Made by a program: the position numbers and the translations under genes
Shown here: positions 1-53,970 of the stretch, piece by piece
How positions within the stretch are numbered: the stretch's first letter is position 1
Layout of the letters: every line of letters begins with the position of its first letter
The notes under the pieces: model-generated
What the model was told of the DNA's origin: nothing
Seen by the model: only the letters and a program-made list of their open reading frames with translations
Database searches by the model: none
IMG/VR virus record: IMGVR_UViG_3300025108_000066
Coordinates: 1-53,970 of that record
Length of the DNA: 53,970 nucleotides
Strand: one strand, 5' to 3'
From: a virus

Positions 1-99
1 TTCCTGAAGATGGGTTTAAAAATTGGTCTGATGATGAGATAGCTGGTCATTTTGAAGAGCATGGTCTTGCAGTAAAAACAGACAGAGGATATTGTGGCT
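1..99. repeat. Left copy of the 99-bp terminal redundancy
   Basis: Bases 1-99 repeat at 53,872-53,970 with two differences (position 5 is T here and C at the right; position 18 is A here and G at the right). This shows the contig closes on itself, either as a circular assembly of a permuted genome or as a linear genome with short direct terminal repeats. The redundancy lies inside a coding gene, which argues for an assembly overlap rather than a specialised end. Confidence 0.9.
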
Positions 100-134
100 A
101 TCCCAACACACCTGATGAAATAATAGAGTGGTAG
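3..134 (+). CDS. C-terminal part of a small hypothetical protein (gene spans the genome junction)
   Basis: This open frame continues the gene that begins at 53,820. Joined across the redundancy it makes a 61-residue acidic protein ending in DEIIEW, with the stop at 132-134, one base before the DNA polymerase start. No family is recognised. The sequence contains a short acidic stretch NWSDDEIAGHFEEHG that could form a helix. Position 18 decides Lys (this copy) versus Glu (right copy) in GF[K/E]NW. Its tight spacing to polymerase suggests it belongs to the same rightward transcript. Confidence 0.75.
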   Translation, partial: PEDGFKNWSDDEIAGHFEEHGLAVKTDRGYCGYPNTPDEIIEW

Positions 135-135
135 C

Positions 136-2001
136 ATGGATATAGTAACCATAGATTTTGAAACCTATTATGATAGGGACTACTCTCTATCTAAAATGAC
201 TACTGAATCTTACATCAGAGACAAAAGGTTTGAGGTCATAGGAATTGCAGTCAAGTACAATGACATGCCAACACGTTGGTACAAGAGTGATGATGTCGGC
301 AGGTTTTTAGAGTCGGTAGATTTTTCAGATAAGTTTATACTTGCACACAACACAGCATTTGATGGTGCTATATTGTCGTGGCATTATAACATAAAGCCAA
401 AGTTTTGGCTAGACACCATGTCTATGGCTAGACCCAAGCACAGTATGACAACAGGTTGTTCTCTAAGTGCATTAGCAAAACACTATGAGCTAGGACAGAA
501 AGGGACTGAGGTTATCAGTGCATTAGGCAAAAGGTTAGAGGACTTCACTTCGGAAGAACTAAAGCAGTATGGGAAGTATTGTATTAATGATGTTGAACTT
601 ACCTATAAGCTATGGGGAAAGCTATCAAAGAAGTTTCCTATCTCAGAACTTATGGTCATCAACCAAACCCTACAGATGTATACCAATCCTACTGTGGAGC
701 TAGACAAAGAACTTCTATCTAATTACCTGGTCTCAATCAAGCTTAACAAACGACAACTACTTGACACGTTATCTACCAAAGGACTATCAAATGAGCAAGT
801 AAAGAAAGCTCTTATGTCTAATCCAATGTTTGCTAAGTTACTTATATATGTAGGGGTAACACCACCTATGAAGATATCAGCTAGGACAGGGAAAGAAACC
901 TATGCCTTTGCTAAGACAGATAAAGAATTTATAAACTTACAACAACACCCTAACCCTGTAGTACAACAACTTGTATCAGCAAGGCTAGGAGTCAAGTCTA
1001 CTATAGAAGAAACACGAACTGAAAACCTGATAGCAGTAGCAGACAGGGGAAGATTACCTATACTATTAAATTACTATGGAGCACACACAGGTAGGTTTAG
1101 TGGTGGGGATAAATTAAATTTACAGAACTTACCTCGTAGTGGTGCACTAAGGAAATCCTTAGTAGCACCTAAAGGTAAAGTCTTAATAGCATGTGATTCA
1201 TCACAGATTGAGGCACGAATGGTTGCATATATAAGTGGGCAGAAAGATTTGGTTGAGGCATTCAGACAAGGTAGAGATGTTTACAGTGAGTTTGCCAGTG
1301 ATGTATATGGCAGAAAGATTACAAAGAAAGATAAGCTAGAACGATTTGTAGGTAAGACTTGCATACTAGGACTAGGTTATGGTATGGGAGCAGAGAAGTT
1401 TAAAGACACGTTGGCTATGGGTCAAGGTGGCATGTCAGTAGACATAGATTTAAATGAGGCTAAAAGAATTGTTACCTTATATAGACAGAAAAACCACAAC
1501 ATAGTTTCTTTTTGGAGAACGTGTGGTCATGCGTTGGATACCATGATTAGTGGTGGAGTAGGGTCTATAGGTGGTGGCATATGCGACTATGATTCGGAGG
1601 GAATTATACTACCAAATGGTTTACGTATAAGATACCCTGAATTACAGAGGACATCAGATGGGTTTGAGTACATATCTAATGCTAGAACTTACAGGAAGTT
1701 AGTAACTACTGGACGTTTAGATGATAAGGAATGGACTAGAATCTATGGTGGTAAAGTAACAGAGAATGTTGTTCAAGCACTGGCTAGGATAGTAGTATCA
1801 GAACAAATGGTTGAGATAGGTAAACACTATCAAGTTTTATTTCAAGTACATGATGAGATAATCGTTTGCGTGATGCAAGAAAGAGAGTCGGACACACAAC
1901 AACACGTTGAGACAATCATGTCTACTTCACCCATCTGGGCACAGGACTTACCTGTAGCTTGTGAGAGTGGAGTGGGCTTTAATTATGGAGAGGCAAAATG
2001 A
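136..2001 (+). CDS. polA: Family A DNA polymerase with 3'-5' exonuclease domain
   Basis: Replicative phage polymerase. The N-terminal 3'-5' proofreading exonuclease shows motif I DFE at residues 7-9. The palm/fingers domain shows motif A (CDSSQIEAR, near residue 354), motif B with R403, K407 and Y415 of the O-helix (KTCILGLGYG), and motif C VHDE near 573. At 621 residues there is no room for a 5'-3' exonuclease, as in T7-type polymerases. The residue matching E. coli Phe762 is Leu411, a variant known from marine virus polymerases. The gene follows the junction-spanning small gene by one base and overlaps the next gene by four bases. The family call is secure; the in vivo role is inferred. Confidence 0.97.
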   Translation: MDIVTIDFETYYDRDYSLSKMTTESYIRDKRFEVIGIAVKYNDMPTRWYKSDDVGRFLESVDFSDKFILAHNTAFDGAILSWHYNIKPKFWLDTMSMARPKHSMTTGCSLSALAKHYELGQKGTEVISALGKRLEDFTSEELKQYGKYCINDVELTYKLWGKLSKKFPISELMVINQTLQMYTNPTVELDKELLSNYLVSIKLNKRQLLDTLSTKGLSNEQVKKALMSNPMFAKLLIYVGVTPPMKISARTGKETYAFAKTDKEFINLQQHPNPVVQQLVSARLGVKSTIEETRTENLIAVADRGRLPILLNYYGAHTGRFSGGDKLNLQNLPRSGALRKSLVAPKGKVLIACDSSQIEARMVAYISGQKDLVEAFRQGRDVYSEFASDVYGRKITKKDKLERFVGKTCILGLGYGMGAEKFKDTLAMGQGGMSVDIDLNEAKRIVTLYRQKNHNIVSFWRTCGHALDTMISGGVGSIGGGICDYDSEGIILPNGLRIRYPELQRTSDGFEYISNARTYRKLVTTGRLDDKEWTRIYGGKVTENVVQALARIVVSEQMVEIGKHYQVLFQVHDEIIVCVMQERESDTQQHVETIMSTSPIWAQDLPVACESGVGFNYGEAK

Positions 2002-2255
2002 CAGACATAATAGGAACAAATGGAAAAGAAATAAAATCACAAAAGAAATCAGTCCAAGATGAGAGCTTACTTTTATTAGAGAAAGTACATAAAGATATAA
2101 AAGAACTAGAGCCAAAAGAATTTGATTCAATTACTGTACTACTAAAGATAAAAGGTAAGTACCTTAAATATTCGTTGGGTATTGCTGACGCAATACTAGA
2201 TGTAGGACAGCTTGAGGCTATCAAGTATGACATACTAAAGAAAATGCATTCATGA
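1998..2255 (+). CDS. Hypothetical protein, 85 aa
   Basis: Small charged protein with no recognised family. The first half is Lys/Glu-rich (LLLEKVHKDIKELEPKEF) and probably helical. It is real by context: its ATG overlaps the polymerase stop (ATGA) and its own stop overlaps the start of the Cas4-like nuclease, so it is translationally coupled on both sides. A replication-accessory role is possible from position only. Confidence 0.75.
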   Translation: MTDIIGTNGKEIKSQKKSVQDESLLLLEKVHKDIKELEPKEFDSITVLLKIKGKYLKYSLGIADAILDVGQLEAIKYDILKKMHS

Positions 2256-2911
2256 AACTAAGTCATAGCTATTCTTCTATAAAGATGTATGAGAACTGCC
2301 CTAAAAGGTATGAGTACCAAAGGGTTACTAAAGAGGTTGTTGACACAGGCAGTGAGGCAACTAAATTTGGTGAGAGAGTACATGCTGATTTAGAAAATAG
2401 ACTACTTCATTCTACCCCGCTACCTCAAGAGTCAAGCAAACATGAACAGGTTTGTGAAACCTTACAACAACTCACTCAGCACGCAACACTTCTTGCAGAA
2501 CAACAACTATGCCTTAATGAAAATCTTACACCAACAGGTTGGTGGAGTAAGGACGCATGGCTACGCTCTATCTTAGATGTCTTAATCATTAGGGGGGATA
2601 CAGCTATAGTAATAGATTGGAAAACAGGCAAACGTAGACCCGATTTCATGCAACTACAACTGTTTGCACTGCAAGTATTCAAACACTATCCTGATATTAA
2701 AAAGGTTAAGTCTACTTTTGTATGGCTAAAAGAAAGCAAGACTGATACCGAAACCTATACATCTGATAACACAAACTTAATGTGGGCTGACTTGTTGGCT
2801 CGTATAGAAAGAATCAATCAATCGTATAAGACAGGTAACTTCCCAGCTAAACCTAGTGGCTTATGCCCATGGTGTCCAGCTAAAAATATATGTGAGTTTG
2901 CAAACATATAA
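2252..2911 (+). CDS. Cas4/RecB-like PD-(D/E)XK nuclease with probable 4Fe-4S cluster
   Basis: Exonuclease of the PD-(D/E)XK superfamily, PDDEXK_1/Cas4 type, expected to resect DNA ends during recombination. Visible motifs are GERVH (40-44), the metal-binding Asp109, the core D122-W-K124 and the following Gln-rich QLQLF (about 135-139). Cys16 plus the C-terminal pattern Cys205-x2-Cys208-x5-Cys214 is the arrangement that binds an iron-sulphur cluster in Cas4 and AddB. At 219 residues it matches a stand-alone nuclease. It starts inside the end of the upstream gene and is followed by a second nuclease. There is no CRISPR array, so an adaptation role is unlikely. Confidence 0.88.
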   Translation: MKLSHSYSSIKMYENCPKRYEYQRVTKEVVDTGSEATKFGERVHADLENRLLHSTPLPQESSKHEQVCETLQQLTQHATLLAEQQLCLNENLTPTGWWSKDAWLRSILDVLIIRGDTAIVIDWKTGKRRPDFMQLQLFALQVFKHYPDIKKVKSTFVWLKESKTDTETYTSDNTNLMWADLLARIERINQSYKTGNFPAKPSGLCPWCPAKNICEFANI

Positions 2912-2914
2912 TAC

Positions 2915-2942
2915 TTGACACTATTGTATGCTTAAGTATACT
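2915..2942 (+). promoter_or_regulatory. Possible sigma70-type promoter
   Basis: A perfect -35 hexamer TTGACA (2915-2920) is followed after 16 bases by TATACT (2937-2942), close to a consensus -10. The predicted transcript start falls at about 2949, which is also an in-frame ATG of the VRR-NUC gene. That would give a leaderless message or one using only downstream starts. The first ATG at 2928 lies inside the promoter spacer and has no ribosome binding site. Confidence 0.4.
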
Positions 2943-3257
2943 TATGATATGGTTACAACACCTGAAGGAAAGATTAAAGTTAAACTTGACAAGATGTTAA
3001 AGTCTTATGGTAAACAGGTATGGTACTACAACCCACAAGCTGGGGCATTTGGTAGAGCTGGTATACCTGACAAGATACTCTGTGTAAATGGACATTTCAT
3101 AGGAGTAGAGTGTAAGGCGGACAGGACTAAGAAACCCACCGCCTTGCAACTTCAGTGTATGGAACAAATAGAACTAGCTAAAGGAGTTTGTTTTGTTGTC
3201 TATGATAATGAGACGATAGAACACCTAAGGTTATATATAGAAAGATTAATTAAATGA
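2928..3257 (+). CDS. VRR-NUC domain nuclease
   Basis: Small nuclease of the VRR-NUC branch of the PD-(D/E)XK fold, a family acting as structure-specific endonucleases, often beside SNF2-type helicases. The core is present: GRAGIPD with Asp48, VECKAD with Glu61 and Lys63, then Gln74 (numbering from 2928). An alternative start at 2949 (MVTTPEGK) removes seven residues and sits at the predicted start of a promoter transcript; neither start has a clear ribosome binding site. Its end overlaps the SNF2 helicase gene by four bases, supporting a nuclease-helicase pair. Confidence 0.85.
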   Translation: MLKYTYDMVTTPEGKIKVKLDKMLKSYGKQVWYYNPQAGAFGRAGIPDKILCVNGHFIGVECKADRTKKPTALQLQCMEQIELAKGVCFVVYDNETIEHLRLYIERLIK

Positions 3258-4807
3258 TAGTAATAGAGAAAGCAAAAGCAATAGCATTAAACCTAAACAA
3301 CCCTAACAGAGTGTTAGAGTCTATTCCAGAATCACGCAAGTTAATGTTCAACAACCAACAACTTGTTGTCACACCACATACCATCACGGCTTCCCGTGGC
3401 TTACGACAATTAGGATTTAAAGTACCCTCACCCATACTGCATTATTACGATTGGTGCGGAGAGTTTACACCCTACGAACATCAGAAGATGACATCAGCTT
3501 TTCTTACCATGCACAACAAGGCGTTGGTGCTTAATGAAATAGGTACTGGTAAAACACAGTCAGCTCTGTGGGCATGTGATTATCTTATGTCAGTAGGTGC
3601 TATTAAAAAGGTTTTGATAATATCTCCATTGTCTACACTTGAAAGAGTGTGGGGTGATAGTATTTTTATGGGGTTTCCACACAGACAGGCTGTTACTTTA
3701 CATGGTACAAGTAGCAGAAGGTTAAAGTTATTAAAGACTAATGCTGATTTCTTTATTATTAATCATGACGGATTCTCTATTATATCAGAAGAGATTAAAG
3801 GTATGTTTGATTTAATAATAATTGACGAGGCTGCTGTCTTACGTAACCCATCTACCAACAGGTTTAGAGTAGTAAGAAAGTATCTTAAGAAATATCCTAG
3901 CACTAGGCTATGGATGATGACTGGTACACCTACACCTAATGACCCAACAGACGCATGGGCATTGGCTCAGTTAGTAGAAAGTCCTTACGTTAATAAAACT
4001 TATACAGGATTTAGAGAGTCAGTCATGATGAAGATAGGGCAGTGGAAATGGTTGCCACGTCCTGAGTCTATAAATATTGTTAAGCATGTGCTCTATCCAG
4101 CTGTGCGATACAGCAGAGATGAGTGTCTTGACCTACCTGATACTGTTTTTCAGACTAGAAAAGTAGCTCTTACTAAAGAACAGAAAGACCACCACGATAA
4201 AATGCTTAAGAATTATGTAACAGAACTAGCAAAAGAAGGCACGATAACAGCTGTCAATGAGGCAGTTAAGCTACAAAAACTTGTACAGATTAGCTGTGGT
4301 GTTGTGTACGGAGACGACAGCCAGCATATAGAATTAGACTGCTCACCTAGAGTTAACTTAGTTAAAGAAGTTATAGAAGAAGTAGGTGGTAAAGTAATAG
4401 TATTTGTCCCACTGACAGGGACATTAAAGATGTTAGAGAGGATACTCTCAAAGCAATGGAGTGTTGGTGTAGTTAATGGTGAAGTATCAGCGACAAAAAG
4501 AAACGAGATATTCTATAACTTTCAACACACAAAAGACCCACATGTCTTAGTAGCACACCCTGCAACTATGGCTCATGGTCTGACACTAACTTCTGCTAGC
4601 ACTATCATATGGTACGGACCAGTGACAAGCAACGAGCAATACGTTCAGGCTAATGGAAGAATAGAAAGGATAGGTAAAAAGCATGTGTCAAACATTATAC
4701 ATATAGAGGCTACCGAGCTTGAACATAAAATGTTTGAACGGCTAAAGAACAAACAAAAACTACAAGGTCTACTACTAGACCTTATTAAGGAGGGAACAAA
4801 CGAATGA
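3254..4807 (+). CDS. SNF2-like superfamily 2 helicase/ATPase
   Basis: DNA-translocating ATPase of superfamily 2, SNF2/Rad54-like. Motif I is NEIGTGKT (94-101). Motif II is DEAA (191-194). Motif III is TGTPTPNDP. The motif VI region is QANGRIERIGK near 465-475. Both RecA-like lobes are complete within 517 residues, with no added chromatin-type domains, which is usual for phage versions. The start overlaps the VRR-NUC stop and the end overlaps the next gene (ATGA). With the two nucleases it may process replication forks or recombination intermediates; the exact substrate is not visible. Confidence 0.92.
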   Translation: MIVIEKAKAIALNLNNPNRVLESIPESRKLMFNNQQLVVTPHTITASRGLRQLGFKVPSPILHYYDWCGEFTPYEHQKMTSAFLTMHNKALVLNEIGTGKTQSALWACDYLMSVGAIKKVLIISPLSTLERVWGDSIFMGFPHRQAVTLHGTSSRRLKLLKTNADFFIINHDGFSIISEEIKGMFDLIIIDEAAVLRNPSTNRFRVVRKYLKKYPSTRLWMMTGTPTPNDPTDAWALAQLVESPYVNKTYTGFRESVMMKIGQWKWLPRPESINIVKHVLYPAVRYSRDECLDLPDTVFQTRKVALTKEQKDHHDKMLKNYVTELAKEGTITAVNEAVKLQKLVQISCGVVYGDDSQHIELDCSPRVNLVKEVIEEVGGKVIVFVPLTGTLKMLERILSKQWSVGVVNGEVSATKRNEIFYNFQHTKDPHVLVAHPATMAHGLTLTSASTIIWYGPVTSNEQYVQANGRIERIGKKHVSNIIHIEATELEHKMFERLKNKQKLQGLLLDLIKEGTNE

Positions 4808-5217
4808 CTATAAAGATAGTAACTGTGGATAAAGTTATAGCTAAATACATAGACTGTAGGAAAACTAAAGACGCTATTGAATCAGAGGCTAAGGCAAAGG
4901 TCAGTGATATCAAAGAGCAGATGGCTAAACTAGAGGCATGGTTAAAAGAAAAGGCAGACCAAGATGGTGTTGATTCTTTTAAAACATCTAATGGTACAGC
5001 ATTCCTAACAACTACTGACTTTGCAAGAGTAGAAGATTGGGACTCAACATTAGAATTTATAAAAGACAATGAGGCATATGATTTGCTTGAGAAACGTGTG
5101 AGTAAAACAGCAGTACGTGGATACATTGAGGCTAATAAATCTGTACCATCAGGTATAAACTACGGCACACGTATAGATGTGAATGTTAGAAAACCATCTG
5201 TGAGGGCAGAAGACTAA
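4804..5217 (+). CDS. Hypothetical protein with Gp157-like layout
   Basis: 137-residue protein with a charged helical N-terminal half (about 20-58, probable coiled coil) and a C-terminal half containing FKTSNGTAFL and a Val-Arg-rich end. The layout, a coiled coil followed by a short beta segment, recalls siphovirus Gp157-family proteins, but I see no decisive motif. It has a strong ribosome site (AAGGAGGG) upstream inside the helicase gene. It lies just before the probable ssDNA-binding genes, so a replication/recombination role is likely but unproved. Confidence 0.7.
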   Translation: MTIKIVTVDKVIAKYIDCRKTKDAIESEAKAKVSDIKEQMAKLEAWLKEKADQDGVDSFKTSNGTAFLTTTDFARVEDWDSTLEFIKDNEAYDLLEKRVSKTAVRGYIEANKSVPSGINYGTRIDVNVRKPSVRAED

Positions 5218-5901
5218 ATGATTAGCTCAAGACTATCAATCAGAGATTCTAGGTTTCATGTTGTGTCTCAGGATAAAATAGAAACACTTAATGAAACAAG
5301 TTTAGATGTAATAATCGTAGGGGCTAACCCTGCATTGGCTAAACAATATTATGAGGGAGAGTTTTCTCCTGATAGAGAATCGTATACACCTGATTGCTAT
5401 TCACTAGACGGTGTAACACCTAGTGTAGAGAGTGCCTCACTTCAGTCTGATGTGTGTGCACTATGCCCACAAAATTCATGGGGCTCAAGAGTTACACCAC
5501 AAGGGCACAAAGTAAAAGCATGCTCTGATATTAAGAGACTTGCTATTATCTTTGCGGATAAACCTTACGAAGAAATTTACCTACTGCAAGTAACTCCTTC
5601 ATCACTGAAGAGTTTGAATGCATATCAAAAGACATTATCTATGAGAGGTATTGCACCTGAGATTAGTAAAACTACATTGTGTTTTGATACAGGAGTAGAC
5701 TTCCCTAAACTTGAGTTTAAGTTTGGTGGTCTTGTTCCAACAGATGTTCAAGCTCATGTCGATACGGTTATTGGAACCGAAATTGTACAGATGGTGACAG
5801 GACAACTTGCTGTGGCAAATAAACCAAAGACTATTTTAGCAGAGGATTATGGATTCACTAAAGAAATAGGCTTTACAATTAACAATAAGTCGGAGGAATA
5901 A
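5218..5901 (+). CDS. Probable DNA-metabolism protein with C4 zinc-binding motif
   Basis: 227 residues. A central motif C-x2-C (CALCPQN near residue 80) followed by WGSRVTPQGHKVKAC looks like a treble-clef or zinc-knuckle insertion. It is flanked by beta-rich sequence (VIIVGANPALAKQYY; LEFKFGGLVP). The stop of the preceding gene abuts its ATG, and the ssDNA-binding gene follows after two bases with GGAGG inside its own 3' end. The context suggests a single-strand-binding or annealing partner. The function is inference; I do not recognise a named family. Confidence 0.72.
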   Translation: MISSRLSIRDSRFHVVSQDKIETLNETSLDVIIVGANPALAKQYYEGEFSPDRESYTPDCYSLDGVTPSVESASLQSDVCALCPQNSWGSRVTPQGHKVKACSDIKRLAIIFADKPYEEIYLLQVTPSSLKSLNAYQKTLSMRGIAPEISKTTLCFDTGVDFPKLEFKFGGLVPTDVQAHVDTVIGTEIVQMVTGQLAVANKPKTILAEDYGFTKEIGFTINNKSEE

Positions 5902-5903
5902 CA

Positions 5904-6647
5904 ATGACTACAAAAGTAACAACACCGAAAGGTGTAGCTAACTATCCTCACATCAGTAAGCCTGATGAAGGTAGAGAGTATTCTGATGGTAAGTATAAAG
6001 TTAATCTAGCTTTATCCCCTGAAGACGCTAAACCTATAGTAGAGCAAATCAATGCTGTATTACTTGAGGGTATCAAAGCTGTAAAAGGTAAAGAGCCAAA
6101 CAAAAAAATCAAACAGGCACCACTACCTTATGCAAATGAGACAGTAAAAGATGATGATGGTAACTCAGTAGAGACAGGCAACGTCATTATAAAATTTAAA
6201 TCTAAGTATAAACCTCAAGTGTTTGACTGTGATAACAATGAGATATTTGAGCACAACATATGGGGTGGCTCAGTAATTAAAGTAGGTGGTGAACTTGCAT
6301 TCTATAGCTCTGCTATAGGTTGTGGTGTAACCATAAGACTTAAAGCTGTTCAACTTATCGAGTACGTACAAGGTGGAAGTGGGGCTGATAGCTTTGGCTT
6401 TGGAAAAGAAGATGGCTTTACTGCTGAATCCGATGAGACTGCAAACACACAGGAAGAGGTTGACATAAGTGTTAACGTCCCCGCTTCTGCAGCAGAAGTT
6501 GCACCTGCACCTGTTAAACCTAAAGCTAAAGCTAAACCTAAAGCTAAACCAGTTCCTGTTGAAGAGCCTGCACCAGTTGCAGTAGCTACAGAGAGCAGTA
6601 GTCTAGCAGATGAGATAGCTAATTTAATAGGAGAGACTGATGACTAA
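5904..6647 (+). CDS. Probable single-stranded DNA-binding protein (DUF2815-like)
   Basis: 247 residues. The N-terminal 160 residues resemble phage DUF2815-type single-stranded DNA-binding proteins: a beta-rich OB-like region beginning TPKGVANYPHISKPDEG, with conserved-looking IIKFKSKYKPQVFD and IWGGSVIKVGGEL segments. A low-complexity linker follows, with repeated KAKPKAKP and Ala/Pro/Val, and the protein ends in an acidic tail (IGETDD), the typical protein-recruiting tip of ssDNA-binding proteins. GGAGG precedes the ATG. It lies in the replication operon directly before an HTH protein and the primase-helicase. Confidence 0.82.
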   Translation: MTTKVTTPKGVANYPHISKPDEGREYSDGKYKVNLALSPEDAKPIVEQINAVLLEGIKAVKGKEPNKKIKQAPLPYANETVKDDDGNSVETGNVIIKFKSKYKPQVFDCDNNEIFEHNIWGGSVIKVGGELAFYSSAIGCGVTIRLKAVQLIEYVQGGSGADSFGFGKEDGFTAESDETANTQEEVDISVNVPASAAEVAPAPVKPKAKAKPKAKPVPVEEPAPVAVATESSSLADEIANLIGETDD

Positions 6648-6924
6648 CAGAGCTCCACTAGACTTTAAAAAAGTTGAAGCTCTGAGACGGCACATGCTAC
6701 TTACAACAAGTAATATGTCCGAGTTATTAAGTGTATCCCGCATGACATACTACGGATGGATTAAAGGAAAACCTGTCCGTAGGAAAAATCATGATAGAGT
6801 TATTAGCACTCTAAGAATCTTACTGAAAGCTATGGAGAATGGATGGCCTCAGCCTAACATTATTGCATTGGAACAGAAGGATAGATTCAAAGAGCTCCTT
6901 GAGCTTTTAAATAAAAAGGAATAG
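6640..6924 (+). CDS. Small helix-turn-helix DNA-binding protein
   Basis: 94 residues. The central segment, about residues 20-55 (LLTTSNMSELLSVSRMTYYGWIKGKPVR), fits a helix-turn-helix of the XRE/phage regulator kind, followed by helical sequence. Its ATG overlaps the end of the ssDNA-binding gene. It may regulate the primase-helicase or recognise an origin. It is the only clear HTH regulator in the genome, yet it is not placed beside an integrase or immunity region, so a lysogeny repressor role is unlikely. Confidence 0.75.
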   Translation: MTNRAPLDFKKVEALRRHMLLTTSNMSELLSVSRMTYYGWIKGKPVRRKNHDRVISTLRILLKAMENGWPQPNIIALEQKDRFKELLELLNKKE

Positions 6925-6986
6925 TATAAATAGAGGTGGCTGGTTTGACACTCCCAATCAGTCGCCGCATAAAGAAAGGTAATCAA

Positions 6987-9848
6987 ATGAATATGTTGGA
7001 ATTTTTCCAGCAAGTTTTACCGACAGAAGGATTTTACGTAACCACAGTTATTAATACTGATGGTAGGAAACAAGGATTTTTTAAATCGGTAGACGAGCTG
7101 GCGACGGTGTGTGAAAGATTGGATAAAACCAATAACAACACCTATTTTGCTATCTCTGCATTCAAGCAGAAGGGCAACAGGAAACAGGATAACGTACGAG
7201 CTACTAAAGTTATAGCTATAGACGTAGACTGTGGACCTACTAAACCATACCCATCTTGGAAAGAAGGGCTATCAGCACTAGGTAAATTTGTAGCTGAGAT
7301 GGGCTTACCTAAGCCTATGATTATACACTCAGGTAATGGACTGCATGTGTACTGGATACTAGAGAAAGAACTAGCACCTGAAGATTGGAGACCCCTAGCC
7401 GAGGCTATGAAACAAGCGGCTATAGATAAAGAATTTAAAATTGACGCAGGACTTACAGCGAATAGTGCACTAGTACTAAGACCTATAGGTACACACAATC
7501 CAAAGAACGGTAACGAAGTCAAACTACTAGTACCATCTAAACCTATTGACAACATGGTGATACAAGAACGTCTGTCTTATTACTACCGTAGAGCTGCAGA
7601 TGCAGATACTAGCTCATCACAAGACAACTCGTTGTTGTCTAATTTAGTTAGCAATCAAGAGTATCAACCAGCTGTTGGCTCTATTGTTGCTACTAAATGT
7701 AAGCAGATAGAATGGGCTATAGCTAATCAAGACCAAGTAGATGAGCCGTTATGGTACGGTATGATAGGAGTAGCCGCATTCTGTACTGACCCTGAGAACA
7801 CAGCAATACAGTGGTCTAAAGGACACAGTAGATACAATAAAGAAGCTACTATAAATAAACTTGTACAGTGGAGAGAGTCTGCTTCAGGTCCAGCTACATG
7901 CTCTAAGTTTGAAACAGATAGACCCAACGGCTGTAAGGGTTGTAAGTACAAGGGTAAGATAGGCTCACCAGCTAGACTAGGTGTGCAATATCAAGAAGCT
8001 CCTGTAGTTAAAGAAGCTCCTGATACATTGGCTAACTCAGTACCTATGCCTAAACCATTTAAAAGAACTAAAGAAGGTATAAAGCTAACTCTAGATGATA
8101 CAGATATAGATGTATGTAAGTTTGATATATACCCTGTAGCGTATGGCTTTGATGAATCATTAGGATATGAGACAGTAAGGTATCATTGGAACAGACCTCA
8201 TATGGGGTGGCAAGAACTTGTACTAAGGCAAGCTTACCTTACTGATGGTAATCGTGAATTTCCTAGTGCTATAGCAGACCAAGGCATAGTACTTTACAAT
8301 AAGAAACAAACGGAGTATTTTCAACTTATGTTAAGAACTTACATGGATGAATTGAGACAGATTCGTACAATGACTAACCTGTATTCTACTATGGGTTGGA
8401 AGGAACATAACAAATCATTTATCTTAGGCAACACTATACTCAGACGTAAAGATGATGGGGAAGTTACAGAGGAGAAGATTAATCTAGCTTCGGTTGTATC
8501 TAAGAGTAGTACAGATATGTTTAGTACCAAAGGCTCATTACAACAGTGGGTTAATCTTACATCTGTAATGGAGAAAGCTAACTTAAAATCTCATATGTTT
8601 GTACTAGGTGTAGGATTCTCAGCACCACTATATAATTTTACAGGACTAAAAGGATTAACAGTATCACTATACGGACCAACAGGTGGTGGTAAAACATTGT
8701 CTCAATACTGGGCACAGTCTATATATGGTAATCCTGATAAGCTACACTTCGCAGCCAAGTACACACAGAACAGTTTGTTCTCACGTCTTGGTACATACGC
8801 TAACCTGCCGCTAACCATAGATGAAGTAACTATGATGAACGATAAAGAAGTCGGAGACTTCTGCTACTGGGTATCACAAGGGCGTGATAAAGCTAGACTT
8901 AATAGAAACTCAGAAGAACGTGACGCTAAGACATGGGCTACACCAGTTATAGTATCCACCAACAAGTCCTTACAAAGTAAACTAATTGCTTCTGGTTTAG
9001 ATACAGACGCACAGATGGCTAGGTTGTTAGAGGTAACAGTCCCTTCATCACCTGTGTTTACTAGAGATACTAACGTAGGTAAAAAGATTTACGACGCAAT
9101 CCATTCTAACTATGGTGAAGCTGGCAAAGTATTTGTTAGGAAGTTACTTGAGATGGGAGAAGAAGGAATCCAATCTGCTATAGCAGAAGCTACAGCTAAC
9201 TTCCATAAGAAGTACAAAGCTAAGTTTAGTGGGGAAGAAAGATACTGGGAGCAATCTATTATACTTGCTGACCTATCTATGAGCCTAGCTAAAGAGTGGG
9301 GTCTAATAAACTTTGAGTATGAACAATCTACTGAATGGGTACTAGCACAGATAGGTGCGATACGCAGGTCAGTACAAGAGAATCAAGTAGACGCATTTGA
9401 TTTAGTTGCAGAGTACATGGCTGATTCAGCTGATACATCTGTTACTGTCATGCATACCATAGGTCAGAAGTCATTACCTGATTTCTCTAGAATACCAAGA
9501 GGAGATATAAGAATAAGATTAGATGTGTATCGTAAGTCTGCGATAGAATCATTTGATAAAGGTACCATGATGGTAGACCGAACTCACTTTAGGAAGTGGT
9601 TGTCTGTACGTGGTGCTGACTATAAGACATTCAAACAAGAACTTGTTGATGAGAATGTGATTGCTACTCCTAGGTCAGAGAAAGCTTCACTAGGTAAAGA
9701 TACTCCAGTCAAACTAGCACAGACATATGTCATTGGATTTAATCTTACTCACCCTAGATTTCAAAGCCTACTAGAAAATGCTGATGTAGAAGCTGATGAC
9801 CTATCATATGGACAATTACAGGTTATTGACAAAAAAGAAGACTCCTGA
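6987..9848 (+). CDS. Primase-helicase (archaeo-eukaryotic primase-like domain plus DUF927-type ATPase)
   Basis: Large replication protein of 953 residues. The N-terminal part has primase/PrimPol-like features: AIDVDCG (near 77-83), HSGNGLHVYW (near 114) and an Arg-containing LRPIGTHNPK. A Cys-rich knot (CSKFETDRPNGCKGCKYKGK) near 310 may bind zinc. The C-terminal half has an SF3/DUF927-like ATPase with Walker A GPTGGGKT (near 563), acidic LTIDEV and sensor VIVSTN. I prefer the ATG at 6987, preceded by AAAGG, over the in-frame GTG at 6936, which would add 17 residues across the intergenic space. It is the last gene before the convergent terminator. Confidence 0.9.
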   Translation: MNMLEFFQQVLPTEGFYVTTVINTDGRKQGFFKSVDELATVCERLDKTNNNTYFAISAFKQKGNRKQDNVRATKVIAIDVDCGPTKPYPSWKEGLSALGKFVAEMGLPKPMIIHSGNGLHVYWILEKELAPEDWRPLAEAMKQAAIDKEFKIDAGLTANSALVLRPIGTHNPKNGNEVKLLVPSKPIDNMVIQERLSYYYRRAADADTSSSQDNSLLSNLVSNQEYQPAVGSIVATKCKQIEWAIANQDQVDEPLWYGMIGVAAFCTDPENTAIQWSKGHSRYNKEATINKLVQWRESASGPATCSKFETDRPNGCKGCKYKGKIGSPARLGVQYQEAPVVKEAPDTLANSVPMPKPFKRTKEGIKLTLDDTDIDVCKFDIYPVAYGFDESLGYETVRYHWNRPHMGWQELVLRQAYLTDGNREFPSAIADQGIVLYNKKQTEYFQLMLRTYMDELRQIRTMTNLYSTMGWKEHNKSFILGNTILRRKDDGEVTEEKINLASVVSKSSTDMFSTKGSLQQWVNLTSVMEKANLKSHMFVLGVGFSAPLYNFTGLKGLTVSLYGPTGGGKTLSQYWAQSIYGNPDKLHFAAKYTQNSLFSRLGTYANLPLTIDEVTMMNDKEVGDFCYWVSQGRDKARLNRNSEERDAKTWATPVIVSTNKSLQSKLIASGLDTDAQMARLLEVTVPSSPVFTRDTNVGKKIYDAIHSNYGEAGKVFVRKLLEMGEEGIQSAIAEATANFHKKYKAKFSGEERYWEQSIILADLSMSLAKEWGLINFEYEQSTEWVLAQIGAIRRSVQENQVDAFDLVAEYMADSADTSVTVMHTIGQKSLPDFSRIPRGDIRIRLDVYRKSAIESFDKGTMMVDRTHFRKWLSVRGADYKTFKQELVDENVIATPRSEKASLGKDTPVKLAQTYVIGFNLTHPRFQSLLENADVEADDLSYGQLQVIDKKEDS

Positions 9849-9877
9849 GAGCCTCGTAATCGCTTTAAATAGACACG

Positions 9878-9898
9878 GGGGGTACCCTAGGTACCCCC
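9878..9898. terminator. Bidirectional hairpin between the converging arms
   Basis: A perfect 9-bp stem GGGGGTACC/GGTACCCCC with a 3-base loop sits in the 57-bp gap between the primase-helicase stop and the stop of the giant leftward gene. There is no long T run on either side, but position and strength support a terminator serving both arms. Confidence 0.75.
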
Positions 9899-9905
9899 TA
9901 AAACT

Positions 9906-12900
9906 TTACATATCATATGCTTGTATTAGTTTATCTATATCTGGACGAGACTTTTTAGTTGCAAACTTTTTAAACCTTTCAGCAGCTGGTAACTTCCAAG
10001 CATCATACATTCTATTAGCCGAGGCTTTCCAATCAGATAAATAAAACTCACTGTTTCTATGCGTTCTATTATGAGCTCTAACATCTTTTTCAATTCTTCT
10101 CATCTCAGCTCTGTCTCCTGAGATTCTTGCTTTAACGTATGCTTCAGAAAACTTAATCTTAATTGATTTAACATAGTCACCTGTTTGTTTAGTCATACGT
10201 ATAATATCGTTTTGGTAAGACGCACTAGCTGGATAGAAGTTTAATGCTCTAAAAAATATCTCTTTAAAGTGAACGTCTTTGTCTAGTACTTTACCCTGCT
10301 TGTTAGTAATAACACCATCATCATAATAAGTATATGCGTCTGCTATAGCCCTTATACCACCGTAAGGTTGTGACCTTAAGACATCTACAAATCTTGTTGT
10401 GTCAGCTTTTAAACCAACTTTACCTGCAGTGTAGTTTCCAAATAAAGTTACAGCAGCTACAGCTTGTTCTCCAGCTGCATACACAGGACCTAAGAAGTTT
10501 GTAACCTCTTGCTCAAAGCTAGAACCTGCTTTAGCCATACCAGTTAGTGGTATTAAATCACCAAAGCCTAGTCTTGTAGACATAGTAGCACCTGTAACCT
10601 TATCAAGAACACCTCTCATTACTAATGGTGATGTACCTGGGGCTACTTCGTCTATAAACATAGTTAATTCTTTTTCTACCGTACCTATTTTAATACCAAA
10701 CATTTGAACTAATGTGTCTATTAAATCCATAATGTCTTCTCCAAAAGGTAATCCTTTCATACCTGATAGGAAGAACAGTAACATTAAGAAATATATTCTT
10801 TCGTTTCTACCTAAGTTTTTCATAAGCTCAATACTAATCATTACGAATTGTTTATACATCATTAATGAATTAAGTAATGGACCTCTAGATATCTTAGGTC
10901 TGTTAAACATAGAGTACTCACCTTGAGATGTGTTTACTGCTACCTCAGCAAACTTTGCAGCTTCACCTTCAATTTCTTTATTTAACTCTGCTATTCTTTC
11001 TGGAGTTATATTTTTTACGTTAAACTCTTTTGCGTTTGCTGCTATAAGTTTTTCTTTTTGTAATCTATAAGCTGCTAGGAAAGTAGCCCTTCTGTTAAGT
11101 TGCTCTGTATAAGAGAACAACGACATCCATTTCTTAAGCATACCAGATGTGGTATTTGTTAAACCACCTCTTGCTGTACCTACCAAGGCATTGTACTGAG
11201 CCGCTTGAAGCACCCCATCAGATGTTGCTCTGTGTACAGCTTGTGCTTCATCAGGACTTATATTGTATTGTATTTGAAGTTGTTCGGCTAATTCTGGGTC
11301 AGCGGTATACTCACCTGTCTCAGGGTCAAAGCCAGCTACCTTATTCATCCAGTCTAGGTTTGCTAAACTTTGTTCAGCTCCTGCTTCTGTTAGACCTAAT
11401 CTTGTTCTTACACCATCACTCATCTGTCTAGCAGCCTTTTGCATGTGATAAGCTGACGCAGACATACCAAACCCACCGCCGTATCCAGTCTTAGGATTAT
11501 AAGTTGCAAGATACGGTATACTATGAGTAACCATAGACATTGAATTAATTATAGCTGTTGCAACAGAGCCACCTAATTGTGAAGACACAGCTAGTACTTT
11601 AAGGTTCTGTCCTGTTTTAGAATTTTCTAATATGTCTTCTGTTGAGTCTACAATGTTCTCACCACTAGCGTAGTAACCTAATATATCCTTAGCTTGTTGT
11701 TTGTAGTCTTCACCTCTACCTTCAGGTTTAACTTGTTTAGGTGTTCTTATATTAGCAAGTGGTCCTGTCATTTCATATATAGTAAATTCATCTGCAGTAT
11801 TTTCTGTAGTACCTGCACTGTATCTGTACATGTTAGCGTATGCGTCATAATTTGCTCTAGCTACTTGTTTTTCTTGTTCGTTACCAAATTTTTCTACTCT
11901 ATCTAAAGTTTCTTTTAATTTATTTAGTTTATTTCTATCGCCTAACCATTGGTCTTCACTAGCTAAGACAGTATTAAGTTTGTGTTCAAAATAAGTTTTA
12001 CCTGCTAGATGAGATTGTGCTCGTAAGAACATAGCTTGGTTTCTAACTACTTCTTTATTCCAACCAGCTTTACCAACACGAGGTAGCTTTTGTCTAGCTG
12101 CTGACCCTGTATCTGTAAGACCTTTAATAATCTTATCTCTATCATTAACAGAAATATTTATTTGTAAGTCATCAGCAATTCTTAGGAAGGCAGATAAGTT
12201 TTGGTCAAGCGACATTAAAGATGCTGTTCTAGCTACACTTCTTGATGCTTCTAAAGTAACTTCAATCTCTTGCCCTGATTTATCTCTAACAACAAATGGA
12301 TTTTTACCAAAAGTTTCATTAACTTGTTTTTGTATTTCTCTAGCATCTTGTTCAGTCTCAGCTTGAAAGTATGGCATAGCATTTTTATATTGTTGGTCAA
12401 GTTTTATTCTGTTTCTATCTTTATCAAAAGCTATTGTCTCTACTTGATACTTACCACGTCTTACAAACTGTACGTAACCTGTCATTAGAGTACGTTTAGA
12501 ATTAAACTCTATTTGTTTAGTAGCTTCTTCTAAAGCAAATAAACTTTTAATAGTATTAGTTATAGTATTAGCTTCAGCCTCTCCTTCTTTACCTTTTTTA
12601 AATATAGCGTTTAGTTCACTTAAACCCTGTATAATTCTTCTATATTCATTATCATTAGGGAATCTAAATATAGGTTGAGCCCCTGGTTCTGGTGTCTTAA
12701 ATTCATCATTCCAATCCTCGAACCTATAGTTTTCTTTTACACCTACACCTGCGTTACCATCTTGCCAGTCTTCTACTTTTAATGGTTGAAATAAAGCACG
12801 ATTAACTTCTCTTATAAACAACGCAGATTTACGTTTAGCTTCAGATGTGTAATTTGTTTGTTTATCACCAGTCGCATCTACTTGACGTATTTGCCTATAT

Positions 12901-15900
12901 TTTTCCATGATTAATTCAAACGTTTCTCTAGCTCCAGTTAAGTTTGAATCTTGACCTATAGCTTTTAAAAAGTTATTTATTGCATCTTGTCTTTCAAACG
13001 TAGTTGATTCAAGACTTGACTCAAATACATCTACGGCTGACTTATTAATGGCAGCACGTATCTCTGAATACATTTTGTAAACTCTAGGGCTAATAGATTC
13101 TGGTTTAAACTTTCTTGATTCAAGTTTACCTGTATCATCTTGTAGTATAGATATATCATATGGTATACCTTCTAAAAATTCTTCTATAGATACTAAGCCC
13201 ATGTCTCCTAATTCTTTTGCAGCTTCACGATTCACTGCTTGCCCGCCTCCAACTTCTTGTCTTAAGCTAGGTGCTTTTGCAACGGTTGAATCTTCACCAT
13301 TTTGTTTAGCCCTGAATAAGGCTGCGTAACTTAGTAAGTCGCTAACTTGATTAAGTTCTTCTTCAGTAGCACCTACAGTCCCTGGTTCAGTACCACTTTT
13401 TTTGCTGTCTATTAAATCGTTATAGTCTTTTGTAGTTGTAACAACTATATCATCTTCATATTTTCTGTTAAATATATTTGGTCTAGTAGAGAACTGAGTT
13501 AATGTTTCGTAAGTTCTTTCTAAGCTTTTTATTTTCTTAGCTTGCATACCAAAAATATTAAAGATATTTCTTAATCCTTCACTACGATTAGATATATTGC
13601 CTAATGTTTGTAGATATTCTAGTGCTGACCCAATAGCTTTTGGTGCATCTAATCCCAGTTTGTTTTTTACTACTTCCTTGAAGTTGTTAAATGAGCCGAA
13701 AGTACTGTTTGCAGTAATACCAAACATAGCAAAAATAGAAGCTGGTAAGCTGGTGTTCACCTGTTCTGTATAGAATCTAGTTTGTGTAGCTCTGTCGTAT
13801 TCATCTTGCATGTTACTTACAAGTTGTTTGACGTTAAAGTAACTACCACCACCTGTGCGTAAGTTCCTACGTGATTGACTTAGTATGTATCTTGATAAGT
13901 CATCATCAAATTTAATACCTATTTTATTTAAGAAGTTCTTTACAGCGAACCACATTCTTTGTATTGCTGATACATCTAAGGTAGCCGCTGCGTTAGCCAT
14001 AGCTTCTTCAATGGCTATGTATTTATCCATACCATTTTTTATATGTATATCTGCAACAGCTTTTATATGACCTTCGCTGTTATATAAATCTTCTAGTACT
14101 GCATTTAGTTTACCGTCAGGAACGAATGCTCGTAGCCCAAAGTGACCTAACGTCTCGTGAGCTACTATAAATTTTAGTTGCTCTTCAGTTTTAATGTTGT
14201 TAGCAAATACAACAATCTCATCTCCTAGTGCAAAGGCTGCAAAGTTTGTTGTATCAAAGTCTCCTTGTTGCCTGCCTGCAACTGCTCTTTCGTATAGCTC
14301 AGGAAACTTAGATTCTAGCTCTGCTTTATCTTTAACTACTGTAGCTTTAGGTTTTAGTTTAAGTTTACCAAGAGCTTTATTTACTATAGCTCTGACTCTA
14401 AGTATAGGCACTGGATTTTTAATAACAGAACCATCGAGTCTAAAGAACATTGTGTCATCTGGATTATCATCTACACCTTCTAACATATTATCTATATCTT
14501 TATTAGATAAGTCTTGTTTAGTTAGGAACTCCTGACCTTTTGGGTCTACTGGTTCCATTAGTTTTTCTAAATCTTTTAAGTATTTTCTTTTATAAGCTGT
14601 AGCTTCTTTCATATTACCAGCCATAAAAGTCTGCTCGATTGTTAACTCATCAGCCTCAGCTTTTGCTAAAGTTTTTACACTATAGCCTTCTGCATTATCA
14701 GCTTCTACTATTGCGTATTCAATTAGTTTTTTTTCTCCTTTCTTTAACTTATCTTTTGCAATAACCTCTGCTTCTTGGGCTTTTCTAAACGCAATCACGT
14801 CTGCCTGTTCTTTTCGTTCTTGTTCTGATAACTTACTATCTAACACTTCGTTGAGTTCTGCTACATTTTCGTTAGTGAATGCTAGTCCCTCCCCCTTTTT
14901 TAAGTTAGCTGCTTTATCTTTCTCTTCTGTTTCAATACGAGTTTTTCTTTGCTCTAAATTTTTCTTTGTTATAGGTTTAAATATAGCCATACCTTCAGCT
15001 GATTTAGTTTTATAAAGTATTAGTTTGCCTTTATCTGTAAAGTAATCGCTAAGTAAATCACCCTCTTTATTTATTCCATAGTTTTTATCTTCGTCTGACA
15101 GCTTTGCAAATCCGTTTTCTATTTTGTTCTTAGGAACACTTCTATTTGGTTGTGTTATTTTTGTAGTACCAAGGGCTTCTGTTATCTGATTCTTAATTAA
15201 ATTATGAACTTGAATAGCTGTGTAATCTGGCTGAGTATCAATAGTTATTTTACTAAGTGCACTTTGGTCAGTTTCTAATGGTTGAGCTGGACCAGAAAGG
15301 ACAGGTAATTTTTTCTTTTGTCTCTGGTCTATTATAGATTGGTATCTACCTCTTCTTTTAGTCCATGCAATAGCTTCTTGTATTCTAAGTTCTGAACCAC
15401 TTTGTATACCAGGTAAACCTGTAGCCTCTCCTACTTCAACTAGTTCAGTTGTAAGTCTATCGTATATTACATCGTCTAATACAGCTGCTTCGTTATCAGT
15501 ATAAAATCCAGTTGTTCCAAAATAATTATTTAAAAAGTTACGGGCTTTTGTAACTGCTCTTTCGTTAAACGTAATATCTCCATAGTCTTTACTTCGTTTA
15601 TCTAACCACCCTATATCTACTAACTCAGATAGTAAATCTTGTTTAGTGTCGTTATCTAAAATAGCTGCTTCGTACTGTGCTATACGCATGTCAGTATATA
15701 CAGCTGGAGTTACACCTACATCTTTAAAATCTTGCTCAGTCATATGTAAAAACATATTTCTAATTTCTTCTGTTTTTATTGCTGTGCTTTCTTTTACTGC
15801 TGTACTTATAGAATCACTTATTGGTTTAGGTACAGTATCAATAAGAGCAGAACCAGGTATCAACGGTTTTATATCGTCCCAAGCTTCTTGTGTATTTTTA

Positions 15901-18900
15901 TATTTTTTCTTAAAGTCTTTTGGTTTTGCTCTGGCTCTAGTTAACTTATCTACTTTTTGTTGACGTAAAAATTTATCAACCGCACTTACTTTATCTTGCC
16001 CCGTGCTATCGGCTGGTTTCTCAACAGGTTTTTCGTCAGCTTTCCGAACGGATTTTTCTTTTCCCTTAACTTGTAGTTTAGCCTTTCCTTTCTTCTTTTC
16101 TCCGACAGACTCTTTAGTCCCTTTGATGTTGGTAGTGTCAGCATCTGTTTCTTGCTTGTCTCTTGTAGTAGTTGTTCTGCTATCTCTGGTTTGTTTTCCT
16201 TCAACCACTTCAGCTGTTTCTTGCTTCGTATTGGCATCTTGTGTATCTCCTTCTATTTGAAATTGTGTCATAGCTTTTCTAGCATCATCGCCAAACGATA
16301 CTATTAAACCACCAGCATCTTGTACAAATCTTTCGTGTTGTTCTTTCGTACCTTCAAGCTGTACAAAGTTAACTCCGCCAGAAGGCATAGGTGTAAATGA
16401 TTCTCTAAGTTCTGCGTTAGCTATTTCAGCTTGAACATCTCTGTTATTAAAACTTTCACTTAATTGGTAAAGAATTTTACCGCCTACAATTTCACCGCCT
16501 ACAATTTCACTAGGTGTTGTTTCTGTCTCTTGATTGTCTTTAAATAAGTTTGTCTCTAAAGGAGAATAAAATTCATCTCCCTTTTTAGCAACTTTAAATC
16601 CTCTTCTCTTAAATGCTTTTTGTGCTCCAGCTACACTTTCAAGTACAGTATATCTTTTTCCTTGTGATTCTCTTATTTTTTCTATTTCTTTAAATATTTT
16701 TTCAACAGCTTTTGAATTTACACCACCTACCATCTCTACACTAATAGCATTATCTTCAATACTATATTGTGCTGCTGCTAGTGGAATACCTTTATCGTCT
16801 TCTATTACAATACTATCATTTGGAACAGCTCCTGTTTTAAATGCATCTAAAACAATAGGTGCCATCATACGTAAAGTAGCAGATAGTTTATCTTGTGTTT
16901 GTACATCTCCTCTTATTACAACTGACGCACTAGAAGTTTTGTTGCTTGGTTTTAAATACTCTAAAGATATAGCTCCTTCTATTGCTGATTGCATTACCCC
17001 TGATGGCATATTTTGAGCAGTTATACCTGAAAAAATATTTCCTGGTCCTTGTGCCATAGAATTTATAGTTTCATTTACATTATTTACAAACACAGAATTT
17101 AAAGATTTAGCTACAATAAATGGTCCCGCATAATCTTCTACTTTAATTTTTTTAGCTTCTTGTTCTGCTCTAGCTCTATCTAAAATTTTTTGTTGTTGAG
17201 CTCTTAATGCATTTATCTCTGTTGTATCTTCTGCTACTTCCTCACCTGCTTCTGTCCCTCGTTTTTCTACTCCTGTTCCTGTTGTTGCTACCAGTAAACT
17301 TAAGTACCTTTGTATTGCTTCGATATCAGCTACTACATTTCTATACTGTGCAGTGTTTATCTTACCGTCTTTCTCTAACTTAACTTTTGTTTGTATTTTT
17401 TTAGCTAATAATTTAGATAGTTCTTCTGTATTTGTTCTACCTGTTAAACCTTGGTCCATAGCTAGATAGCTGGCTATATTACGTCTTTTACCTTTATCTT
17501 TTGCACTAGATTTAAGTTCATATCTAGATAAAGCTGTTCTATCAAGAGTTGATATTTCTTCTAGCATAGTATTTAATTTATCTGCTGAAGTTAATTTTGC
17601 TTTACCTTTAGGTGTTGTAGTTGTAGTTGTTGCTTTTTTTAAATCTTGCTCAACATTTTTTATTTCTTTTTTAGTATTATTTTTAAGTATGTTAGCTATT
17701 GTTTCCTCTTCTTTTTTTCTATTCTGTTGTCGTATTTCTTTAATTTCAAAATACAAATCATCGCTAGTAATACCTATTTCTGTAGCGTTAGGACCACTAG
17801 GAAAAGCTGGAGAGTAAGAATTAAACTTAGCATCTGACATGGTAAGAAGTGAAGGATTCTGCAGAACAGTTTTAGTAGCATCTTCTGTTTTAGTAGTAGC
17901 TACTTCTTTATCTAATTTATTTAATAAATTAGTATTTTCTTTTTCTAAATCTTTAGTGTCTGATATAACTGCAATAGGAAAATCTCTAGTGCCTTTCTCT
18001 TTTAGTGTTTTCTTTCCCTCTTCTTCTACTATCTTAGTAGTTTCTTTTTCTAATTCTTTAGTGTCTTCACTATAAGCAGAAGCTGGTAGTTTCATTTGCT
18101 GACGTAACAGTGCATCCCTTCGTTCTTTTGCTCCAGTTATTTTTTCTTCACGACTTGGTTGTTCGTCTGTAAAATCTATTGGGTCATTAGGCTCAGTTCT
18201 AGAATTACTACGGTCTAATACATCTGAGCTAGGTTTAGAAAGTAAGTTAGCTGCAGCACCAATAGGACCACCAACAAAGAAACCTGCTGCAAACGAATTG
18301 ACTAATCTATTTTGTACTTGAGGGCTATCTAACTTTAACTGACCTGTGTTAGCTAGTATTAAACTTTCTTGTGCTACCTCTGTTGTACCTTCTAATGTAC
18401 CACCAACACCAAAACCTTTTAGAACTCTTGATGTTCGTCCACCTTGGTCAGTTCCTTCTAATAATGTTTTATTTATTTTCTTTGGCTTAACACTAAATAT
18501 TCTTGCAGCTAATAAAAACTCAGGTAGCATTTCCATTGCAGCATAAGGTATTGCAGTAAGAGCAGCAGACAGTCTATCGTCTTGACCCTCTTCTCTTTGT
18601 TCACCATATATATCACCAAGACCTATACCATAACTACTAGTTCCAATACCTAATGCTGTACCACCTTTTATAGCTTGGTCTCTAGCTGTTTGTGTAATTC
18701 GTCCTCGTACACCATCTCCTCCTAATAGTCCTTCTTTAGCTACAAGCTCATCAAGTTGAGTTTTAGTTGGTTTGCCTCTAAGTGTTTTAGCAACTCCTTT
18801 ACTATCAACAATAAATATATTAGGTGTTTTTATACTAGCAACACCAGCTAAACTTGATGCTTCACGAATTAATTTTCGCTCACCACCAGTAAGTGATTTT

Positions 18901-19718
18901 TTATCTTTTTCGTATTTCTTAGCTGCTTTTATTACAGCTTGTTTATAACGCTCTTTACCTAAAACACCAGATACTGCATAGCCTACAGCACTAAGCGGAT
19001 TTGCACCTGTTACTGCTCCTACGCCTCCACCTATCAGGGCAGCTGCTATGGATTCTAATAAGTTTGGACCTTGTTGTGCTAGGTTAGCTACGAACCAATC
19101 TATAGCATCATGCGATTCGTTTGCATCTCCGTCTTGTATGTAACCAGATTTTATCTTAGTAAATTCTCTTTGGAACGGCTCGTTCTTTTCTATCTCTCTG
19201 ATAGCTTCATCAACAAGACCTTGCCCATATTTTTCAGCTCCAAAGAATTGAGAGGCTCTACCATATAATAGTTTTAGATTACTACCACCTATGTCAAAGT
19301 TTTCTGCAGCTAGTCTTCCTGCTTGTGGATTTTTAATTCCTTTAATGTATGAACCAAATTCTTTAGGACCAACTCGTGTCCAGTCTCTTGCTATATCTAA
19401 AGAAGGTTTTAGTGGTCTGTCTCTAAGTTTTGCTACAGATTGTAATGCTGTCTTAGCGTCATCATCGTCAAACATCAAGCCGTTGACAAACATTTTTTTA
19501 GTGCTTGGGCTATAGAAAACTTGGGGAGTTTCATCAGGTGGCTCATAGCCAATAGCATCAGTTTGTGCTTGTAGACCTGCAAGAGTATTTAAATTACTTT
19601 GTGCTAACTCACCAGTGCTGGGTACATTGTCTATACTTTGAGAAACACTTTCGATACTTGGTATACTATCAGCAACACTCTCAATACTAGGGGTGTTTAA
19701 ACCTACACGTACTACCAT
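9906..19718 (-). CDS. Giant polyvalent/ejection protein with acetyltransferase-like and zincin-like domains
   Basis: 3,270 residues, 18% of the genome. It occupies the T7 gp16 / N4 virion-RNA-polymerase position at the end of the internal-protein operon, so it is probably packaged and ejected into the host. The N-terminal third has short hydrophobic Gly/Ala segments (near 220-260 and 470) and Thr- and Lys-rich linkers. Residues about 930-1050 look like a GNAT acetyltransferase domain. At 1854-1859 lies HETLGH, an HExxGH-type zincin motif seen in phage polyvalent proteins. The C-terminal region (about 2,550-3,050) resembles polyvalent-protein regions and has a strongly hydrophobic helix near 2,970. 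No T7-type RNA polymerase motif was recognised. AGAGG precedes the ATG. Confidence 0.85.
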   Translation of the reverse strand: MVVRVGLNTPSIESVADSIPSIESVSQSIDNVPSTGELAQSNLNTLAGLQAQTDAIGYEPPDETPQVFYSPSTKKMFVNGLMFDDDDAKTALQSVAKLRDRPLKPSLDIARDWTRVGPKEFGSYIKGIKNPQAGRLAAENFDIGGSNLKLLYGRASQFFGAEKYGQGLVDEAIREIEKNEPFQREFTKIKSGYIQDGDANESHDAIDWFVANLAQQGPNLLESIAAALIGGGVGAVTGANPLSAVGYAVSGVLGKERYKQAVIKAAKKYEKDKKSLTGGERKLIREASSLAGVASIKTPNIFIVDSKGVAKTLRGKPTKTQLDELVAKEGLLGGDGVRGRITQTARDQAIKGGTALGIGTSSYGIGLGDIYGEQREEGQDDRLSAALTAIPYAAMEMLPEFLLAARIFSVKPKKINKTLLEGTDQGGRTSRVLKGFGVGGTLEGTTEVAQESLILANTGQLKLDSPQVQNRLVNSFAAGFFVGGPIGAAANLLSKPSSDVLDRSNSRTEPNDPIDFTDEQPSREEKITGAKERRDALLRQQMKLPASAYSEDTKELEKETTKIVEEEGKKTLKEKGTRDFPIAVISDTKDLEKENTNLLNKLDKEVATTKTEDATKTVLQNPSLLTMSDAKFNSYSPAFPSGPNATEIGITSDDLYFEIKEIRQQNRKKEEETIANILKNNTKKEIKNVEQDLKKATTTTTTPKGKAKLTSADKLNTMLEEISTLDRTALSRYELKSSAKDKGKRRNIASYLAMDQGLTGRTNTEELSKLLAKKIQTKVKLEKDGKINTAQYRNVVADIEAIQRYLSLLVATTGTGVEKRGTEAGEEVAEDTTEINALRAQQQKILDRARAEQEAKKIKVEDYAGPFIVAKSLNSVFVNNVNETINSMAQGPGNIFSGITAQNMPSGVMQSAIEGAISLEYLKPSNKTSSASVVIRGDVQTQDKLSATLRMMAPIVLDAFKTGAVPNDSIVIEDDKGIPLAAAQYSIEDNAISVEMVGGVNSKAVEKIFKEIEKIRESQGKRYTVLESVAGAQKAFKRRGFKVAKKGDEFYSPLETNLFKDNQETETTPSEIVGGEIVGGKILYQLSESFNNRDVQAEIANAELRESFTPMPSGGVNFVQLEGTKEQHERFVQDAGGLIVSFGDDARKAMTQFQIEGDTQDANTKQETAEVVEGKQTRDSRTTTTRDKQETDADTTNIKGTKESVGEKKKGKAKLQVKGKEKSVRKADEKPVEKPADSTGQDKVSAVDKFLRQQKVDKLTRARAKPKDFKKKYKNTQEAWDDIKPLIPGSALIDTVPKPISDSISTAVKESTAIKTEEIRNMFLHMTEQDFKDVGVTPAVYTDMRIAQYEAAILDNDTKQDLLSELVDIGWLDKRSKDYGDITFNERAVTKARNFLNNYFGTTGFYTDNEAAVLDDVIYDRLTTELVEVGEATGLPGIQSGSELRIQEAIAWTKRRGRYQSIIDQRQKKKLPVLSGPAQPLETDQSALSKITIDTQPDYTAIQVHNLIKNQITEALGTTKITQPNRSVPKNKIENGFAKLSDEDKNYGINKEGDLLSDYFTDKGKLILYKTKSAEGMAIFKPITKKNLEQRKTRIETEEKDKAANLKKGEGLAFTNENVAELNEVLDSKLSEQERKEQADVIAFRKAQEAEVIAKDKLKKGEKKLIEYAIVEADNAEGYSVKTLAKAEADELTIEQTFMAGNMKEATAYKRKYLKDLEKLMEPVDPKGQEFLTKQDLSNKDIDNMLEGVDDNPDDTMFFRLDGSVIKNPVPILRVRAIVNKALGKLKLKPKATVVKDKAELESKFPELYERAVAGRQQGDFDTTNFAAFALGDEIVVFANNIKTEEQLKFIVAHETLGHFGLRAFVPDGKLNAVLEDLYNSEGHIKAVADIHIKNGMDKYIAIEEAMANAAATLDVSAIQRMWFAVKNFLNKIGIKFDDDLSRYILSQSRRNLRTGGGSYFNVKQLVSNMQDEYDRATQTRFYTEQVNTSLPASIFAMFGITANSTFGSFNNFKEVVKNKLGLDAPKAIGSALEYLQTLGNISNRSEGLRNIFNIFGMQAKKIKSLERTYETLTQFSTRPNIFNRKYEDDIVVTTTKDYNDLIDSKKSGTEPGTVGATEEELNQVSDLLSYAALFRAKQNGEDSTVAKAPSLRQEVGGGQAVNREAAKELGDMGLVSIEEFLEGIPYDISILQDDTGKLESRKFKPESISPRVYKMYSEIRAAINKSAVDVFESSLESTTFERQDAINNFLKAIGQDSNLTGARETFELIMEKYRQIRQVDATGDKQTNYTSEAKRKSALFIREVNRALFQPLKVEDWQDGNAGVGVKENYRFEDWNDEFKTPEPGAQPIFRFPNDNEYRRIIQGLSELNAIFKKGKEGEAEANTITNTIKSLFALEEATKQIEFNSKRTLMTGYVQFVRRGKYQVETIAFDKDRNRIKLDQQYKNAMPYFQAETEQDAREIQKQVNETFGKNPFVVRDKSGQEIEVTLEASRSVARTASLMSLDQNLSAFLRIADDLQINISVNDRDKIIKGLTDTGSAARQKLPRVGKAGWNKEVVRNQAMFLRAQSHLAGKTYFEHKLNTVLASEDQWLGDRNKLNKLKETLDRVEKFGNEQEKQVARANYDAYANMYRYSAGTTENTADEFTIYEMTGPLANIRTPKQVKPEGRGEDYKQQAKDILGYYASGENIVDSTEDILENSKTGQNLKVLAVSSQLGGSVATAIINSMSMVTHSIPYLATYNPKTGYGGGFGMSASAYHMQKAARQMSDGVRTRLGLTEAGAEQSLANLDWMNKVAGFDPETGEYTADPELAEQLQIQYNISPDEAQAVHRATSDGVLQAAQYNALVGTARGGLTNTTSGMLKKWMSLFSYTEQLNRRATFLAAYRLQKEKLIAANAKEFNVKNITPERIAELNKEIEGEAAKFAEVAVNTSQGEYSMFNRPKISRGPLLNSLMMYKQFVMISIELMKNLGRNERIYFLMLLFFLSGMKGLPFGEDIMDLIDTLVQMFGIKIGTVEKELTMFIDEVAPGTSPLVMRGVLDKVTGATMSTRLGFGDLIPLTGMAKAGSSFEQEVTNFLGPVYAAGEQAVAAVTLFGNYTAGKVGLKADTTRFVDVLRSQPYGGIRAIADAYTYYDDGVITNKQGKVLDKDVHFKEIFFRALNFYPASASYQNDIIRMTKQTGDYVKSIKIKFSEAYVKARISGDRAEMRRIEKDVRAHNRTHRNSEFYLSDWKASANRMYDAWKLPAAERFKKFATKKSRPDIDKLIQAYDM

Positions 19719-19730
19719 TATAAACCTCTA

Positions 19731-21464
19731 CTATTGTAAACTATTCTCGTAATCTGAAACGTTTAAACCACCAATGCCTAGTCCTGACCCTAGTTCTCCT
19801 ACATTTATATCCCTTACATATGGCATTTCAACTTCTTCACCAGCTTGGTTTTCAACTATTTTTGTATCAATAATACCTATGGCTCCATCTTTTTGAACTA
19901 TAGTTCCATTCTCTGTTTTAGTAATTGTAAACCCTGCTTTTCTTAGTTCATTTATACCTTTTAGTGTTTCTACTGCTATAGCTTGATTGTAGTCTGATAT
20001 AGATTTAGATAGTTGCTCTTTAATTTTTAGCTCAGTTTCAAATATTTTGTTTCTATCTGAGATTGCTATTTCTTTTAATTTTTTCTTATACTCTTGGTCA
20101 AATACAGGTTGGAAGTCACGTTTTATTGTAGCAGCATCCATTACTGTTGTTTGATTACCTTGCCTAACGTCAAACTTATTATCGTCTCGAGGTATAATTT
20201 GTACATTAACACCTAGACTATTCGATAGCGTAGCACTTAATCTTCTTGTGTCTCCTCTGTCTATATCGTTTAATCCTTGCATACCTTGTGCTAGAACTAT
20301 ACCGCTATCAAGTGCAGACAGTTGAGCTCTATACCCTTCAAATTTTGCTCTGTTACCTTCAGACTTAGCTATGTTAGCCAGTCTTACAATATCGTTTCTT
20401 TTTTGTATAGCTGCTTGCACAGCACTTCCAGCTCCACTAAGTGTTACATTCTCAAAAGTTTTAGTTATTTTTGATGGGTCAGTAGTATTTTTTATTCCTT
20501 GTATCTCAGCTACAAGTTTAGGCATTTGCATGTAACTACCATCAGACTGTCTTACATTTATCATTTCATCAGTAACAGACATTCGTAACTCGTTTCTAAG
20601 TTTTTCCAACTCAGCTTTTTTAACTGGTCCTTCAGGCATAGCTTTAATTTTATTTAAAGTATCTCTTTGTCTTCTTACATCTATCTTATTAGCTACTGTT
20701 TTTTTAGCCTTGTCCCTTTCATCGTTGTCTGTAATTTTACTAACTCTGTCTAATTCTTCTCGCTCATCTTTGGTAAAATCTAATGTTGCAGCAAACTCTT
20801 CTTGTTGCCTCTTTCTTATTCTTGATTGCATTACATCTGCTGTGGCACCAGGTTTCATGTTAGGTAATCCAAATTCTATGTATCTATCGACATCATCTAT
20901 ACCCTCTACAAAACCTTCATCTGCCAGTTTTTCAGCTATAGCTTTTTTTGTTTGGTATTCATCAACTTCATTTTGACCTGTACTAAAACCAAGGAAACGA
21001 CCAAATGCTCCTATCCCACTTATTGGCTCACCATATTTATTAAGTAGATAATCTTTACCCTCACTGCCTAAAGAATTATCTATAGCTCTTCCTAATGATG
21101 CGTTGTTTATATTAGGTGCAAGCCCAGTAGGTCTTGCGTTTTTAAATCTTTCATCAACTTGATTTGTATAATAATTATAATTAGTTTGCATAGCACCAGC
21201 ACCTGCTTTTGGAGCCGCATTTGGGTCTATCCTTGTATTAGACTCTGCAAGTCCTGTAGGTGTGCCGTAACTACCGTCAGCATTTTTCCTAATCATCTGA
21301 CGTGTGTCTGGTTGAGCTCCTAATTTTAAACCTGTAAAGTCTGATGTTAAGTCAGGAGTAAACTCTTGAAAATCACTTCTTGCTTGATTGACACGCTGTA
21401 TATCCCTAAGTTCGTTAGCTGATTTTACAGCTTCCATATATTTTTTTGGGTCTAGTATTGGCAT
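19731..21464 (-). CDS. Internal virion (ejection) protein, gp15-like by position
   Basis: 577 residues, highly charged and mostly helical (long Lys/Glu/Asp/Arg runs, coiled-coil prone around residues 225-300 and 440-500). No catalytic motif is seen. It lies between a hydrophobic Gly/Ala-rich protein and the giant protein, which is the gp14-gp15-gp16 order of T7-like phages, where these proteins build the ejectosome across the cell envelope. The role is inferred from order, size and composition. Confidence 0.72.
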   Translation of the reverse strand: MPILDPKKYMEAVKSANELRDIQRVNQARSDFQEFTPDLTSDFTGLKLGAQPDTRQMIRKNADGSYGTPTGLAESNTRIDPNAAPKAGAGAMQTNYNYYTNQVDERFKNARPTGLAPNINNASLGRAIDNSLGSEGKDYLLNKYGEPISGIGAFGRFLGFSTGQNEVDEYQTKKAIAEKLADEGFVEGIDDVDRYIEFGLPNMKPGATADVMQSRIRKRQQEEFAATLDFTKDEREELDRVSKITDNDERDKAKKTVANKIDVRRQRDTLNKIKAMPEGPVKKAELEKLRNELRMSVTDEMINVRQSDGSYMQMPKLVAEIQGIKNTTDPSKITKTFENVTLSGAGSAVQAAIQKRNDIVRLANIAKSEGNRAKFEGYRAQLSALDSGIVLAQGMQGLNDIDRGDTRRLSATLSNSLGVNVQIIPRDDNKFDVRQGNQTTVMDAATIKRDFQPVFDQEYKKKLKEIAISDRNKIFETELKIKEQLSKSISDYNQAIAVETLKGINELRKAGFTITKTENGTIVQKDGAIGIIDTKIVENQAGEEVEMPYVRDINVGELGSGLGIGGLNVSDYENSLQ

Positions 21465-21467
21465 TGT

Positions 21468-22745
21468 TTATCCTGCATACATTGTTCCAATTTCATTTCC
21501 ACCTGAATCATAAATTCCTTTTTTTCTTTTTTCGTCTTTTTTAGTGTTGCCTTCTTTAGTATTTAAACCAGCGAACATCATCTGGTAGCTTTCTCTTTGT
21601 TTATCAGCTGCTTCTCTTTGTCCTTTGTATGCATCTTGCAGTCCTGCTAGACCTTGAGCATAACTAGCTGTCTGACCAGCAGTAGGCATGTTGCTTTGTG
21701 CTGCTGATATAAATCTATTTTTAGTATCTAAACCTGTTGCAAACCCTGTATCATATGCAGATGCGGACAATCTGTTAGCATCTAGACCAAATCTTCTTGT
21801 ATCAGCATTAGTAAAACTCATATTGTCAAGTGCTGCTTTTTCTTCTGCTCCTCTTATTGTTCTAGCCGACCGAATCTTAGATTTGTTTTCTTCTTGTTGA
21901 GCGAAGTATGTAGGGTCAATTTGTTTTGCTTGAACCATGAATTCTTTTGAAACATCAATCGCTAGGTTATATGCGTCTAAGTCTCTGTCTTTTAACGCTA
22001 TTAATTCTGCTTTACGTTCATCAATTAATGCTTGTTCTTCTGGTGATAACTGAGCTAGTGTGCCTTCAGGAACTAGAAGTTCACCTGCTAAACTACTTGC
22101 TGCTTGCATAGTAATGTTAGCAAGGTTTTCAGGAGATTTTAATTTATTAACTACTTTTTCACTAGTTTGTCTTAATGTTTCCATTAATGATACTGGTGTT
22201 TTTGCAACAGCACTTCCAAAGTCTGCTGTTTGTGCTGCTAACATTTCACCTTGTTCCAATCCTATTCCAGTAGTCGCTTCACCAAATCCACCTGTATATG
22301 TTTGTGGACCTCCAGCTGTTGCAGTTGCTCCGCCGCCTGCTCCGCCGCCTGCTCCGCCGCCTGCTCCGCCTGCGGCTGTTTCTGCTCCTGTTCCTGACAT
22401 ATATCCACCGATACCACCAGTAATAGCACCTGTTATAGCCCCAGCTGAAAACGGTGCTCCCGCTATCGTAGCCGCAACGCCACCCAAAGCTGCACCTGTA
22501 ATCGCACTAGAAACAACGCCACCTATGGTAGTATTCATTGCCGCACTAATAGCTGCTCCAAGAACACCTGAAGCTTGAACTGCAGTTGCAATGGCTGGAG
22601 CTGCAAAAGGTACTGCTACCGCTGCTACTACTCCAATAACTCTACCTACACTTCCACCGTGCATTGTAGGGTCTACAGGTAATATAACGTCAGGGTTGTT
22701 TTCTCTAACTTGTACAACTAGTGGGTTTATAATCATAGTGTTCAT
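21468..22745 (-). CDS. Internal virion protein, gp14-like (membrane-active, Gly/Ala-rich)
   Basis: 425 residues. Residues about 30-125 are a long Ala/Gly/Val-rich hydrophobic stretch able to insert in membrane, followed by a Gly-Ala repeat coded by a 12-bp tandem repeat. The C-terminal half is a charged helical region (EEQALIDERKAELIALKDR and further). This resembles T7 gp14-type proteins that form the outer-membrane part of the ejection channel. The start overlaps the upstream acetyltransferase-like gene by four bases. Confidence 0.7.
   Translation of the reverse strand: MNTMIINPLVVQVRENNPDVILPVDPTMHGGSVGRVIGVVAAVAVPFAAPAIATAVQASGVLGAAISAAMNTTIGGVVSSAITGAALGGVAATIAGAPFSAGAITGAITGGIGGYMSGTGAETAAGGAGGGAGGGAGGGATATAGGPQTYTGGFGEATTGIGLEQGEMLAAQTADFGSAVAKTPVSLMETLRQTSEKVVNKLKSPENLANITMQAASSLAGELLVPEGTLAQLSPEEQALIDERKAELIALKDRDLDAYNLAIDVSKEFMVQAKQIDPTYFAQQEENKSKIRSARTIRGAEEKAALDNMSFTNADTRRFGLDANRLSASAYDTGFATGLDTKNRFISAAQSNMPTAGQTASYAQGLAGLQDAYKGQREAADKQRESYQMMFAGLNTKEGNTKKDEKRKKGIYDSGGNEIGTMYAG
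22327..22370. repeat. 12-bp tandem repeat coding a Gly-Ala linker
   Basis: The plus-strand unit GCTCCGCCGCCT occurs three times in a row, plus a partial fourth copy. It encodes repeated AGGG in the leftward internal virion protein. It is a GC-rich island in an AT-rich genome and a likely site of copy-number slippage. Confidence 0.85.
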
Positions 22746-23206
22746 AATTCTTGTCTCATTTTAATATACTGTTGCTTAAATCCTACATCACCTAAAATTC
22801 TTTCCATTGCAGGAGACACTAAGCATTCCATTTTAGTTACTCCACATATACGAGCCCACCCACAAACGTGCTCCCAGAAAGAACCAATCATATTTTTTAA
22901 ATCTCTACCACCTAATGCTACGACATTCATAGCTGTAAACCTTGGGTAGTATACTAATTCTAATACCAAAACTAACTTTACATCTGGTACCTCTGGTATG
23001 TCATCTTTGACTGCTATAATGTATACCTCACCTTTTAAAGCACGAGTGTATATATCTTCGACTTCCATTTCGCCACGCATTTGTTTATCAATACATTTTT
23101 TTAATAGTGGCACACATTGACCCCAGTATTTATCTATAAGTTCTTTCGTGGAAAGGAGTTGTGGTGTGTATGTCGAATTACTAGTATTTTTTAGCTCATG
23201 TAACAT
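22742..23206 (-). CDS. GNAT-like protein, gp13 position
   Basis: 154 residues from the preferred ATG (23,206), which has GAGG about nine bases upstream; an upstream in-frame ATG at 23,221 lacks a ribosome site. The sequence has the order expected of a GNAT fold: beta strands VYIIAVKD and VKLVLVLELVYY, a helix, then CLVSPAMERILGDVGFKQ, where a C-terminal motif ends in GF. It sits just before the gp14-like gene, like T7 gp13. It is probably a virion-assembly protein; enzymatic activity is uncertain. Confidence 0.6.
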   Translation of the reverse strand: MLHELKNTSNSTYTPQLLSTKELIDKYWGQCVPLLKKCIDKQMRGEMEVEDIYTRALKGEVYIIAVKDDIPEVPDVKLVLVLELVYYPRFTAMNVVALGGRDLKNMIGSFWEHVCGWARICGVTKMECLVSPAMERILGDVGFKQQYIKMRQEL

Positions 23207-23939
23207 CTGGTTTATCCTCATAGTTAGCTAGCATCTTATCAAAAAATTCTGTGCCTTTAGCCATAACAACTTTCTTAGGTATGACATACTCTCCACCTTC
23301 CATCTCAGCGTTATCGACACCAGCTACTTTAACTGGTATACCACCGTCGCTATGTGCTGGTCCTTTAAGCACACCGCCATCTTGCATATCCTGTACAGGT
23401 GCTGGTTGCCCTGATTGTAAAGGTGGACGGTCTGTAAATTCTATATCTGTAGCCATAGCTTTAGCCGCCAAAAGTAAAGCAATTACTATAGCTTCATCAT
23501 ATTGTACTGGCAATTCACTTTCTGTAGCTAGACCTTTTTGTATAACAAACTGTCTAACCTGTGGATACATAGCTGGATTTTGTGCAACTGTCTTAGCAAG
23601 TTCTATAGCCATGTTTAAATCTTCCATGTTTAGCTCACCTGATTTTAATCCTGCTTCTATACCTGCTCTAATTCGTGCAATCATCTCAGGGCTTTGTGCG
23701 GCAGATTGATTAATCTGCATATCTATCATCTGAGCACCCATAGGTTGTCCTTGTTGAGGTTGCATAGAAACTCCAGCTGGTGCAACCATACCTCCTTCTT
23801 GATATGATTGAACTGGAGAGTTCATAGATTGTTCTGTAGGACTCATATCTAATAGAGCCTGAATCTGGGGTGGCAAATCTAATGATGGGTCTGAAGCCAT
23901 ACCTACTGCCCCTAACTTTACATTTATGTCTTTTTCCAT
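23196..23939 (-). CDS. Virion-associated hypothetical protein, 247 aa
   Basis: The N-terminal part is Met/Gln/Pro-rich and low in complexity (residues about 20-80). The middle is helical, and the C-terminal part contains a compact motif (GPAHSDGGIPVKVAG then MEGGEYVIPKK). I have seen this type of motif in structural-module proteins of marine phages, but the function is unknown. It overlaps the gene after it by 11 bases and the gene before it by one base, so it is clearly in the tail/ejection operon. Confidence 0.68.
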   Translation of the reverse strand: MEKDINVKLGAVGMASDPSLDLPPQIQALLDMSPTEQSMNSPVQSYQEGGMVAPAGVSMQPQQGQPMGAQMIDMQINQSAAQSPEMIARIRAGIEAGLKSGELNMEDLNMAIELAKTVAQNPAMYPQVRQFVIQKGLATESELPVQYDEAIVIALLLAAKAMATDIEFTDRPPLQSGQPAPVQDMQDGGVLKGPAHSDGGIPVKVAGVDNAEMEGGEYVIPKKVVMAKGTEFFDKMLANYEDKPDVT

Positions 23940-24298
23940 TATGTTGTCCCCTTTATTTGTAATATTAAAGCATTTAATGATGCTCTTGTCGATTTTAAAT
24001 CGTTAGCTAATGTTTGTACATCTAACAATAGTTTACCATAATCTTCTAAGCTGACAACATCTTGACCACTTATTGTAAACCCAACTCCTTTTGCTGACAG
24101 TTGTTGCATATTCTGAATAGGTAAACTTAAAACCGTTATTTGACCTTGTGTAACTGATTTACTAATTCTATCTGCTTCATCTCTGAGTCCTGTAAGCAAC
24201 TCAACATTTTCTTTTATATTCTCTATTAGAACAGTTAACTGCTGATTTAAATCAGTATTAGTAGGTACAGCTGGCACGGATACAAATCTATTACTCAT
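23939..24298 (-). CDS. Hypothetical coiled-coil protein, 119 aa
   Basis: Small helical protein with two coiled-coil-like segments (residues about 18-50, and about 80-112) separated by a beta-like segment. No family is recognised. Its ATG overlaps the stop of the 794-residue tail protein (ATGA). It may be a tail-assembly or structural component by context. Confidence 0.68.
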   Translation of the reverse strand: MSNRFVSVPAVPTNTDLNQQLTVLIENIKENVELLTGLRDEADRISKSVTQGQITVLSLPIQNMQQLSAKGVGFTISGQDVVSLEDYGKLLLDVQTLANDLKSTRASLNALILQIKGTT

Positions 24299-26679
24299 AT
24301 ACTTTTCAACCCGATTGGTGTCTCACCTAAATGTATAGCTTTAACTCTAGCTGAACCTGATACAGATACTTCAAACGTGTCTGAACGATAACCAGAAGGT
24401 AATCTAAATATATCATCTGATGACACACTTCCTTGAAACATTAAATCTTTATCCACAAATAATTTAAACACAACAGGTAAGGCTCCTGATAAACCTTTTA
24501 AAGTTCGTGTCTGACTATCTCCGTTTACAGGAAAAGCGTTAAGAGTTCCTATATTCTCTACCCTGTTGCTATTACTATCTGTGTAATCTGTAGGTCCATT
24601 TAAACAACCTAGTTGTTGACTTGCTGCCCACACTGCTGCATTAAACGTAGGAACAGTATTATTAAACGCTGTTTCATTTACATTCTCGTCAGTTATAGAT
24701 GTATACTCTGCTATTACTCTAGCAGCACCTATGTTTAAATAGTCTGAAGTACGAATAGTTTTTGATTTCCACTCCATAGGAGCTAGCACTTGATTTTTAT
24801 TGTCCCACTCGAATATATCTCCAGTGGTATCTGAAGTGTAATACGTAATACCAGTTATAGAATCGCTATACGCTGCAGTAAACTTATAATTAATTTTTAC
24901 AAAAGTTCCACCTTGGTCATTATCTAACTGGAAAGTAAACGACCCTGTGCTATGTGACCCAAAATACTTATCATTAAAGTAGTGTCCTACTAAAGTAGTA
25001 GGGTCTAAATAATCTCCCCATGTATCCCAGTCATGTATTAAAATTGTATTAAGGCTTATTCCACTGCCTCCTCGCCATGCTGCTAATCCTCCATGTGTTG
25101 CCCACATTACACCTTGCTTTCCAATATTTACTATAGATTTTTTTGCTAGGCAAGGATACTCAGCGTCAATACGAGTTACTGACATAGACTCTGGACTGTT
25201 ACCTGATATGTTGTATGGATACGACTCTGTTAAAGCTAGTATATATCCACCATTTACTGCTATACCGACAATGTTAGAGTCTAAAGTTAGCCTGAATCTT
25301 TCAGGCCATGCATGTGGTTTATCAGGAAATGATATACATAGTTGGTTATCAAAAAATCCTACTAGCATATTTCTATGGTAGTTTGTTATGCCTTTCATAG
25401 TAGCTTTTGGTTTGTCATAATTCTCAGAAGGTACAATAGTGCTTAGTCCTGATACTGCAAAGTCATCAATAAAGTTATAATTACTGTCTCCCCAATATCT
25501 AGCAGTGTCTGACAATGACTCAGCAACGTCGTGACACAAAACACCGTTTGCATCTGCTGTAGTAGAGACATCACTACCACTATCAGCATAGGTAAATGAA
25601 TAGCTGTTAACAACACTAACAACAATACCATCTGTAACATTAAACCCACCACTATCTATGGTAGAACTTTTTATCTTAAACCTATTACCCACAATCATAT
25701 TATGTGGTTGAGATAGTATTACAGTAGCTACATTACTAGCTCTAGAAAAACTTACTGTAGAAGTAGGAAACCATAAAGTGTCAAGTAAAAAGAAGTCGGT
25801 AGCTGCTGCTGATGAAACACTACGATATAAATTTACACCCCGTACAAAATTATTTCCAGAAGGTTTTGCAGTAGGTAAATTTGTTATAGTAACTGTCTGC
25901 CCTTCTTTTATATAAACTTCATTTGAAACCTCAGAAGGTATTGACTCTTCACCCCATGGTGTAAGATGCGTGTATATATAAGTTCTAACTTGCGTACTAC
26001 CAGCCATATCAGCACGTCCAGTTGTGTTAGCTGTTTTTGATATTGTGTCGCCTGGATTAAAGTATTGAAAATCTGTTGCATTAACAACTGTTATTTGCAC
26101 ATTTGTAGAGTTAAATGATTTAGCTTCATCTGAAGTTCCAAAATCACGAACTGTTACTATATTGCCTGTGCGTAAATTGTGATTACCAGACCCATAAAAA
26201 GTAGCTGTGTTACCAGAATCTCGTTCGTAGTGCGTAGAACTTACTACAGAAAAAGATGTTGCTGTAGCTGTAACTGTGGTTGCTGGTAAATCTAATCCTA
26301 AATCATAGTAGCCATTTGATGCTGGATATGGTTCTGAACCTGTTGTGGCTAAATCATAATTAGAAACTTTTGGTACCCCATCTCCTGTAAAATAAAATCG
26401 TTGTTCATCATCAGATGAATCTGAAGCTGTAACTATATCAACATCTGAAGTCCAACTAAGCCATACTAATGCATCAGTACTCGGGTCTTTTAGGGCATAT
26501 ATAGTTTCTGCAGCTACTGCTCTTTCAGTATTATCTACCACAACAGGTTGTCTATAAGGTATAAGGTCTCCAGAATATAGTTTTACATTAACTGCATCTT
26601 GTGCAAAACCATCTGGCAACAAGTCTGAGGATGTCTTAGGGGATGCCCCTTTAAAATTTTGTATCTTAATTGATGCCAT
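24295..26679 (-). CDS. Tail nozzle/stabilisation protein candidate (T7 gp12-like in size and place)
   Basis: 794 residues, beta-rich, Thr/Ser/Asn/Asp-rich. The start IKIQNFKGASPK and the sequence DAVNVKLYSGDLIPYRQP, followed by repeated beta-propeller-like segments, are typical of the long tail proteins of marine podoviruses that correspond to T7 gp12 (nozzle) or P22 gp10. It lies between the lysis genes and ejection proteins, a usual podovirus order. The assignment rests on composition, length and context rather than a single motif. Confidence 0.72.
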   Translation of the reverse strand: MASIKIQNFKGASPKTSSDLLPDGFAQDAVNVKLYSGDLIPYRQPVVVDNTERAVAAETIYALKDPSTDALVWLSWTSDVDIVTASDSSDDEQRFYFTGDGVPKVSNYDLATTGSEPYPASNGYYDLGLDLPATTVTATATSFSVVSSTHYERDSGNTATFYGSGNHNLRTGNIVTVRDFGTSDEAKSFNSTNVQITVVNATDFQYFNPGDTISKTANTTGRADMAGSTQVRTYIYTHLTPWGEESIPSEVSNEVYIKEGQTVTITNLPTAKPSGNNFVRGVNLYRSVSSAAATDFFLLDTLWFPTSTVSFSRASNVATVILSQPHNMIVGNRFKIKSSTIDSGGFNVTDGIVVSVVNSYSFTYADSGSDVSTTADANGVLCHDVAESLSDTARYWGDSNYNFIDDFAVSGLSTIVPSENYDKPKATMKGITNYHRNMLVGFFDNQLCISFPDKPHAWPERFRLTLDSNIVGIAVNGGYILALTESYPYNISGNSPESMSVTRIDAEYPCLAKKSIVNIGKQGVMWATHGGLAAWRGGSGISLNTILIHDWDTWGDYLDPTTLVGHYFNDKYFGSHSTGSFTFQLDNDQGGTFVKINYKFTAAYSDSITGITYYTSDTTGDIFEWDNKNQVLAPMEWKSKTIRTSDYLNIGAARVIAEYTSITDENVNETAFNNTVPTFNAAVWAASQQLGCLNGPTDYTDSNSNRVENIGTLNAFPVNGDSQTRTLKGLSGALPVVFKLFVDKDLMFQGSVSSDDIFRLPSGYRSDTFEVSVSGSARVKAIHLGETPIGLKSI

Positions 26680-26680
26680 T

Positions 26681-27118
26681 TTATTTTCTTGTTAGTGAGC
26701 CTCCAAAATATAATCCAATGATAGAAAATATAGTGTGTGATTGTAGGTTTGTTATGTAAACTGTATTGCCTGCTTCAAAGTATGATGTCTCATATACCTC
26801 ACCAAATATCCACCAACCACTATCTGCTTCAGTCATTATCTGATAAGCAACATTAACATCAGTAAAGATTGGTGCAACGATTGGCACTACGATAATACTA
26901 AATACGCACATTAATGCTATCCAACGTCTAGTGTGCTTGGTGTGTGGGTCAGATACTTCTCTTGCTTTATCTGTTTGTTGAGCTGCAAATTCTGCACGCT
27001 GCATTAACATTTTCTCACGCTCTGCTTGAGCTTGACCTTTCTGTGCTTGAATAGACATAATTCCGCCAAGCACCGTACTTGCGAGCATACTTAATAATTC
27101 CATTGGTATTCCAAACAT
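26681..27118 (-). CDS. Probable holin or membrane protein
   Basis: 145 residues with three hydrophobic segments: MELLSMLASTVLGGIM near the start, WIALMCVFSIIVVPIVAPIF near 67-86, and a C-terminal IFSIIGLYFGGS. A charged heptad-rich helix separates the first two. GAGGT precedes the ATG. It is followed by the tail nozzle gene and preceded by a small membrane protein, a layout common for phage lysis cassettes. The holin role is inferred from topology. Confidence 0.65.
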   Translation of the reverse strand: MFGIPMELLSMLASTVLGGIMSIQAQKGQAQAEREKMLMQRAEFAAQQTDKAREVSDPHTKHTRRWIALMCVFSIIVVPIVAPIFTDVNVAYQIMTEADSGWWIFGEVYETSYFEAGNTVYITNLQSHTIFSIIGLYFGGSLTRK

Positions 27119-27122
27119 ATCG

Positions 27123-27347
27123 TTACCTCAACGGGTTATCTGAACGAGCTTTTATCTCATCTACTTTTGCTTTGAGTACAGCTATTTCAGCTTTGTTAAT
27201 TGCTATGTCTTGTTCTAGTGGTTTAATGTTTACTGCCTTTTGAGCTTCAAGTACATCAACTCTTGTAATTAATTGCCCTTGATAAACAAAAAGTCCTGCT
27301 ATTGTTATGACTAGTCCTATGCCAGTCGCTATGGTTTTAATATCCAC
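27123..27347 (-). CDS. Small membrane/coiled-coil protein (spanin- or holin-like)
   Basis: 74 residues beginning with a GTG codon that has a strong AGGAGG just upstream. One N-terminal transmembrane helix (TIATGIGLVITIAGLFVY, residues about 5-22) precedes a coiled coil (about 26-68). This is the topology of an i-spanin or holin accessory protein. It overlaps the end of the 541-residue secreted protein gene and is followed by the probable holin, supporting a lysis function. Confidence 0.62.
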   Translation of the reverse strand: MDIKTIATGIGLVITIAGLFVYQGQLITRVDVLEAQKAVNIKPLEQDIAINKAEIAVLKAKVDEIKARSDNPLR

Positions 27348-28962
27348 GAATCCTCCTTAAGTGTTCTTCTGCTCTAATTCTTTGGTCTACTTTATCCTGA
27401 ACATTCTTTTGATACTGTGCAACAGGGTCACCATAAACATTCTGATTTTCAGCATATAAATTTCTAACATCAATATATTGTCTTGCTTCAAAGTAATCAC
27501 CTCCATCTATATTCGGTTGGTTAAGTATATCTTTGTTTACTTTACCATAATTGTCCATAGAAAAAGAACTTTGCATAGCTTTTGCTACTATAACAGACGT
27601 AGCTACAAGTTGCTTATCTACTTCCTTTATAACTTCTGCTACCTTCTGTTGTATATTTTCTACTGTAATAGTTTGATTATCTCTTGGAGAAACTCCTTCA
27701 TCCCTGCTTTCTTCCACCTCTTGATTTCCGCTTTCGATATCTTCTTCTGCTCCAGCAGTAGTTTCATCTCCATCATTTCCATTTCCACTTGTGCTTGTTT
27801 CTCCTTCTCCGTTAACCTCATTTTCCTCACTAGCTCCTCTAGGTTCATTATTTACTTCTTCACTAGCGACAAGAGTTTCTTCTTCAGTAGGCTCAGGACT
27901 TGTTTCACTTTCGTTAGTAATTTGTTCAGTAGGCTCTGGTTCCATTTCCCCGCCTGCTGTTTGAGGAACTGCTCCCTCATTTTCTGTGCTTGTAAATTCA
28001 TTTTCTTCGAGAAACTCTTCTCCTGAGATTTCTCCTTGACTTTGGATTTCTTCAGCTTCAATGTTTTGGTTTTGACTGACTTCAATGATTTCTTCAAAAC
28101 TTTCGATTTCTGTTGGGATTTCTTGGAAGTTCTCTTGACTACCATAACTTACCTCCGTTATTTCTTGAGAGAATATATTTACTACTCCTGTATTTATTTC
28201 CTCCATTGCTACTTCTTCTATGTATATTTCACTAAACATTTCAGTTAATATCTCTGGTTCTTCAAAAGGTATAAACTCCTCTACTATAAATTCTTCATAT
28301 ATAAATAATTCTTGTGGCTCTACTGTAGTAGTTAAAACTTCTTCTATTTCTTCAAATGCTGTATTCAATATTGTTGTTTGTGCAGCTGTTAAGACAGTAT
28401 CATCATAGGTCATAGTAACTGATACGTTATCTACATTAGGACCACCAAGATTAGCAGGAGCAGCAGAATCGGCACCACTAATATTAATATTTCCAATGTT
28501 ACTACCAGTCCCTGTATACGAGACACTATCTGTAAAATTTTCGCCATTAATTCCCGTAACATTTGTTCTCTCCTGTGTAGTTACTGACAACACGTTATTA
28601 TCTGAATCTTTAATTTGTAATCTAATACTGAAGCTATCAGCTGGTCCTGAACCTCCCCAACATCCTGCTACCCCACACTCACCGTTCTGCACTTGAACAC
28701 TAGAGTTTAAAGTAATTCCATTATTAAGCATTTGTTGTGTAATTACGTCATCAATGAGGGAAAATGACTGCTCAATACTGCCACTATCTCCAAACTCTAG
28801 GTCATGTCCTCCTGGACAACAATCACTTATTCGTTGTGCATCACCTGATAATGTCCAACCTGTAGTACCATTATCGAATGTACCATTAGTAATTAAATTA
28901 TCTGTTGTTAAATCTTGTGCTAGTAAGGTAATCGGAAACAACAAAGGTATTATGTATTTCAT
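27337..28962 (-). CDS. Secreted, acidic low-complexity protein with beta-sandwich N-terminus
   Basis: 541 residues. A signal peptide (MKYIIPLLFPITLLAQ) is followed by a beta-sandwich/carbohydrate-binding-module-like domain (about 20-185: NLITNGTFDNGTTGW, then cysteines in CCPGG and CGVAGC). After that comes about 240 residues of Glu-rich low complexity, then a helical C-terminus ending in a basic motif (RAEEHLRRIRG). Two possible disulfide pairs suggest export. It may bind sugar or remain at the host envelope. No lytic active site is seen. It lies among lysis-type genes. Confidence 0.65.
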   Translation of the reverse strand: MKYIIPLLFPITLLAQDLTTDNLITNGTFDNGTTGWTLSGDAQRISDCCPGGHDLEFGDSGSIEQSFSLIDDVITQQMLNNGITLNSSVQVQNGECGVAGCWGGSGPADSFSIRLQIKDSDNNVLSVTTQERTNVTGINGENFTDSVSYTGTGSNIGNINISGADSAAPANLGGPNVDNVSVTMTYDDTVLTAAQTTILNTAFEEIEEVLTTTVEPQELFIYEEFIVEEFIPFEEPEILTEMFSEIYIEEVAMEEINTGVVNIFSQEITEVSYGSQENFQEIPTEIESFEEIIEVSQNQNIEAEEIQSQGEISGEEFLEENEFTSTENEGAVPQTAGGEMEPEPTEQITNESETSPEPTEEETLVASEEVNNEPRGASEENEVNGEGETSTSGNGNDGDETTAGAEEDIESGNQEVEESRDEGVSPRDNQTITVENIQQKVAEVIKEVDKQLVATSVIVAKAMQSSFSMDNYGKVNKDILNQPNIDGGDYFEARQYIDVRNLYAENQNVYGDPVAQYQKNVQDKVDQRIRAEEHLRRIRGY

Positions 28963-29135
28963 AACTTCAATACTCCTACAGTTGTCTTGCGTTTGCTAAT
29001 ATATCTGTCTTTATACCATTGCTCAAATTCAGGTTCAAGATTCATATACTCTACTATTTGTTCAGGCTCTACTTGACCATTTCTAATACAAATAGCAACT
29101 TCTATAAATTTATTTTCTAATTCTTTAGATATCAT
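28959..29135 (-). CDS. Hypothetical protein, 58 aa
   Basis: Short helical protein (MISKELENKFIEVAICIR at the start, basic end KRKTTVGVLKL). It overlaps the small lipoprotein gene upstream and the secreted protein gene downstream by four bases each, so translational coupling supports it. No family or function is recognised. Confidence 0.6.
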   Translation of the reverse strand: MISKELENKFIEVAICIRNGQVEPEQIVEYMNLEPEFEQWYKDRYISKRKTTVGVLKL

Positions 29136-29257
29136 CGTCTTTCAGGTGCTGGTATTTCTTGTTCATTACTTCCGTAAATTGTCATTTCTCCTAGAGTAAC
29201 ACTATGAGTTGAACAGCTTACTAACAGTAAACTACTTAGTAGTATTAGTATCTTCAT
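29132..29257 (-). CDS. Small predicted lipoprotein, 41 aa (o-spanin-like)
   Basis: The N-terminal signal ends in a lipobox (LLVSC, Cys15), followed by a short tail that contains Pro and charged residues (EQEIPAPERR). A mature lipoprotein of about 27 residues is the size range of Rz1-like outer-membrane spanins. It is nested by overlap between the 210-residue secreted protein and a 58-residue gene, close to the membrane proteins at 26.7-27.3 kb. The lipoprotein call is good; the spanin role is inference. Confidence 0.62.
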   Translation of the reverse strand: MKILILLSSLLLVSCSTHSVTLGEMTIYGSNEQEIPAPERR

Positions 29258-29864
29258 CAATCATTCCTGATGGTATAGGTTTGCCATTCCATTCGTTTGT
29301 TTCAGGCTGATAGAATCCTCCTATCTCTATCCATCTAGCTTTAGCTTTGGCACCAATTAAGCCTTCTATTGGGCATGGTGTACCTGCATCCATCATGGCT
29401 TGCCACACGTCAACGTCTTGACACATAAGTGATATCGCTGCGACTTTCATACCAAGTTTAGCTAATACGGCAGATGCTTTACGTCTTTCACATTCTTTAT
29501 CTATCATATAGCTTCCAAATGAGCCTGAGAAGCCGATTACGGTCACTCCTGCTGCAAGTGGTATAACACAGCTGTCTTGTCCATAAACGCTCATTCCAGG
29601 GGCTGAGGAGCTGTTTACAGCAGTTTCCTGATTTGTTGAATTATTAGTTGTATTAGATGTAGTAGAGTTTGAGCTACTACCTGATTGATATGTAGTGCTA
29701 GATTCATAGCCACCCGTAATAGCGGTGTTTGAGCCAGCATTATTGGATTGGGTATTTGTAGTGCTTCCTGAGCTAGTAACGTCAGACAACGCAGAATCTA
29801 TACTTAGTAATAATATAAATATTACAATTAAAAGTATTGCACCTTTTATTTTCGACACTTCCAT
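29232..29864 (-). CDS. Exported Ser/Thr/Asn-rich protein with conserved C-terminal domain
   Basis: 210 residues. There is an N-terminal signal/anchor (AILLIVIFILLLSIDSALS), then about 70 residues almost wholly Ser, Thr, Asn, Gly and Gln. A compact C-terminal domain follows, with four or five cysteines (SCVIPLAAGVTVIGFSGS, KECERRK, SLMCQDVDV, GTPCPIEG). The signal and spaced cysteines suggest a periplasmic or envelope protein. The domain is not named to my knowledge. It overlaps its neighbours on both sides, so it is in the same operon as the lipoprotein. Confidence 0.65.
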   Translation of the reverse strand: MEVSKIKGAILLIVIFILLLSIDSALSDVTSSGSTTNTQSNNAGSNTAITGGYESSTTYQSGSSSNSTTSNTTNNSTNQETAVNSSSAPGMSVYGQDSCVIPLAAGVTVIGFSGSFGSYMIDKECERRKASAVLAKLGMKVAAISLMCQDVDVWQAMMDAGTPCPIEGLIGAKAKARWIEIGGFYQPETNEWNGKPIPSGMIDEDTNTTK

Positions 29865-30094
29865 TTTCTTAACGCCAACGCTTTTCTTGTTGGCCTCCCT
29901 TTGCTGTCCTTCATCGGTCCTTTAACACCAGACATTCTTGCACAAAAACTTTTTCTTCTTGCTGCTGCTTTAGAACCTTTAGGTGCTTTACCAGTTACAG
30001 GTGGTTTAAGATTAGAACCATCTTTTCGTTTAAAATGAGCTCTACCTGCTGCGTTAAGACCCCCAGTTTTACTTTGGTATTTCTTAAGAACCAT
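29846..30094 (-). CDS. Small basic protein (DUF6321-like)
   Basis: 82 residues, strongly basic, with the marine-phage signature KAAARRKSFCARMSG followed by MKDSKGRPTRKALALRKW. Proteins with this signature recur in cyanophages and other marine phages, and their role is unknown. The start overlaps the upstream stop as TAATG. It belongs to a run of three coupled small basic genes (29,846-30,416). Confidence 0.8.
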   Translation of the reverse strand: MVLKKYQSKTGGLNAAGRAHFKRKDGSNLKPPVTGKAPKGSKAAARRKSFCARMSGVKGPMKDSKGRPTRKALALRKWKCRK

Positions 30095-30264
30095 TAGCCT
30101 CTAGCCACCTTCTTTGCCTTTGCTGACAAATCTTTAAAGTGAACAACAGGTTTGGAACTTGCAGTATGCGTTTTGCCTGTGTGTATTTTACCACCTGGCA
30201 TTTTATGAACAGCACCTTTAAATTCCTTACCTGTTTTAAAATAATGTTTGGTTCCTGCAGCCAT
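30094..30264 (-). CDS. Small basic hypothetical protein, 56 aa
   Basis: Lys/His/Gly-rich (KHYFKTGKEFKGAVHKMPGGK then KVARG at the end). Its ATG overlaps the stop of the 50-residue gene upstream (TAATG), and its own stop overlaps the next start in the same way. The recurring GGK signature resembles other short structural-module proteins of marine phages. The function is unknown. Confidence 0.65.
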   Translation of the reverse strand: MAAGTKHYFKTGKEFKGAVHKMPGGKIHTGKTHTASSKPVVHFKDLSAKAKKVARG

Positions 30265-30416
30265 TATTTTTTCATGCCTTTGCAGCCGCCTTTAACCATG
30301 CCGCCTTTACCATACATCATCTTATTATTTTTCTTAACCTTTCCGCCCATAGCATATTTCATGATAAGTTTGCTTCCTGGCTTAGTTTTCATTCCAACTT
30401 TGTTTCCACCTGGCAT
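30264..30416 (-). CDS. Small basic Gly/Met/Lys-rich protein, 50 aa
   Basis: Composed largely of Lys, Gly and Met, with repeated GGK/GGM motifs (YAMGGKVKKN, YGKGGMVKGGC). It has a GAGAAA-type ribosome site just before the ATG and overlaps the next gene by three bases. Similar peptides are common beside DUF6321-like genes in marine phages. No function can be assigned. Confidence 0.62.
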   Translation of the reverse strand: MPGGNKVGMKTKPGSKLIMKYAMGGKVKKNNKMMYGKGGMVKGGCKGMKK

Positions 30417-30426
30417 AACATTTCTC

Positions 30427-30642
30427 CTATAATAATTTTAATATGTCTGTAAATTTATCTGTAGTTAAAACAAAAATAACAATAATTGTCCAGATTATAT
30501 ATTTAAATTTAAAGACTTCTCGTTTTACATCGCTCAAATCTGCTTCAATATGAGTTAGATGATTATGCTTAATATCGTGCACATCTTTTTTAATAAGCTC
30601 AACCTCAAGCGTTAATTCATTATTGTCTTTCATACCTTTCAT
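30427..30642 (-). CDS. Small membrane protein with coiled coil (XhlA-like)
   Basis: 71 residues: a charged coiled coil (residues about 8-47) followed by a C-terminal transmembrane helix (YIIWTIIVIFVLTT). This layout is that of XhlA-type hemolysin/holin partners found near fibre and lysis genes. Its ATG overlaps the upstream stop (ATGA). It may contribute to lysis or anchor a complex at the membrane. The assignment is by topology only. Confidence 0.62.
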   Translation of the reverse strand: MKGMKDNNELTLEVELIKKDVHDIKHNHLTHIEADLSDVKREVFKFKYIIWTIIVIFVLTTDKFTDILKLL

Positions 30643-30797
30643 TTGCCTTCTGCTTTTCTAACAGCCTCAGTTTGGTCTACCACTTTAGCTGTCTCTTCTT
30701 CTAGCTCAGGCTCTTCTACTACTACACATCCTTCAACCATAGTGTTACTTCTAGCAAAGGTTCCGTTGGGGTACATAAGTAGTGGTGTTCTTTTCAT
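30639..30797 (-). CDS. Hypothetical acidic protein, 52 aa
   Basis: Short protein with an N-terminal MKRTPLLMYPNGTF and an acidic C-terminal half (VVVEEPELEEETAKVV). It starts four bases after the end of the fibre gene and overlaps the XhlA-like gene. GAGGG lies upstream of its ATG. No family is recognised; the coupling supports translation. Confidence 0.6.
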   Translation of the reverse strand: MKRTPLLMYPNGTFARSNTMVEGCVVVEEPELEEETAKVVDQTEAVRKAEGK

Positions 30798-30800
30798 GTG

Positions 30801-31721
30801 TTATCCCTCTAATGTTGTTACTCTAGATTGTAAGTCTTCTATTACTGCTTGTTGTTCTTGTATTGTTTTGACCAATAAAGGTACAAGTTTGCTTTGGTCG
30901 ATTCCTTGCATTTGTTCAGCATCTTTAGTTCCTATTATAGCTTCAGGTACTATGCTTGATACTTCGTGTGCAATAAATCCATCTAATTCTGTGTTTGTAT
31001 CATCTGCTATCCAATTAAATCTGCATGGTTTGAGTTGCTTTAATCTTGCTGTTGCATCAAATGTATAATCTACATTTTCTTTTAGTCTATAATCAGATGA
31101 AGTGCTATATGTGGTTGATGAGCCACTTACTGTAACTGCTCCTGCACTTGTCGAATCACTTGAATAAAATCTTATAGCATCATTATTTGCATAACATCTT
31201 ATTTCCATACCATTTTGATTTGTAGCATCTGATTTTATACATACAAAAGAATTATTTCTTTCAACAGTTGTGCCAATATAAACCTGTCCAACACCATTAA
31301 CTTTCATTCTATCAGAGCCACCTGTTTTGAAATCTATTTCATCATCTGTGTCAGCAGTAATACTAGTATCACCATCAGCATCTAATACTAACTCAGCACC
31401 ATTGAGGTCTCGAGCCTCTGCTTGTATATCTTCAAAAAGTTTAGCTACAGGTCTAAGCTCAAACCTATCACCTGTACTAAATGCTCTAGCTGAAGTATTA
31501 TCTTGTGCTCTGACTACAGTTAAAGAGTCAGTAGACCTAGCTGTAACCTTAACAATCTCAAGATTGTTTGAAGTATCTATAAGGGTTCCATAAAAATAGT
31601 TACCAGTAGTTAGAGTAGGAAATCTAGCTCCTTCACCAGAAGCTAATGCAACAGTTGTAGCAGAGTCATTTATACCTGATGCTAATGTACTAAATCCGTT
31701 ATTTGTAATTTTAACTGTCAT
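30801..31721 (-). CDS. Tail fibre/tailspike with C-terminal S74 chaperone (second copy)
   Basis: 306 residues. The N-terminal domain (about 1-110, ASGINDSATTVALASG) attaches to or assembles on the tail. A beta-rich middle follows, then an intramolecular chaperone of peptidase family S74, with the autocleavage Ser-Lys pair five residues apart in SDYRLK. The C-terminal end is a coiled coil that would be released. It is paralogous to the gene just upstream at 31,733-33,139 and shorter in the middle, so the receptor-binding part differs. Confidence 0.85.
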   Translation of the reverse strand: MTVKITNNGFSTLASGINDSATTVALASGEGARFPTLTTGNYFYGTLIDTSNNLEIVKVTARSTDSLTVVRAQDNTSARAFSTGDRFELRPVAKLFEDIQAEARDLNGAELVLDADGDTSITADTDDEIDFKTGGSDRMKVNGVGQVYIGTTVERNNSFVCIKSDATNQNGMEIRCYANNDAIRFYSSDSTSAGAVTVSGSSTTYSTSSDYRLKENVDYTFDATARLKQLKPCRFNWIADDTNTELDGFIAHEVSSIVPEAIIGTKDAEQMQGIDQSKLVPLLVKTIQEQQAVIEDLQSRVTTLEG

Positions 31722-31732
31722 AATCTATTAAT

Positions 31733-33139
31733 TTATCCTTCTAGTGCTGTAATTCTTGCTTCTAATTCTTGTATTGTTTTAACTAATAGTGGAACAAGTT
31801 TTGCTTGGTCTATTTGTTGCATAACAGGTATATCACTCATACTTGCAGACCATGTAGTATCATTTGCATAATTTCCATCTGCTTTATCTTTTGTCCATTC
31901 TGCTTCTGTTACACCCTCTGAATTGAAAGTTCCATCGGCATTTTTAACAACATTGGTTGCTGTTCTTGTAGCATCTTTAGTTCCTATTATAGCTTCAGGT
32001 ACTATGCTTGATACTTCATGTGCAATAAATCCATCTACTGTTTTATCTGCATCTACAATAAAATTAAATCTTGCAGGTTTTAATTGTTTTAATCTTGTTG
32101 TTGCATCAAATGTATAATCTACATTTTCTTTTAATCTATAATCTGATGATGTTGCATAAGTTGTGCTTGATGCTGATGTCGATATACTACCACCACTAGC
32201 CCCATCTTTATGAAAGACAACGACAATACCATCACTTGATAATCTATTTATAACTATAGGTTCCATACCATCTGCAATAAATTCAGCAGCACCTGCTTTT
32301 GTGCCTAAATCGTTAAAACAAATACCTGCAGTTCCAAAGTTATTAGTATTTTTATTAAATAATATTTCACCTGAACTATTAATTCTCATTCTTTCTGTAT
32401 TGCTTGATGTTGTAGCACTACTGCCTTTAGTGAATATAAGAGCATTATCTGAGTTTATGTAAGTATGCTCAAATGTGCTTGTATCGTTGGTTACTCTAGG
32501 AACACCTCTTATCCATAAACCTGCTTGTGTACCTGATGAGCCAGAGCCATGCATTTTTACATTCACTCCACTAGCAGTTGTTATATCGGTTGTAGTGATA
32601 GACATTCTATCTGTGCCACCTGTTTTAAAATCTATTTGGTCATCGGTATCTGCCGTAATTGAAGTGTCTGCATCAGCATCGAGTATCAATTCTGCTCCGT
32701 TTAAATCTAAAGCTCCCCCAAAAGAGGGTGCTGTAATATTTCCTGAAGATTGAATAGTACCTGTAATATTAATATTACCTGTACCTGTAATATCATTTGA
32801 GTTTAATCCTAGGTCTGACCCTAGTGCAGATATTTGAGTTGAAACATCTAATAAAGATTGTGCAGTAATTCTAAGTTCTATTCTATCACCAACAGCAAAT
32901 GCTCTAGCTGAAGTGCTTTCTTGTGCACGAGTAACAGTTAATACATCAGATGACCGTGCAGTACATTTAGCAATCTCTAAATTATTTGATGCGTCTATAA
33001 GAGTTACAAAAAAATACTCACTGCCTGTTAAAGATGGGAATAAAGCTCCGTCCCCAGATGCTACAGTTATACTAGTAACAGAGTCATTTATACCTGAAGC
33101 TAGTGTAGATACTGCGTTATTCGCAAATTTTACTGGCAT
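31733..33139 (-). CDS. Tail fibre/tailspike with C-terminal S74 chaperone (first copy)
   Basis: 468 residues, with the same N-terminal domain and S74 end as its downstream paralogue but a longer middle and an insertion near residue 400. The S74 motif is SDYRLKENV; cleavage before this Ser after trimerisation is the known behaviour of the family. The shared parts include DADADTSITADTDDQIDFKTGG. The two adjacent fibre genes could give alternative receptor binding. Confidence 0.86.
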   Translation of the reverse strand: MPVKFANNAVSTLASGINDSVTSITVASGDGALFPSLTGSEYFFVTLIDASNNLEIAKCTARSSDVLTVTRAQESTSARAFAVGDRIELRITAQSLLDVSTQISALGSDLGLNSNDITGTGNINITGTIQSSGNITAPSFGGALDLNGAELILDADADTSITADTDDQIDFKTGGTDRMSITTTDITTASGVNVKMHGSGSSGTQAGLWIRGVPRVTNDTSTFEHTYINSDNALIFTKGSSATTSSNTERMRINSSGEILFNKNTNNFGTAGICFNDLGTKAGAAEFIADGMEPIVINRLSSDGIVVVFHKDGASGGSISTSASSTTYATSSDYRLKENVDYTFDATTRLKQLKPARFNFIVDADKTVDGFIAHEVSSIVPEAIIGTKDATRTATNVVKNADGTFNSEGVTEAEWTKDKADGNYANDTTWSASMSDIPVMQQIDQAKLVPLLVKTIQELEARITALEG

Positions 33140-33151
33140 TTATATCTCCTC

Positions 33152-33589
33152 TTAACTTATAGTTACAGTCCATGTAATACCTAATGTATCGCTTGCACCT
33201 TTGTTTATAACAGAGAATACAGTTCTACATAAGAGGGTACCGCTTGAACTAGCATTTAAAAGTCCAGCTTCTGTAATTGCACCTGTGCCTGTGCCAGCAC
33301 CAAATGATGCTACATACGCTACAGAGTTAGTTGATACAGTACTAGATGTTAGAGCTACACGTCCAGCTTCACTGCCTAATGCAGTATTGCCAGCTGCAGC
33401 CGCAGTGCTTCCAGTTCCTATTGCCATGTGAGACATAACAGTAGTGTTGTTTTTTAGTCGGTCAGCAATAAAATTTTTACCTGCTGTTACAACTAAATTA
33501 GGTACGATAACCTCATGTTTTACATTTCCTTGTGGACTAGTAAGGGTAAGTTTTAATTCACCTTTTACTTTAATTAAATCGTTAATCAT
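33152..33589 (-). CDS. Tail fibre-associated structural protein, 145 aa
   Basis: Beta-rich, Ala/Thr/Gly/Ser-rich protein starting with KVKGELKLTLTSPQG and with HMAIGTGSTAAAAGNTALG in the middle, ending in a beta-rich segment (TLGITWTVTIS). The pattern is common in fibre or collar proteins located directly before fibre genes. No catalytic motif is visible. It probably forms an adapter or short fibre subunit. Confidence 0.65.
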   Translation of the reverse strand: MINDLIKVKGELKLTLTSPQGNVKHEVIVPNLVVTAGKNFIADRLKNNTTVMSHMAIGTGSTAAAAGNTALGSEAGRVALTSSTVSTNSVAYVASFGAGTGTGAITEAGLLNASSSGTLLCRTVFSVINKGASDTLGITWTVTIS

Positions 33590-33602
33590 TTATCCATCTC
33601 CT

Positions 33603-34667
33603 TTAAGTCTTAGCTCCAGCTGATAGCGGAGTAGCGTTACACATGTGTCCACCCAACGAACTGTCATCAACTTCAGTATATATGTAATTAATAACAAGTC
33701 CAGCGTTCGATGAATCACCCTCAGTTATTCTATCATCATTCATTACAAGTTGACCTACAAATCCTGGGCCACCAATGACACCTGTAGTCGACTCATTTCT
33801 AGTAAATATAAAACCAACTGTACCGTCAGAAACATTAACAAGCTCTGGGTACATAGTTGTAAGAGTTCCTAATGTAAGTGTTGTATTTATACTTTCAGAA
33901 GCACTAGCACTATCACTAGGTGCTATGCTTACAGTTATTGAATTTACAGCATCTGATGGTGTAGAACTATCAGCCTTAACTATACTTGGCTGTAAAACTT
34001 GTGCATCAGATGTTGATATAGAATCTGTTTTCCCTTGTGGGGTAATTGTTTTAGCGTCAGACTCAGAAGCAGACGCAGAATCCGTTTTAACTATACTAGC
34101 ACTCTTAACATCTGCCTCGGATACAGATGCTGAATCGCTAGGATTAGTACCTATGGCTTTTGTGTTGACCGATTCAGACGGCGTTACACTATCGCTTTGA
34201 GGTATATCTGGTTGTAATGACGGTAAATCAGAGGCTGATGCAGAATCTGTCTTACTTGTAGTAAATGTTTTAGCATCAGATTCAGACACATTTATAGGGT
34301 CTGGGTCTATATCATCATCACTTAAATCAAAATCAACTGTAGAATTTATTATTTTATTTGGTGTATCAGTTGCTGATACTGAATCAGACTTAGCTAGTTG
34401 AGCAACAAATATTGGGTCACTATCAGAAGTTGTAACAGAATCCCCTGCTATTATACCTACTTCAAAAACCTGAGTATCACTTACTGTTATTGAATCTACA
34501 TGCCTGCGAGTAGGTATTAATTCAAATGCTTTTATACCTAACTGAGACGTATTTACTGTAGCCGATATCTTATTGCTATCACTAACTACAGAACTAACAC
34601 TATTAACACTAACGCTAAAAGATATAGCCGTTGCGGCAATAGCAGATACAAGTCTGATGTTAGCCAT
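33603..34667 (-). CDS. Ser/Asp-rich repeat structural protein
   Basis: 354 residues. The first about 280 residues carry a repeating pattern of roughly 18-24 residues built around SDSxSxSE/D (for example KTDSASASESDAK and PSDSASASESIN), coded by diverged repeats. The C-terminal 70 residues form a different globular part (TTMYPELVNVSDG and later GGPGFVGQLVMNDD). The repeats could make an extended, acidic fibre or a surface adhesin. It is flanked by a BppU-like protein and a fibre adapter. The exact role is unknown. Confidence 0.65.
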   Translation of the reverse strand: MANIRLVSAIAATAISFSVSVNSVSSVVSDSNKISATVNTSQLGIKAFELIPTRRHVDSITVSDTQVFEVGIIAGDSVTTSDSDPIFVAQLAKSDSVSATDTPNKIINSTVDFDLSDDDIDPDPINVSESDAKTFTTSKTDSASASDLPSLQPDIPQSDSVTPSESVNTKAIGTNPSDSASVSEADVKSASIVKTDSASASESDAKTITPQGKTDSISTSDAQVLQPSIVKADSSTPSDAVNSITVSIAPSDSASASESINTTLTLGTLTTMYPELVNVSDGTVGFIFTRNESTTGVIGGPGFVGQLVMNDDRITEGDSSNAGLVINYIYTEVDDSSLGGHMCNATPLSAGAKT

Positions 34668-34999
34668 TAGAAATTACTTCTTACTCTAAATTTTAATAAA
34701 TCATAGACAGTGTGAAGACTGCCATCAAAACTAACTACTATCTCACCTTCATATGAGCCTTCATCAACATCTAAGACACCACTAGAAAAATTAAACTGTA
34801 TCTTACCGTCTGACCCTGTATTAGTTTTAGCACAACTAATAGTTGATAAAACTGTTGTAGTGCCTGTAGCTCTAAACTTTACAGATACTGAAGTAGTAGA
34901 CGCTGATAAGTCTAATGCAGTATTAGCTACGTCGTCATTTAATGTTATTTGAATGAGTGGTAACTCATCTCCTTTTACTAATCTAATTACATCTGCCAT
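34667..34999 (-). CDS. Baseplate/fibre adapter-like protein (BppU N-terminal type)
   Basis: 110 residues, beta-rich. The sequence KGDELPLIQITLND, a middle VSVKFRATG, and EGEIVVSFDG give the pattern of the BppU N-terminal/adapter domain that attaches receptor-binding proteins. It overlaps the repeat-protein start by one base and follows the connector genes, so it is likely a virion component at the tail or fibre attachment. Confidence 0.65.
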   Translation of the reverse strand: MADVIRLVKGDELPLIQITLNDDVANTALDLSASTTSVSVKFRATGTTTVLSTISCAKTNTGSDGKIQFNFSSGVLDVDEGSYEGEIVVSFDGSLHTVYDLLKFRVRSNF

Positions 35000-35004
35000 A
35001 TCTA

Positions 35005-35661
35005 TTACCCAAATGGTTGACCTTGAACTCTCATAGATGCTCTTCCCGCACCTAAGTTAGCTCTAGCTCTACGTTCTTGCAATTTAAATATAAACTGCTT
35101 TGCATGATACGAAGCTAATTCTCTATCACTCCAACTTCTATCTGGTAGCACTAATAAATGTTGAAGTGCTCCATGCATGATAACATTTTCTAATTCATCC
35201 AAAACTGTTTTATCCATCTCTGTTGACGTTCTTAGTGGCTTTAAACACACAATCATCCTGACATCATAGCTCTCAGTACTATCTGGTACAGGTGCTACAG
35301 AAAAATGGTCTGCATCTAAGTGTGTTATATACTTAGGTTTAGCTCTTGATGTAGTAGGTTGATTTGGCCATTTAGGATATAGATGGTACATCTTATCTAA
35401 AGTAACGGGCGTAAGCATTTCATCATTTACAGTAGCTGTAATAAAAGCATGAACCTCGGATTGAGTTGGACATTCATATGCATAGTCATGAACTCCTGTA
35501 ACTAAACGTATTCTTGGTTGTTCATACCTCCACGCAAGAGTTCGTTCACACGTTTCAATCGCTGCATCACGAACGTACTGCTCTATGATTGGCGTAGGAC
35601 ACCCAGGCACGCTAGGAGATAATCTATTTGAAATATCAACAAATGTTCTAATTCCAGCCAT
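35005..35661 (-). CDS. Head-tail connector / tail tubular-like protein
   Basis: 218 residues. The N-terminal helical part contains IEQYVRDAAIETCERTLAWRYEQ and a beta middle, ending in a Gln/Arg-rich helix. The order capsid, adaptor, connector and this length fit a gp11-like tail tubular protein or neck adaptor that binds below the portal. Start and stop overlap or abut the adjacent genes. The assignment is from pattern and position. Confidence 0.68.
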   Translation of the reverse strand: MAGIRTFVDISNRLSPSVPGCPTPIIEQYVRDAAIETCERTLAWRYEQPRIRLVTGVHDYAYECPTQSEVHAFITATVNDEMLTPVTLDKMYHLYPKWPNQPTTSRAKPKYITHLDADHFSVAPVPDSTESYDVRMIVCLKPLRTSTEMDKTVLDELENVIMHGALQHLLVLPDRSWSDRELASYHAKQFIFKLQERRARANLGAGRASMRVQGQPFG

Positions 35662-36332
35662 TATGTTAAGTCCTCTGTAATACTAGTTTTTGTTGTATTA
35701 ACTGTTATCATACCACCTTCTTCTGTGTCTGTTGCTACTTTACTTTGTGCATTAACAGCAAGAGACTTAGTGAAAGAATTATAAAATATATCAGCTCGTT
35801 TTGAATTAACATGTTCATTATCTACTGATTCAGCTAAAAATATTGTAGCATCAACTACTACTGGAAAGTATGCGTCTGATAATAAATCAACCGTTGTAGT
35901 CCCGTCGTAAGTTGGAGGGCTTTGTGAATATTCAATATCTAACACTTGACCAGCTGGAGCTTTTGGGTATATAAAAAATTTATTAGCGTTCCTTGTGTGC
36001 CTCATCCAGTTCACTGCAGCTGATGCAGTATCATTCATCCATTGTGGATAAGATTGGTCTAGTGATTCTCTATTAACTTCTATACATCCATTACCACCGC
36101 TTACTGAAAAAACTTCCATAATACGTAATGAATCGGTAGGTGCTGATTGTATAGCTTCGTTTTCTGTGCAAGTCATTGTAGTTATTTTAGCAAATAAATC
36201 AGGTCTAAGTACTGCAATACGCCTTAAAGCTTGGTTTGAAAAACTTAAAAGCACCGCATCAGAGTATCTTTGCGGAGTATTCTCATCCTGTATCATTCTT
36301 CTAACTTCAGTAATAACGTCATTTAAAATCAT
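35661..36332 (-). CDS. Head-tail adaptor protein (DUF6682-like)
   Basis: 223 residues. The start contains VITEVRRMIQDENTPQRYSDAVLLSFSN, an N-terminal helical pattern typical of podovirus head-tail adaptor proteins, followed by a beta-rich middle (VNWMRHTRNANKFFIYPKAP). It lies four bases inside the upstream gene and abuts the connector. It is likely to dock on the portal after DNA packaging. Confidence 0.68.
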   Translation of the reverse strand: MILNDVITEVRRMIQDENTPQRYSDAVLLSFSNQALRRIAVLRPDLFAKITTMTCTENEAIQSAPTDSLRIMEVFSVSGGNGCIEVNRESLDQSYPQWMNDTASAAVNWMRHTRNANKFFIYPKAPAGQVLDIEYSQSPPTYDGTTTVDLLSDAYFPVVVDATIFLAESVDNEHVNSKRADIFYNSFTKSLAVNAQSKVATDTEEGGMITVNTTKTSITEDLT

Positions 36333-36595
36333 TTTTTACTCTTTTTAGTCCTAGCTTTTTCTACACTTCGTGTAACTTCTTCTGCTAATTCTACCTTATC
36401 AGATTTCTTTTTCTTAGGTATAGCTTTAGTTTCTAAATTAACTTTTGGTTTACGACCCTTTTGTTCTTTAGTCATAAATTTTTCTGGGAATGCTTGCTCT
36501 TCAGTTACTTCTTCTGTCCTAGGATTTTCTGCAAGTATTTCATCCCACTCATAGATTTCACCATCTACTATATTTCTTAGCCATCTTCGTGCCAT
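36329..36595 (-). CDS. Hypothetical basic protein, 88 aa
   Basis: The preferred start is the ATG at 36,595, which has GGAGAG about four bases upstream; another in-frame ATG at 36,607 would add four residues with no site. The protein starts MARRWLRNIVDG, has a Glu-rich middle and a strongly Lys-rich C-terminal half. It follows a hairpin terminator but shares its last bases with the adaptor. It may bind DNA or a charged virion surface; function unknown. Confidence 0.65.
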   Translation of the reverse strand: MARRWLRNIVDGEIYEWDEILAENPRTEEVTEEQAFPEKFMTKEQKGRKPKVNLETKAIPKKKKSDKVELAEEVTRSVEKARTKKSKK

Positions 36596-36615
36596 TTTTC
36601 TCTCCATTTAAATAA

Positions 36616-36640
36616 TCGGGGGGTTAAAGTTACCCCCCGA
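36616..36640 (-). terminator. Hairpin terminator/attenuator after the capsid genes
   Basis: A 9-bp GC-rich stem TCGGGGGGT/ACCCCCCGA with a 7-base loop occupies most of the 48-bp gap between the probable capsid decoration gene and the next gene. In the leftward direction it is followed by TTATTTAAATGG, which is only moderately T-rich. It could lower expression of downstream genes relative to the capsid protein. Confidence 0.7.
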
Positions 36641-36654
36641 CCATATGTTTTACG

Positions 36655-37122
36655 TTATGAACAATCAGCGATAACTGCCCAAACTTTAATTACAGCAGCA
36701 TCTGTTACAGCACCTGATACACCAATAAGCATATCAATAGTGTCTGCAGTTGCAAAATAATGACTTTGATTGTCACCATTTAAAAGTGCACCGTTTGATG
36801 ATGTTGTTCCTGCTGAGTTGGCATCGCCGCCGTCAACAAAACCATCTACATCACCACCAGTAAGACCGAGGTCAAACGTTGATGCTGCACCTTCTGCAGT
36901 TGTAGTAGTTGCTCCAACAGCCATCACTAATGTGTTAGCTGGTATAGAAAGTACTTGGAGAGAATCACCAGCAGCTAATGCCGTAGCACCTGCTGTAACC
37001 CTATCCGCTGTTATTGTAGCGAAATTTAATTCCACTTCGATATAGCCGACTCTATTAACGCCTTTGGCAGGGTGTGCCGCAGAACCTTTATTAAAGCCGT
37101 GCGTATCTGTATATGCAGCCAT
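36655..37122 (-). CDS. Capsid decoration/minor head protein candidate
   Basis: 155 residues, Ala/Gly/Thr/Asp-rich and beta-type (LQVLSIPANTLVMAVGATTTT, FDLGLTGGDVDGF). It lies directly after the major capsid gene and before the terminator, so it would be made in similar amounts. These features suit a decoration or head-fibre protein. No motif proves it; another small structural role is possible. Confidence 0.65.
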   Translation of the reverse strand: MAAYTDTHGFNKGSAAHPAKGVNRVGYIEVELNFATITADRVTAGATALAAGDSLQVLSIPANTLVMAVGATTTTAEGAASTFDLGLTGGDVDGFVDGGDANSAGTTSSNGALLNGDNQSHYFATADTIDMLIGVSGAVTDAAVIKVWAVIADCS

Positions 37123-37137
37123 GTTAGTCCTCCTAGG

Positions 37138-38043
37138 TTACACAGTAACAATCATTGTAGCTAATGCTTCAGGTTTAACAACTTTATAGCCGTAAACTTG
37201 AAGACCACGAATGATGTTCCCGAATGTTGTTTCTGAACGGATTGTTTCCATGTTGGTCATTTGTGACGCAAATGTAAACCCCATTGTGTGCCCACCGATT
37301 ACGCTGAACTCACTTCCGCTCTTCTTAAGATTGTGACTTACATAAACTGTAAATCTATCAATCATACCTAGACGACCATTTCTTAATGGTGTGCTTCCGT
37401 CACCAGTAATAGATGCATCTTTTAAGTCTGATTGCTTGATTAGACCAGCCATTTTAGCAGGTATTACAAGAAAACGCCCTGTTTCAGGACAGTTAGCCTC
37501 ATCAAGAACTGTTCCCATATCTACAATCTTACCAATTACATTTGAAGTAGTAAGTGCTTCTGGGGTACCTGCTACACCAAGGTCGATGTCACCAGAGATT
37601 GCTCCAGCAGTTGTTCCTTTGTTTGATGCAGATACATCAGTTAACAAATCAGTTAATACTCTTTGGTCAATTTTAATCTTCATACGCTCTGAAGCGTCTT
37701 TAGACCACATGTCCATAAGAGCTATGTCTGTTTGTACTTGGTCAACATCATCTTCAACACAAGCAAAGTATTCACCTTTGTCGATAATGAGTTGTAGTTT
37801 ATTTTTGTCAGGGTTTTCAACTGCAAGAGTTTGTCCCTTGACGTATGTTTGAATAGTGATTTCAGGGGTTGTACGAATATTAACCGTATCACCCATACTA
37901 CGAATCTCACCTTCATAGTCAGTGTTTGAGATTGCTGCCAATACCGTAGCATCGTAGAAATTCTCAATCAACTTACCAGACCAAATTTCAGGTATAAAGT
38001 TTCCTGTATACGCTGGATTGCCTGGTGATGTTGCAAAAGCCAT
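37138..38043 (-). CDS. Major capsid protein
   Basis: 301 residues, probably of the HK97 fold. The start (AFATSPGNPAYTGNFIPEIW), a helical spine-like segment with MWSKDASERMKIKIDQRV, and a beta-rich C-terminus are typical of podovirus coat proteins. It sits between scaffold and decoration genes with a terminator after them, the normal capsid order. The call rests on synteny and pattern; the fold itself was not checked. Confidence 0.82.
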   Translation of the reverse strand: MAFATSPGNPAYTGNFIPEIWSGKLIENFYDATVLAAISNTDYEGEIRSMGDTVNIRTTPEITIQTYVKGQTLAVENPDKNKLQLIIDKGEYFACVEDDVDQVQTDIALMDMWSKDASERMKIKIDQRVLTDLLTDVSASNKGTTAGAISGDIDLGVAGTPEALTTSNVIGKIVDMGTVLDEANCPETGRFLVIPAKMAGLIKQSDLKDASITGDGSTPLRNGRLGMIDRFTVYVSHNLKKSGSEFSVIGGHTMGFTFASQMTNMETIRSETTFGNIIRGLQVYGYKVVKPEALATMIVTV

Positions 38044-38061
38044 AATAGCCTCCTGTTTTAA

Positions 38062-39099
38062 TTACGCATTAGTTATGCGACCTTCTTGCTGTGCAGCAAA
38101 AATGTCACGTTCTATCTTGCCACGTTCTTCCTCTCGGCTTTTATATTTACCCATCCTGACATCTTCAAAAAACTTTTTGATATCAGCTGTTGTATATGTT
38201 TTGCCTTCACTAGCAATAGGTTTTGCAGAGCGTCCTCGCCCTGGTGCAACCTGTTTTTCTAGTTCTGGGTTAGAACTGCGGGTCTCACGAGCACTATTAA
38301 CATTACCAGTAGCCTGTTCATAAGTAGAAAAGAATGAGATTACTCTTTTAATATCTAATCTCTTTTGGGCATCCTCTAAATATATTTGTCTAGACATACC
38401 TGTTAGGGGGTCAATCTCAAGCAACCACGATTGAAAATCAGGATTACTATTAATTTCATTCCAGTTAGGTACCTCTGTATTTAAAGTATTCCAAAACTGC
38501 TGTTCAGAGTTAGATTTTTGTTGCTGTTGAACTTGTTGCACTTGTGGCACAACTCCTTTCAACTTCTCTATCTCTGCTTCCAACTCTTTAACACGACCCA
38601 GTTGTCCTGCTACTTCTTCTTTTGCTGCTCTACGCATAACATCTATAGAATCCCCGTACTCTTTTACATCATCGTCAGTTATTAACTTTTCGATAGGTGC
38701 TTCCTGCACTGGTGCTTCTTGTTTGTTAAGGTCTCCTAGCAAAGATTCAAGTTGTGATACACGGTCATTTAAATTTTTGTTCGTTGCATTTAAGCGTGGA
38801 ACATCAGTATTATACATGCCTTGTAGCGTTTTGTACTTTTGTTGCCATGATTCTTTTTTTACTTGCGTGTCTGATTCACTGTGCTCTTCAGTCTCAGACT
38901 TGGGTGCCTGCTCTTCTACACTGTCGGAAGGTGTCGATGTTGTTACTTCAGCGGGTACTTCAGTCTCAGTCTCAGCTTTAGTTTCGGTAGATACGTCTTC
39001 TACAGTCTCTTCAGCATTCTTCTCTGTTTCGCCATTGAGTTCCTTGTACAACGCTTGTACATCCTCAGATTGTTTTTGAACTTGCTTTGGTATTGCCAT
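38062..39099 (-). CDS. Capsid scaffolding protein
   Basis: 345 residues, acidic and helical. It has an extended Glu/Thr/Ser-rich N-terminal half (about 15-90), a coiled coil with Gln run (about 125-200, VQQVQQQQK), and a basic C-terminal region (KKFFEDVRMGKYKSREEERG). Acidic, coiled-coil proteins just upstream of the coat gene are the standard phage scaffold pattern. No protease motif was seen. Confidence 0.82.
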   Translation of the reverse strand: MAIPKQVQKQSEDVQALYKELNGETEKNAEETVEDVSTETKAETETEVPAEVTTSTPSDSVEEQAPKSETEEHSESDTQVKKESWQQKYKTLQGMYNTDVPRLNATNKNLNDRVSQLESLLGDLNKQEAPVQEAPIEKLITDDDVKEYGDSIDVMRRAAKEEVAGQLGRVKELEAEIEKLKGVVPQVQQVQQQQKSNSEQQFWNTLNTEVPNWNEINSNPDFQSWLLEIDPLTGMSRQIYLEDAQKRLDIKRVISFFSTYEQATGNVNSARETRSSNPELEKQVAPGRGRSAKPIASEGKTYTTADIKKFFEDVRMGKYKSREEERGKIERDIFAAQQEGRITNA

Positions 39100-39140
39100 A
39101 ATGTTTCGCTCCTATTGGTGTGCGTTATTAAACAGCTGTC

Positions 39141-39356
39141 TCATGACTTTGCTGTATATTCTGGGGACTTTTTAATGAGTTCCAATAACTCTCCTAAAAT
39201 CTGACACCGTCCCTGTGCGTGTGCCACATTCTGTGTAACATTTGGTAGCTGCTCTAGTTCATGTTTACGCCACGCTTCTAACCATTTTACAATGTCAGTA
39301 TGCTGGCGTTCAACAGCCGCTAAAGATTTAACAACTTCAAGGTCTGGTCTTATCAT
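39141..39356 (-). CDS. Hypothetical protein, 71 aa, between portal and scaffold
   Basis: Small mainly helical protein (LEVVKSLAAVERQHTDIVKW, then GELLELIKKSPEY). It overlaps the portal end by four bases (ATGA), so it is coupled to portal translation. No known family is recognised; a head-assembly role is suggested by place only. Confidence 0.65.
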   Translation of the reverse strand: MIRPDLEVVKSLAAVERQHTDIVKWLEAWRKHELEQLPNVTQNVAHAQGRCQILGELLELIKKSPEYTAKS

Positions 39357-41410
39357 GACTTACTCCCCGTGCTACGGTTGTTAACTGTGTTTGCATCCAT
39401 TCCACCTTTTGGGCTACCGTCTGGTTGAGTTGGAGTACCACTTTTTACAGGAGGTTGCTGGGCTTGTTCAGCCGCAATCTGCTGCCTTGCGGTCAACTCT
39501 TGCAGATAAGTATTTTTCTCCCTAGACGGAACGATTTCATCCACAGGCATTTGCAAACTCTTAGCCACTTCACGAAGTATCGCTGCACGGCCTTCTTTAC
39601 CAACAATGCCCATATCGACTTCGTTGGCGGTTGCGTTAAGAAATTCTATTCTACGGACGTTAACAGTTTCTTTAACTGCAAGATTGATTGCACCTTTCGG
39701 TAGTATCTCTACGTCACCTTTAATTGATTCGTCTTCATCATATCTCATGTTATATACAAACTGTCTATGTACAACAGGCTTTATAACATCAGAATCTATA
39801 TGCATAACTACTTGGCGTATACCTTTCCCTGCAGACCCCATTAACATTGAAAGACCTGACGCTGTGCGTCCAGCTCCTTTAACATTTATGTCGCCTTGCA
39901 AATAAGACGGTATGCCTGAATGGTCATCAGCTAGTTTACTAAATCTTTCATATACACTCATTAATGTATTAGCATTATCATTTGGTTGGTTAAACCTAAC
40001 AGCAGGAGCACTAGACCCTAGAGGGTCATTAGTTACTTGCCATATTTTCCATGGGTGCATTTGTGTAATGTCTTCGTTAGGTGGAATCCTTTCTAGGTTA
40101 ACTTCAACCTGTGGTCCACTTGATATGCCCATGTTATTAACTAATGCACGAGCTGCGGCGTTACATATGCCCTGTAAATCTTCTATAATTTCTGGTATGC
40201 CTTTACCCCAAAATGCTCCTGGGTGTTTAATAAATGATGTTTTAGCATAAGGTTTCTCACCTAGTGGGTCATAATTAAGAACTGCTTTGATAACATAGTT
40301 ACCTACAATCCATACATTTGTATCATACTCACGAGCTTCATCTATTTCTTCAGCTTCTTCTTCCAAACCCCATTCTTTTAACATCTTACCACTAACTTTA
40401 CCCCAGAACTCTAAGGCATCAAATACTTCAGTAGGTCTATTAAAAGCATGAAACTTTCTTTCTTCTTCATCTTTAGATAATTCTACATCTTCGTTAATCC
40501 AAGATTGCCCATTACCTACATCTAATACTTTTCTAATCGCATCATCGTCATAGCCAGGGACACCTATTAAATCTGATAAGTCTATACGGCTTAACGGATG
40601 ATGTTCAAACATATACCCATCATTAATGTTAGTAACACCAGGTTCTGGGTACATTCTAAATGGGTCTACTCTTTCAAACTCTGGAGCTATTATTTCATCT
40701 GCTTGAACAGATGTTTTACCTTCTTCGTCTTTAACATAAGATAGCTTTCTTTGTCTACGAACAATAGGGCCTTTAATAAAAGCACATGGATAAGTTACTA
40801 AATCTGTAATAAAATCATTAAACGATTCGCCCCAACCACCTTGTGCAAACTGGTCAGTAATTTTTATTTTCATCTTACCAGCTCTAGTATCAGCAGCTTG
40901 TAATAATTTAAATCTATAGTCCTGAGCTATCATCTCTTTTATCTCAGCCATTCTGTCTGGGCTTAGTGCTTGACCTTGTGCCTCAACAAGCCTAACAACT
41001 TCTTGTGCAAAGTTATTATCTATCTCTTGTAAATGCTCAGGTGATAATTCGGGTATTGGTGTAGGGTGTATATCCCACGGGGGTGTTCCTGTATCTAATA
41101 AGATATCACGAAGCCAGCTTTCTGCTGCTCTACACTTGACTTCAGTAATCATCATGTAAACATCAGAGCCGCCTTGTGCTTGTATCTGTGCTAGTTTATC
41201 TGCTTCATATTCTCCGTTTCTTTGTCGGAGACCTTTAAGCATAATATTCTCTATAGGTTTTTTTGCTTGACGTGCTGCATCCCAGCATTCACGCATATGA
41301 GAAGCAAGTCCTAAGATAACATCTTCAGACTGTCTTTCCTCCATAGCTTTTTCAGCAGCTTCTTTTTCCTGTTTAACAAGTTCTTCGTTGCTTATTACTT
41401 GTAATACCAT
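39353..41410 (-). CDS. Portal protein
   Basis: 685 residues, the size of podovirus portals with a long C-terminal part. The N-terminal part is helical and charged. The middle has YAKTSFIKHPGAFWGKGIPEII and NNMGISSGPQVEVN, resembling the wing/stem region of portals that form the DNA-entry vertex. The C-terminal end is Gln/Pro/Gly-rich and probably disordered. It lies between the terminase large subunit and scaffold, as usual in tailed phages. Confidence 0.85.
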   Translation of the reverse strand: MVLQVISNEELVKQEKEAAEKAMEERQSEDVILGLASHMRECWDAARQAKKPIENIMLKGLRQRNGEYEADKLAQIQAQGGSDVYMMITEVKCRAAESWLRDILLDTGTPPWDIHPTPIPELSPEHLQEIDNNFAQEVVRLVEAQGQALSPDRMAEIKEMIAQDYRFKLLQAADTRAGKMKIKITDQFAQGGWGESFNDFITDLVTYPCAFIKGPIVRRQRKLSYVKDEEGKTSVQADEIIAPEFERVDPFRMYPEPGVTNINDGYMFEHHPLSRIDLSDLIGVPGYDDDAIRKVLDVGNGQSWINEDVELSKDEEERKFHAFNRPTEVFDALEFWGKVSGKMLKEWGLEEEAEEIDEAREYDTNVWIVGNYVIKAVLNYDPLGEKPYAKTSFIKHPGAFWGKGIPEIIEDLQGICNAAARALVNNMGISSGPQVEVNLERIPPNEDITQMHPWKIWQVTNDPLGSSAPAVRFNQPNDNANTLMSVYERFSKLADDHSGIPSYLQGDINVKGAGRTASGLSMLMGSAGKGIRQVVMHIDSDVIKPVVHRQFVYNMRYDEDESIKGDVEILPKGAINLAVKETVNVRRIEFLNATANEVDMGIVGKEGRAAILREVAKSLQMPVDEIVPSREKNTYLQELTARQQIAAEQAQQPPVKSGTPTQPDGSPKGGMDANTVNNRSTGSKS

Positions 41411-41413
41411 AAT

Positions 41414-41716
41414 CTATTTTGGTTCTGGTTTAACTCTAGTGGGGTCTTTTAGCCCTAAATGTGGGCCAACGTCTTTTAATTTTTTATAGTCCATACCTAA
41501 AACTCTTTTAAGAACATTCGTAGTCCCACCAAGTTTTATCGAAGCAAGTGGGTCATCAACTGTAGTCCTATTACCAGCCATAAAAGTTTGACCATAAGAC
41601 TCTTCATCCTGCTCAACTTTACCACCATCTTTATACGCTGTAACTTTTACAAGACCACCTTTCTCGTAATTTTTAATCATATAGTTCTTAGAACCATTTT
41701 TCATTTTATATGTCAT
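41414..41716 (-). CDS. Hypothetical protein, 100 aa, next to portal
   Basis: Basic N-terminal half (YKMKNGSKNYMIKNYEKGG and DGGKVE) and a second half with VLKRVLGMDYKKLKDVG. It lies three bases upstream of the portal start. The KGG/DGGKV pattern resembles other small marine-phage structural-module proteins. The function is unknown. Confidence 0.65.
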   Translation of the reverse strand: MTYKMKNGSKNYMIKNYEKGGLVKVTAYKDGGKVEQDEESYGQTFMAGNRTTVDDPLASIKLGGTTNVLKRVLGMDYKKLKDVGPHLGLKDPTRVKPEPK

Positions 41717-41751
41717 ACTAATTCACCCGTAGTTAATTTCAAGAGTAGTAT

Positions 41752-41788
41752 AAAAAGATTCCCCTGTCTAACAATAAATACAGGGGAA
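41752..41788 (-). terminator. Rho-independent terminator after the terminase gene
   Basis: A 9-bp stem TTCCCCTGT/ACAGGGGAA (41,759-41,788) with a 12-base loop is followed in the leftward direction by TCTTTTTAT. It sits in the 152-bp gap after the terminase large subunit gene, so packaging genes and the portal-head operon can be separate transcripts. The rest of this gap holds no gene that I can support. Confidence 0.82.
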
Positions 41789-41868
41789 CCAAGAAAGGTA
41801 GTAACTATGAAAACTATAAACTAGCTACTAAGCCACACAAATGAGTAAAGCGACTTTATCTGAACGTA

Positions 41869-43245
41869 TCATGTCCAGCCACCTGACGCAATAGATTTAA
41901 CATCACGTCGTTGTATCATAAAGCCATCTGCTGTTGTGTTAATGTGTAACATTAAATACTGTAAAGCTTCAGCTACGTGTGAGTGTTTGTTCTTATCTAT
42001 GCTTCCGTTCTTCTTATGGAATCTATATCCGCCCATCATTGCTGCTTTAAGCCTAGAACATCTAGGGTCTACTAGGAACGCAGAGTCTCCATCTACTTGA
42101 CGCATAAGGAAATCATCTACCGCTGAAAGCCTAGCTGATATGTTATTAGTCTTAGCCGACATAACTTTTAATCCTTCAGCCTTTATTATATCTACAGCTG
42201 AACGCTCATCAGTCTGAGCCCTTTGTATACCTGCAGGGTCTGTAATAATTATCACAGGATTACTTGAATACTTTTCTATAATCATAGGTTTTAAAACTGT
42301 ACGTATGAATCTTTGTATACCCATATCAAAGCTTACAGCTTCGTCTAGTATAAGAACTCTACCTCTTGGGTCTTGTTGAGCTATAACAGCTGCAGGTGTT
42401 AACCCTAAGTCCATTCCAATAACAATAGGTCTGACTCCGTTTGCTATGGGTTGTAAAGTTTGGTTTGCCATATGGTAATCTGGTCTGAAGTACTTGTACA
42501 CTGGCTGCCCAGCTGTGCTTAGTCCATACTCACCATCAATGTACACACGGACGTATTCATCTGACCTACCTTGTGTATCGTAATATCCTTCAGGTAAGTT
42601 CTCTACATTCTCAGCATAAGGACTTCTACCTGATGGCTGTTTGAATACATCCCACCCATTATCATTAAATGAAACACCATCTGCGGGGTCGAGTTGCTCC
42701 ATCTGATAATACCACCATGTATCCATAGTGGGAGGGTTGGTGTCCCCCCACATCCCGAACCATGTAGGTCCTCCATCTTTAGCTGACGGAAAACGACCAA
42801 TCCTTTTTGACATAGCATCTACAATGTCTGGATTTATATCCCGACACTCATTGAACCATGCGAATGTTAATTCTAGTGAGTTCAAGTTAGCTACATCATC
42901 TGAATCATCTAACGCCCTGAACATAATCTCACACTCAACATCGCCTACTTTAAAGAAGTAAGTCTTTGTTGTTCTCATGTACGTACCACATATCCCTGGT
43001 GGGAACCAGTCGTGGAATGTTTTAATTGTTGTATCTTGTAGTTGTCTAGCAGTCTCACGAACAATAGCTGCTCTGGATTTTCGTATGCCTTGCTTGTTAG
43101 GCTCTTGCATAGTTGCTCGTCTGATAACTTCAAAAGTAGAAGCTACTGATTTACCTGACCCTACAGGTCCCATTAATGTCCGCATCTTTGCGTTGGACAT
43201 CATAAATTCTTTGCATATCTTAGACGGTGTGTAATCTATATCCAT
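41869..43245 (-). CDS. terL: Terminase large subunit
   Basis: DNA-packaging motor of 458 residues. The ATPase domain has Walker A GPVGSGKS (about 26-33), the Walker B strand ending FNE near 137-139, and a coupling segment GDTNPPTMDTWW. The RNase H-like nuclease domain starts with IGMDLGLTP, has a second Asp in IITDPAG, and the third acidic site near SHVAEALQY. Its start overlaps the upstream stop (TAATG). It would cut concatemers and fill proheads through the portal. Confidence 0.95.
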   Translation of the reverse strand: MDIDYTPSKICKEFMMSNAKMRTLMGPVGSGKSVASTFEVIRRATMQEPNKQGIRKSRAAIVRETARQLQDTTIKTFHDWFPPGICGTYMRTTKTYFFKVGDVECEIMFRALDDSDDVANLNSLELTFAWFNECRDINPDIVDAMSKRIGRFPSAKDGGPTWFGMWGDTNPPTMDTWWYYQMEQLDPADGVSFNDNGWDVFKQPSGRSPYAENVENLPEGYYDTQGRSDEYVRVYIDGEYGLSTAGQPVYKYFRPDYHMANQTLQPIANGVRPIVIGMDLGLTPAAVIAQQDPRGRVLILDEAVSFDMGIQRFIRTVLKPMIIEKYSSNPVIIITDPAGIQRAQTDERSAVDIIKAEGLKVMSAKTNNISARLSAVDDFLMRQVDGDSAFLVDPRCSRLKAAMMGGYRFHKKNGSIDKNKHSHVAEALQYLMLHINTTADGFMIQRRDVKSIASGGWT

Positions 43246-43487
43246 TACGTTTTAGCGTATCCAGGTTTGCCTTTAGATGAATTGTCTTTAGATTGTTTGC
43301 GTTTAACCGCCGCACGTTTCTTACCAGCAGACATACTTCTTGCTTTAGCAGATGGTACACACTTAGGATACTTACTCCTTTTCTCTCCTTTACTCCTACC
43401 GCATGGTGGGAATGAACCGTCAGAACGGGGGTTAGCTATATCTACCCACTTCTCACCTACCCACTTTTTTAGCCCTTTTTGTGCCAC
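43245..43487 (-). CDS. Small basic protein (DUF5872-like)
   Basis: 80 residues, starting at a GTG codon preceded by GGAGGT. The pattern LKKWVGEKWVDIANPRSDG, CGRSKGEKRSKYPKCVPSAKA then Lys/Ser-rich tail is found in small basic proteins of many marine phages (DUF5872-like). Its start lies inside the end of the upstream 53-residue gene and its stop overlaps the terminase start. It may bind nucleic acid; the role is unknown. Confidence 0.78.
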   Translation of the reverse strand: MAQKGLKKWVGEKWVDIANPRSDGSFPPCGRSKGEKRSKYPKCVPSAKARSMSAGKKRAAVKRKQSKDNSSKGKPGYAKT

Positions 43488-43614
43488 TTTTTTTACCTCC
43501 AGGTTTTATCCTGCCTGAGCATACGCCTGATGCGTACATGTTTGCATAAGCTGATGGATATTTTTTAAACTTTCTTTTAGCTGCTGCTTTACCTTTTGCA
43601 CATAGTTTTGCCAT
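43453..43614 (-). CDS. Small basic Cys-containing protein, 53 aa
   Basis: A short but convincing gene with GGAGG before the ATG. The sequence LCAKGKAAAKRKFKKYPSAY then MYASGVCSGR is a recurring small-protein signature of marine phages. It overlaps the next gene by 35 bases in another frame. A nucleic-acid or capsid-associated role may be guessed from its charge only. Confidence 0.72.
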   Translation of the reverse strand: MAKLCAKGKAAAKRKFKKYPSAYANMYASGVCSGRIKPGGKKSGTKRAKKVGR

Positions 43615-43904
43615 TATATTTCCTCCAATAGAATTACATAATACTGTGTAGGCTTTTTCTTATGCCTAATAATCCTTGTCATGTAAGACATACTATTTTC
43701 TCGTAGGACATTAACAATGTTGTCATACTCAGCAAGTGTGTCAACCCTTGCCTCGTTTGTCTCATCAAATTTATTTAGCGTTCTTAATAGCAGCTGGTCT
43801 GTCTTCGGTATAGTCCTCTGCGTCAATAACGGTTGTTGGGTGTTCTTGCCCCCCGAGATTAATCGTAATTTTAACTCCTCCACTAGCATCCTCCGTGTTT
43901 GCAT
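43614..43904 (-). CDS. Possible overlapping hypothetical protein, 96 aa
   Basis: This frame begins within the 3' end of the probable terminase small subunit gene and continues past it, with about 134 bases of overlap. The first ATG lacks a clear ribosome site, and no in-frame ATG exists near the upstream stop. Support comes from its stop overlapping the next ATG and its end carrying that gene's GGAGG. Alternatives are a +1 frameshift extension of the upstream protein or a non-coding remainder. Confidence 0.35.
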   Translation of the reverse strand: MQTRRMLVEELKLRLISGGKNTQQPLLTQRTIPKTDQLLLRTLNKFDETNEARVDTLAEYDNIVNVLRENSMSYMTRIIRHKKKPTQYYVILLEEI

Positions 43905-44370
43905 TACTGGTCTCTAGCCCACCCCATTTGACAGTGGACTTAATTAAATCTGCTTTAACTGCTGAAGATGTTTCAGGGCTATGTATCATAGTCCAACTTG
44001 TAGTGAGTAGTTCTTCTGCTTGTGCTCGAGCCTTGAGTTTAAACGTCATACCCTTTTCTACAATCTCAGCTCTGTAAGATTCTACTTTCTTTAGGTATAC
44101 GCTGTCTTTGTTGAATTTAGTTAAGTCATCAATACTGATGTGGTGTCTAACTCTAAGCTCATCTAGGGTTTCACCTGAGCCTTCTAGCAACAATGCCATA
44201 TCGAAAGCTAGACGGTCAGACCACTTGGTGTGTCTTAATGGTAGTGTATCCATGAGTTCAAACCTATTGTATTTCAACGGATATGTCAAGATGGGTGCCC
44301 AAACTTTACATCTTTGTTTTTTGGCTCTTGTTATGAGAGGTTTACTTATATGGGGGGCAGGTGTCGGCAC
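43771..44370 (-). CDS. terS: Probable terminase small subunit
   Basis: 199 residues from a GTG at 44,370; an ATG at 44,253 (MDTLPLRHTKW) with AATAGG upstream would give 160 residues and is also plausible. The middle is helical with an HTH-like segment (LDELRVRHHISIDDLTKFN) and coiled part, as in small terminases. The C-terminal end (GGVKITINLGGQ) is a common TerS tail pattern in marine phages. It is the first leftward gene, facing the rightward accessory region across about 165 bp. Confidence 0.72.
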   Translation of the reverse strand: MPTPAPHISKPLITRAKKQRCKVWAPILTYPLKYNRFELMDTLPLRHTKWSDRLAFDMALLLEGSGETLDELRVRHHISIDDLTKFNKDSVYLKKVESYRAEIVEKGMTFKLKARAQAEELLTTSWTMIHSPETSSAVKADLIKSTVKWGGLETSNANTEDASGGVKITINLGGQEHPTTVIDAEDYTEDRPAAIKNAK

Positions 44371-44450
44371 GCAGTCCGACTACCCTCCCTGTGCCACTTA
44401 ATAAATTTACTATCTTATTTCTAATAGGCTACAGCCCTTTAAAATCAAGC

Positions 44451-44491
44451 GAGCAGAAATTATTTTTAGATGTGTCAGGGTTTAATCATGG
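44451..44491 (+). promoter_or_regulatory. Bipartite motif, copy A
   Basis: GAGCAGAAA, 11 bases, then TGTGTCA (44,451-44,477), continuing GGGTTT...CATGG. The following start codon is 58 bases downstream. Exact spacing is kept in three copies, and copies A and B share the extended CATGG end. It may be a promoter or operator for the rightward unit; orientation and the recognising protein are not known. Confidence 0.6.
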
Positions 44492-44535
44492 AAAGCACAA
44501 GCTGACCAAGAACGAAAATCATAGGAGTAAAAACT

Positions 44536-44949
44536 ATGGAAGAAAATAAAAAAGACAACATAGTCTTATCTGAAAACAGAGTAAGGTTATACGTTGGCTT
44601 AAAAGGTGGAGCTCAACATGTTTTGAGAGTTACCGACAGCGAACAGTACGAGGACAGGTATAATTGGTACCTACCTACTGAAGCTAAAAAACTATTAGCC
44701 CATGTTATGAAAATAACAGCTAAAGGCTCAAAAGTAATGGTTGGCTACAAAGGCAAACCAATATCAGCCGAAGGCATGGTATTCGATAGCATCTACACAG
44801 ATGAAGTCGAGAAAAACAAAGGTGAGCTATATATTGGCTACTTCATGATAGGGACTCGAAAACGAGGTCTTCAAATCAGAAGAGCTTCTAATGGAACTGA
44901 AGGGGAGTTTAACCCTAGAGGGTCTACTAGAGATATAGACATAGTATAA
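44536..44949 (+). CDS. Hypothetical protein, 137 aa, first rightward unit
   Basis: First gene after motif copy A, with the ribosome site ATAGGAG before its ATG. It has a mixed sequence with GLKGGAQHVLRVTDSEQY near the start and several Tyr/Gly-rich beta segments (GELYIGYFMIG). No named family is recognised. The early position beside a conserved control motif makes a host-takeover or regulatory role possible, but this is inference. Confidence 0.75.
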   Translation: MEENKKDNIVLSENRVRLYVGLKGGAQHVLRVTDSEQYEDRYNWYLPTEAKKLLAHVMKITAKGSKVMVGYKGKPISAEGMVFDSIYTDEVEKNKGELYIGYFMIGTRKRGLQIRRASNGTEGEFNPRGSTRDIDIV

Positions 44950-44958
44950 CAACCAAGT

Positions 44959-44980
44959 CCTCCTCCCGAAAGGGAGGGGG
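44959..44980 (+). other. GC-rich hairpin with GAAA tetraloop before a small gene
   Basis: A nine-pair stem (one G-U pair) closes on a GAAA tetraloop and is followed immediately by CAGGAG, the ribosome site of the 49-residue gene. It could be a transcript-stabilising or translation-control element rather than a terminator, because no T run follows. Confidence 0.6.
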
Positions 44981-44991
44981 CAGGAGTAAAA

Positions 44992-45141
44992 ATGAGTGTA
45001 TATAAACATATTAAAGTACATTACTTTGATAGAAACCAACCTAAAGTGAGAACATTTGATAATGCATTAGAAGCTAACTTGTTTATCAAGTTCCCACCAC
45101 AAGACATAAGAATAGTTAGCTGGATTCCACTATCTAACTAA
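44992..45141 (+). CDS. Hypothetical protein, 49 aa
   Basis: Starts after CAGGAG. The sequence includes YKHIKVHYFDRNQPK and TFDNALEANLFIKF, suggesting a small folded protein with beta and helix segments. It is the last gene of the first rightward unit, followed after 20 bases by a strong terminator. No family is recognised. Confidence 0.65.
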   Translation: MSVYKHIKVHYFDRNQPKVRTFDNALEANLFIKFPPQDIRIVSWIPLSN

Positions 45142-45161
45142 CTAGCCTACCTACCTACCTA

Positions 45162-45193
45162 CCCTCACTCAATCGAGTGGGGGTTTCTTTTTG
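45162..45193 (+). terminator. Rho-independent terminator of the first rightward unit
   Basis: A nine-pair stem (CCCTCACTC with GAGTGGGGG, one G-U), loop AATC, followed by TTTCTTTTT. It ends the transcript led by motif copy A. Four CCTA repeats precede it. Confidence 0.88.
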
Positions 45194-45196
45194 TCT

Positions 45197-45218
45197 ATCA
45201 AATCGTTTACGATTTGAT
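45197..45218. terminator. Second hairpin, possibly bidirectional terminator
   Basis: A perfect nine-pair stem ATCAAATCG/CGATTTGAT with a TTTA loop directly follows the T run of the first terminator. It may back up termination or protect the start of the structured stretch to its right. Confidence 0.6.
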
Positions 45219-45270
45219 TATATCATAACTTTACATAGATATCACTAACTTTACATACACATAGATATAT

Positions 45271-45304
45271 AATCAATAGGTTCTAGTAATCAATAGGTTC
45301 TAGA
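45271..45304. repeat. 17-bp direct tandem repeat
   Basis: AATCAATAGGTTCTAG occurs at 45,271-45,286 and again at 45,288-45,303, one base apart. The core CAATAGGTT recurs at 46,972-46,980, and GTTCTAGTAAT (45,280-45,290) recurs inverted at 46,949-46,959 in the second gene-free stretch, which links the two regions. Confidence 0.85.
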
Positions 45305-45502
45305 ATGTCGGAAGGTTAAAGTAGTATATATATATAAACCATTGGTCGGTAGGTTATGGCACGTATAATGCAACTATATAGACTATCTAGTTGTAACTTT
45401 ACGCAACTTTACATGTTCTAGATAGTAAAACCTTACACATGTAACCTTACATTCCCTTAGTTTACGCCATATATAGGGCATTATGCTATCCATAACTATC
45501 TA

Positions 45503-45620
45503 AACTATCTAGACTATCTAGTTATTTTAATATAATGCGTCACTAAGCGTTTACATCTAGCAATATACTAAATTTCGCAGCGATACATTACCCATAAAAA
45601 ACTAGATAAACTAGATAGTT
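45503..45620. repeat. 21-bp inverted repeat with CTAG-rich arms
   Basis: The arms are 45,503-45,523 (two CTATCTAG copies in a row) and 45,600-45,620, inverted with two mismatches, separated by 76 bases. Each arm contains direct repeats of its own, so several alternative pairings or protein sites are possible. Confidence 0.8.
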
Positions 45621-45710
45621 AATGCCAACTTGTTGATATATATAAAGTTTTACTATCTAGTTACACACCCATTAAGATAACTTTACATAGATAGTTATAT
45701 ACACAATGCC

Positions 45711-45751
45711 GAGCAGAAAAAAATTTTCGATGTGTCAAGGTTTTGGCATGG
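45711..45751 (+). promoter_or_regulatory. Bipartite motif, copy B
   Basis: GAGCAGAAA, 11 bases, TGTGTCA (45,711-45,737), then AGGTTTTGGCATGG. It shares GCC before and CATGG after with other copies. The next start codon is 76 bases downstream. The flanking ATGCC/GGCAT could close a hairpin around the whole motif in this copy. Confidence 0.6.
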
Positions 45752-45813
45752 CGAGGGATTTCCCCTTGTTATATATAATATTAACTATCGCCCTATGGGG
45801 CAGGATATAAACT

Positions 45814-46191
45814 ATGAACGACAATGTAAAAGAGTATGTAAGGTGGAAACCTATAATCAAAAAAGGGAATGCTACTAAAGGCATTAATGCTGGCGACTTG
45901 CACATTAAAGTTGTTGAGTGTGATAAAAAACACCCTAAAGCAATGTGTACTGACAATGTTATGGCTATTGTAACTAAAGGTCTTAACGCTATTGGTAAAC
46001 TTGTTGGTGGCAAAGAGATACTAGCTATGGACTTCTCTGACAGAGAGAAAGAGAGACACATTGAGGATAAGCATAAAGTGTGGTCTATCCAACGCTCTGG
46101 AAAGTGGGGTAAAGAGTTGTATTTATCCTTTACTGTACCATCAAGTAACAGTAATGCACTTGATGATGAGTTTGATATAGATAATCTATAA
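45814..46191 (+). CDS. Hypothetical protein, 125 aa, second rightward unit
   Basis: First gene after motif copy B, with CAGGAT before its ATG and a small GCCC/GGGC hairpin just upstream. The N-terminal half includes MVARWK-like basic segments (VRWKPIIKKGNATKG), and the middle DFSDREKERHIEDKHKVW. The C-terminal end is acidic (DDEFDIDNL). No family is recognised; an early regulatory or host-interaction role is possible. Confidence 0.72.
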   Translation: MNDNVKEYVRWKPIIKKGNATKGINAGDLHIKVVECDKKHPKAMCTDNVMAIVTKGLNAIGKLVGGKEILAMDFSDREKERHIEDKHKVWSIQRSGKWGKELYLSFTVPSSNSNALDDEFDIDNL

Positions 46192-46212
46192 TCATCTTAC
46201 AACAACTTGTGG

Positions 46213-46237
46213 TATCCCTAGTGATGTACTAGGGATA
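46213..46237 (+). other. Intergenic hairpin, possible weak terminator
   Basis: A perfect ten-pair stem TATCCCTAGT/ACTAGGGATA with a GATGT loop separates the 125-residue gene from the small zinc-ribbon gene. Only TTT follows, so partial termination or message processing is more likely than a full stop. Confidence 0.65.
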
Positions 46238-46258
46238 TCCTTTATGAGAGGTATAAAT

Positions 46259-46459
46259 ATGGCTAGATGTAGAGACTGTAATGTTATTATACAACAAGGT
46301 AGAGTATCACTAGGCTACGATACATGCCTAGTTTGTGGTGAGGTTGAGGCACGTAAGGTTAAGCATACTGTGGTGCCATTGCATAAGTCTAACTACATAG
46401 TAGTGAGCAATAAAGAGGACTTGAAAGGAATTAATAACAAAGGTGGTAAACATGACTGA
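46259..46459 (+). CDS. Small zinc-ribbon protein, 66 aa
   Basis: Starts at ATG 46,259 with GAGAGG upstream; an in-frame ATG at 46,244 is inside the ribosome-site region and less likely. Cys4-x2-Cys7 and Cys23-x2-Cys26 make a compact zinc ribbon. The rest is basic and ends GGKHD. Such short ribbons are common in phage early regions and may bind nucleic acid or a host protein. Its stop overlaps the next ATG by eight bases. Confidence 0.75.
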   Translation: MARCRDCNVIIQQGRVSLGYDTCLVCGEVEARKVKHTVVPLHKSNYIVVSNKEDLKGINNKGGKHD

Positions 46460-46667
46460 TGATATACAAGAGGTTACTGTACACATAGCAGTAATACAAA
46501 ATGGTACTGTGCATATGTATTGGAACACTAGATTCTATGTACATGATAGTGAGGGCGTATTAGATAAGGCATTAGAGTTTGTCAAAAGGCAAGGACACAA
46601 TCAAGAACAATGCAGTTGGGCAATAGTAGGTAGCCTTATTGAAAGGCATAATGAATATATGGGTTAA
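46452..46667 (+). CDS. Hypothetical protein, 71 aa
   Basis: The ATG at 46,452 has AAAGGTGG upstream; the GTG at 46,443 is less likely. The sequence has a beta start (EVTVHIAVIQNGTVHMYW) and helical rest (LDKALEFVKRQG). No family is recognised. It is the last gene before the second gene-free stretch, whose first stem begins at its stop codon. Confidence 0.68.
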   Translation: MTDDIQEVTVHIAVIQNGTVHMYWNTRFYVHDSEGVLDKALEFVKRQGHNQEQCSWAIVGSLIERHNEYMG

Positions 46668-47028
46668 CTTGTGATTATGAGACACAAGTGTGGGGTAGGT
46701 AGTGGCAAAGTAGGGTATAATAAATATACGGATTTAATTCCAAAATCCCACGCCTACCTACCTCTAATGAATATTTCTCAATGAGTAATTAGTACTCAAG
46801 CTTATTGGGAGCATAGATGTAAGCTAGCGTATACATCTATGTAGGGTAGATAGCTAGATGGTTGGTGATTCTTAGTCCATGAAAGCCAACATAAAGACTA
46901 CCAAGATGACTATGTATGGAGCAAAACTAGTCTATCTATCCTTAATGAATTACTAGAACGAAATCACCTAGCAATAGGTTGGAGATAGGTAACGCTGTAT
47001 CGTTCCAGCATGTAGGTTACTTATCTCT
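46667..47028 (+). ncRNA. Candidate large structured RNA
   Basis: No open frame is convincing, but the whole stretch can be read as a chain of helices. These are: ACTTGTG/CACAAGT (46,667-46,689); GGTAGGTAG/CTACCTACC (46,694-46,762) enclosing two adjoining hairpins (46,715-46,729 and 46,730-46,748); a bulged 12-pair helix (46,776-46,810); CATAGATGT/ACATCTATG (46,812-46,841); a 15-pair stem with two single bulges (46,843-46,943); ACCTA-GCAA-TAGGT with a GNRA loop (46,966-46,979); and a 13-pair plus 4-pair stem (46,981-47,028). G-U pairs occur in several helices, which favours RNA over a DNA site. The strand is inferred from neighbours. Confidence 0.6.
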
Positions 47029-47040
47029 AAGGACTATGCC

Positions 47041-47067
47041 GAGCAGAAATTTTTTTCGGTTGTGTCA
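47041..47067 (+). promoter_or_regulatory. Bipartite motif, copy C
   Basis: GAGCAGAAA, 11 bases, TGTGTCA, preceded by GCC. The start of the MoxR gene lies 59 bases further on, after a short CCCAC/GTGGG hairpin and an ATAGGAG ribosome site nearly the same as that after copy A. It leads the long accessory operon. Confidence 0.6.
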
Positions 47068-47126
47068 AAATCAAACAAGAATTTCCCACAATGTCGTGGG
47101 GATATAACAACACATAGGAGAAAACT

Positions 47127-48116
47127 ATGAGAGCGAAACTACTTATGCAAACCCTAAAGGACTTGTTTAAGATAAAGAGGACAGTAGCTATCGAGGGTAG
47201 CCCTGGGGGTGGTAAGACTACCATATGCCAACAGGTTGCCAAAGAGCTAGGTGTCGGATACGAAGAAGTGCATATGCCAACCATGTTGGTAGAGGACTTC
47301 GGTATTCCTATACCTCAGCCTGATGGCTCACTTAAATATTCCATACCACATTGGATACCCGTAGTGGGTAGCGACCACCCTGATACAGGTATATTGGTAC
47401 TTGATGACATGAATCAAGCTAGTGCTGACTTACAGAAAGTGGTAGCTAACATGTGTCAAGCAAGGAATGTACATGGCTATCAAATCAAAGAGGGGTGGCA
47501 GATTGTATCAACAGGTAACAAGGTGTCGGACAGAGCTGGTGCTAATCGTGTATTGTCTCACTTACGTAACAGGCATACTGTGTATGACTTAGAGACACAC
47601 GTTGATGATTGGTATGCATGGGCTATTGAACACAATGTAAAGCCTGAAGTCATCTCATTCATCAAGTTCAGAACGGACTTGTTGCATGACTTTGACCCAC
47701 AAAGAGAGTCTAACCCTACACCACGTTCATGGGTAGAGGGTGTGTCTAATGCAATAGGTGTCGTATCACCTGAGGCAGAGTATGAGACATTCAAAGGTGC
47801 TGTCGGTGAGGGTGCTAGTGCAGAGTTCACAGGGTTTGTGAAGATATATCGTAACCTACCTGATATGGAACAGGTCATTAAGAAACCACTTGAGGCTACT
47901 GTGCCTACTGACCCAGCTACATTGTATGCAATGTCTGGCAGTCTAGCTACGTACTCAACAGTGGATAACTTCAAGAATGTACTGACATATCTAGACAGGA
48001 TACCCCCTGAGTTTTCAGTACTGTCGGTATCGTATGCAGTCAAGAAGAATGTCGAGCTGATGAACACACCTGAGTTCACTAAGTGGGCAGTCGATAAGCA
48101 GAATGTAATTATATAA
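47127..48116 (+). CDS. MoxR-type AAA+ ATPase
   Basis: 329 residues. Walker A is GSPGGGKT (24-31) and Walker B ILVLDD (89-94). Sensor 1 is in VSTGN near residue 130, followed by NRVLSHLRNR with the arginine-finger region. This is the MoxR/AAA_5 branch, whose members act as chaperone-like remodelers with VWA-domain partners. The third gene in the same operon is a VWA protein, supporting a working pair. The target could be a phage or host complex; it is not visible in sequence. Confidence 0.9.
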   Translation: MRAKLLMQTLKDLFKIKRTVAIEGSPGGGKTTICQQVAKELGVGYEEVHMPTMLVEDFGIPIPQPDGSLKYSIPHWIPVVGSDHPDTGILVLDDMNQASADLQKVVANMCQARNVHGYQIKEGWQIVSTGNKVSDRAGANRVLSHLRNRHTVYDLETHVDDWYAWAIEHNVKPEVISFIKFRTDLLHDFDPQRESNPTPRSWVEGVSNAIGVVSPEAEYETFKGAVGEGASAEFTGFVKIYRNLPDMEQVIKKPLEATVPTDPATLYAMSGSLATYSTVDNFKNVLTYLDRIPPEFSVLSVSYAVKKNVELMNTPEFTKWAVDKQNVII

Positions 48117-48132
48117 CAACGAGGTAAACACA

Positions 48133-48987
48133 ATGAGTAAACTAAACAATGAGGCATTGTTGGTACAGCTTACTGTACGACAAGCTACCATGCGTAAGAG
48201 GGACAAGAAAGCCACACAAGATGTAGCTATGTCCAACAACGCAGAGGTATCTAGTGGTAACTACAACAAAGCTCTACTACCAATGGCTGAGTCATTGAGT
48301 AACATACACAAGATGACAACACAGATAAGGCAGATGTACTATGACAACACGTTGCCATGGGGCATTGAGGGTACCATGATACTACCCTCTAAAAACTATC
48401 TGTCGTTCATGGAAATGTACAGGAAAGCTAAGTCCCAATGGGTGGTGCTAGTGGATAAGTTCATAGATGACTATCCAAGACTGATACAAAATGCACAGGT
48501 ATCACTAGGTAAGTTATACAATGCTAGTGATTACCCTGACATAGAGGACTTGAAGAGTAAGTTCGACATGGACATTAGGGTAATGCCTGTACCAGCTGAT
48601 GACTTCAGAGTATCAATACCTGACAGCGAGTTGGCACAAGTCAGAGCTGATGTCGGTGCACAAGTTGAGAGTGCAACAACCAAAGCTATGGGCGAGGCAT
48701 GGCAGAGACTATACGATAGAGTGAAACACATATCGGATAAGTTGCATGACCCTAAGTCTATCTTCAGAGATACTCTGATAGATAACACTAAGGATATATG
48801 TGATGTGCTTAAGAGATTGAACATCAATGATGATGAGAATCTAGAGAGGCTACGTGCTGAAGTTGAGCAATCATTTACTAAACTACACCCTGAATCATTA
48901 CGTAATGACCCACATCTTAGGACTCAAAAGAGTAATGAGGCTAGTGATATTATGAAGAGAATGGGTGCATACATGGGAAATATATAA
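48133..48987 (+). CDS. Helical protein between MoxR and VWA genes
   Basis: 284 residues, mostly alpha-helical with probable coiled coils (about 190-270). No catalytic motif is visible. The conserved-looking features are several Tyr/Met-containing helices (TTQIRQMYYDNTLPWG) and a charged C-terminal half. It lies 16 bases after the MoxR stop and overlaps the VWA start by one base, so it is probably the third subunit of the same complex. I do not recognise a family. Confidence 0.78.
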   Translation: MSKLNNEALLVQLTVRQATMRKRDKKATQDVAMSNNAEVSSGNYNKALLPMAESLSNIHKMTTQIRQMYYDNTLPWGIEGTMILPSKNYLSFMEMYRKAKSQWVVLVDKFIDDYPRLIQNAQVSLGKLYNASDYPDIEDLKSKFDMDIRVMPVPADDFRVSIPDSELAQVRADVGAQVESATTKAMGEAWQRLYDRVKHISDKLHDPKSIFRDTLIDNTKDICDVLKRLNINDDENLERLRAEVEQSFTKLHPESLRNDPHLRTQKSNEASDIMKRMGAYMGNI

Positions 48988-50114
48988 TGGATATAAACAC
49001 ACGTATAAGTAAAGCTAAGACACGACTGATACTTGAACACCCTTTCATTGGCACAATAGCTATGAACATGGTGTTCAGAGTTAGTGATGAGTGTCCAACA
49101 GCTATGACTAATGGCAAAGAGGTTGTACTAAACCCTGACTTCTGTGCCATGTTGAATGATGATGAGCTATTGTTTCTAGTAGCTCATGAATGCTTTCACC
49201 CTATGCTAGAGCATTGTGTACGTAGAGGCGACAAAGACCCAAGGGGTTGGAACGTAGCTACTGACTATGTAATCAATCAGTTACTTACTGATGAGAAGAT
49301 AGGCACTATGCCAAAGCAAGGTCTATTAGACAAGGAAATCTATGACAAGGGCGAGGGTATATCAGATAAGATATACCACTTGTTACCCCAAGATGATGAT
49401 GACACACCCAATGGTGGTAACGACCAAGGTCAAGCACTAGATGAGTGTGGGGATAGTGGTCAATCACCAGCTGAGATTGAACAGCAGAAAGCAGAATGGA
49501 AAGTTAAGGTAGCACAAGCAAGTCAATCAGCCAAGATGATGGGTAAGCTGAGTGCCAACATGCAGAGACTTGTTGGTGTGTTACTGAAACCCAAAGTAAA
49601 CTGGCGAGATGTCTTACAGAGGTTTGTTGTCAAGCAAAGGAATGATGACAGGTCTTATGCAAGACTGAACAGAAGATTCGCTAGTCAAGGACTAGTAATA
49701 CCTAGTATTACAGGTGAGGGACTAGGCGAGATAGCATTTGCAATAGATACATCTGGCTCTATTGGTGAGACTGAATTGAATCAGTTTGCAAGTGAGGTAA
49801 GAGAAGTATGGGAAACCCACAAGCCTGAGAAGATACATGTTATCTACTTCGATAGTGAGGTCTGCCATGCTGATGAGTTTGATAGGTATACTGAGCCTAC
49901 CTTTGCACCACATGGTGGTGGAGGTACAGCATTCAGCCCTGTCTTCAAGTACATGCAAGACAAGGACATACAACCTGTCGCATGTATATTTCTAACAGAC
50001 TTATATTGCAACGACTATGGCGATACACCTGACTATCCAGTCTTATGGGTATCAACACATGAACATGAGACCCTACCACCATTTGGTGAGGTAACTCTAA
50101 TGCAAGATGAGTAA
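48987..50114 (+). CDS. Metallopeptidase-like/VWA-domain protein (DUF2201 type)
   Basis: 375 residues. The N-terminal domain (about 1-120) has the zincin motif HECFH (67-71) with a further His four residues later (MLEH). The C-terminal domain (about 248-375) is VWA-like with a MIDAS start DTSGS (254-258) and a conserved Asp in FLTDLY. An acidic/Gln-rich linker lies between. This is the DUF2201 arrangement known in MoxR-associated operons. The VWA part probably binds the MoxR ring; peptidase activity is possible but unproved. Confidence 0.88.
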   Translation: MDINTRISKAKTRLILEHPFIGTIAMNMVFRVSDECPTAMTNGKEVVLNPDFCAMLNDDELLFLVAHECFHPMLEHCVRRGDKDPRGWNVATDYVINQLLTDEKIGTMPKQGLLDKEIYDKGEGISDKIYHLLPQDDDDTPNGGNDQGQALDECGDSGQSPAEIEQQKAEWKVKVAQASQSAKMMGKLSANMQRLVGVLLKPKVNWRDVLQRFVVKQRNDDRSYARLNRRFASQGLVIPSITGEGLGEIAFAIDTSGSIGETELNQFASEVREVWETHKPEKIHVIYFDSEVCHADEFDRYTEPTFAPHGGGGTAFSPVFKYMQDKDIQPVACIFLTDLYCNDYGDTPDYPVLWVSTHEHETLPPFGEVTLMQDE

Positions 50115-50136
50115 TTAACAAACGAGGTAAATAAAA

Positions 50137-50820
50137 ATGGCAACAGTAAGAATAAGTCAGACACTAAGAGATGACATTATAAATAATGCTAGGACTCTTT
50201 TTAAAGACAGAAAGAGACAGGCTAAAGAAAACTACAACAAGGACTGGGGCAAACAGATACTTAGTAAGATGTACCCCCATGATGTAATCCAAAAGATAAA
50301 CGCTTTGGATAAGGCGTGGTTTAAAGAGGGGGACACTATAACTTTGCAAGGGTTTATGAATACACCTGATGAAGTTATACAGAAGAAGTACAATCGTGAT
50401 GTCAAATTTAATGTAGGTAAATTCCCTTACCCAAGACAGTATAATATATTTAAAGACTATGGGTACACAGGTACAGGCGACTATGAGGGTGTAACTCTTA
50501 CGTTAGATTCTACAGACCCCAAGTGGGAAGAGATACAGAAAGAGTACAAGGTATACAGACAAGCCATGTACGACATAGAACAAGAAGAAGAGAAGATTGT
50601 AGGTACTGTTAAAACAGTATTGGATAACTACAGTACTCTATCACCATGCTTAAAGGCACTACCTAAACTCTATGAGTTATTGCCCCAGCATACCAAGGAG
50701 AGACACAATCAAATCATTAAGAAAGCAGACAAGATTAAACCTGAAGAGCTAGAGATAGACACATCAAGTCTAGATGTAGCTATGGTAAAAGATAAGATAA
50801 CTAAAGGAGGTAACAAATGA
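50137..50820 (+). CDS. Possible nucleotide-modification-associated protein (Nmad5-like)
   Basis: 227 residues. The start, ISQTLRDDIINNARTLFKDRK, followed by helical sequence and a C-terminal helical segment with LKALPKLYELLP, resembles Nmad5-type proteins described next to DNA-base modification systems. The resemblance is by pattern recall and not certain. No modification enzyme is recognised nearby, though the large gene after it is unidentified. AACGAGG precedes the ATG. Confidence 0.65.
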   Translation: MATVRISQTLRDDIINNARTLFKDRKRQAKENYNKDWGKQILSKMYPHDVIQKINALDKAWFKEGDTITLQGFMNTPDEVIQKKYNRDVKFNVGKFPYPRQYNIFKDYGYTGTGDYEGVTLTLDSTDPKWEEIQKEYKVYRQAMYDIEQEEEKIVGTVKTVLDNYSTLSPCLKALPKLYELLPQHTKERHNQIIKKADKIKPEELEIDTSSLDVAMVKDKITKGGNK

Positions 50821-51998
50821 CAATGAAAGTACCAAGCTGGCAAGACATAACTCTAAATGTTTGGAACAAAGATGACTTGATGAAGTTAAATACAAACAAC
50901 TGGCAACCTGTTGGTGATACACATACCATACCTGACCATGGTCTGGGTAAGTTTGACTATGACAGTCTATGGAAACTTGCCCTTAAATCTAGAGCCCCAA
51001 GAGGTAAAGGTAAGTTTATTAACACATGGCTAAGACTAAAGCTAGACAATGAAGAGCCATGCCTAATGATTTATGGCAAGGAGTTTATGCGTGTTAGTCA
51101 AGATAACATAGCTACTGTTCAAATAGATACCAAAGATGTGTGGCATTCACCAAGTGTTTATGTATCAGCACTAGAGAAATGGATACCCTTTATGATAATG
51201 AGACATAGGACTGGTATCTATAGGATAATGCACAAGCTTAAAGTGTTAGAACACGTAAAGGAATTTGTTGGAACTGAGATATATTCATGGACTATGTATC
51301 AGAAAATTCTAAGGCAAGGGCAAGTAGTTTGTAAGGGACTTAGGTTTGACTTGAACACAGGCAAACTACTAAATCCTAACACAGACCACGAGCCTACAAA
51401 ATGTGTAGAGCATAAAGACAAGAGGAAAGAATGGCGAAAGAATATAACAGCATTTAAGAAACAGTTACGAACAAGACTAAGACTAGGTGTAGTCGAGACA
51501 ATGCTAGATAAGATACAAAATGCAAATACTACTAGATGTCTTAATGTTATAGAGACTCATGCCAAACTGTTGGGGAAGTGGGATAGTGATGAGTATGGCA
51601 GTCTTGGATATCAAGTAGGTAGAATAAGAGAAGAACAAAAGGATAATAAAAATACATCTCTACAGGTTGCTATAAATTGGAATGAGTCTATAGAATTTAT
51701 AGCCTCACACATAGCAAACAACACAATGCCTAACGAGATATTCATACCATTGTGTATAACAATACAGACCATACAAGAGAATGCATGGAGGAGTGAGCCT
51801 ACCTTAGACCAATGTATTACTACATTCTTTAACAAACTGAGCCTACCTCTACGAAGACATTTCGGAGTGATAGAAAAGGAGGCTACTATATCATCTGACA
51901 ACAACTTGTACTATATATGTAGACCACGCAGAAGATTTTATAGTGTCGAGCTACCTATAGACCAAATATACAATACATATAAAGGAGAAATAAAATGA
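50817..51998 (+). CDS. Unidentified protein, 393 aa
   Basis: Basic, mixed alpha/beta protein without a recognised motif. Trp-rich N-terminal segments (SWQDITLNVWNKDD, NNWQPVG), a His/Cys-containing middle (HEPTKCVEHKDKRKEW) and an Arg-rich end (CRPRRRFYSVELP) are the visible features. AGGAGG is placed well before the ATG, and the start overlaps the Nmad5-like gene by four bases. It could be its functional partner; no function is assigned. Confidence 0.75.
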   Translation: MTMKVPSWQDITLNVWNKDDLMKLNTNNWQPVGDTHTIPDHGLGKFDYDSLWKLALKSRAPRGKGKFINTWLRLKLDNEEPCLMIYGKEFMRVSQDNIATVQIDTKDVWHSPSVYVSALEKWIPFMIMRHRTGIYRIMHKLKVLEHVKEFVGTEIYSWTMYQKILRQGQVVCKGLRFDLNTGKLLNPNTDHEPTKCVEHKDKRKEWRKNITAFKKQLRTRLRLGVVETMLDKIQNANTTRCLNVIETHAKLLGKWDSDEYGSLGYQVGRIREEQKDNKNTSLQVAINWNESIEFIASHIANNTMPNEIFIPLCITIQTIQENAWRSEPTLDQCITTFFNKLSLPLRRHFGVIEKEATISSDNNLYYICRPRRRFYSVELPIDQIYNTYKGEIK

Positions 51999-52180
51999 CA
52001 AACAACAGCATGATAGCAGAAGAGGATATGTGCAAATCGAACATAATTCAAATTGCTATCAGAAGAAGAGTACTGATTGATAAGGTTAAGCTAATACTAA
52101 AAGATAGTATGTCAAAAGGTGAAAGCATAGAGCCTAATCGTTTGTATGAAACAATAATAAAAATGGAGAAGAAAGTATGA
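51995..52180 (+). CDS. Hypothetical protein, 61 aa
   Basis: Short helical, basic protein (IIQIAIRRRVLIDKVKLILKD). Coupled by four-base overlaps to the genes on both sides, with a GGAGAA ribosome site before it. It has no recognised family. Confidence 0.65.
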   Translation: MTNNSMIAEEDMCKSNIIQIAIRRRVLIDKVKLILKDSMSKGESIEPNRLYETIIKMEKKV

Positions 52181-52311
52181 GTGATGTAGAAAAACTACAA
52201 GAGTTTTTAAAGTGGGTTAAGACAAGTCCATTTAAGTTTGATGTTACAGGAATGCAAGGTGGATTTGTTCGTGTAAAATTTTATGTAGAAGAGGAGAAAG
52301 ATAATGAGTAG
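52177..52311 (+). CDS. Hypothetical protein, 44 aa
   Basis: Starts in the stop overlap of the previous gene, with GGAGAAGAAAGT upstream. The sequence (EKLQEFLKWVKTSPFKFD, then GGFVRVKFYVEEEK) fits a small helix-plus-sheet domain. It ends overlapping the zinc-ribbon gene after it. The function is unknown. Confidence 0.62.
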   Translation: MSDVEKLQEFLKWVKTSPFKFDVTGMQGGFVRVKFYVEEEKDNE

Positions 52312-52525
52312 TAGTACAGGCGAGTGGTGTTGCACAGAGTGTGGCTCATACAATGCCTATCAAGAAACATTTAGTGATGATGAGGTAGGACACATTATGG
52401 GCTGTAATGATTGTGGTTACTATGATGTATACAGAGAGAATGCAGAAACAGGACAAGTAATAGAAGAGTATCAAGGCAAAGAACACTACTATGCCAAAGA
52501 AGATAAGGAGAAAGACAATGACTAG
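52304..52525 (+). CDS. Small zinc-ribbon protein, 73 aa
   Basis: Two CxxC knuckles (Cys10/Cys13 and Cys34/Cys37, with an extra Cys9) make a zinc ribbon. The C-terminal part is acidic and ends EKDND. GAGGAG precedes the ATG. It is the second small ribbon protein of the accessory arm; a nucleic-acid or host-protein binding role is possible. Confidence 0.75.
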   Translation: MSSSTGEWCCTECGSYNAYQETFSDDEVGHIMGCNDCGYYDVYRENAETGQVIEEYQGKEHYYAKEDKEKDND

Positions 52526-52646
52526 AGAAGAACTTTATGAGTGGTTGAACACTTGCCCAAGCCACAAATGGGAGACGCCCCATGAGAGTGAGGAGTATGT
52601 AAGTGTTGATTTTAAAATAGATGAAGAGGAGGAAGATGATGAGTAA
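52518..52646 (+). CDS. Hypothetical acidic protein, 42 aa
   Basis: Starts after AAGGAG with helical TREELYEWLNTCPSHKWE and ends in an acidic run (IDEEEEDDE). It overlaps both neighbours by eight bases. Acidic mini-proteins in phage early operons can mimic DNA or block host proteins, but nothing specific shows that here. Confidence 0.62.
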   Translation: MTREELYEWLNTCPSHKWETPHESEEYVSVDFKIDEEEEDDE

Positions 52647-52890
52647 TAAAGACGGTTGGGTAGATGATTACACAATAAGTATTGGATGGTGTACTGATGA
52701 TGTTTTGGAACTTGTACGCATGAGAAATATGAACAGGTTGTCAGATGATATACCAAAAGAAAAACTAACTTTAGATGAATGTAAAGAGGTGTTAGCTAGA
52801 TGTTTAAGAGGACATGACGCTAATCATGGTATTACATGGGACACATTAGATTTTCACATTGACGACATTATAAAGGAGAAAGACAAATGA
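52639..52890 (+). CDS. Hypothetical protein, 83 aa
   Basis: The ATG at 52,639 has GAGGAGG about six bases upstream; an in-frame ATG at 52,621 lies inside the previous gene and is unlikely. The sequence has DGWVDDYTISIGW and a helical middle (LTLDECKEVLARCLRG), then HDANHG and an acidic-basic end. No family is recognised. The stop overlaps the next ATG. Confidence 0.68.
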   Translation: MSNKDGWVDDYTISIGWCTDDVLELVRMRNMNRLSDDIPKEKLTLDECKEVLARCLRGHDANHGITWDTLDFHIDDIIKEKDK

Positions 52891-53369
52891 CAGTAGTAGT
52901 ATGGGACGGCGAAACTCTAGCTACAGATAGACAGGCTAGTGATGGCTCAGTTAAATGGGAGACAGACAAAGCGTGGTACGTAATGAGAGATGACAAACCT
53001 TACATAGTATCGGGAGTAGGTTATCTTAAATACATTGTAGCTTTGAGAGAGTGGTTTACTGAGGGTGCTAACCCTGATAAGTACCCTTTCGGAATAAGTG
53101 ATACAGGGGCATACAAGATTACCAAGTCTCAACTCATTGTCGTAAGTAAAGACAAAGGTCTAATGGTTTATGAAGACACACCATTCCCTGTGATACGTGG
53201 GTTTACACAATGTGCATTCGGAGATGGCAAAGAGTTTTCATATGGGGCATTGAGTATGGGAGCTACATCAAGTGAGGCAGTAGGTGTTACCAATGAACAT
53301 TCTTTACATTGTGGGAAAGGAGTGGCACTATACAGTTTATATAACTTACACAGTAGTAAAGTAACATAA
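52887..53369 (+). CDS. Proteasome/HslV-like Ntn hydrolase
   Basis: 160 residues. MTVVVWDGETLATDRQ at the start resembles HslV-like Ntn hydrolases, in which Met is removed to expose the catalytic Thr (here Thr2), with an Asp near position 14. A C-terminal signature AFGDGKEFSYGALSMGATSSEAV gives the usual Gly/Ala helix and a following TNEHS. Similar single proteins occur in phages; substrates are unknown. It is in the accessory operon rather than beside a partner ATPase such as HslU. Confidence 0.72.
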   Translation: MTVVVWDGETLATDRQASDGSVKWETDKAWYVMRDDKPYIVSGVGYLKYIVALREWFTEGANPDKYPFGISDTGAYKITKSQLIVVSKDKGLMVYEDTPFPVIRGFTQCAFGDGKEFSYGALSMGATSSEAVGVTNEHSLHCGKGVALYSLYNLHSSKVT

Positions 53370-53385
53370 AGGAGTTTACACGAGT

Positions 53386-53613
53386 ATGATAAAGAGTAAT
53401 GACAAGGTAGAGAAACCTGAACACTATGCAAGGTATAAGATAGAGCCAATAACATTTATTGTTGAGAACGATATACCTTATTGTGAATCAAACGTAATCA
53501 AGTATGTCTGTAGGTGGCAGTACAAACACCCAACTAAACAAGGACAGATAGATGACTTGAAGAAAGCAAGACAGTATATAGATATATTAATTAAAAAAGT
53601 AGAGAGAGGTTAG
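53386..53613 (+). CDS. DUF3310 protein
   Basis: 75 residues. The typical DUF3310 pattern is clear: KPEHYARYKIEPITFI, then SNVIKYVCRW and LKKARQYIDILIKK at the C-terminus. This family is widespread in phages, often called nucleotide kinase-like, but its biochemical role is not settled. The gene lies between the Ntn hydrolase and a 64-residue gene. Confidence 0.88.
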   Translation: MIKSNDKVEKPEHYARYKIEPITFIVENDIPYCESNVIKYVCRWQYKHPTKQGQIDDLKKARQYIDILIKKVERG

Positions 53614-53614
53614 T

Positions 53615-53809
53615 ATGAAGATAGATGTATGGGAAAAAGTAAAGACAACAAGTATTGATGAGATAGACACTAATAAACATATTCTAGCTGAGCTTGATGA
53701 AGACCAGTCTCAGTACAGAATAATTAAAGTACTTAAAAATGGGACAGCAATAGATGTTTCATCAGAGGGTAATTGGGTATTTCATAAATATTTAGACAGT
53801 AAAATTTAG
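53615..53809 (+). CDS. Hypothetical protein, 64 aa
   Basis: Acidic, mixed protein (WEKVKTTSIDEIDTNKHILAE, later NGTAIDVSSEGNW), likely a small beta domain. It starts one base after DUF3310 and is followed ten bases later by the gene that spans the genome junction. AGAGAGG lies upstream of its ATG. No family is recognised. Confidence 0.65.
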   Translation: MKIDVWEKVKTTSIDEIDTNKHILAELDEDQSQYRIIKVLKNGTAIDVSSEGNWVFHKYLDSKI

Positions 53810-53819
53810 GAGGATAAAG

Positions 53820-53970
53820 ATGTTAATACAAGTAAATAGATACATAAAAACCACTTACGAATTAAATAAAATTCCCGAAGATGGGTTTGAAAATTGGTCT
53901 GATGATGAGATAGCTGGTCATTTTGAAGAGCATGGTCTTGCAGTAAAAACAGACAGAGGATATTGTGGCT
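53820..53970 (+). CDS. N-terminal part of the junction-spanning small protein
   Basis: An AGGAGG site precedes the ATG. This is the start of the 61-residue protein completed at 134 after the redundancy. This copy codes Glu where the left copy codes Lys (GF[E/K]NW). The run of small genes thus continues directly into the DNA polymerase, linking accessory and replication modules on one strand. Confidence 0.75.
   Translation, partial: MLIQVNRYIKTTYELNKIPEDGFENWSDDEIAGHFEEHGLAVKTDRGYCG
53872..53970. repeat. Right copy of the 99-bp terminal redundancy
   Basis: This repeats bases 1-99 with two differences, one silent (CCC/CCT) and one changing Glu to Lys. It shows that the linear record covers a full genome and suggests either real strain variation in the sampled population or a sequencing error at these two bases. 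Confidence 0.9.

Follow-up and report, generated by a model that had tools for sequence, protein, structure and literature searches.

What might read a short sequence that a phage repeats, to the base, ahead of three of its own genes? The window analysed here is the whole 53,970-nucleotide stretch of a viral record (IMGVR_UViG_3300025108_000066), and its plus strand carries three exact copies of GAGCAGAAA-N11-TGTGTCA, at 44451-44477, 45711-45737 and 47041-47067, just as a sequence-only reading had reported; a scan of the whole window finds no further match on either strand at up to three mismatches. That reading had taken the motif for a protein-binding or promoter element upstream of the first gene of each rightward unit, and the distances to the next ATG are as claimed (58, 76 and 59 bases), as is the GGTTT-NNN-CATGG common to copies A and B. 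Its picture of a variable spacer held in part: the 11 bases do vary, but with a bias, being mostly A/T and then a (C/A)G(A/G) step. Base composition predicts about 2.6e-5 exact matches. Coincidental repetition in an AT-rich genome could appeal to shuffled windows, which at up to three mismatches give a mean of 0.62 matches and at least three matches in 4 of 100 shuffles, but with three exact 16-base matches, every one at a gene start, and with duplicated counterparts in relatives that refute it, coincidence retains practically no likelihood.

Three candidate early promoters

We consider it probable that the three copies are early promoters, from which a host sigma-70-type RNA polymerase would transcribe rightward through gene A, gene B and the operon of the ATPase. 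With the register taken from an alignment to relatives, copy A (44451..44481, on the plus strand like every feature described here) comprises a -35-region box, GAGCAGAAA (44451-44459), a TRTG-like TGTG (44471-44474) and a -10-like hexamer, CAGGGT (44476-44481), 54 bases ahead of gene A (44536..44949, 137 aa), the first rightward gene, whose type tracks the class of element at site B. Behind it the sequence predicts gene A2 (44992..45141, 49 aa), and the small proteins at this place look alike by eye in relatives of two element classes, T2 (L052) and T4 (L035, L055 and L058). A terminator-like hairpin (45161..45184) at the end of the gene A unit is only suggestive, since three terminator-like sites were found against 2.9 expected. 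Copy B (45711..45741) has its box at 45711-45719, TGTG at 45731-45734 and CAAGGT at 45736-45741, with gene B (45814..46191, 125 aa) 72 bases downstream; directly 3' of it lies a short predicted leader hairpin, GGGATTTCCCC (45755..45765), and several relatives show hairpins at about the same place by eye. Copy C (47041..47071; box 47041-47049, TGTG 47061-47064, CAAAAT 47066-47071) stands 55 bases before an AAA-type ATPase gene (phrog_1297, 47127..48116). In its leader a CCCAC-N6-GTGGG hairpin (47085..47100) keeps all five pairs in 7 of 7 aligned leaders, with covariation no better than in shuffles (216/500). Searches found no RNA family in 43-54 kb and no tRNA in the whole window.

The TGTG would act as an extended -10 (TRTG at -17 to -14) and the CA would open the -10 hexamer, CARRNT in the relatives' register, while GAGCAGAAA would span about -37 to -29, where many members of the group carry TTGACA. 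Because the box matches TTGACA poorly, recognition would rest on the extended -10, and the conserved box may be the site of an additional, lineage-specific contact. A -35/-10 arrangement is lacking in the window's copies (class T1), which offer GCAGAA at 17 bp, a poor -35, or CGAGCA at 20 bp; TTGACA does not occur on the plus strand of 44-54 kb, and a sigma-70 consensus scan of the window misses the three sites. The extended -10 form is present in each, as TGTGT-CAGGGT, TGTGT-CAAGGT and TGTGT-CAAAAT, with an A at position 2 and a T at position 6 that are partly built in, the register having been picked with the relatives in view, and hexamers of the CARRNT type are weak. Promoters with an extended -10 and no good -35 are treated as established in the relevant part of PMC2613000, and the galP1 type described there (TGn or TRTGn) resembles the window's copies in its TG two bases before a weak -10, its want of a good -35 and its dependence on other upstream contacts; it differs in that the window's -35 region is a conserved nine-base box, present three times in one genome and exchanged between relatives.

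Homologous places in related phages

The window comes from a podophage whose portal makes it a distant relative of HMO-2011 (26% to HMO-2011, 36% to the Rhizobium phages RHph_TM). In the passages of PMC9038755 that concern them, HMO-2011-type phages are recognised by a DNA polymerase with two CXXCXGXG motifs; the 621-aa polymerase of the window (136-2001) is without any CXXC. A host search in genome contigs returned only three MAG contigs, at 38-43% identity. Relatives were gathered through the terminase, 80 of 91 being taken, and 57 of the 80 had at least 1500 bases of the early region. The site list holds 33 loci, L151 and L157 having been removed because no shared element was seen in their A and B windows, and 29 of the 33 (all except L099, L115, L149 and L154) enter a 64-site table; the tests on 28 genomes leave out L083, which has no B site, and the near-duplicates L149, L115, L085 and L099. 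Untabulated loci such as L116, L117, L123, L124, L138 and L155 are fragments, near-duplicates or differently arranged.

The motif is retained in near-identical IMG/VR contigs (L007, L013, L016 and L003/L034, 99.8-99.9% identical), which is weak evidence since these hardly differ from the window, and the exact N11 spacing is confined to this phage and such relatives. Class T1 as a whole is known only from contigs about 99.8% identical, plus looser forms in L102 and at site C of L035. An exact scan of IMG/VR gave 30 stretches, all of which except L003, L007, L013 and L016 were set aside as their context looked unrelated. The sequence-only reading had named absence from the corresponding places of close relatives as its refutation, and by that measure the motif as such fails: T2 and T4 relatives with an ATPase 86-88% identical to the window's do not have it, and elements of those two classes sit in its place. 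Since what these relatives carry is a different element, itself duplicated, the comparison shows the element to be exchangeable, not absent.

What occupies these places in the wider group was sought by a scan with no chosen register, for TTGACA (at most one mismatch)-N17-xAxxxT upstream of genes A and B. Such a promoter stands before gene A in 18 of 28 genomes against 1.4 expected (maximum 6 in 300 simulations) and before gene B in 18 of 28 against 1.3 (maximum 5 in 300), expectations that understate chance agreement because the 28 genomes are related. Other spacers between 13 and 20 give 0-4 genomes at site A and 1-4 at site B, except for a spacer of 18 (13 genomes). The scan misses both sites in the T1 genome (L080) and in the T2, T6 and T8 genomes, and TTGACA is present in all tabulated T5 and T10 sites and in the A sites of T4 and T9. 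The distance from -10 to ATG is 45-86 bases at all 63 tabulated sites, the window's 54, 72 and 55 included, and TG precedes the -10 hexamer in 36 of 53 distinct tabulated elements (0/9 in T5, 0/6 in T10). Copy B of T1 aligns with a T5 promoter (TTGACAGAAAAAATTTTTTCG, a three-base gap and TGCAAGGTTT against CGAGCAGAAAAAAATTTTCGATGTGTCAAGGTTT) and the leader is common to both; in L101, too, a TTGACA-N17 promoter is followed by CAAGGTTT and the GAGGGA-TTCCCC leader of copy B. The T5 alignment suits copy C less well than it does copy B. The promoter interpretation is thereby borne out in part: sigma-70-like promoters lie at the homologous places and the motif matches them in position, leader and -10 hexamer, but the motif itself is not kept.

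The same comparison bears on two other readings. The copies might function as RNA once transcribed, for example as a nut/put antitermination or RNase III site, lying just 3' of another promoter; each is located in the 5' region of its unit, the T2 RNA could fold by eye, and lambdoid nut sites, too, show matched differences from one relative to another. With -35/-10 promoters filling the same place in many relatives, and no sigma-70-like promoter just upstream of the window's copies at the threshold of the sigma-70 consensus scan, we regard this as quite improbable. Equally improbable is a promoter for an RNA polymerase or sigma factor of the phage's own, one example being a virion polymerase of the N4 kind acting on hairpin promoters. 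It would suit an element that is concerted, sequence-specific and low in copy, the short inverted repeats in T2 and several B spacers, and the 3270-aa ORF in the structural module, but plain TTGACA-N17 promoters lie at the same places in many relatives, and no RNA polymerase or sigma family appears among the scanned proteins, 34 of the 57 listed ORFs with PHROGs (the remaining 23 being mostly small or structural) and 15 with Pfam, in agreement with the earlier statement that no phage polymerase could be recognised. The 3270-aa ORF is unsupported as a virion polymerase by Pfam, PHROGs or motif patterns, a simple pattern search finding no T7-type polymerase motifs in it. Hairpin promoters of the N4 virion enzyme have a conserved stem of 5-7 bp and a three-base loop; the T1 inverted repeats have 4-5 pairs, at p 0.02-0.25 each. 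Low-copy intergenic motifs, found by comparing the intergenic regions of one phage much as here, serve as sigma-factor promoters in phages 7-11 and phiEco32 according to the portion of PMC4331800 devoted to them, but those phages encode the sigma factor and none occurs in the window ORFs scanned.

Exchange of elements and the association with gene A

Copies inside one genome stay alike while classes differ between close relatives. In 13 of 22 genomes A and B are more like each other than in any comparison with another class; for B and C this holds in 7 of 20, namely the T1, T2 and T4 genomes and no others (T1 and T10 were not compared with each other). The classes at B and C agree in 7 of 8 genomes, a count made by hand because the disagreeing L099 is outside the likeness test as a near-duplicate; L099/L035 carry a T4 element at B and a T1-like element at C. 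Site C of L035 and L036 holds an exchanged cassette of 57 and 84 bases, respectively, with different elements, flanked by 88 identical bases on its upstream side and by 51 identical bases of leader on the other, in phages whose ATPases are 99.1% identical. On these grounds the promoters of this phage group would evolve in concert.

Concert may need no partner: recombination or gene conversion between copies, helped by the duplication of genes A and B, would suffice if any working promoter will do, an explanation we hold to be credible if on balance doubtful. Genes A and B are visibly paralogous in several relatives, the site-C cassette was swapped between identical flanks, and within one genome the A site may be unlike B and C (T2, T4, T9 and T10). 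However, the T2 and T4 copies at B and C hold on to their -35-region and -10 bases despite different leaders and different genes downstream, which calls for a selective reason, and promoters lacking TTGACA (T1, T6, and at B and C also T2) lack it in all their tabulated copies.

The promoter reading might be refined: the lineage-specific -35 box possibly has a reader of its own, a partner with linkage to gene A. Gene A or a linked product would regulate the -35-region box of B and C as an activator, sigma appropriator or autorepressor, box and factor switching together; we rate this as possible, on the unlikely side. From about 1 kb away, gene A predicts the class at site B better than does the adjacent gene B. 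Between L089 and four T2 phages gene B is 0.80-0.85 identical, gene A 0.23-0.26 and the element 0.48-0.55; in six T5 pairs (L101/L109/L113 against L103/L112) gene A is 0.73-0.85, gene B 0.27-0.33 and the element 0.83-0.93; and for L089 and L097 the values are 0.48 for gene A, 0.21 for gene B and 0.86 for the element. The agreement between B and C points the same way, as does a partial Mantel test, in which element and gene A correlate at 0.315 (p 0.001) once gene B and terminase are controlled for, although partial correlations also persist for gene B (0.169, p 0.003) and terminase (0.257, p 0.001) and, gene A and site B being linked, hitch-hiking can explain the association. Further against a cognate factor, the element is not shared by 17 of the 24 pairs in which gene A exceeds 0.40 and gene B stays below that value (gene A 0.40-0.53, element 0.52-0.66), the B spacers of L137 and L144 differ while their genes A and B are almost the same, L099/L035 mix classes, and the window's gene A would need its own product to start its own promoter.

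Gene A has no PHROG or Pfam match and shows no DNA-binding family or fold, and the window's gene B likewise has no PHROG or Pfam match. The gene A family comprises small proteins, predicted as beta-beta-alpha-beta-beta and without known relatives; a structure model from the L121 gene A (alignment A5) reached pLDDT 66 and gave no Foldseek match below E 0.4, that of the window's gene A (A6) reached pLDDT 50, too low for use, and a PDB sequence search with gene A gave no match below E 0.3. Elsewhere in the window, a 94-aa ORF (6640-6924) weakly matches a PHROG transcriptional repressor (E 0.0095), but cannot be a class-specific reader, since a T4 and a T2 genome have it at 88-94% identity. Dyads in the spacers, possible repressor operators, average 4.13 complementary pairs against 2.91 in shuffles at B (23 distinct), 3.28 against 2.94 at A (25) and 4.0 against 2.8 at C (5), and were set aside since the sites are not independent and the L137 and L144 spacers differ beside nearly the same genes.

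In T4 middle promoters a phage-specific box, bound by MotA together with AsiA, replaces the -35 while sigma-70 keeps the -10. The idea of a phage box in place of the -35 would be common to both systems (for AsiA, see the relevant part of PMC2613000), but neither a MotA nor an AsiA homologue is among the scanned proteins, and the box has another sequence and another position. Stoperators of cluster A mycobacteriophages, up to about 30 per genome and differing between subclusters together with the immunity repressor in the account that PMC6550527 gives of them, are repeated regulatory sites that vary with a regulator, as the element here may do with gene A; the present genomes have two or three promoter-located copies, and no repressor has been recognised in them.

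From the survey come early promoters predicted in 29 related phage genomes or fragments, a case of natural promoter exchange whose boundaries are exact (L035/L036) and, in gene A, one candidate partner gene. The window's group is a distant relation of the HMO-2011-type phages, which the relevant section of PMC6918029 places among the most abundant in marine viromes; by term search, the word 'promoter' is absent from the main text of PMC6918029 and PMC9038755. A bolder and rather unlikely proposal makes the gene A family a novel type of promoter-specificity factor: in each lineage one gene A would be paired with a single -35-region box, present in two or three early promoters, and box sets would switch as wholes between phages whose neighbouring genes are otherwise 85-99% identical. 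If box and gene A are indeed matched, lytic-looking phages would have a new means of keeping their control circuits private.

The motif and its replacement in relatives

In the window, GAGCAGAAA-N11-TGTGTCA, whose first half is a 9-base box in the -35 region, forms three exact repeats at 44451 (copy A), 45711 (copy B) and 47041 (copy C), upstream of gene A, gene B and an AAA ATPase gene and with 58, 76 and 59 bases to the next ATG, as the sequence-only reading had described. No further match with up to three mismatches was found in a scan of the window, and base composition predicts ~2.6e-5 exact matches against the three seen. A search of the window's own record returned the same three copies, and its reversed control none.

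By the refuting condition which that reading set, the motif as such fails, being absent from the same places in close relatives. ATPase searches gave genomes 86-88% identical over the whole gene, near-identical ones, and two partial matches (90% and 81%); at the same places, the 86-88% relatives carry other, likewise duplicated elements, which we sort into classes alongside the window's own (T1). Class T2, a TCGGTTTTGCGATTCGGCTGAGCCGTGCGAAACTG-like sequence, lies upstream of the ATPase in L036, L037 and L038, is repeated upstream of gene B in L038, and is present there in L052 too. Class T4, with aaaCTTTCCA-N17-TARRNT-like elements, occupies sites B and C (the homologous places upstream of gene B and the ATPase) in L055, L056, L058 and L060. 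A CCCTC-GAGGG-type inverted repeat, a possible binding site, adjoins the -35 region on its upstream side in both T4 copies (B and C) of L055 and L058, more weakly at B of L058. L035 (the same contig as L099) is an exception to B-C concordance, having T4 at B and a T1-like AACGAGAAAAAATTTTTTTCGTGTGGCAAAAT at C; L100 has the same gene A as L035 and T4 at C. Between L035 and L036, whose ATPases are 99.1% identical, site C is an exchanged cassette of 57 versus 84 bases, flanked by 88 identical bases before and 51 identical leader bases after; farther upstream the two diverge to 70% and less.

Sigma-70-like promoters at sites A and B and likeness within genomes

A terminase alignment brought 80 loci of 91 relatives found, 57 with enough early region. 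Genes there are usually ordered as gene A, then one to three small genes, a non-coding stretch of ~500-700 bases, gene B, further small genes and the ATPase. Sigma-70-like promoters stand at sites A and B in many of these phages: scanning 28 representative genomes for TTGACA (one mismatch allowed) followed after exactly 17 bases by xAxxxT, 30-150 bases upstream, gave the pattern before gene A in 18 and before gene B in 18, counts that are not independent because several genomes are close kin. Chance would give 1.4 (A) and 1.3 (B), with maxima of 6 and 5 in 300 simulations; other spacers yielded 0-4 at A, and a spacer of 18 yielded 13 at B. The scan missed both sites in L080 (the T1 genome of the comparison set), L084, L088, L093, L096 (T2), L102 (T6) and L154 (T8), and one site in three T4 genomes (B) and in L134, L135 and L140 (A). 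It is a test independent of the hand-set registers of our table of predicted promoters (64 sites, 29 loci, 53 distinct elements), in which the spacer is 17 in 48/53, TG occurs at -15/-14 in 36/53, and the distance from promoter end to start codon, available for 63 sites, is 45-86 bases, figures that are descriptive only because registers were set by eye and alignment.

On its + strand, the window's 44-54 kb section contains no TTGACA. Copy B can be aligned with the T5 promoter, -10 and next bases included, and a GAGGGA-TTCCCC leader follows both. In the T5 register GAGCAGAAA spans -37 to -29, the -10-like hexamers of copies A, B and C read CAGGGT, CAAGGT and CAAAAT, and TGTG at -17..-14 corresponds to TRTG, a form of extended -10 that PMC2613000 describes for Gram-positive promoters. 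In L102, whose terminase is 88% identical, sites A and B hold a related pair of elements, CAAGCAAAAATTTTT-N3-TRTGA-GATAGT/GAATAT, with the box 3 bases closer to the -10 than in T1.

Elements within a genome often resemble one another. Comparing the best 28-base match between site windows of one genome with all other-class comparisons, A-B likeness was higher in 13 of 22 genomes and B-C likeness in 7 of 20 (one T1, three T2, three T4), while A-C likeness beat other-class comparisons in T1 only; site A is unlike B in T2, T4, T9 and T10. Where both were assigned, B and C classes agree in seven of eight genomes (L080, L084, L088, L096, L089, L097, L100) and disagree in L099; no same-class element was seen at C in the remaining classes. 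Literature searches on promoter motifs and on concerted evolution in phages of this kind showed nothing on this element among the open-access matches listed. A term search of the main text of two HMO-2011-type papers (PMC6918029, PMC9038755) did not find the word 'promoter', and a pelagiphage paper gives four predicted sigma-70 promoters for another phage (PMC10504331).

The phage and its non-coding regions

The portal protein matched 36 phage records, the best 20 of the 36 being 25-36% identical; matches listed include Rhizobium phages RHph_TM (36%), roseophages CRP, pelagiphages HTVC and HMO-2011 (26%). Because its DNA polymerase (136-2001) is without the CXXCXGXG motifs that, in PMC9038755, define HMO-2011-type phages, the window is by that rule a distant relative and not a member, and on polymerase sequence its group may be a separate lineage. 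Megablast of 43.0-54.0 kb against the phage collection gave no match. Among the products of rightward genes are DNA polymerase, helicase, exonuclease, a DUF927 primase/helicase, the AAA ATPase, a DUF2201 protein and an HslV-like peptidase; those of leftward genes include terminase, tail-fibre and virion proteins, and no RNA polymerase was found among the window ORFs scanned. On the minus strand, a 3270-aa ORF (9906-19718) is only 22-57% identical, in pieces, in two relatives, against 75-96% for most of their early genes, and PHROGs of unknown function match its C-terminal part only; an adjacent tail-fibre-like gene pair (30801-33139, minus strand), with DNA stretches 73-77% identical, is an apparent duplication. 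One 99-base stretch of L039 aligns to both 1-99 and 53872-53970, which makes it probable that the record is a nearly complete genome closed by end overlap; an exact terminal repeat was sought in the window and not found.

A candidate replication origin lies at 45200-45700. This non-coding stretch of ~500 bases contains repeated ACTATCTA units as well as long inverted repeats (45503-45544 with 45579-45620), and part of it is conserved in relatives of classes T2 and T4, where blastn aligned pieces at 73-75% identity. Long, repeated hairpins ending in CTATCTATCCTTAATGAATT occur at 46690-47035 and in L036 1-1000, without an Rfam match; one hairpin just upstream of copy C has an inner stem whose two sides change together among relatives (GCTG..CAGC, GCAG..CTGC), by eye.

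Gene A, the element and its possible reading

The element is associated with gene A, which is the best single correlate of the site-B element, with shared descent and linkage contributing: partial Mantel correlations were 0.315 (p 0.001) for gene A, controlling for gene B and terminase, 0.169 (p 0.003) for gene B and 0.257 (p 0.001) for terminase. At site B, none of the tabulated genomes pairs gene A of one class with an element of another. Gene B types combine freely with element classes there: L089 has a T2-type gene B with T4 elements, and among the T5 phages, alike in elements and gene A, gene B is of two unrelated types. In L102 gene B is of the T5 type (0.52-0.56) but gene A is its own, and its element is just 0.62-0.69 like that of T5. 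Speaking against the link with gene A, the element is not shared in 17 of the 24 pairs in which gene A exceeds 0.40 and gene B stays below 0.40; in all 17, gene A is at 0.40-0.53.

In several relatives genes A and B are paralogues of each other; in L119-L159 and others they encode small proteins with short C-terminal tails, often acidic or hydrophobic. Neither matched a Pfam family or a solved structure, and PHROGs gave nothing convincing (one member of 15, E 0.027). For gene A of L121 a beta-beta-alpha-beta-beta fold is predicted with modest confidence; the model of the window's own gene A was too poor for use.

Transcription would start at the elements, which host polymerase may read, and a specific reader might recognise the box. 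In the window, gene A is itself preceded by a T1 copy, and the search for a consensus promoter immediately upstream gave none; if gene A regulates, the promoters would thus need some activity independent of gene A, which favours autoregulation over strict activation.

Follow-up and report, generated by a model that had tools for sequence, protein, structure and literature searches.

A conserved array of TATCTA repeats as a candidate iteron-type replication origin in an uncultured group of tailed phages

In the DNA of a marine bacterial virus we found a gene-free interval, some 350 bases long, with an array of TATCTA repeats which is probably the replication origin of the phage and, judging from its sequence, of the iteron type. 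An earlier note on this DNA had offered three readings, namely a large RNA, an iteron-bearing replication origin or a partition-like site. The second is the best supported of the three by sequence, although the origin role itself is something that we infer. Because the same word recurs about ten times at fixed distances and is kept in dozens of related viruses, an origin is likelier than a structured RNA.

The element lies in a 53,970-base virus record (the whole stretch analysed, hereafter the window), the ends of which share 99 bases at 98% identity. The record is that of a tailed phage and encodes an SU10-type portal protein, adaptors and a large terminase (TerL). Its other products include a 970-aa DUF927 protein, a family-A DNA polymerase, a PD-(D/E)XK nuclease, an SNF2-type helicase and a gp2.5/Enc34-type ssDNA-binding protein. 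Genes of the + strand run rightward from 44.4 kb, via the record end, up to 9.85 kb, while those between 9.9 and 44.4 kb are mostly on the - strand. The element is located just right of the strand switch, beyond a pair of short ORFs on the + strand and the terminator-like hairpin (45161-45184, + strand) that closes the small operon on its left. The flanking genes 44536-44949 and 45814-46191 gave no family match, and in tblastn they matched near-identical loci only. Other small genes flank the element in the relatives, in many of them a FEGNVS/YEGNV pair, alike by eye. Another interval free of genes, roughly 460 bases long (46668-47126), which contains CCTACCTAC-like words, precedes the gene at 47127-48116, labelled MoxR from the annotations of distant matches. 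Elsewhere in the window, positions 30801-33139 encode two adjacent proteins with S74 endosialidase-chaperone domains, with repeated DNA between them, probably duplicated tail-fibre genes.

The earlier note had described 45219-45710 as a gene-free region between a terminator and a control motif, rich in inverted repeats and repeated words, and most of this description stands. No ORF of at least 50 aa overlaps the region, which is flanked by the hairpin at 45161-45184 and by a CGAGCAGAAA..TGTGTCA motif at 45710. The 21-bp inverted repeat with two mismatches was recovered (arms 45503-45523 and 45600-45620), along with further pairs of arms at 45418-45440/45638-45660 (20 of 23 pairs), 45372-45392/45600-45620 (18 of 21) and 45609-45622/45649-45662 (13 of 14). 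As for the repeated words, CTATCTAG is present seven times in the window, six of them in the region, with a chance expectation of 3.0 for the whole window, and exact AACTTTACAT eight times, four of them in the region. The word [CG]TATCTA occurs seven times in 45335-45692 (358 bp); in 20,000 Markov-1 simulations of this stretch it averaged 0.28 occurrences and never exceeded 4, and in 20,000 random 358-bp samples taken elsewhere in the genome it never exceeded 3. The repeats are far above chance. Counted as the bare core, TATCTA is found nine times in 45339-45693 (five forward, four reversed), together with one degenerate TATATA in register, and the stems reported earlier arise because this one word recurs in both orientations. 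The boundaries of the region held in part: the repeats do lie within 45219-45710, but the widely conserved portion comprises only about 45339-45693. The remaining left part, 45219-45338, contains a 17-bp tandem repeat and two AACTTTACATA copies, and has no counterpart in 13 aligned relatives.

The conserved element starts with a G-box, CCATTGGTCGGTAGGTT (45339-45355, + strand), in which the portion at window 45346-45353 reads TCGGGGGG in 34 of 36 aligned copies and TCGGTAGG in the window and L096. The distance from the G-box to site 1 varies from 29 to 109 bp, and one relative (L137) has a second G-box copy adjoining site 1. The iterons follow: set 1-2 on the + strand (45375-45389; degenerate TATATA at 45375, TATCTA at 45384), iteron 2r in the opposite orientation (45419-45424, - strand), and set 3, three tandem copies with a 9-bp period (45497-45520, + strand). 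Across an 82-bp spacer (45521-45602) set 3 is opposed by set 4, two tandem copies with a 9-bp period in the opposite orientation (45603-45617, - strand), and the array ends with iteron 5 (45654-45659, + strand) and iteron 6 (45688-45693, - strand), which reads TAGATA in the window. Among the 36 copies, TATCTA is retained at site 1 in 30 and at site 2 in all; site 2r is TAGATA in 31; the three copies of set 3 are TATCTA in 35, 36 and 26, the two of set 4 are TAGATA in 30 and 31, and site 5 is TATCTA in 25.

The cores also keep almost constant distances from one another. Sites 1 and 2 are 7, 8 or 9 bp apart (6, 10 and 20 copies), 2 and 2r 35 bp (24 copies) or 36 bp (12), 2r and 3 78 bp (33) or 79 bp (3), and 4b and 5 42 bp (23), 43 bp (7) or 44 bp (6). 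The tandem period within sets 3 and 4 is 9 bp in all 36, and the first cores of the two sets are 106-109 bp apart in 35 and 118 bp apart in L093. An alignment can favour even spacing; the anchors used here are exact words. An apparent two-class spacing of sets 3 and 4 proved to be an artefact of degenerate first copies. The aligned copies thus show the element to be a conserved DNA scaffold, and near-fixed spacing of hexamers is what a nucleoprotein scaffold would select.

Conservation was followed in several collections. A large-terminase search matched 598 stretches, of which 80 were retained for use, and the interval bounded by the putative small terminase and the gene at 46244 could be excised in 46 loci (the window itself and five near-identical loci included). 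In all 15 intervals inspected (14 relatives), a gene-free gap with visibly homologous sequence is present at the same place. A profile of the element copies matched 116 of 150 sequences, contig duplicates and partial copies included. The exact DNA pattern (set 3, 68-98 bases, set 4) was detected in 71 IMG/VR phage contigs; on recount, 71 of 76 places have a total length of 114-117 and 5 of 106-108, where 91-121 was allowed. Among 65 newly fetched pattern loci, 44 are flanked by terminase genes and, on the opposite side, by early genes, 20 revealed one flank only, and in one, a short contig, neither flank was seen. The six relatives read through in pieces, out of 13 chosen records of 49-57 kb, each have a single dominant cluster of [CG]TATCTA, with 7-8 sites within 360 bp, positioned between TerL and MoxR. 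When 44400-46600 was compared with 50,697 phage records by blastn, no match was obtained, and no paper on the element was among the matches listed in the literature search. The set of 36 copies was obtained from 107 loci, reduced to 34 by removal of near-copies (at least 95% identity), with L048 and L046 added by hand and L068 lengthened; nine loci had been skipped, five by pattern (L048, L046, L141, L047, L110) and four as incomplete (L039, L136, L098, L052), and L160 and L169 were left out of alignment A2.

A large structured RNA was among the options of the earlier note, and ROOL and GOLLD are examples of such large structured RNAs. That the element is an RNA of this sort, or a structured leader, is suggested by its inverted repeats and intergenic position, yet this reading is largely contradicted by the homologs and we consider it hardly tenable. 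RNAalifold on the 36 non-redundant homologs returned 2 pairs at -0.45 kcal/mol, with 0 compensated, and bases beside the sites vary largely without compensation; the covariation analysis proposed earlier, run on this set, did not yield conserved helices with compensatory changes. Of the pairs in the 21-bp stem, those within the TATCTA cores hold in 20-36 of the 36 copies and those outside them in 14-33, with C-C at one outside pair in 18. The stem pairs in 79.8% of cells compared with 78.6% in shuffles (reached by 26 of 500) and 22-39% in slid versions. This high pairing results from the hexamers being repeated in opposite orientation, which accounts for most, not provably all, of it. Five pairs changed on both sides compared with 6.1 in shuffles, and the ten further standard pair types were equalled or exceeded in each of the 500 shuffles. 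On the other side, 25 doubly changed cells remain paired (reached by 9 of 500 shuffles) and the covariation score was reached by 27 of 500; the numbers leaning towards pairing come mostly from one pair right beside a core (AU 19, GC 11, GU 3). An excess over shuffles can also arise among related sequences that have no structure at all. Rfam gave no match at gathering score, and below it only CRISPR-DR44 (E 0.63). As judged from these comparisons, the element is a DNA site with almost no conserved RNA fold. The earlier note had named relatives without the arms as grounds for giving up the feature; the relatives do keep it, though in the form of DNA repeats rather than RNA arms.

We next consider what, besides the iterons, points to an origin. 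According to nearest-neighbour energies, the 120-bp window with the lowest stability anywhere in the record (45217-45336) adjoins the element on the left as a candidate unwinding flank, a stretch without counterpart in the 13 relatives, and the third least stable non-overlapping one (45582-45701) covers its right end. In six relatives, the least stable 120-bp window located from -500 to +900 bp of the cluster start ranks 4, 2, 5, 1, 1 and 1, so that in these and in the window one of the five least stable stretches is in or beside the element. The spacer of the window itself is not exceptionally unstable, as 15% of 80-bp windows are less stable. The cumulative GC-skew minimum, another check proposed earlier, was found about 1.3 kb from the element in the window and, at 500-base resolution, 0.1-1.3 kb from the cluster start in 5 of 6 relatives, with G010 at 6 kb; this evidence is weak because the gene strand switches at the same place and confounds it. 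The GC skew of + strand DNA is higher to the right of the element in 24 of 28 loci, window included (means 0.150 and 0.073), and the difference is reversed in L009, L018, L022 and L043; this comparison is a partial control, as the compared genes are not homologous and the loci are related.

Two proteins of the phage are candidates for binding the iterons. The first is the 970-aa PrimPol-like/DUF927 helicase protein (6936-9848, + strand), a candidate initiator, whose gene is about 15 kb from the element across the joined record ends if the record is circular; gene and element occupy separate places in six relatives as well. The protein was detected in all 13 chosen records, although in 5 of them the matched gene stretch is divided between the record ends or has between one and three stop codons in it, and the element accompanies it in each of the 12 that were searched for it, all but G005 (in G002 in two parts at the ends). 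Its middle part matches DUF927 in all 19 aligned members. With NCBIfam SCCmet_Cch1 it gave 2.5e-15 and 56 bits, far under the cut-off of 700, and its only PDB profile matches are 5dgk (SCCmec Cch, 6.3e-10) and 8tch (1.5e-07). In Foldseek, 5dgk ranked first (E 2.4e-07), with 8tch, named SaPIbov1 Rep, above the 0.001 line (E 1.9e-03), and the N-terminal part was placed beside the S-2L PrimPol 6zp9 (2.0e-05). As the TM-scores of the Cch and SaPIbov1 Rep matches are at most 0.30, the helicase kinship is based mainly on sequence. The model is poor (mean pLDDT 55, residues 808-970 under 50) and, for this reason, the C-terminal DNA-binding domain is regarded as putative.

The second candidate is a 94-aa HTH-like protein (6640-6924, + strand), encoded by a gene that ends 11 bases upstream of the 970-aa gene, an arrangement conserved in relatives. 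It was found in 61 of 82 searched sequences, duplicates and pieces without that region included. Residues R34, M35, T36, Y37 and W40 do not vary among 25 aligned members and lie within the predicted recognition helix of a confident HTH-like model (mean pLDDT 87.5). Foldseek gave no match at E of at most 0.001, VIA-align gave Z of at most 7.4, and the HTH and excisionase matches in Pfam and NCBIfam are all below cut-off; these weak structural and family matches limit the label to "HTH-like". That both the TATCTA word and this recognition helix are near-invariant is suggestive only of a link between them.

The same protein can be accommodated in a different reading, an operator or enhancer array, in which the 94-aa Cro/XRE-like HTH protein or another regulator would bind TATCTA cooperatively and control the flanking promoters, with no origin involved. 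The conservation of the protein beside the primase gene, its predicted HTH-like fold and invariant recognition-helix residues agree with this, as does the promoter/leader-like motif (45710-45743, + strand) which adjoins the right side of the element before the next gene. Yet the array extends over more than 300 bp with near-fixed long spacings and lies among the least stable DNA of the genome, which is beyond the needs of a simple operator; 190 bp separate the end of set 3 from the promoter-like motif, and the promoter-like sequences vary among the printed relatives, whereas the array does not. We therefore consider an operator array unlikely. The motif itself has copies at 44450, 45710 and 47040, each upstream of a + strand gene, and several printed relatives have -35-like sequences of the AACTTGACA type at the corresponding places.

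Under the replication origin reading, the phage's own initiator would bind the iterons, either the PrimPol-like/DUF927 helicase (6936-9848), by means of its C-terminal part, or, as a recruiter, the 94-aa HTH protein encoded upstream. Two assemblies of the helicase would be set head to head by the opposed iteron sets; the AT-rich DNA would then melt, the helicase would load and the PrimPol-like domain would prime. The family-A polymerase and the gp2.5-type ssDNA-binding protein would then copy outward bidirectionally, along the two divergent gene arms. A more specific and decidedly tentative version is that a small Cro-like HTH protein reads the rigid TATCTA scaffold and passes the melted origin, located about 15 kb from the operon of that protein, to a DUF927 (Cch/SaPI Rep-type) helicase joined to a PrimPol-like domain, with the near-invariant G-box as a separate module, e.g., a primer or R-loop start. 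Among the papers matched in the literature search, we did not meet a two-part origin system of HTH protein and PrimPol-like/DUF927 helicase.

A packaging site (pac- or cos-like) for the small terminase would also be expected close to terminase genes, where the element is located in relatives, and this reading depends on the gene at 43771-44370, starting about 1 kb to the left, being that terminase. The cos sites of lambda-like phages also carry terminase-binding repeats. Moreover, the 53,165-base record G002 opens inside the element, and its ends (L039, L098) each hold a part, which may be chance or may reflect a hard-to-assemble or cut site. In turn, the small terminase label was given by position alone, the sole family match being a PHROG of unknown function, and two + strand ORFs and the terminator-like site separate this gene from the element. 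The records of six relatives open 4.7-51.5 kb from the element, which argues against a fixed cut there.

A distant relative, Pseudomonas phage Rollin (OR577172), with TerL 43% and DUF927 protein 26% identical to those of the window, bears on the same question. Ten of the 17 AAGGTAG words in its record lie between 61264 and 495, forming a cluster of AAAAGGTAGYAA with inverted partner(s) and no annotated gene, about 6 kb from the TerL gene; positions 1-1454 contain no ORF of more than 79 aa. As in the window, the cluster is positioned between the - and + strand arms, but the repeat word differs (AAAAGGTAGYAA), and the small ORF beside the Rollin primase has no detectable homology to the 94-aa protein. 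The Rollin record is called partial and describes no function for the cluster. By analogy, the position of this different inverted-repeat cluster would fit an origin better than a packaging site, and a packaging role for the element appears quite improbable.

Arrays of direct and inverted repeats occur in partition, recombination and resolution sites too, and the 94-aa protein has a sub-threshold excisionase/transposase-like match. Nevertheless, no ParA/ParB, integrase or resolvase match was found in the 43 ORFs scanned (of 57 listed), and the exact site pattern is absent from a collection that represents each of 84,980 bacterial and archaeal species by one genome. The partition-like site of the earlier note is thus left without positive support, and we see very little probability in a partition, attP-like recombination or dimer-resolution site.

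The closest parallels to the candidate origin are found in staphylococcal islands and cassettes. According to a figure legend in PMC6092414, PICI origins always comprise two sets of iterons flanking an AT-rich region, and PMC7581432 describes recognition of the origin iterons by the C-terminal domain of SaPI Rep. The PICI layout, with an AT-rich stretch between two sets of short iterons, resembles that of the element, where sets 3 and 4 are opposed across 82 bp and unstable DNA is in or beside it. A Rep-like helicase is encoded on the same replicon as well (sequence match to 8tch), its homologous helicase region belonging to the candidate initiator, where it is joined to a primase-like domain. 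The SaPI/PICI origin is directly 3' of rep, whereas about 15 kb separate the element from the candidate initiator gene; because it is not next to a rep gene, the element was not classed as a SaPI/PICI origin. It also differs in having extra outlying iterons and a G-box, and in its presence in a tailed-phage genome. By analogy, we infer that it may work like a SaPI/PICI origin.

The putative SCCmec origin of Cch2, as presented in PMC7581432, is of a shared type: intergenic, conserved and equipped with short direct repeats needed for binding of a self-loading helicase. It has three AAGTG repeats, in contrast to about ten TATCTA sites in two orientations here, and Cch2 belongs to a helicase family other than the DUF927 type. 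The PLE RepA origin is likewise a noncoding iteron origin in a phage-related replicon, but PMC7145576 describes a RepA_N initiator, semi-palindromic repeats and no predicted primase or helicase activity for RepA. The iteron sequence and layout of the element also differ from those of the phage P4 and lambda origins. In these phages iterons are read by a phage initiator, the alpha protein at P4 ori/crr and the O protein at lambda ori; P4 alpha is a primase-helicase, and the lambda iterons lie inside the initiator gene.

If the element is an origin, an uncultured phage group represented by many metagenome contigs gains a defined origin and a candidate initiator, both testable without a host. If true, this would extend the origin logic of staphylococcal islands and cassettes to tailed phages, and the near-fixed scaffold would allow the positioning of a self-loading DUF927 helicase to be tested precisely.

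Follow-up and report, generated by a model that had tools for sequence, protein, structure and literature searches.

Arrays of exchangeable hairpin modules, selected as RNA, at a single site in marine phage genomes

Between a small gene and an ATPase gene in the virus record IMGVR_UViG_3300025108_000066 lies a stretch without genes (positions 46667-47028) that folds densely, and this raises the question of whether it is one large structured RNA, a leader of the gene that follows, or something of a different kind. An earlier note on the window, by which we mean the whole 53,970-nt stretch of DNA analysed, had taken it for a candidate new phage RNA of the size of GOLLD or ROOL. We find a series of separate hairpin modules, with single-stranded linkers of the UUAAUGAAUU type between them. 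On balance, the stretch is probably a copy of an array whose small structured RNAs are exchangeable and which marine phages carry at one site, either promoter-proximal or intercistronic, with the RNAs acting themselves.

A gene-free stretch made of separate hairpin modules

The predicted folding energy of 46667-47028 is -109.7 kcal/mol compared with -84.9 ± 6.2 for shuffled sequence (z = -3.98), and none of 100 shuffles reaches it, which bears out the dense folding that the earlier note had described. The full intergenic region (46668-47126) gives a z of -5.64 on the sense strand and -3.88 on the antisense strand relative to shuffled sequence, and a good antisense fold is expected for any hairpin array. 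In a scan of the + strand of the window in 362-nt segments at 120-nt steps with G+C correction, 46667-47028 ranks first of 448 (residual -3.4 sd). The stretch is also free of genes as had been claimed, with no ORF of at least 50 aa found on the + strand of 46668-47126, and no tRNA was found in the window. The strongest folding in the window is located elsewhere, in the gene-free region 44950-45813 (z = -7.65), of which 45160-45813 is AT-rich, has short repeats and palindromes (ACTATCTAGTT-type, tandem TAATCAATAGGTTCTAG, ATAACTTTACATAGATA) and folds on both strands; this region is a candidate replication origin or control region. The window also includes a 3270-aa ORF on the - strand (9906-19718).

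The array, all parts of which are given on the + strand, begins at the stop of an upstream 71-aa ORF of no known family (ATG at 46452, stop ending at 46667). An entry hairpin ACUUGUG/CACAAGU (46667-46689) appears in both the MFE and the centroid fold, and a similar ACTTGT..ACAAGT hairpin (family 18) opens four other arrays (L033, L038, L042 and L063). Next is the first frame hairpin, F1 (GGGGUAGGUAG/CUACCUACCUC, 46692-46764), whose frame is the GATAGATAG/CTATCTATC frame found elsewhere with double changes from A-U to G-C. It carries the cargo motif R1 (G-UGGCAAAGUAGG...CCCACGC-C, 46702-46754; covariance model match of 57.9 bits), an asymmetric internal loop on an arbitrary helix. The linker UCUAAUGAAUA (46763-46773), a variant of UUAAUGAAUU, leads to two bridge hairpins, UCUCAAUGAGU/GCUUAUUGGGA (46776-46810) and GCAUAGAUGUA/UACAUCUAUGU (46811-46842), which are the adjoining pair that had been placed in a junction. 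In L017, L056, L060 and L064 the first of these is about 89% identical and the second identical at 32/32 nucleotides, and a different frame hairpin follows there. In the window, the bridge is followed by frame hairpin F2 (46843-46942), whose 78-nt cargo is multi-branched, and then by the linker UUAAUGAAUU (46942-46951), which a pattern scan finds in array after array. The segment 46952-46979 is apparently a 3'-end remnant of a four-cysteine gene and ends in the hairpin ACCUA-GCAA-UAGGU (46966-46979), whose GCAA tetraloop (46971-46974) the earlier note had correctly located, as it had the last hairpin of 13 + 4 pairs (46981-47028). This last hairpin is vertically conserved beside the ATPase gene, being 100% paired with four double-changed pairs in five relatives.

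Between the array and the downstream + strand gene, which encodes an AAA/MoxR-type ATPase (phrog_1297, 47127-48116), there is a 36-nt element (47033-47068), a point against the explanation preferred here. The element (GCCGAGCAGAAA..TTTTCG..TGTGTCAA) has a second copy at 45703-45738 with 78% identity, both copies lying some 60-75 nt ahead of a gene start, and a similar sequence is found in L004. It is possibly a phage-specific promoter or a control site of the ATPase gene.

Rfam searches of the window, 13 related loci and single modules matched tRNA (in L007 and L041) as the sole family, leaving GOLLD, ROOL, HEARO and OLE unmatched at gathering score. Weak DABA-DC-AT, snoRNA and miRNA matches were rejected, their scores being far under gathering. 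BLAST of the region and of single modules against 50,697 phage records gave no match.

Frame helix and cargo motifs selected as RNA

The hairpins have a common frame, GGGATAGATAG...CTATCTATCC and then TTAATGAATT. The pattern of the 3' half was run against 2.9 million viral contigs, which are fragments, and, with the bias to close copies of any exact-pattern scan, it identified 55 loci with a matching 5' arm in nearly all; the frame hairpin GGGAUAGAUAG...CUAUCUAUCC with its linker thus recurs in about 55 marine phage contigs. In bacterial and archaeal genomes, 257 billion bases in all, a like scan returned three matches, none with the 5' arm and about the number expected by chance, and bacterial genomes were dismissed as carriers of the frame.

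At the two variable frame pairs, 54 distinct hairpins have A-U in 40 and 34 cases, G-U in 9 and 15, G-C in 5 and 5, and A.C in none. Because a G.U pair here would read A.C on the opposite strand, the folded strand is the coding strand, and the exchange among A-U, G-U and G-C with A.C never occurring shows that the frame is selected as RNA on the strand of the genes. This upholds the earlier argument that the G-U pairs favour an RNA. A second frame 'dialect', TGATCCCTGATCCAATG...CATTGGATCTGGGATCA, is present in the L161-L182 phages and carries the same R1 motif, and in L163 a divergent intergenic region holds a long leader, about 400 nt, that is rich in hairpins.

The cargos inside the frame are interchangeable, range from 15 to 110 nt and fall into recurrent families. 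Their conservation exceeds that of the frame, cargos in hairpins with differing frames are often identical, and cargos beside unrelated genes often agree base for base. L023, L039, L047 and L052 share the 51-nt cargo core at 46703-46753 without a difference, and L022 and L048 match the 78-nt F2 cargo at 77/78 positions, yet the flanking genes of the latter two are unrelated; most of these six contigs have few or no neighbour genes in common with the window. Some of the identity between cargos may be due to recent recombination instead of selection.

When sought alone, R1 (UGGCAAAGUAGG...CCCACGC) is found on top of some ten unrelated helices of other phages, with 8-10 complementary pairs in each, and it keeps a conserved asymmetric internal loop, UGGCAAAGUA/CAC. 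Across 20 distinct copies, 97.5% of cells pair and 81 cells are changed on both sides compared with 26.8 when shuffled. The covariation score is 0.729, as against 0.165 ± 0.026 shuffled and at most 0.20 when slid. The invariance of the core is partly by design because the core belonged to the search pattern, while the helix did not. A second motif, a three-way junction, serves as a bridge module in sister arrays and is absent from the window; copies with different closing helices are found beyond these arrays too, and the motif covaries, with 8 double-changed pairs and a score of 0.291 compared with 0.105. Its internal connector UUAAUGA has the sequence of the array linker, and a UGGU/ACCA pseudoknot in the module is possible. 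The results amount to at least two new covarying RNA families. Given this covariation, a tolerance of G.U that is confined to the gene strand and the lack of any Rfam family that reaches gathering score, the call of a candidate new phage RNA stands, and the likeness to GOLLD or ROOL falls away since the region consists of independent modules.

A covariance model of R1 also matches, weakly and with an E-value that is rough (17.9 bits, E 0.21), a divergent copy at 2124-2167 of the cultured Pelagibacter phage HTVC033P (MZ892993). The copy has a 5-bp complementary helix, sits in a leader without genes, immediately 3' of TTGACA-17-TATAAC, and is followed by a further GGGGGUAG...CUACCCC hairpin. The arrays of L197 and L204 include the three-way-junction module together with an HTVC033P-like TTTGGCAAAGTCGG variant of R1. 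As a tail protein of carrier L047 is nearest to pelagiphage proteins, SAR11-type hosts seem likely for at least some carriers.

Position of the arrays and exchange between phages

Frame hairpins alternate with bridge hairpins, most clearly in L042. Domain clustering produced 71 hairpin families in at least two contigs and in many different orders, a count that includes some near-duplicate contigs and some edge 'domains' that are coding sequence. A single array site is present in each of the 23 records that were searched over their full length (up to 57 kb), and the downstream gene has the same sense as the array in 44 of 44 cases. Arrays often end 14-26 nt before a start codon that is preceded by a Shine-Dalgarno sequence. 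In several phages, a TTGACA-17-type (sigma70-like) promoter is found directly 5' of the first module, and the same promoter is followed by different modules in different phages; no sigma70-like promoter was found upstream of the array in the window itself. Loci of the window type have the array between small early-region genes and the ATPase, while elsewhere it is a 5' leader. In L007, L041 and L151 a tRNA-Asn is a member of the array between the same linkers, with the tRNA-Asn(GTT) of L007 (3033-3106) and L041 (10126-10199) identical at 70/70 nucleotides. Some bridge hairpins that start with RCCTAGTG look like a decayed tRNA acceptor arm.

Relatives of the locus were traced via the downstream ATPase gene, three of them near-identical to the window and uninformative. 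Among the best 80 ATPase relatives, 12 are carriers, all of them close (86-100%) and counting the carrier L069/L004, which has the vertically conserved last hairpin and no linker match, and the other 68, at 62-69%, are without frame hairpins. The frame hairpins reappear in relatives at 49-57% ATPase identity and are also found in phages with a TerL about 39% identical or with no genes in common. To judge from these comparisons, the patchy distribution is one of horizontal sharing and not of descent. The locus is a modular array, and its parts have been exchanged between phages.

In L004, L005 and L007 (ATPase identity 86-88%), the same interval at the array site has a small gene for a protein of 149-155 aa (L004 3363-3830, L005 141-608, L007 3354-3803) with a four-cysteine C-terminal motif (CPVCG...CSKAC) and no Pfam match, besides which L005 and L007 have chains of other hairpins. 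The window's segment 46952-46979 aligns with the 3' end of this gene, which suggests that the gene was lost from the window. A target-site duplication GAA in L005 was considered and discarded, as recombination at the shared GAACGAGA explains it equally well.

Proposed role and comparison with known systems

R1 is followed by a MoxR ATPase gene in loci of the window type, and by various genes, most of them unannotated, in L047, L150, L152, L153 and L177. A riboswitch of one pathway needs a constant class of downstream gene and is therefore unlikely, as R1 precedes genes of different kinds. Given these varied neighbours and positions, activity independent of the neighbour is the simplest reading, either as small RNAs cut at the linkers or as generic cis elements of stability or transcription. 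We rank RNAs acting themselves first, mRNA stabilisers second and put-like elements third.

For the transcription, processing and function of the array, we infer the following course. The array would be transcribed together with its gene cluster, and its A/U-rich linkers would be cut by an RNase E-like activity to yield short stable RNAs. The linker's GAAUU would fit RNWUU, the RNase E cleavage consensus, which is that of the enterobacterial enzyme. Conserved frames and linkers would provide the short homologies where phage recombination swaps cargos. The RNAs would act in trans or on whichever transcript carries them, with a host or phage protein as the binding partner. Takeover or counter-defence would be the most likely setting, given that one and the same module is found ahead of many different genes. 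Antisense matches of 23 cargo and bridge sequences were looked for within a subset of the array loci, and there were none.

A different and rather unlikely explanation is that the arrays are generic stabilisers of mRNA leaders or intercistronic regions, in which a hairpin and an RNase E-type linker protect or process the message and the cargos are neutral passengers moved by recombination. Intergenic arrays on the sense strand that often end at a short distance from a Shine-Dalgarno-preceded start, hairpins directly after promoters, and the same modules before many different genes would all be accommodated. However, if the cargos were neutral, an asymmetric internal loop would not be expected to stay invariant through some ten helix replacements, nor a three-way junction to covary, and cargos that are more conserved than the frame also argue against it.

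It is improbable that the modules are cis-acting put-like elements, nascent RNAs that bind to RNA polymerase in early operons and thereby suppress its pausing or termination. The put RNA brings about antitermination by binding the zinc-binding domain of the RNA polymerase beta' subunit. The promoter-proximal position, one site per genome, the absence of gene specificity and an RNA-only motif with a conserved internal loop agree with such elements, and HK022 putL is located just downstream of PL (PMC9378689). In contrast, the 11-nt motif core has matches in HK022 only at chance level, no sequence similarity to putL or putR was found beyond chance, and put consists of two stems in about 70 nt and not of a shuffled array of dozens of families and tRNAs.

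Very little speaks for selfish DNA palindromes (MITE- or REP-like) spreading as DNA with no RNA role. Shared inverted termini around unrelated interiors, the patchy distribution and the array of L005, apparently inserted near the 3' end of a gene, resemble such elements, but a frame that tolerates G.U and never A.C, the fixed orientation to genes, the single site per genome and P1 helices wholly replaced with complementarity retained do not. REP/MITE-type dispersal at many sites and in both orientations was not found in the 23 whole records and 44 loci. A TIGR stem-loop or CRISPR-like guide array, suggested by a phage-borne stem-loop array with variable parts, is highly doubtful, as no Nop-domain Tas protein was found in the window or 14 related records (positive controls were found in four archaea) and the variable parts are shared structured modules in place of 8-12-nt spacers, which were not found in the arrays between box C/D-type repeats or stem-loops. 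A single conserved ornate RNA like GOLLD or ROOL has size and dense folding in its favour and is refuted by modules that occur singly, apart and in other orders with no Rfam match.

Beyond the proposal that the RNAs act themselves, we consider it possible, with less confidence, that marine phages share a pool of dozens of swappable small structured RNAs with one frame helix and one linker, each phage holding its own selection at one locus; the arrays would then be the RNA counterpart of gene-cassette arrays and serve against hosts or competing phages. Such a system would have unrelated phages trade RNA parts, not genes. No description of such arrays was found in the openly licensed PMC literature. 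HTVC033P is cultured, so the question is open to direct testing.

Among known systems, the T4 tRNA cluster has two further stable RNAs. Phage tRNA and stable-RNA clusters likewise have small structured RNAs in series at one site per genome, and a tRNA-Asn is a possible member here; unlike in those clusters, the majority of members are something other than tRNAs, a series of several tRNA genes was not found (none in the window, at most one tRNA-Asn per array), and the modules, which have a frame helix and linker in common, are exchanged between unrelated phages. REP/BIME, Correia/NEMIS and mitochondrial double-hairpin elements are also recurrent intergenic hairpins with shared ends, whereas the arrays have a single site, one orientation, exchangeable structured cargos and pairing selected as RNA. 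GOLLD and ROOL are phage-associated structured RNAs outside genes as well, but single large ones and not a modular chain. TIGR-Tas systems include stem-loop arrays that phages can carry (PMC12045711), in contrast to which the arrays here have neither Nop/Tas protein nor short spacers and are built of conserved structured RNAs. The put RNA is similarly a small structured RNA beside an early promoter and not bound to one gene (PMC9378689), yet it is a fixed two-stem element of unrelated sequence. Finally, the manA and wcaG motifs of marine cyanophages are structured RNAs in potential 5' UTRs (PMC2864571), single motifs tied to certain gene classes, whereas those described here are arrays that precede many genes.
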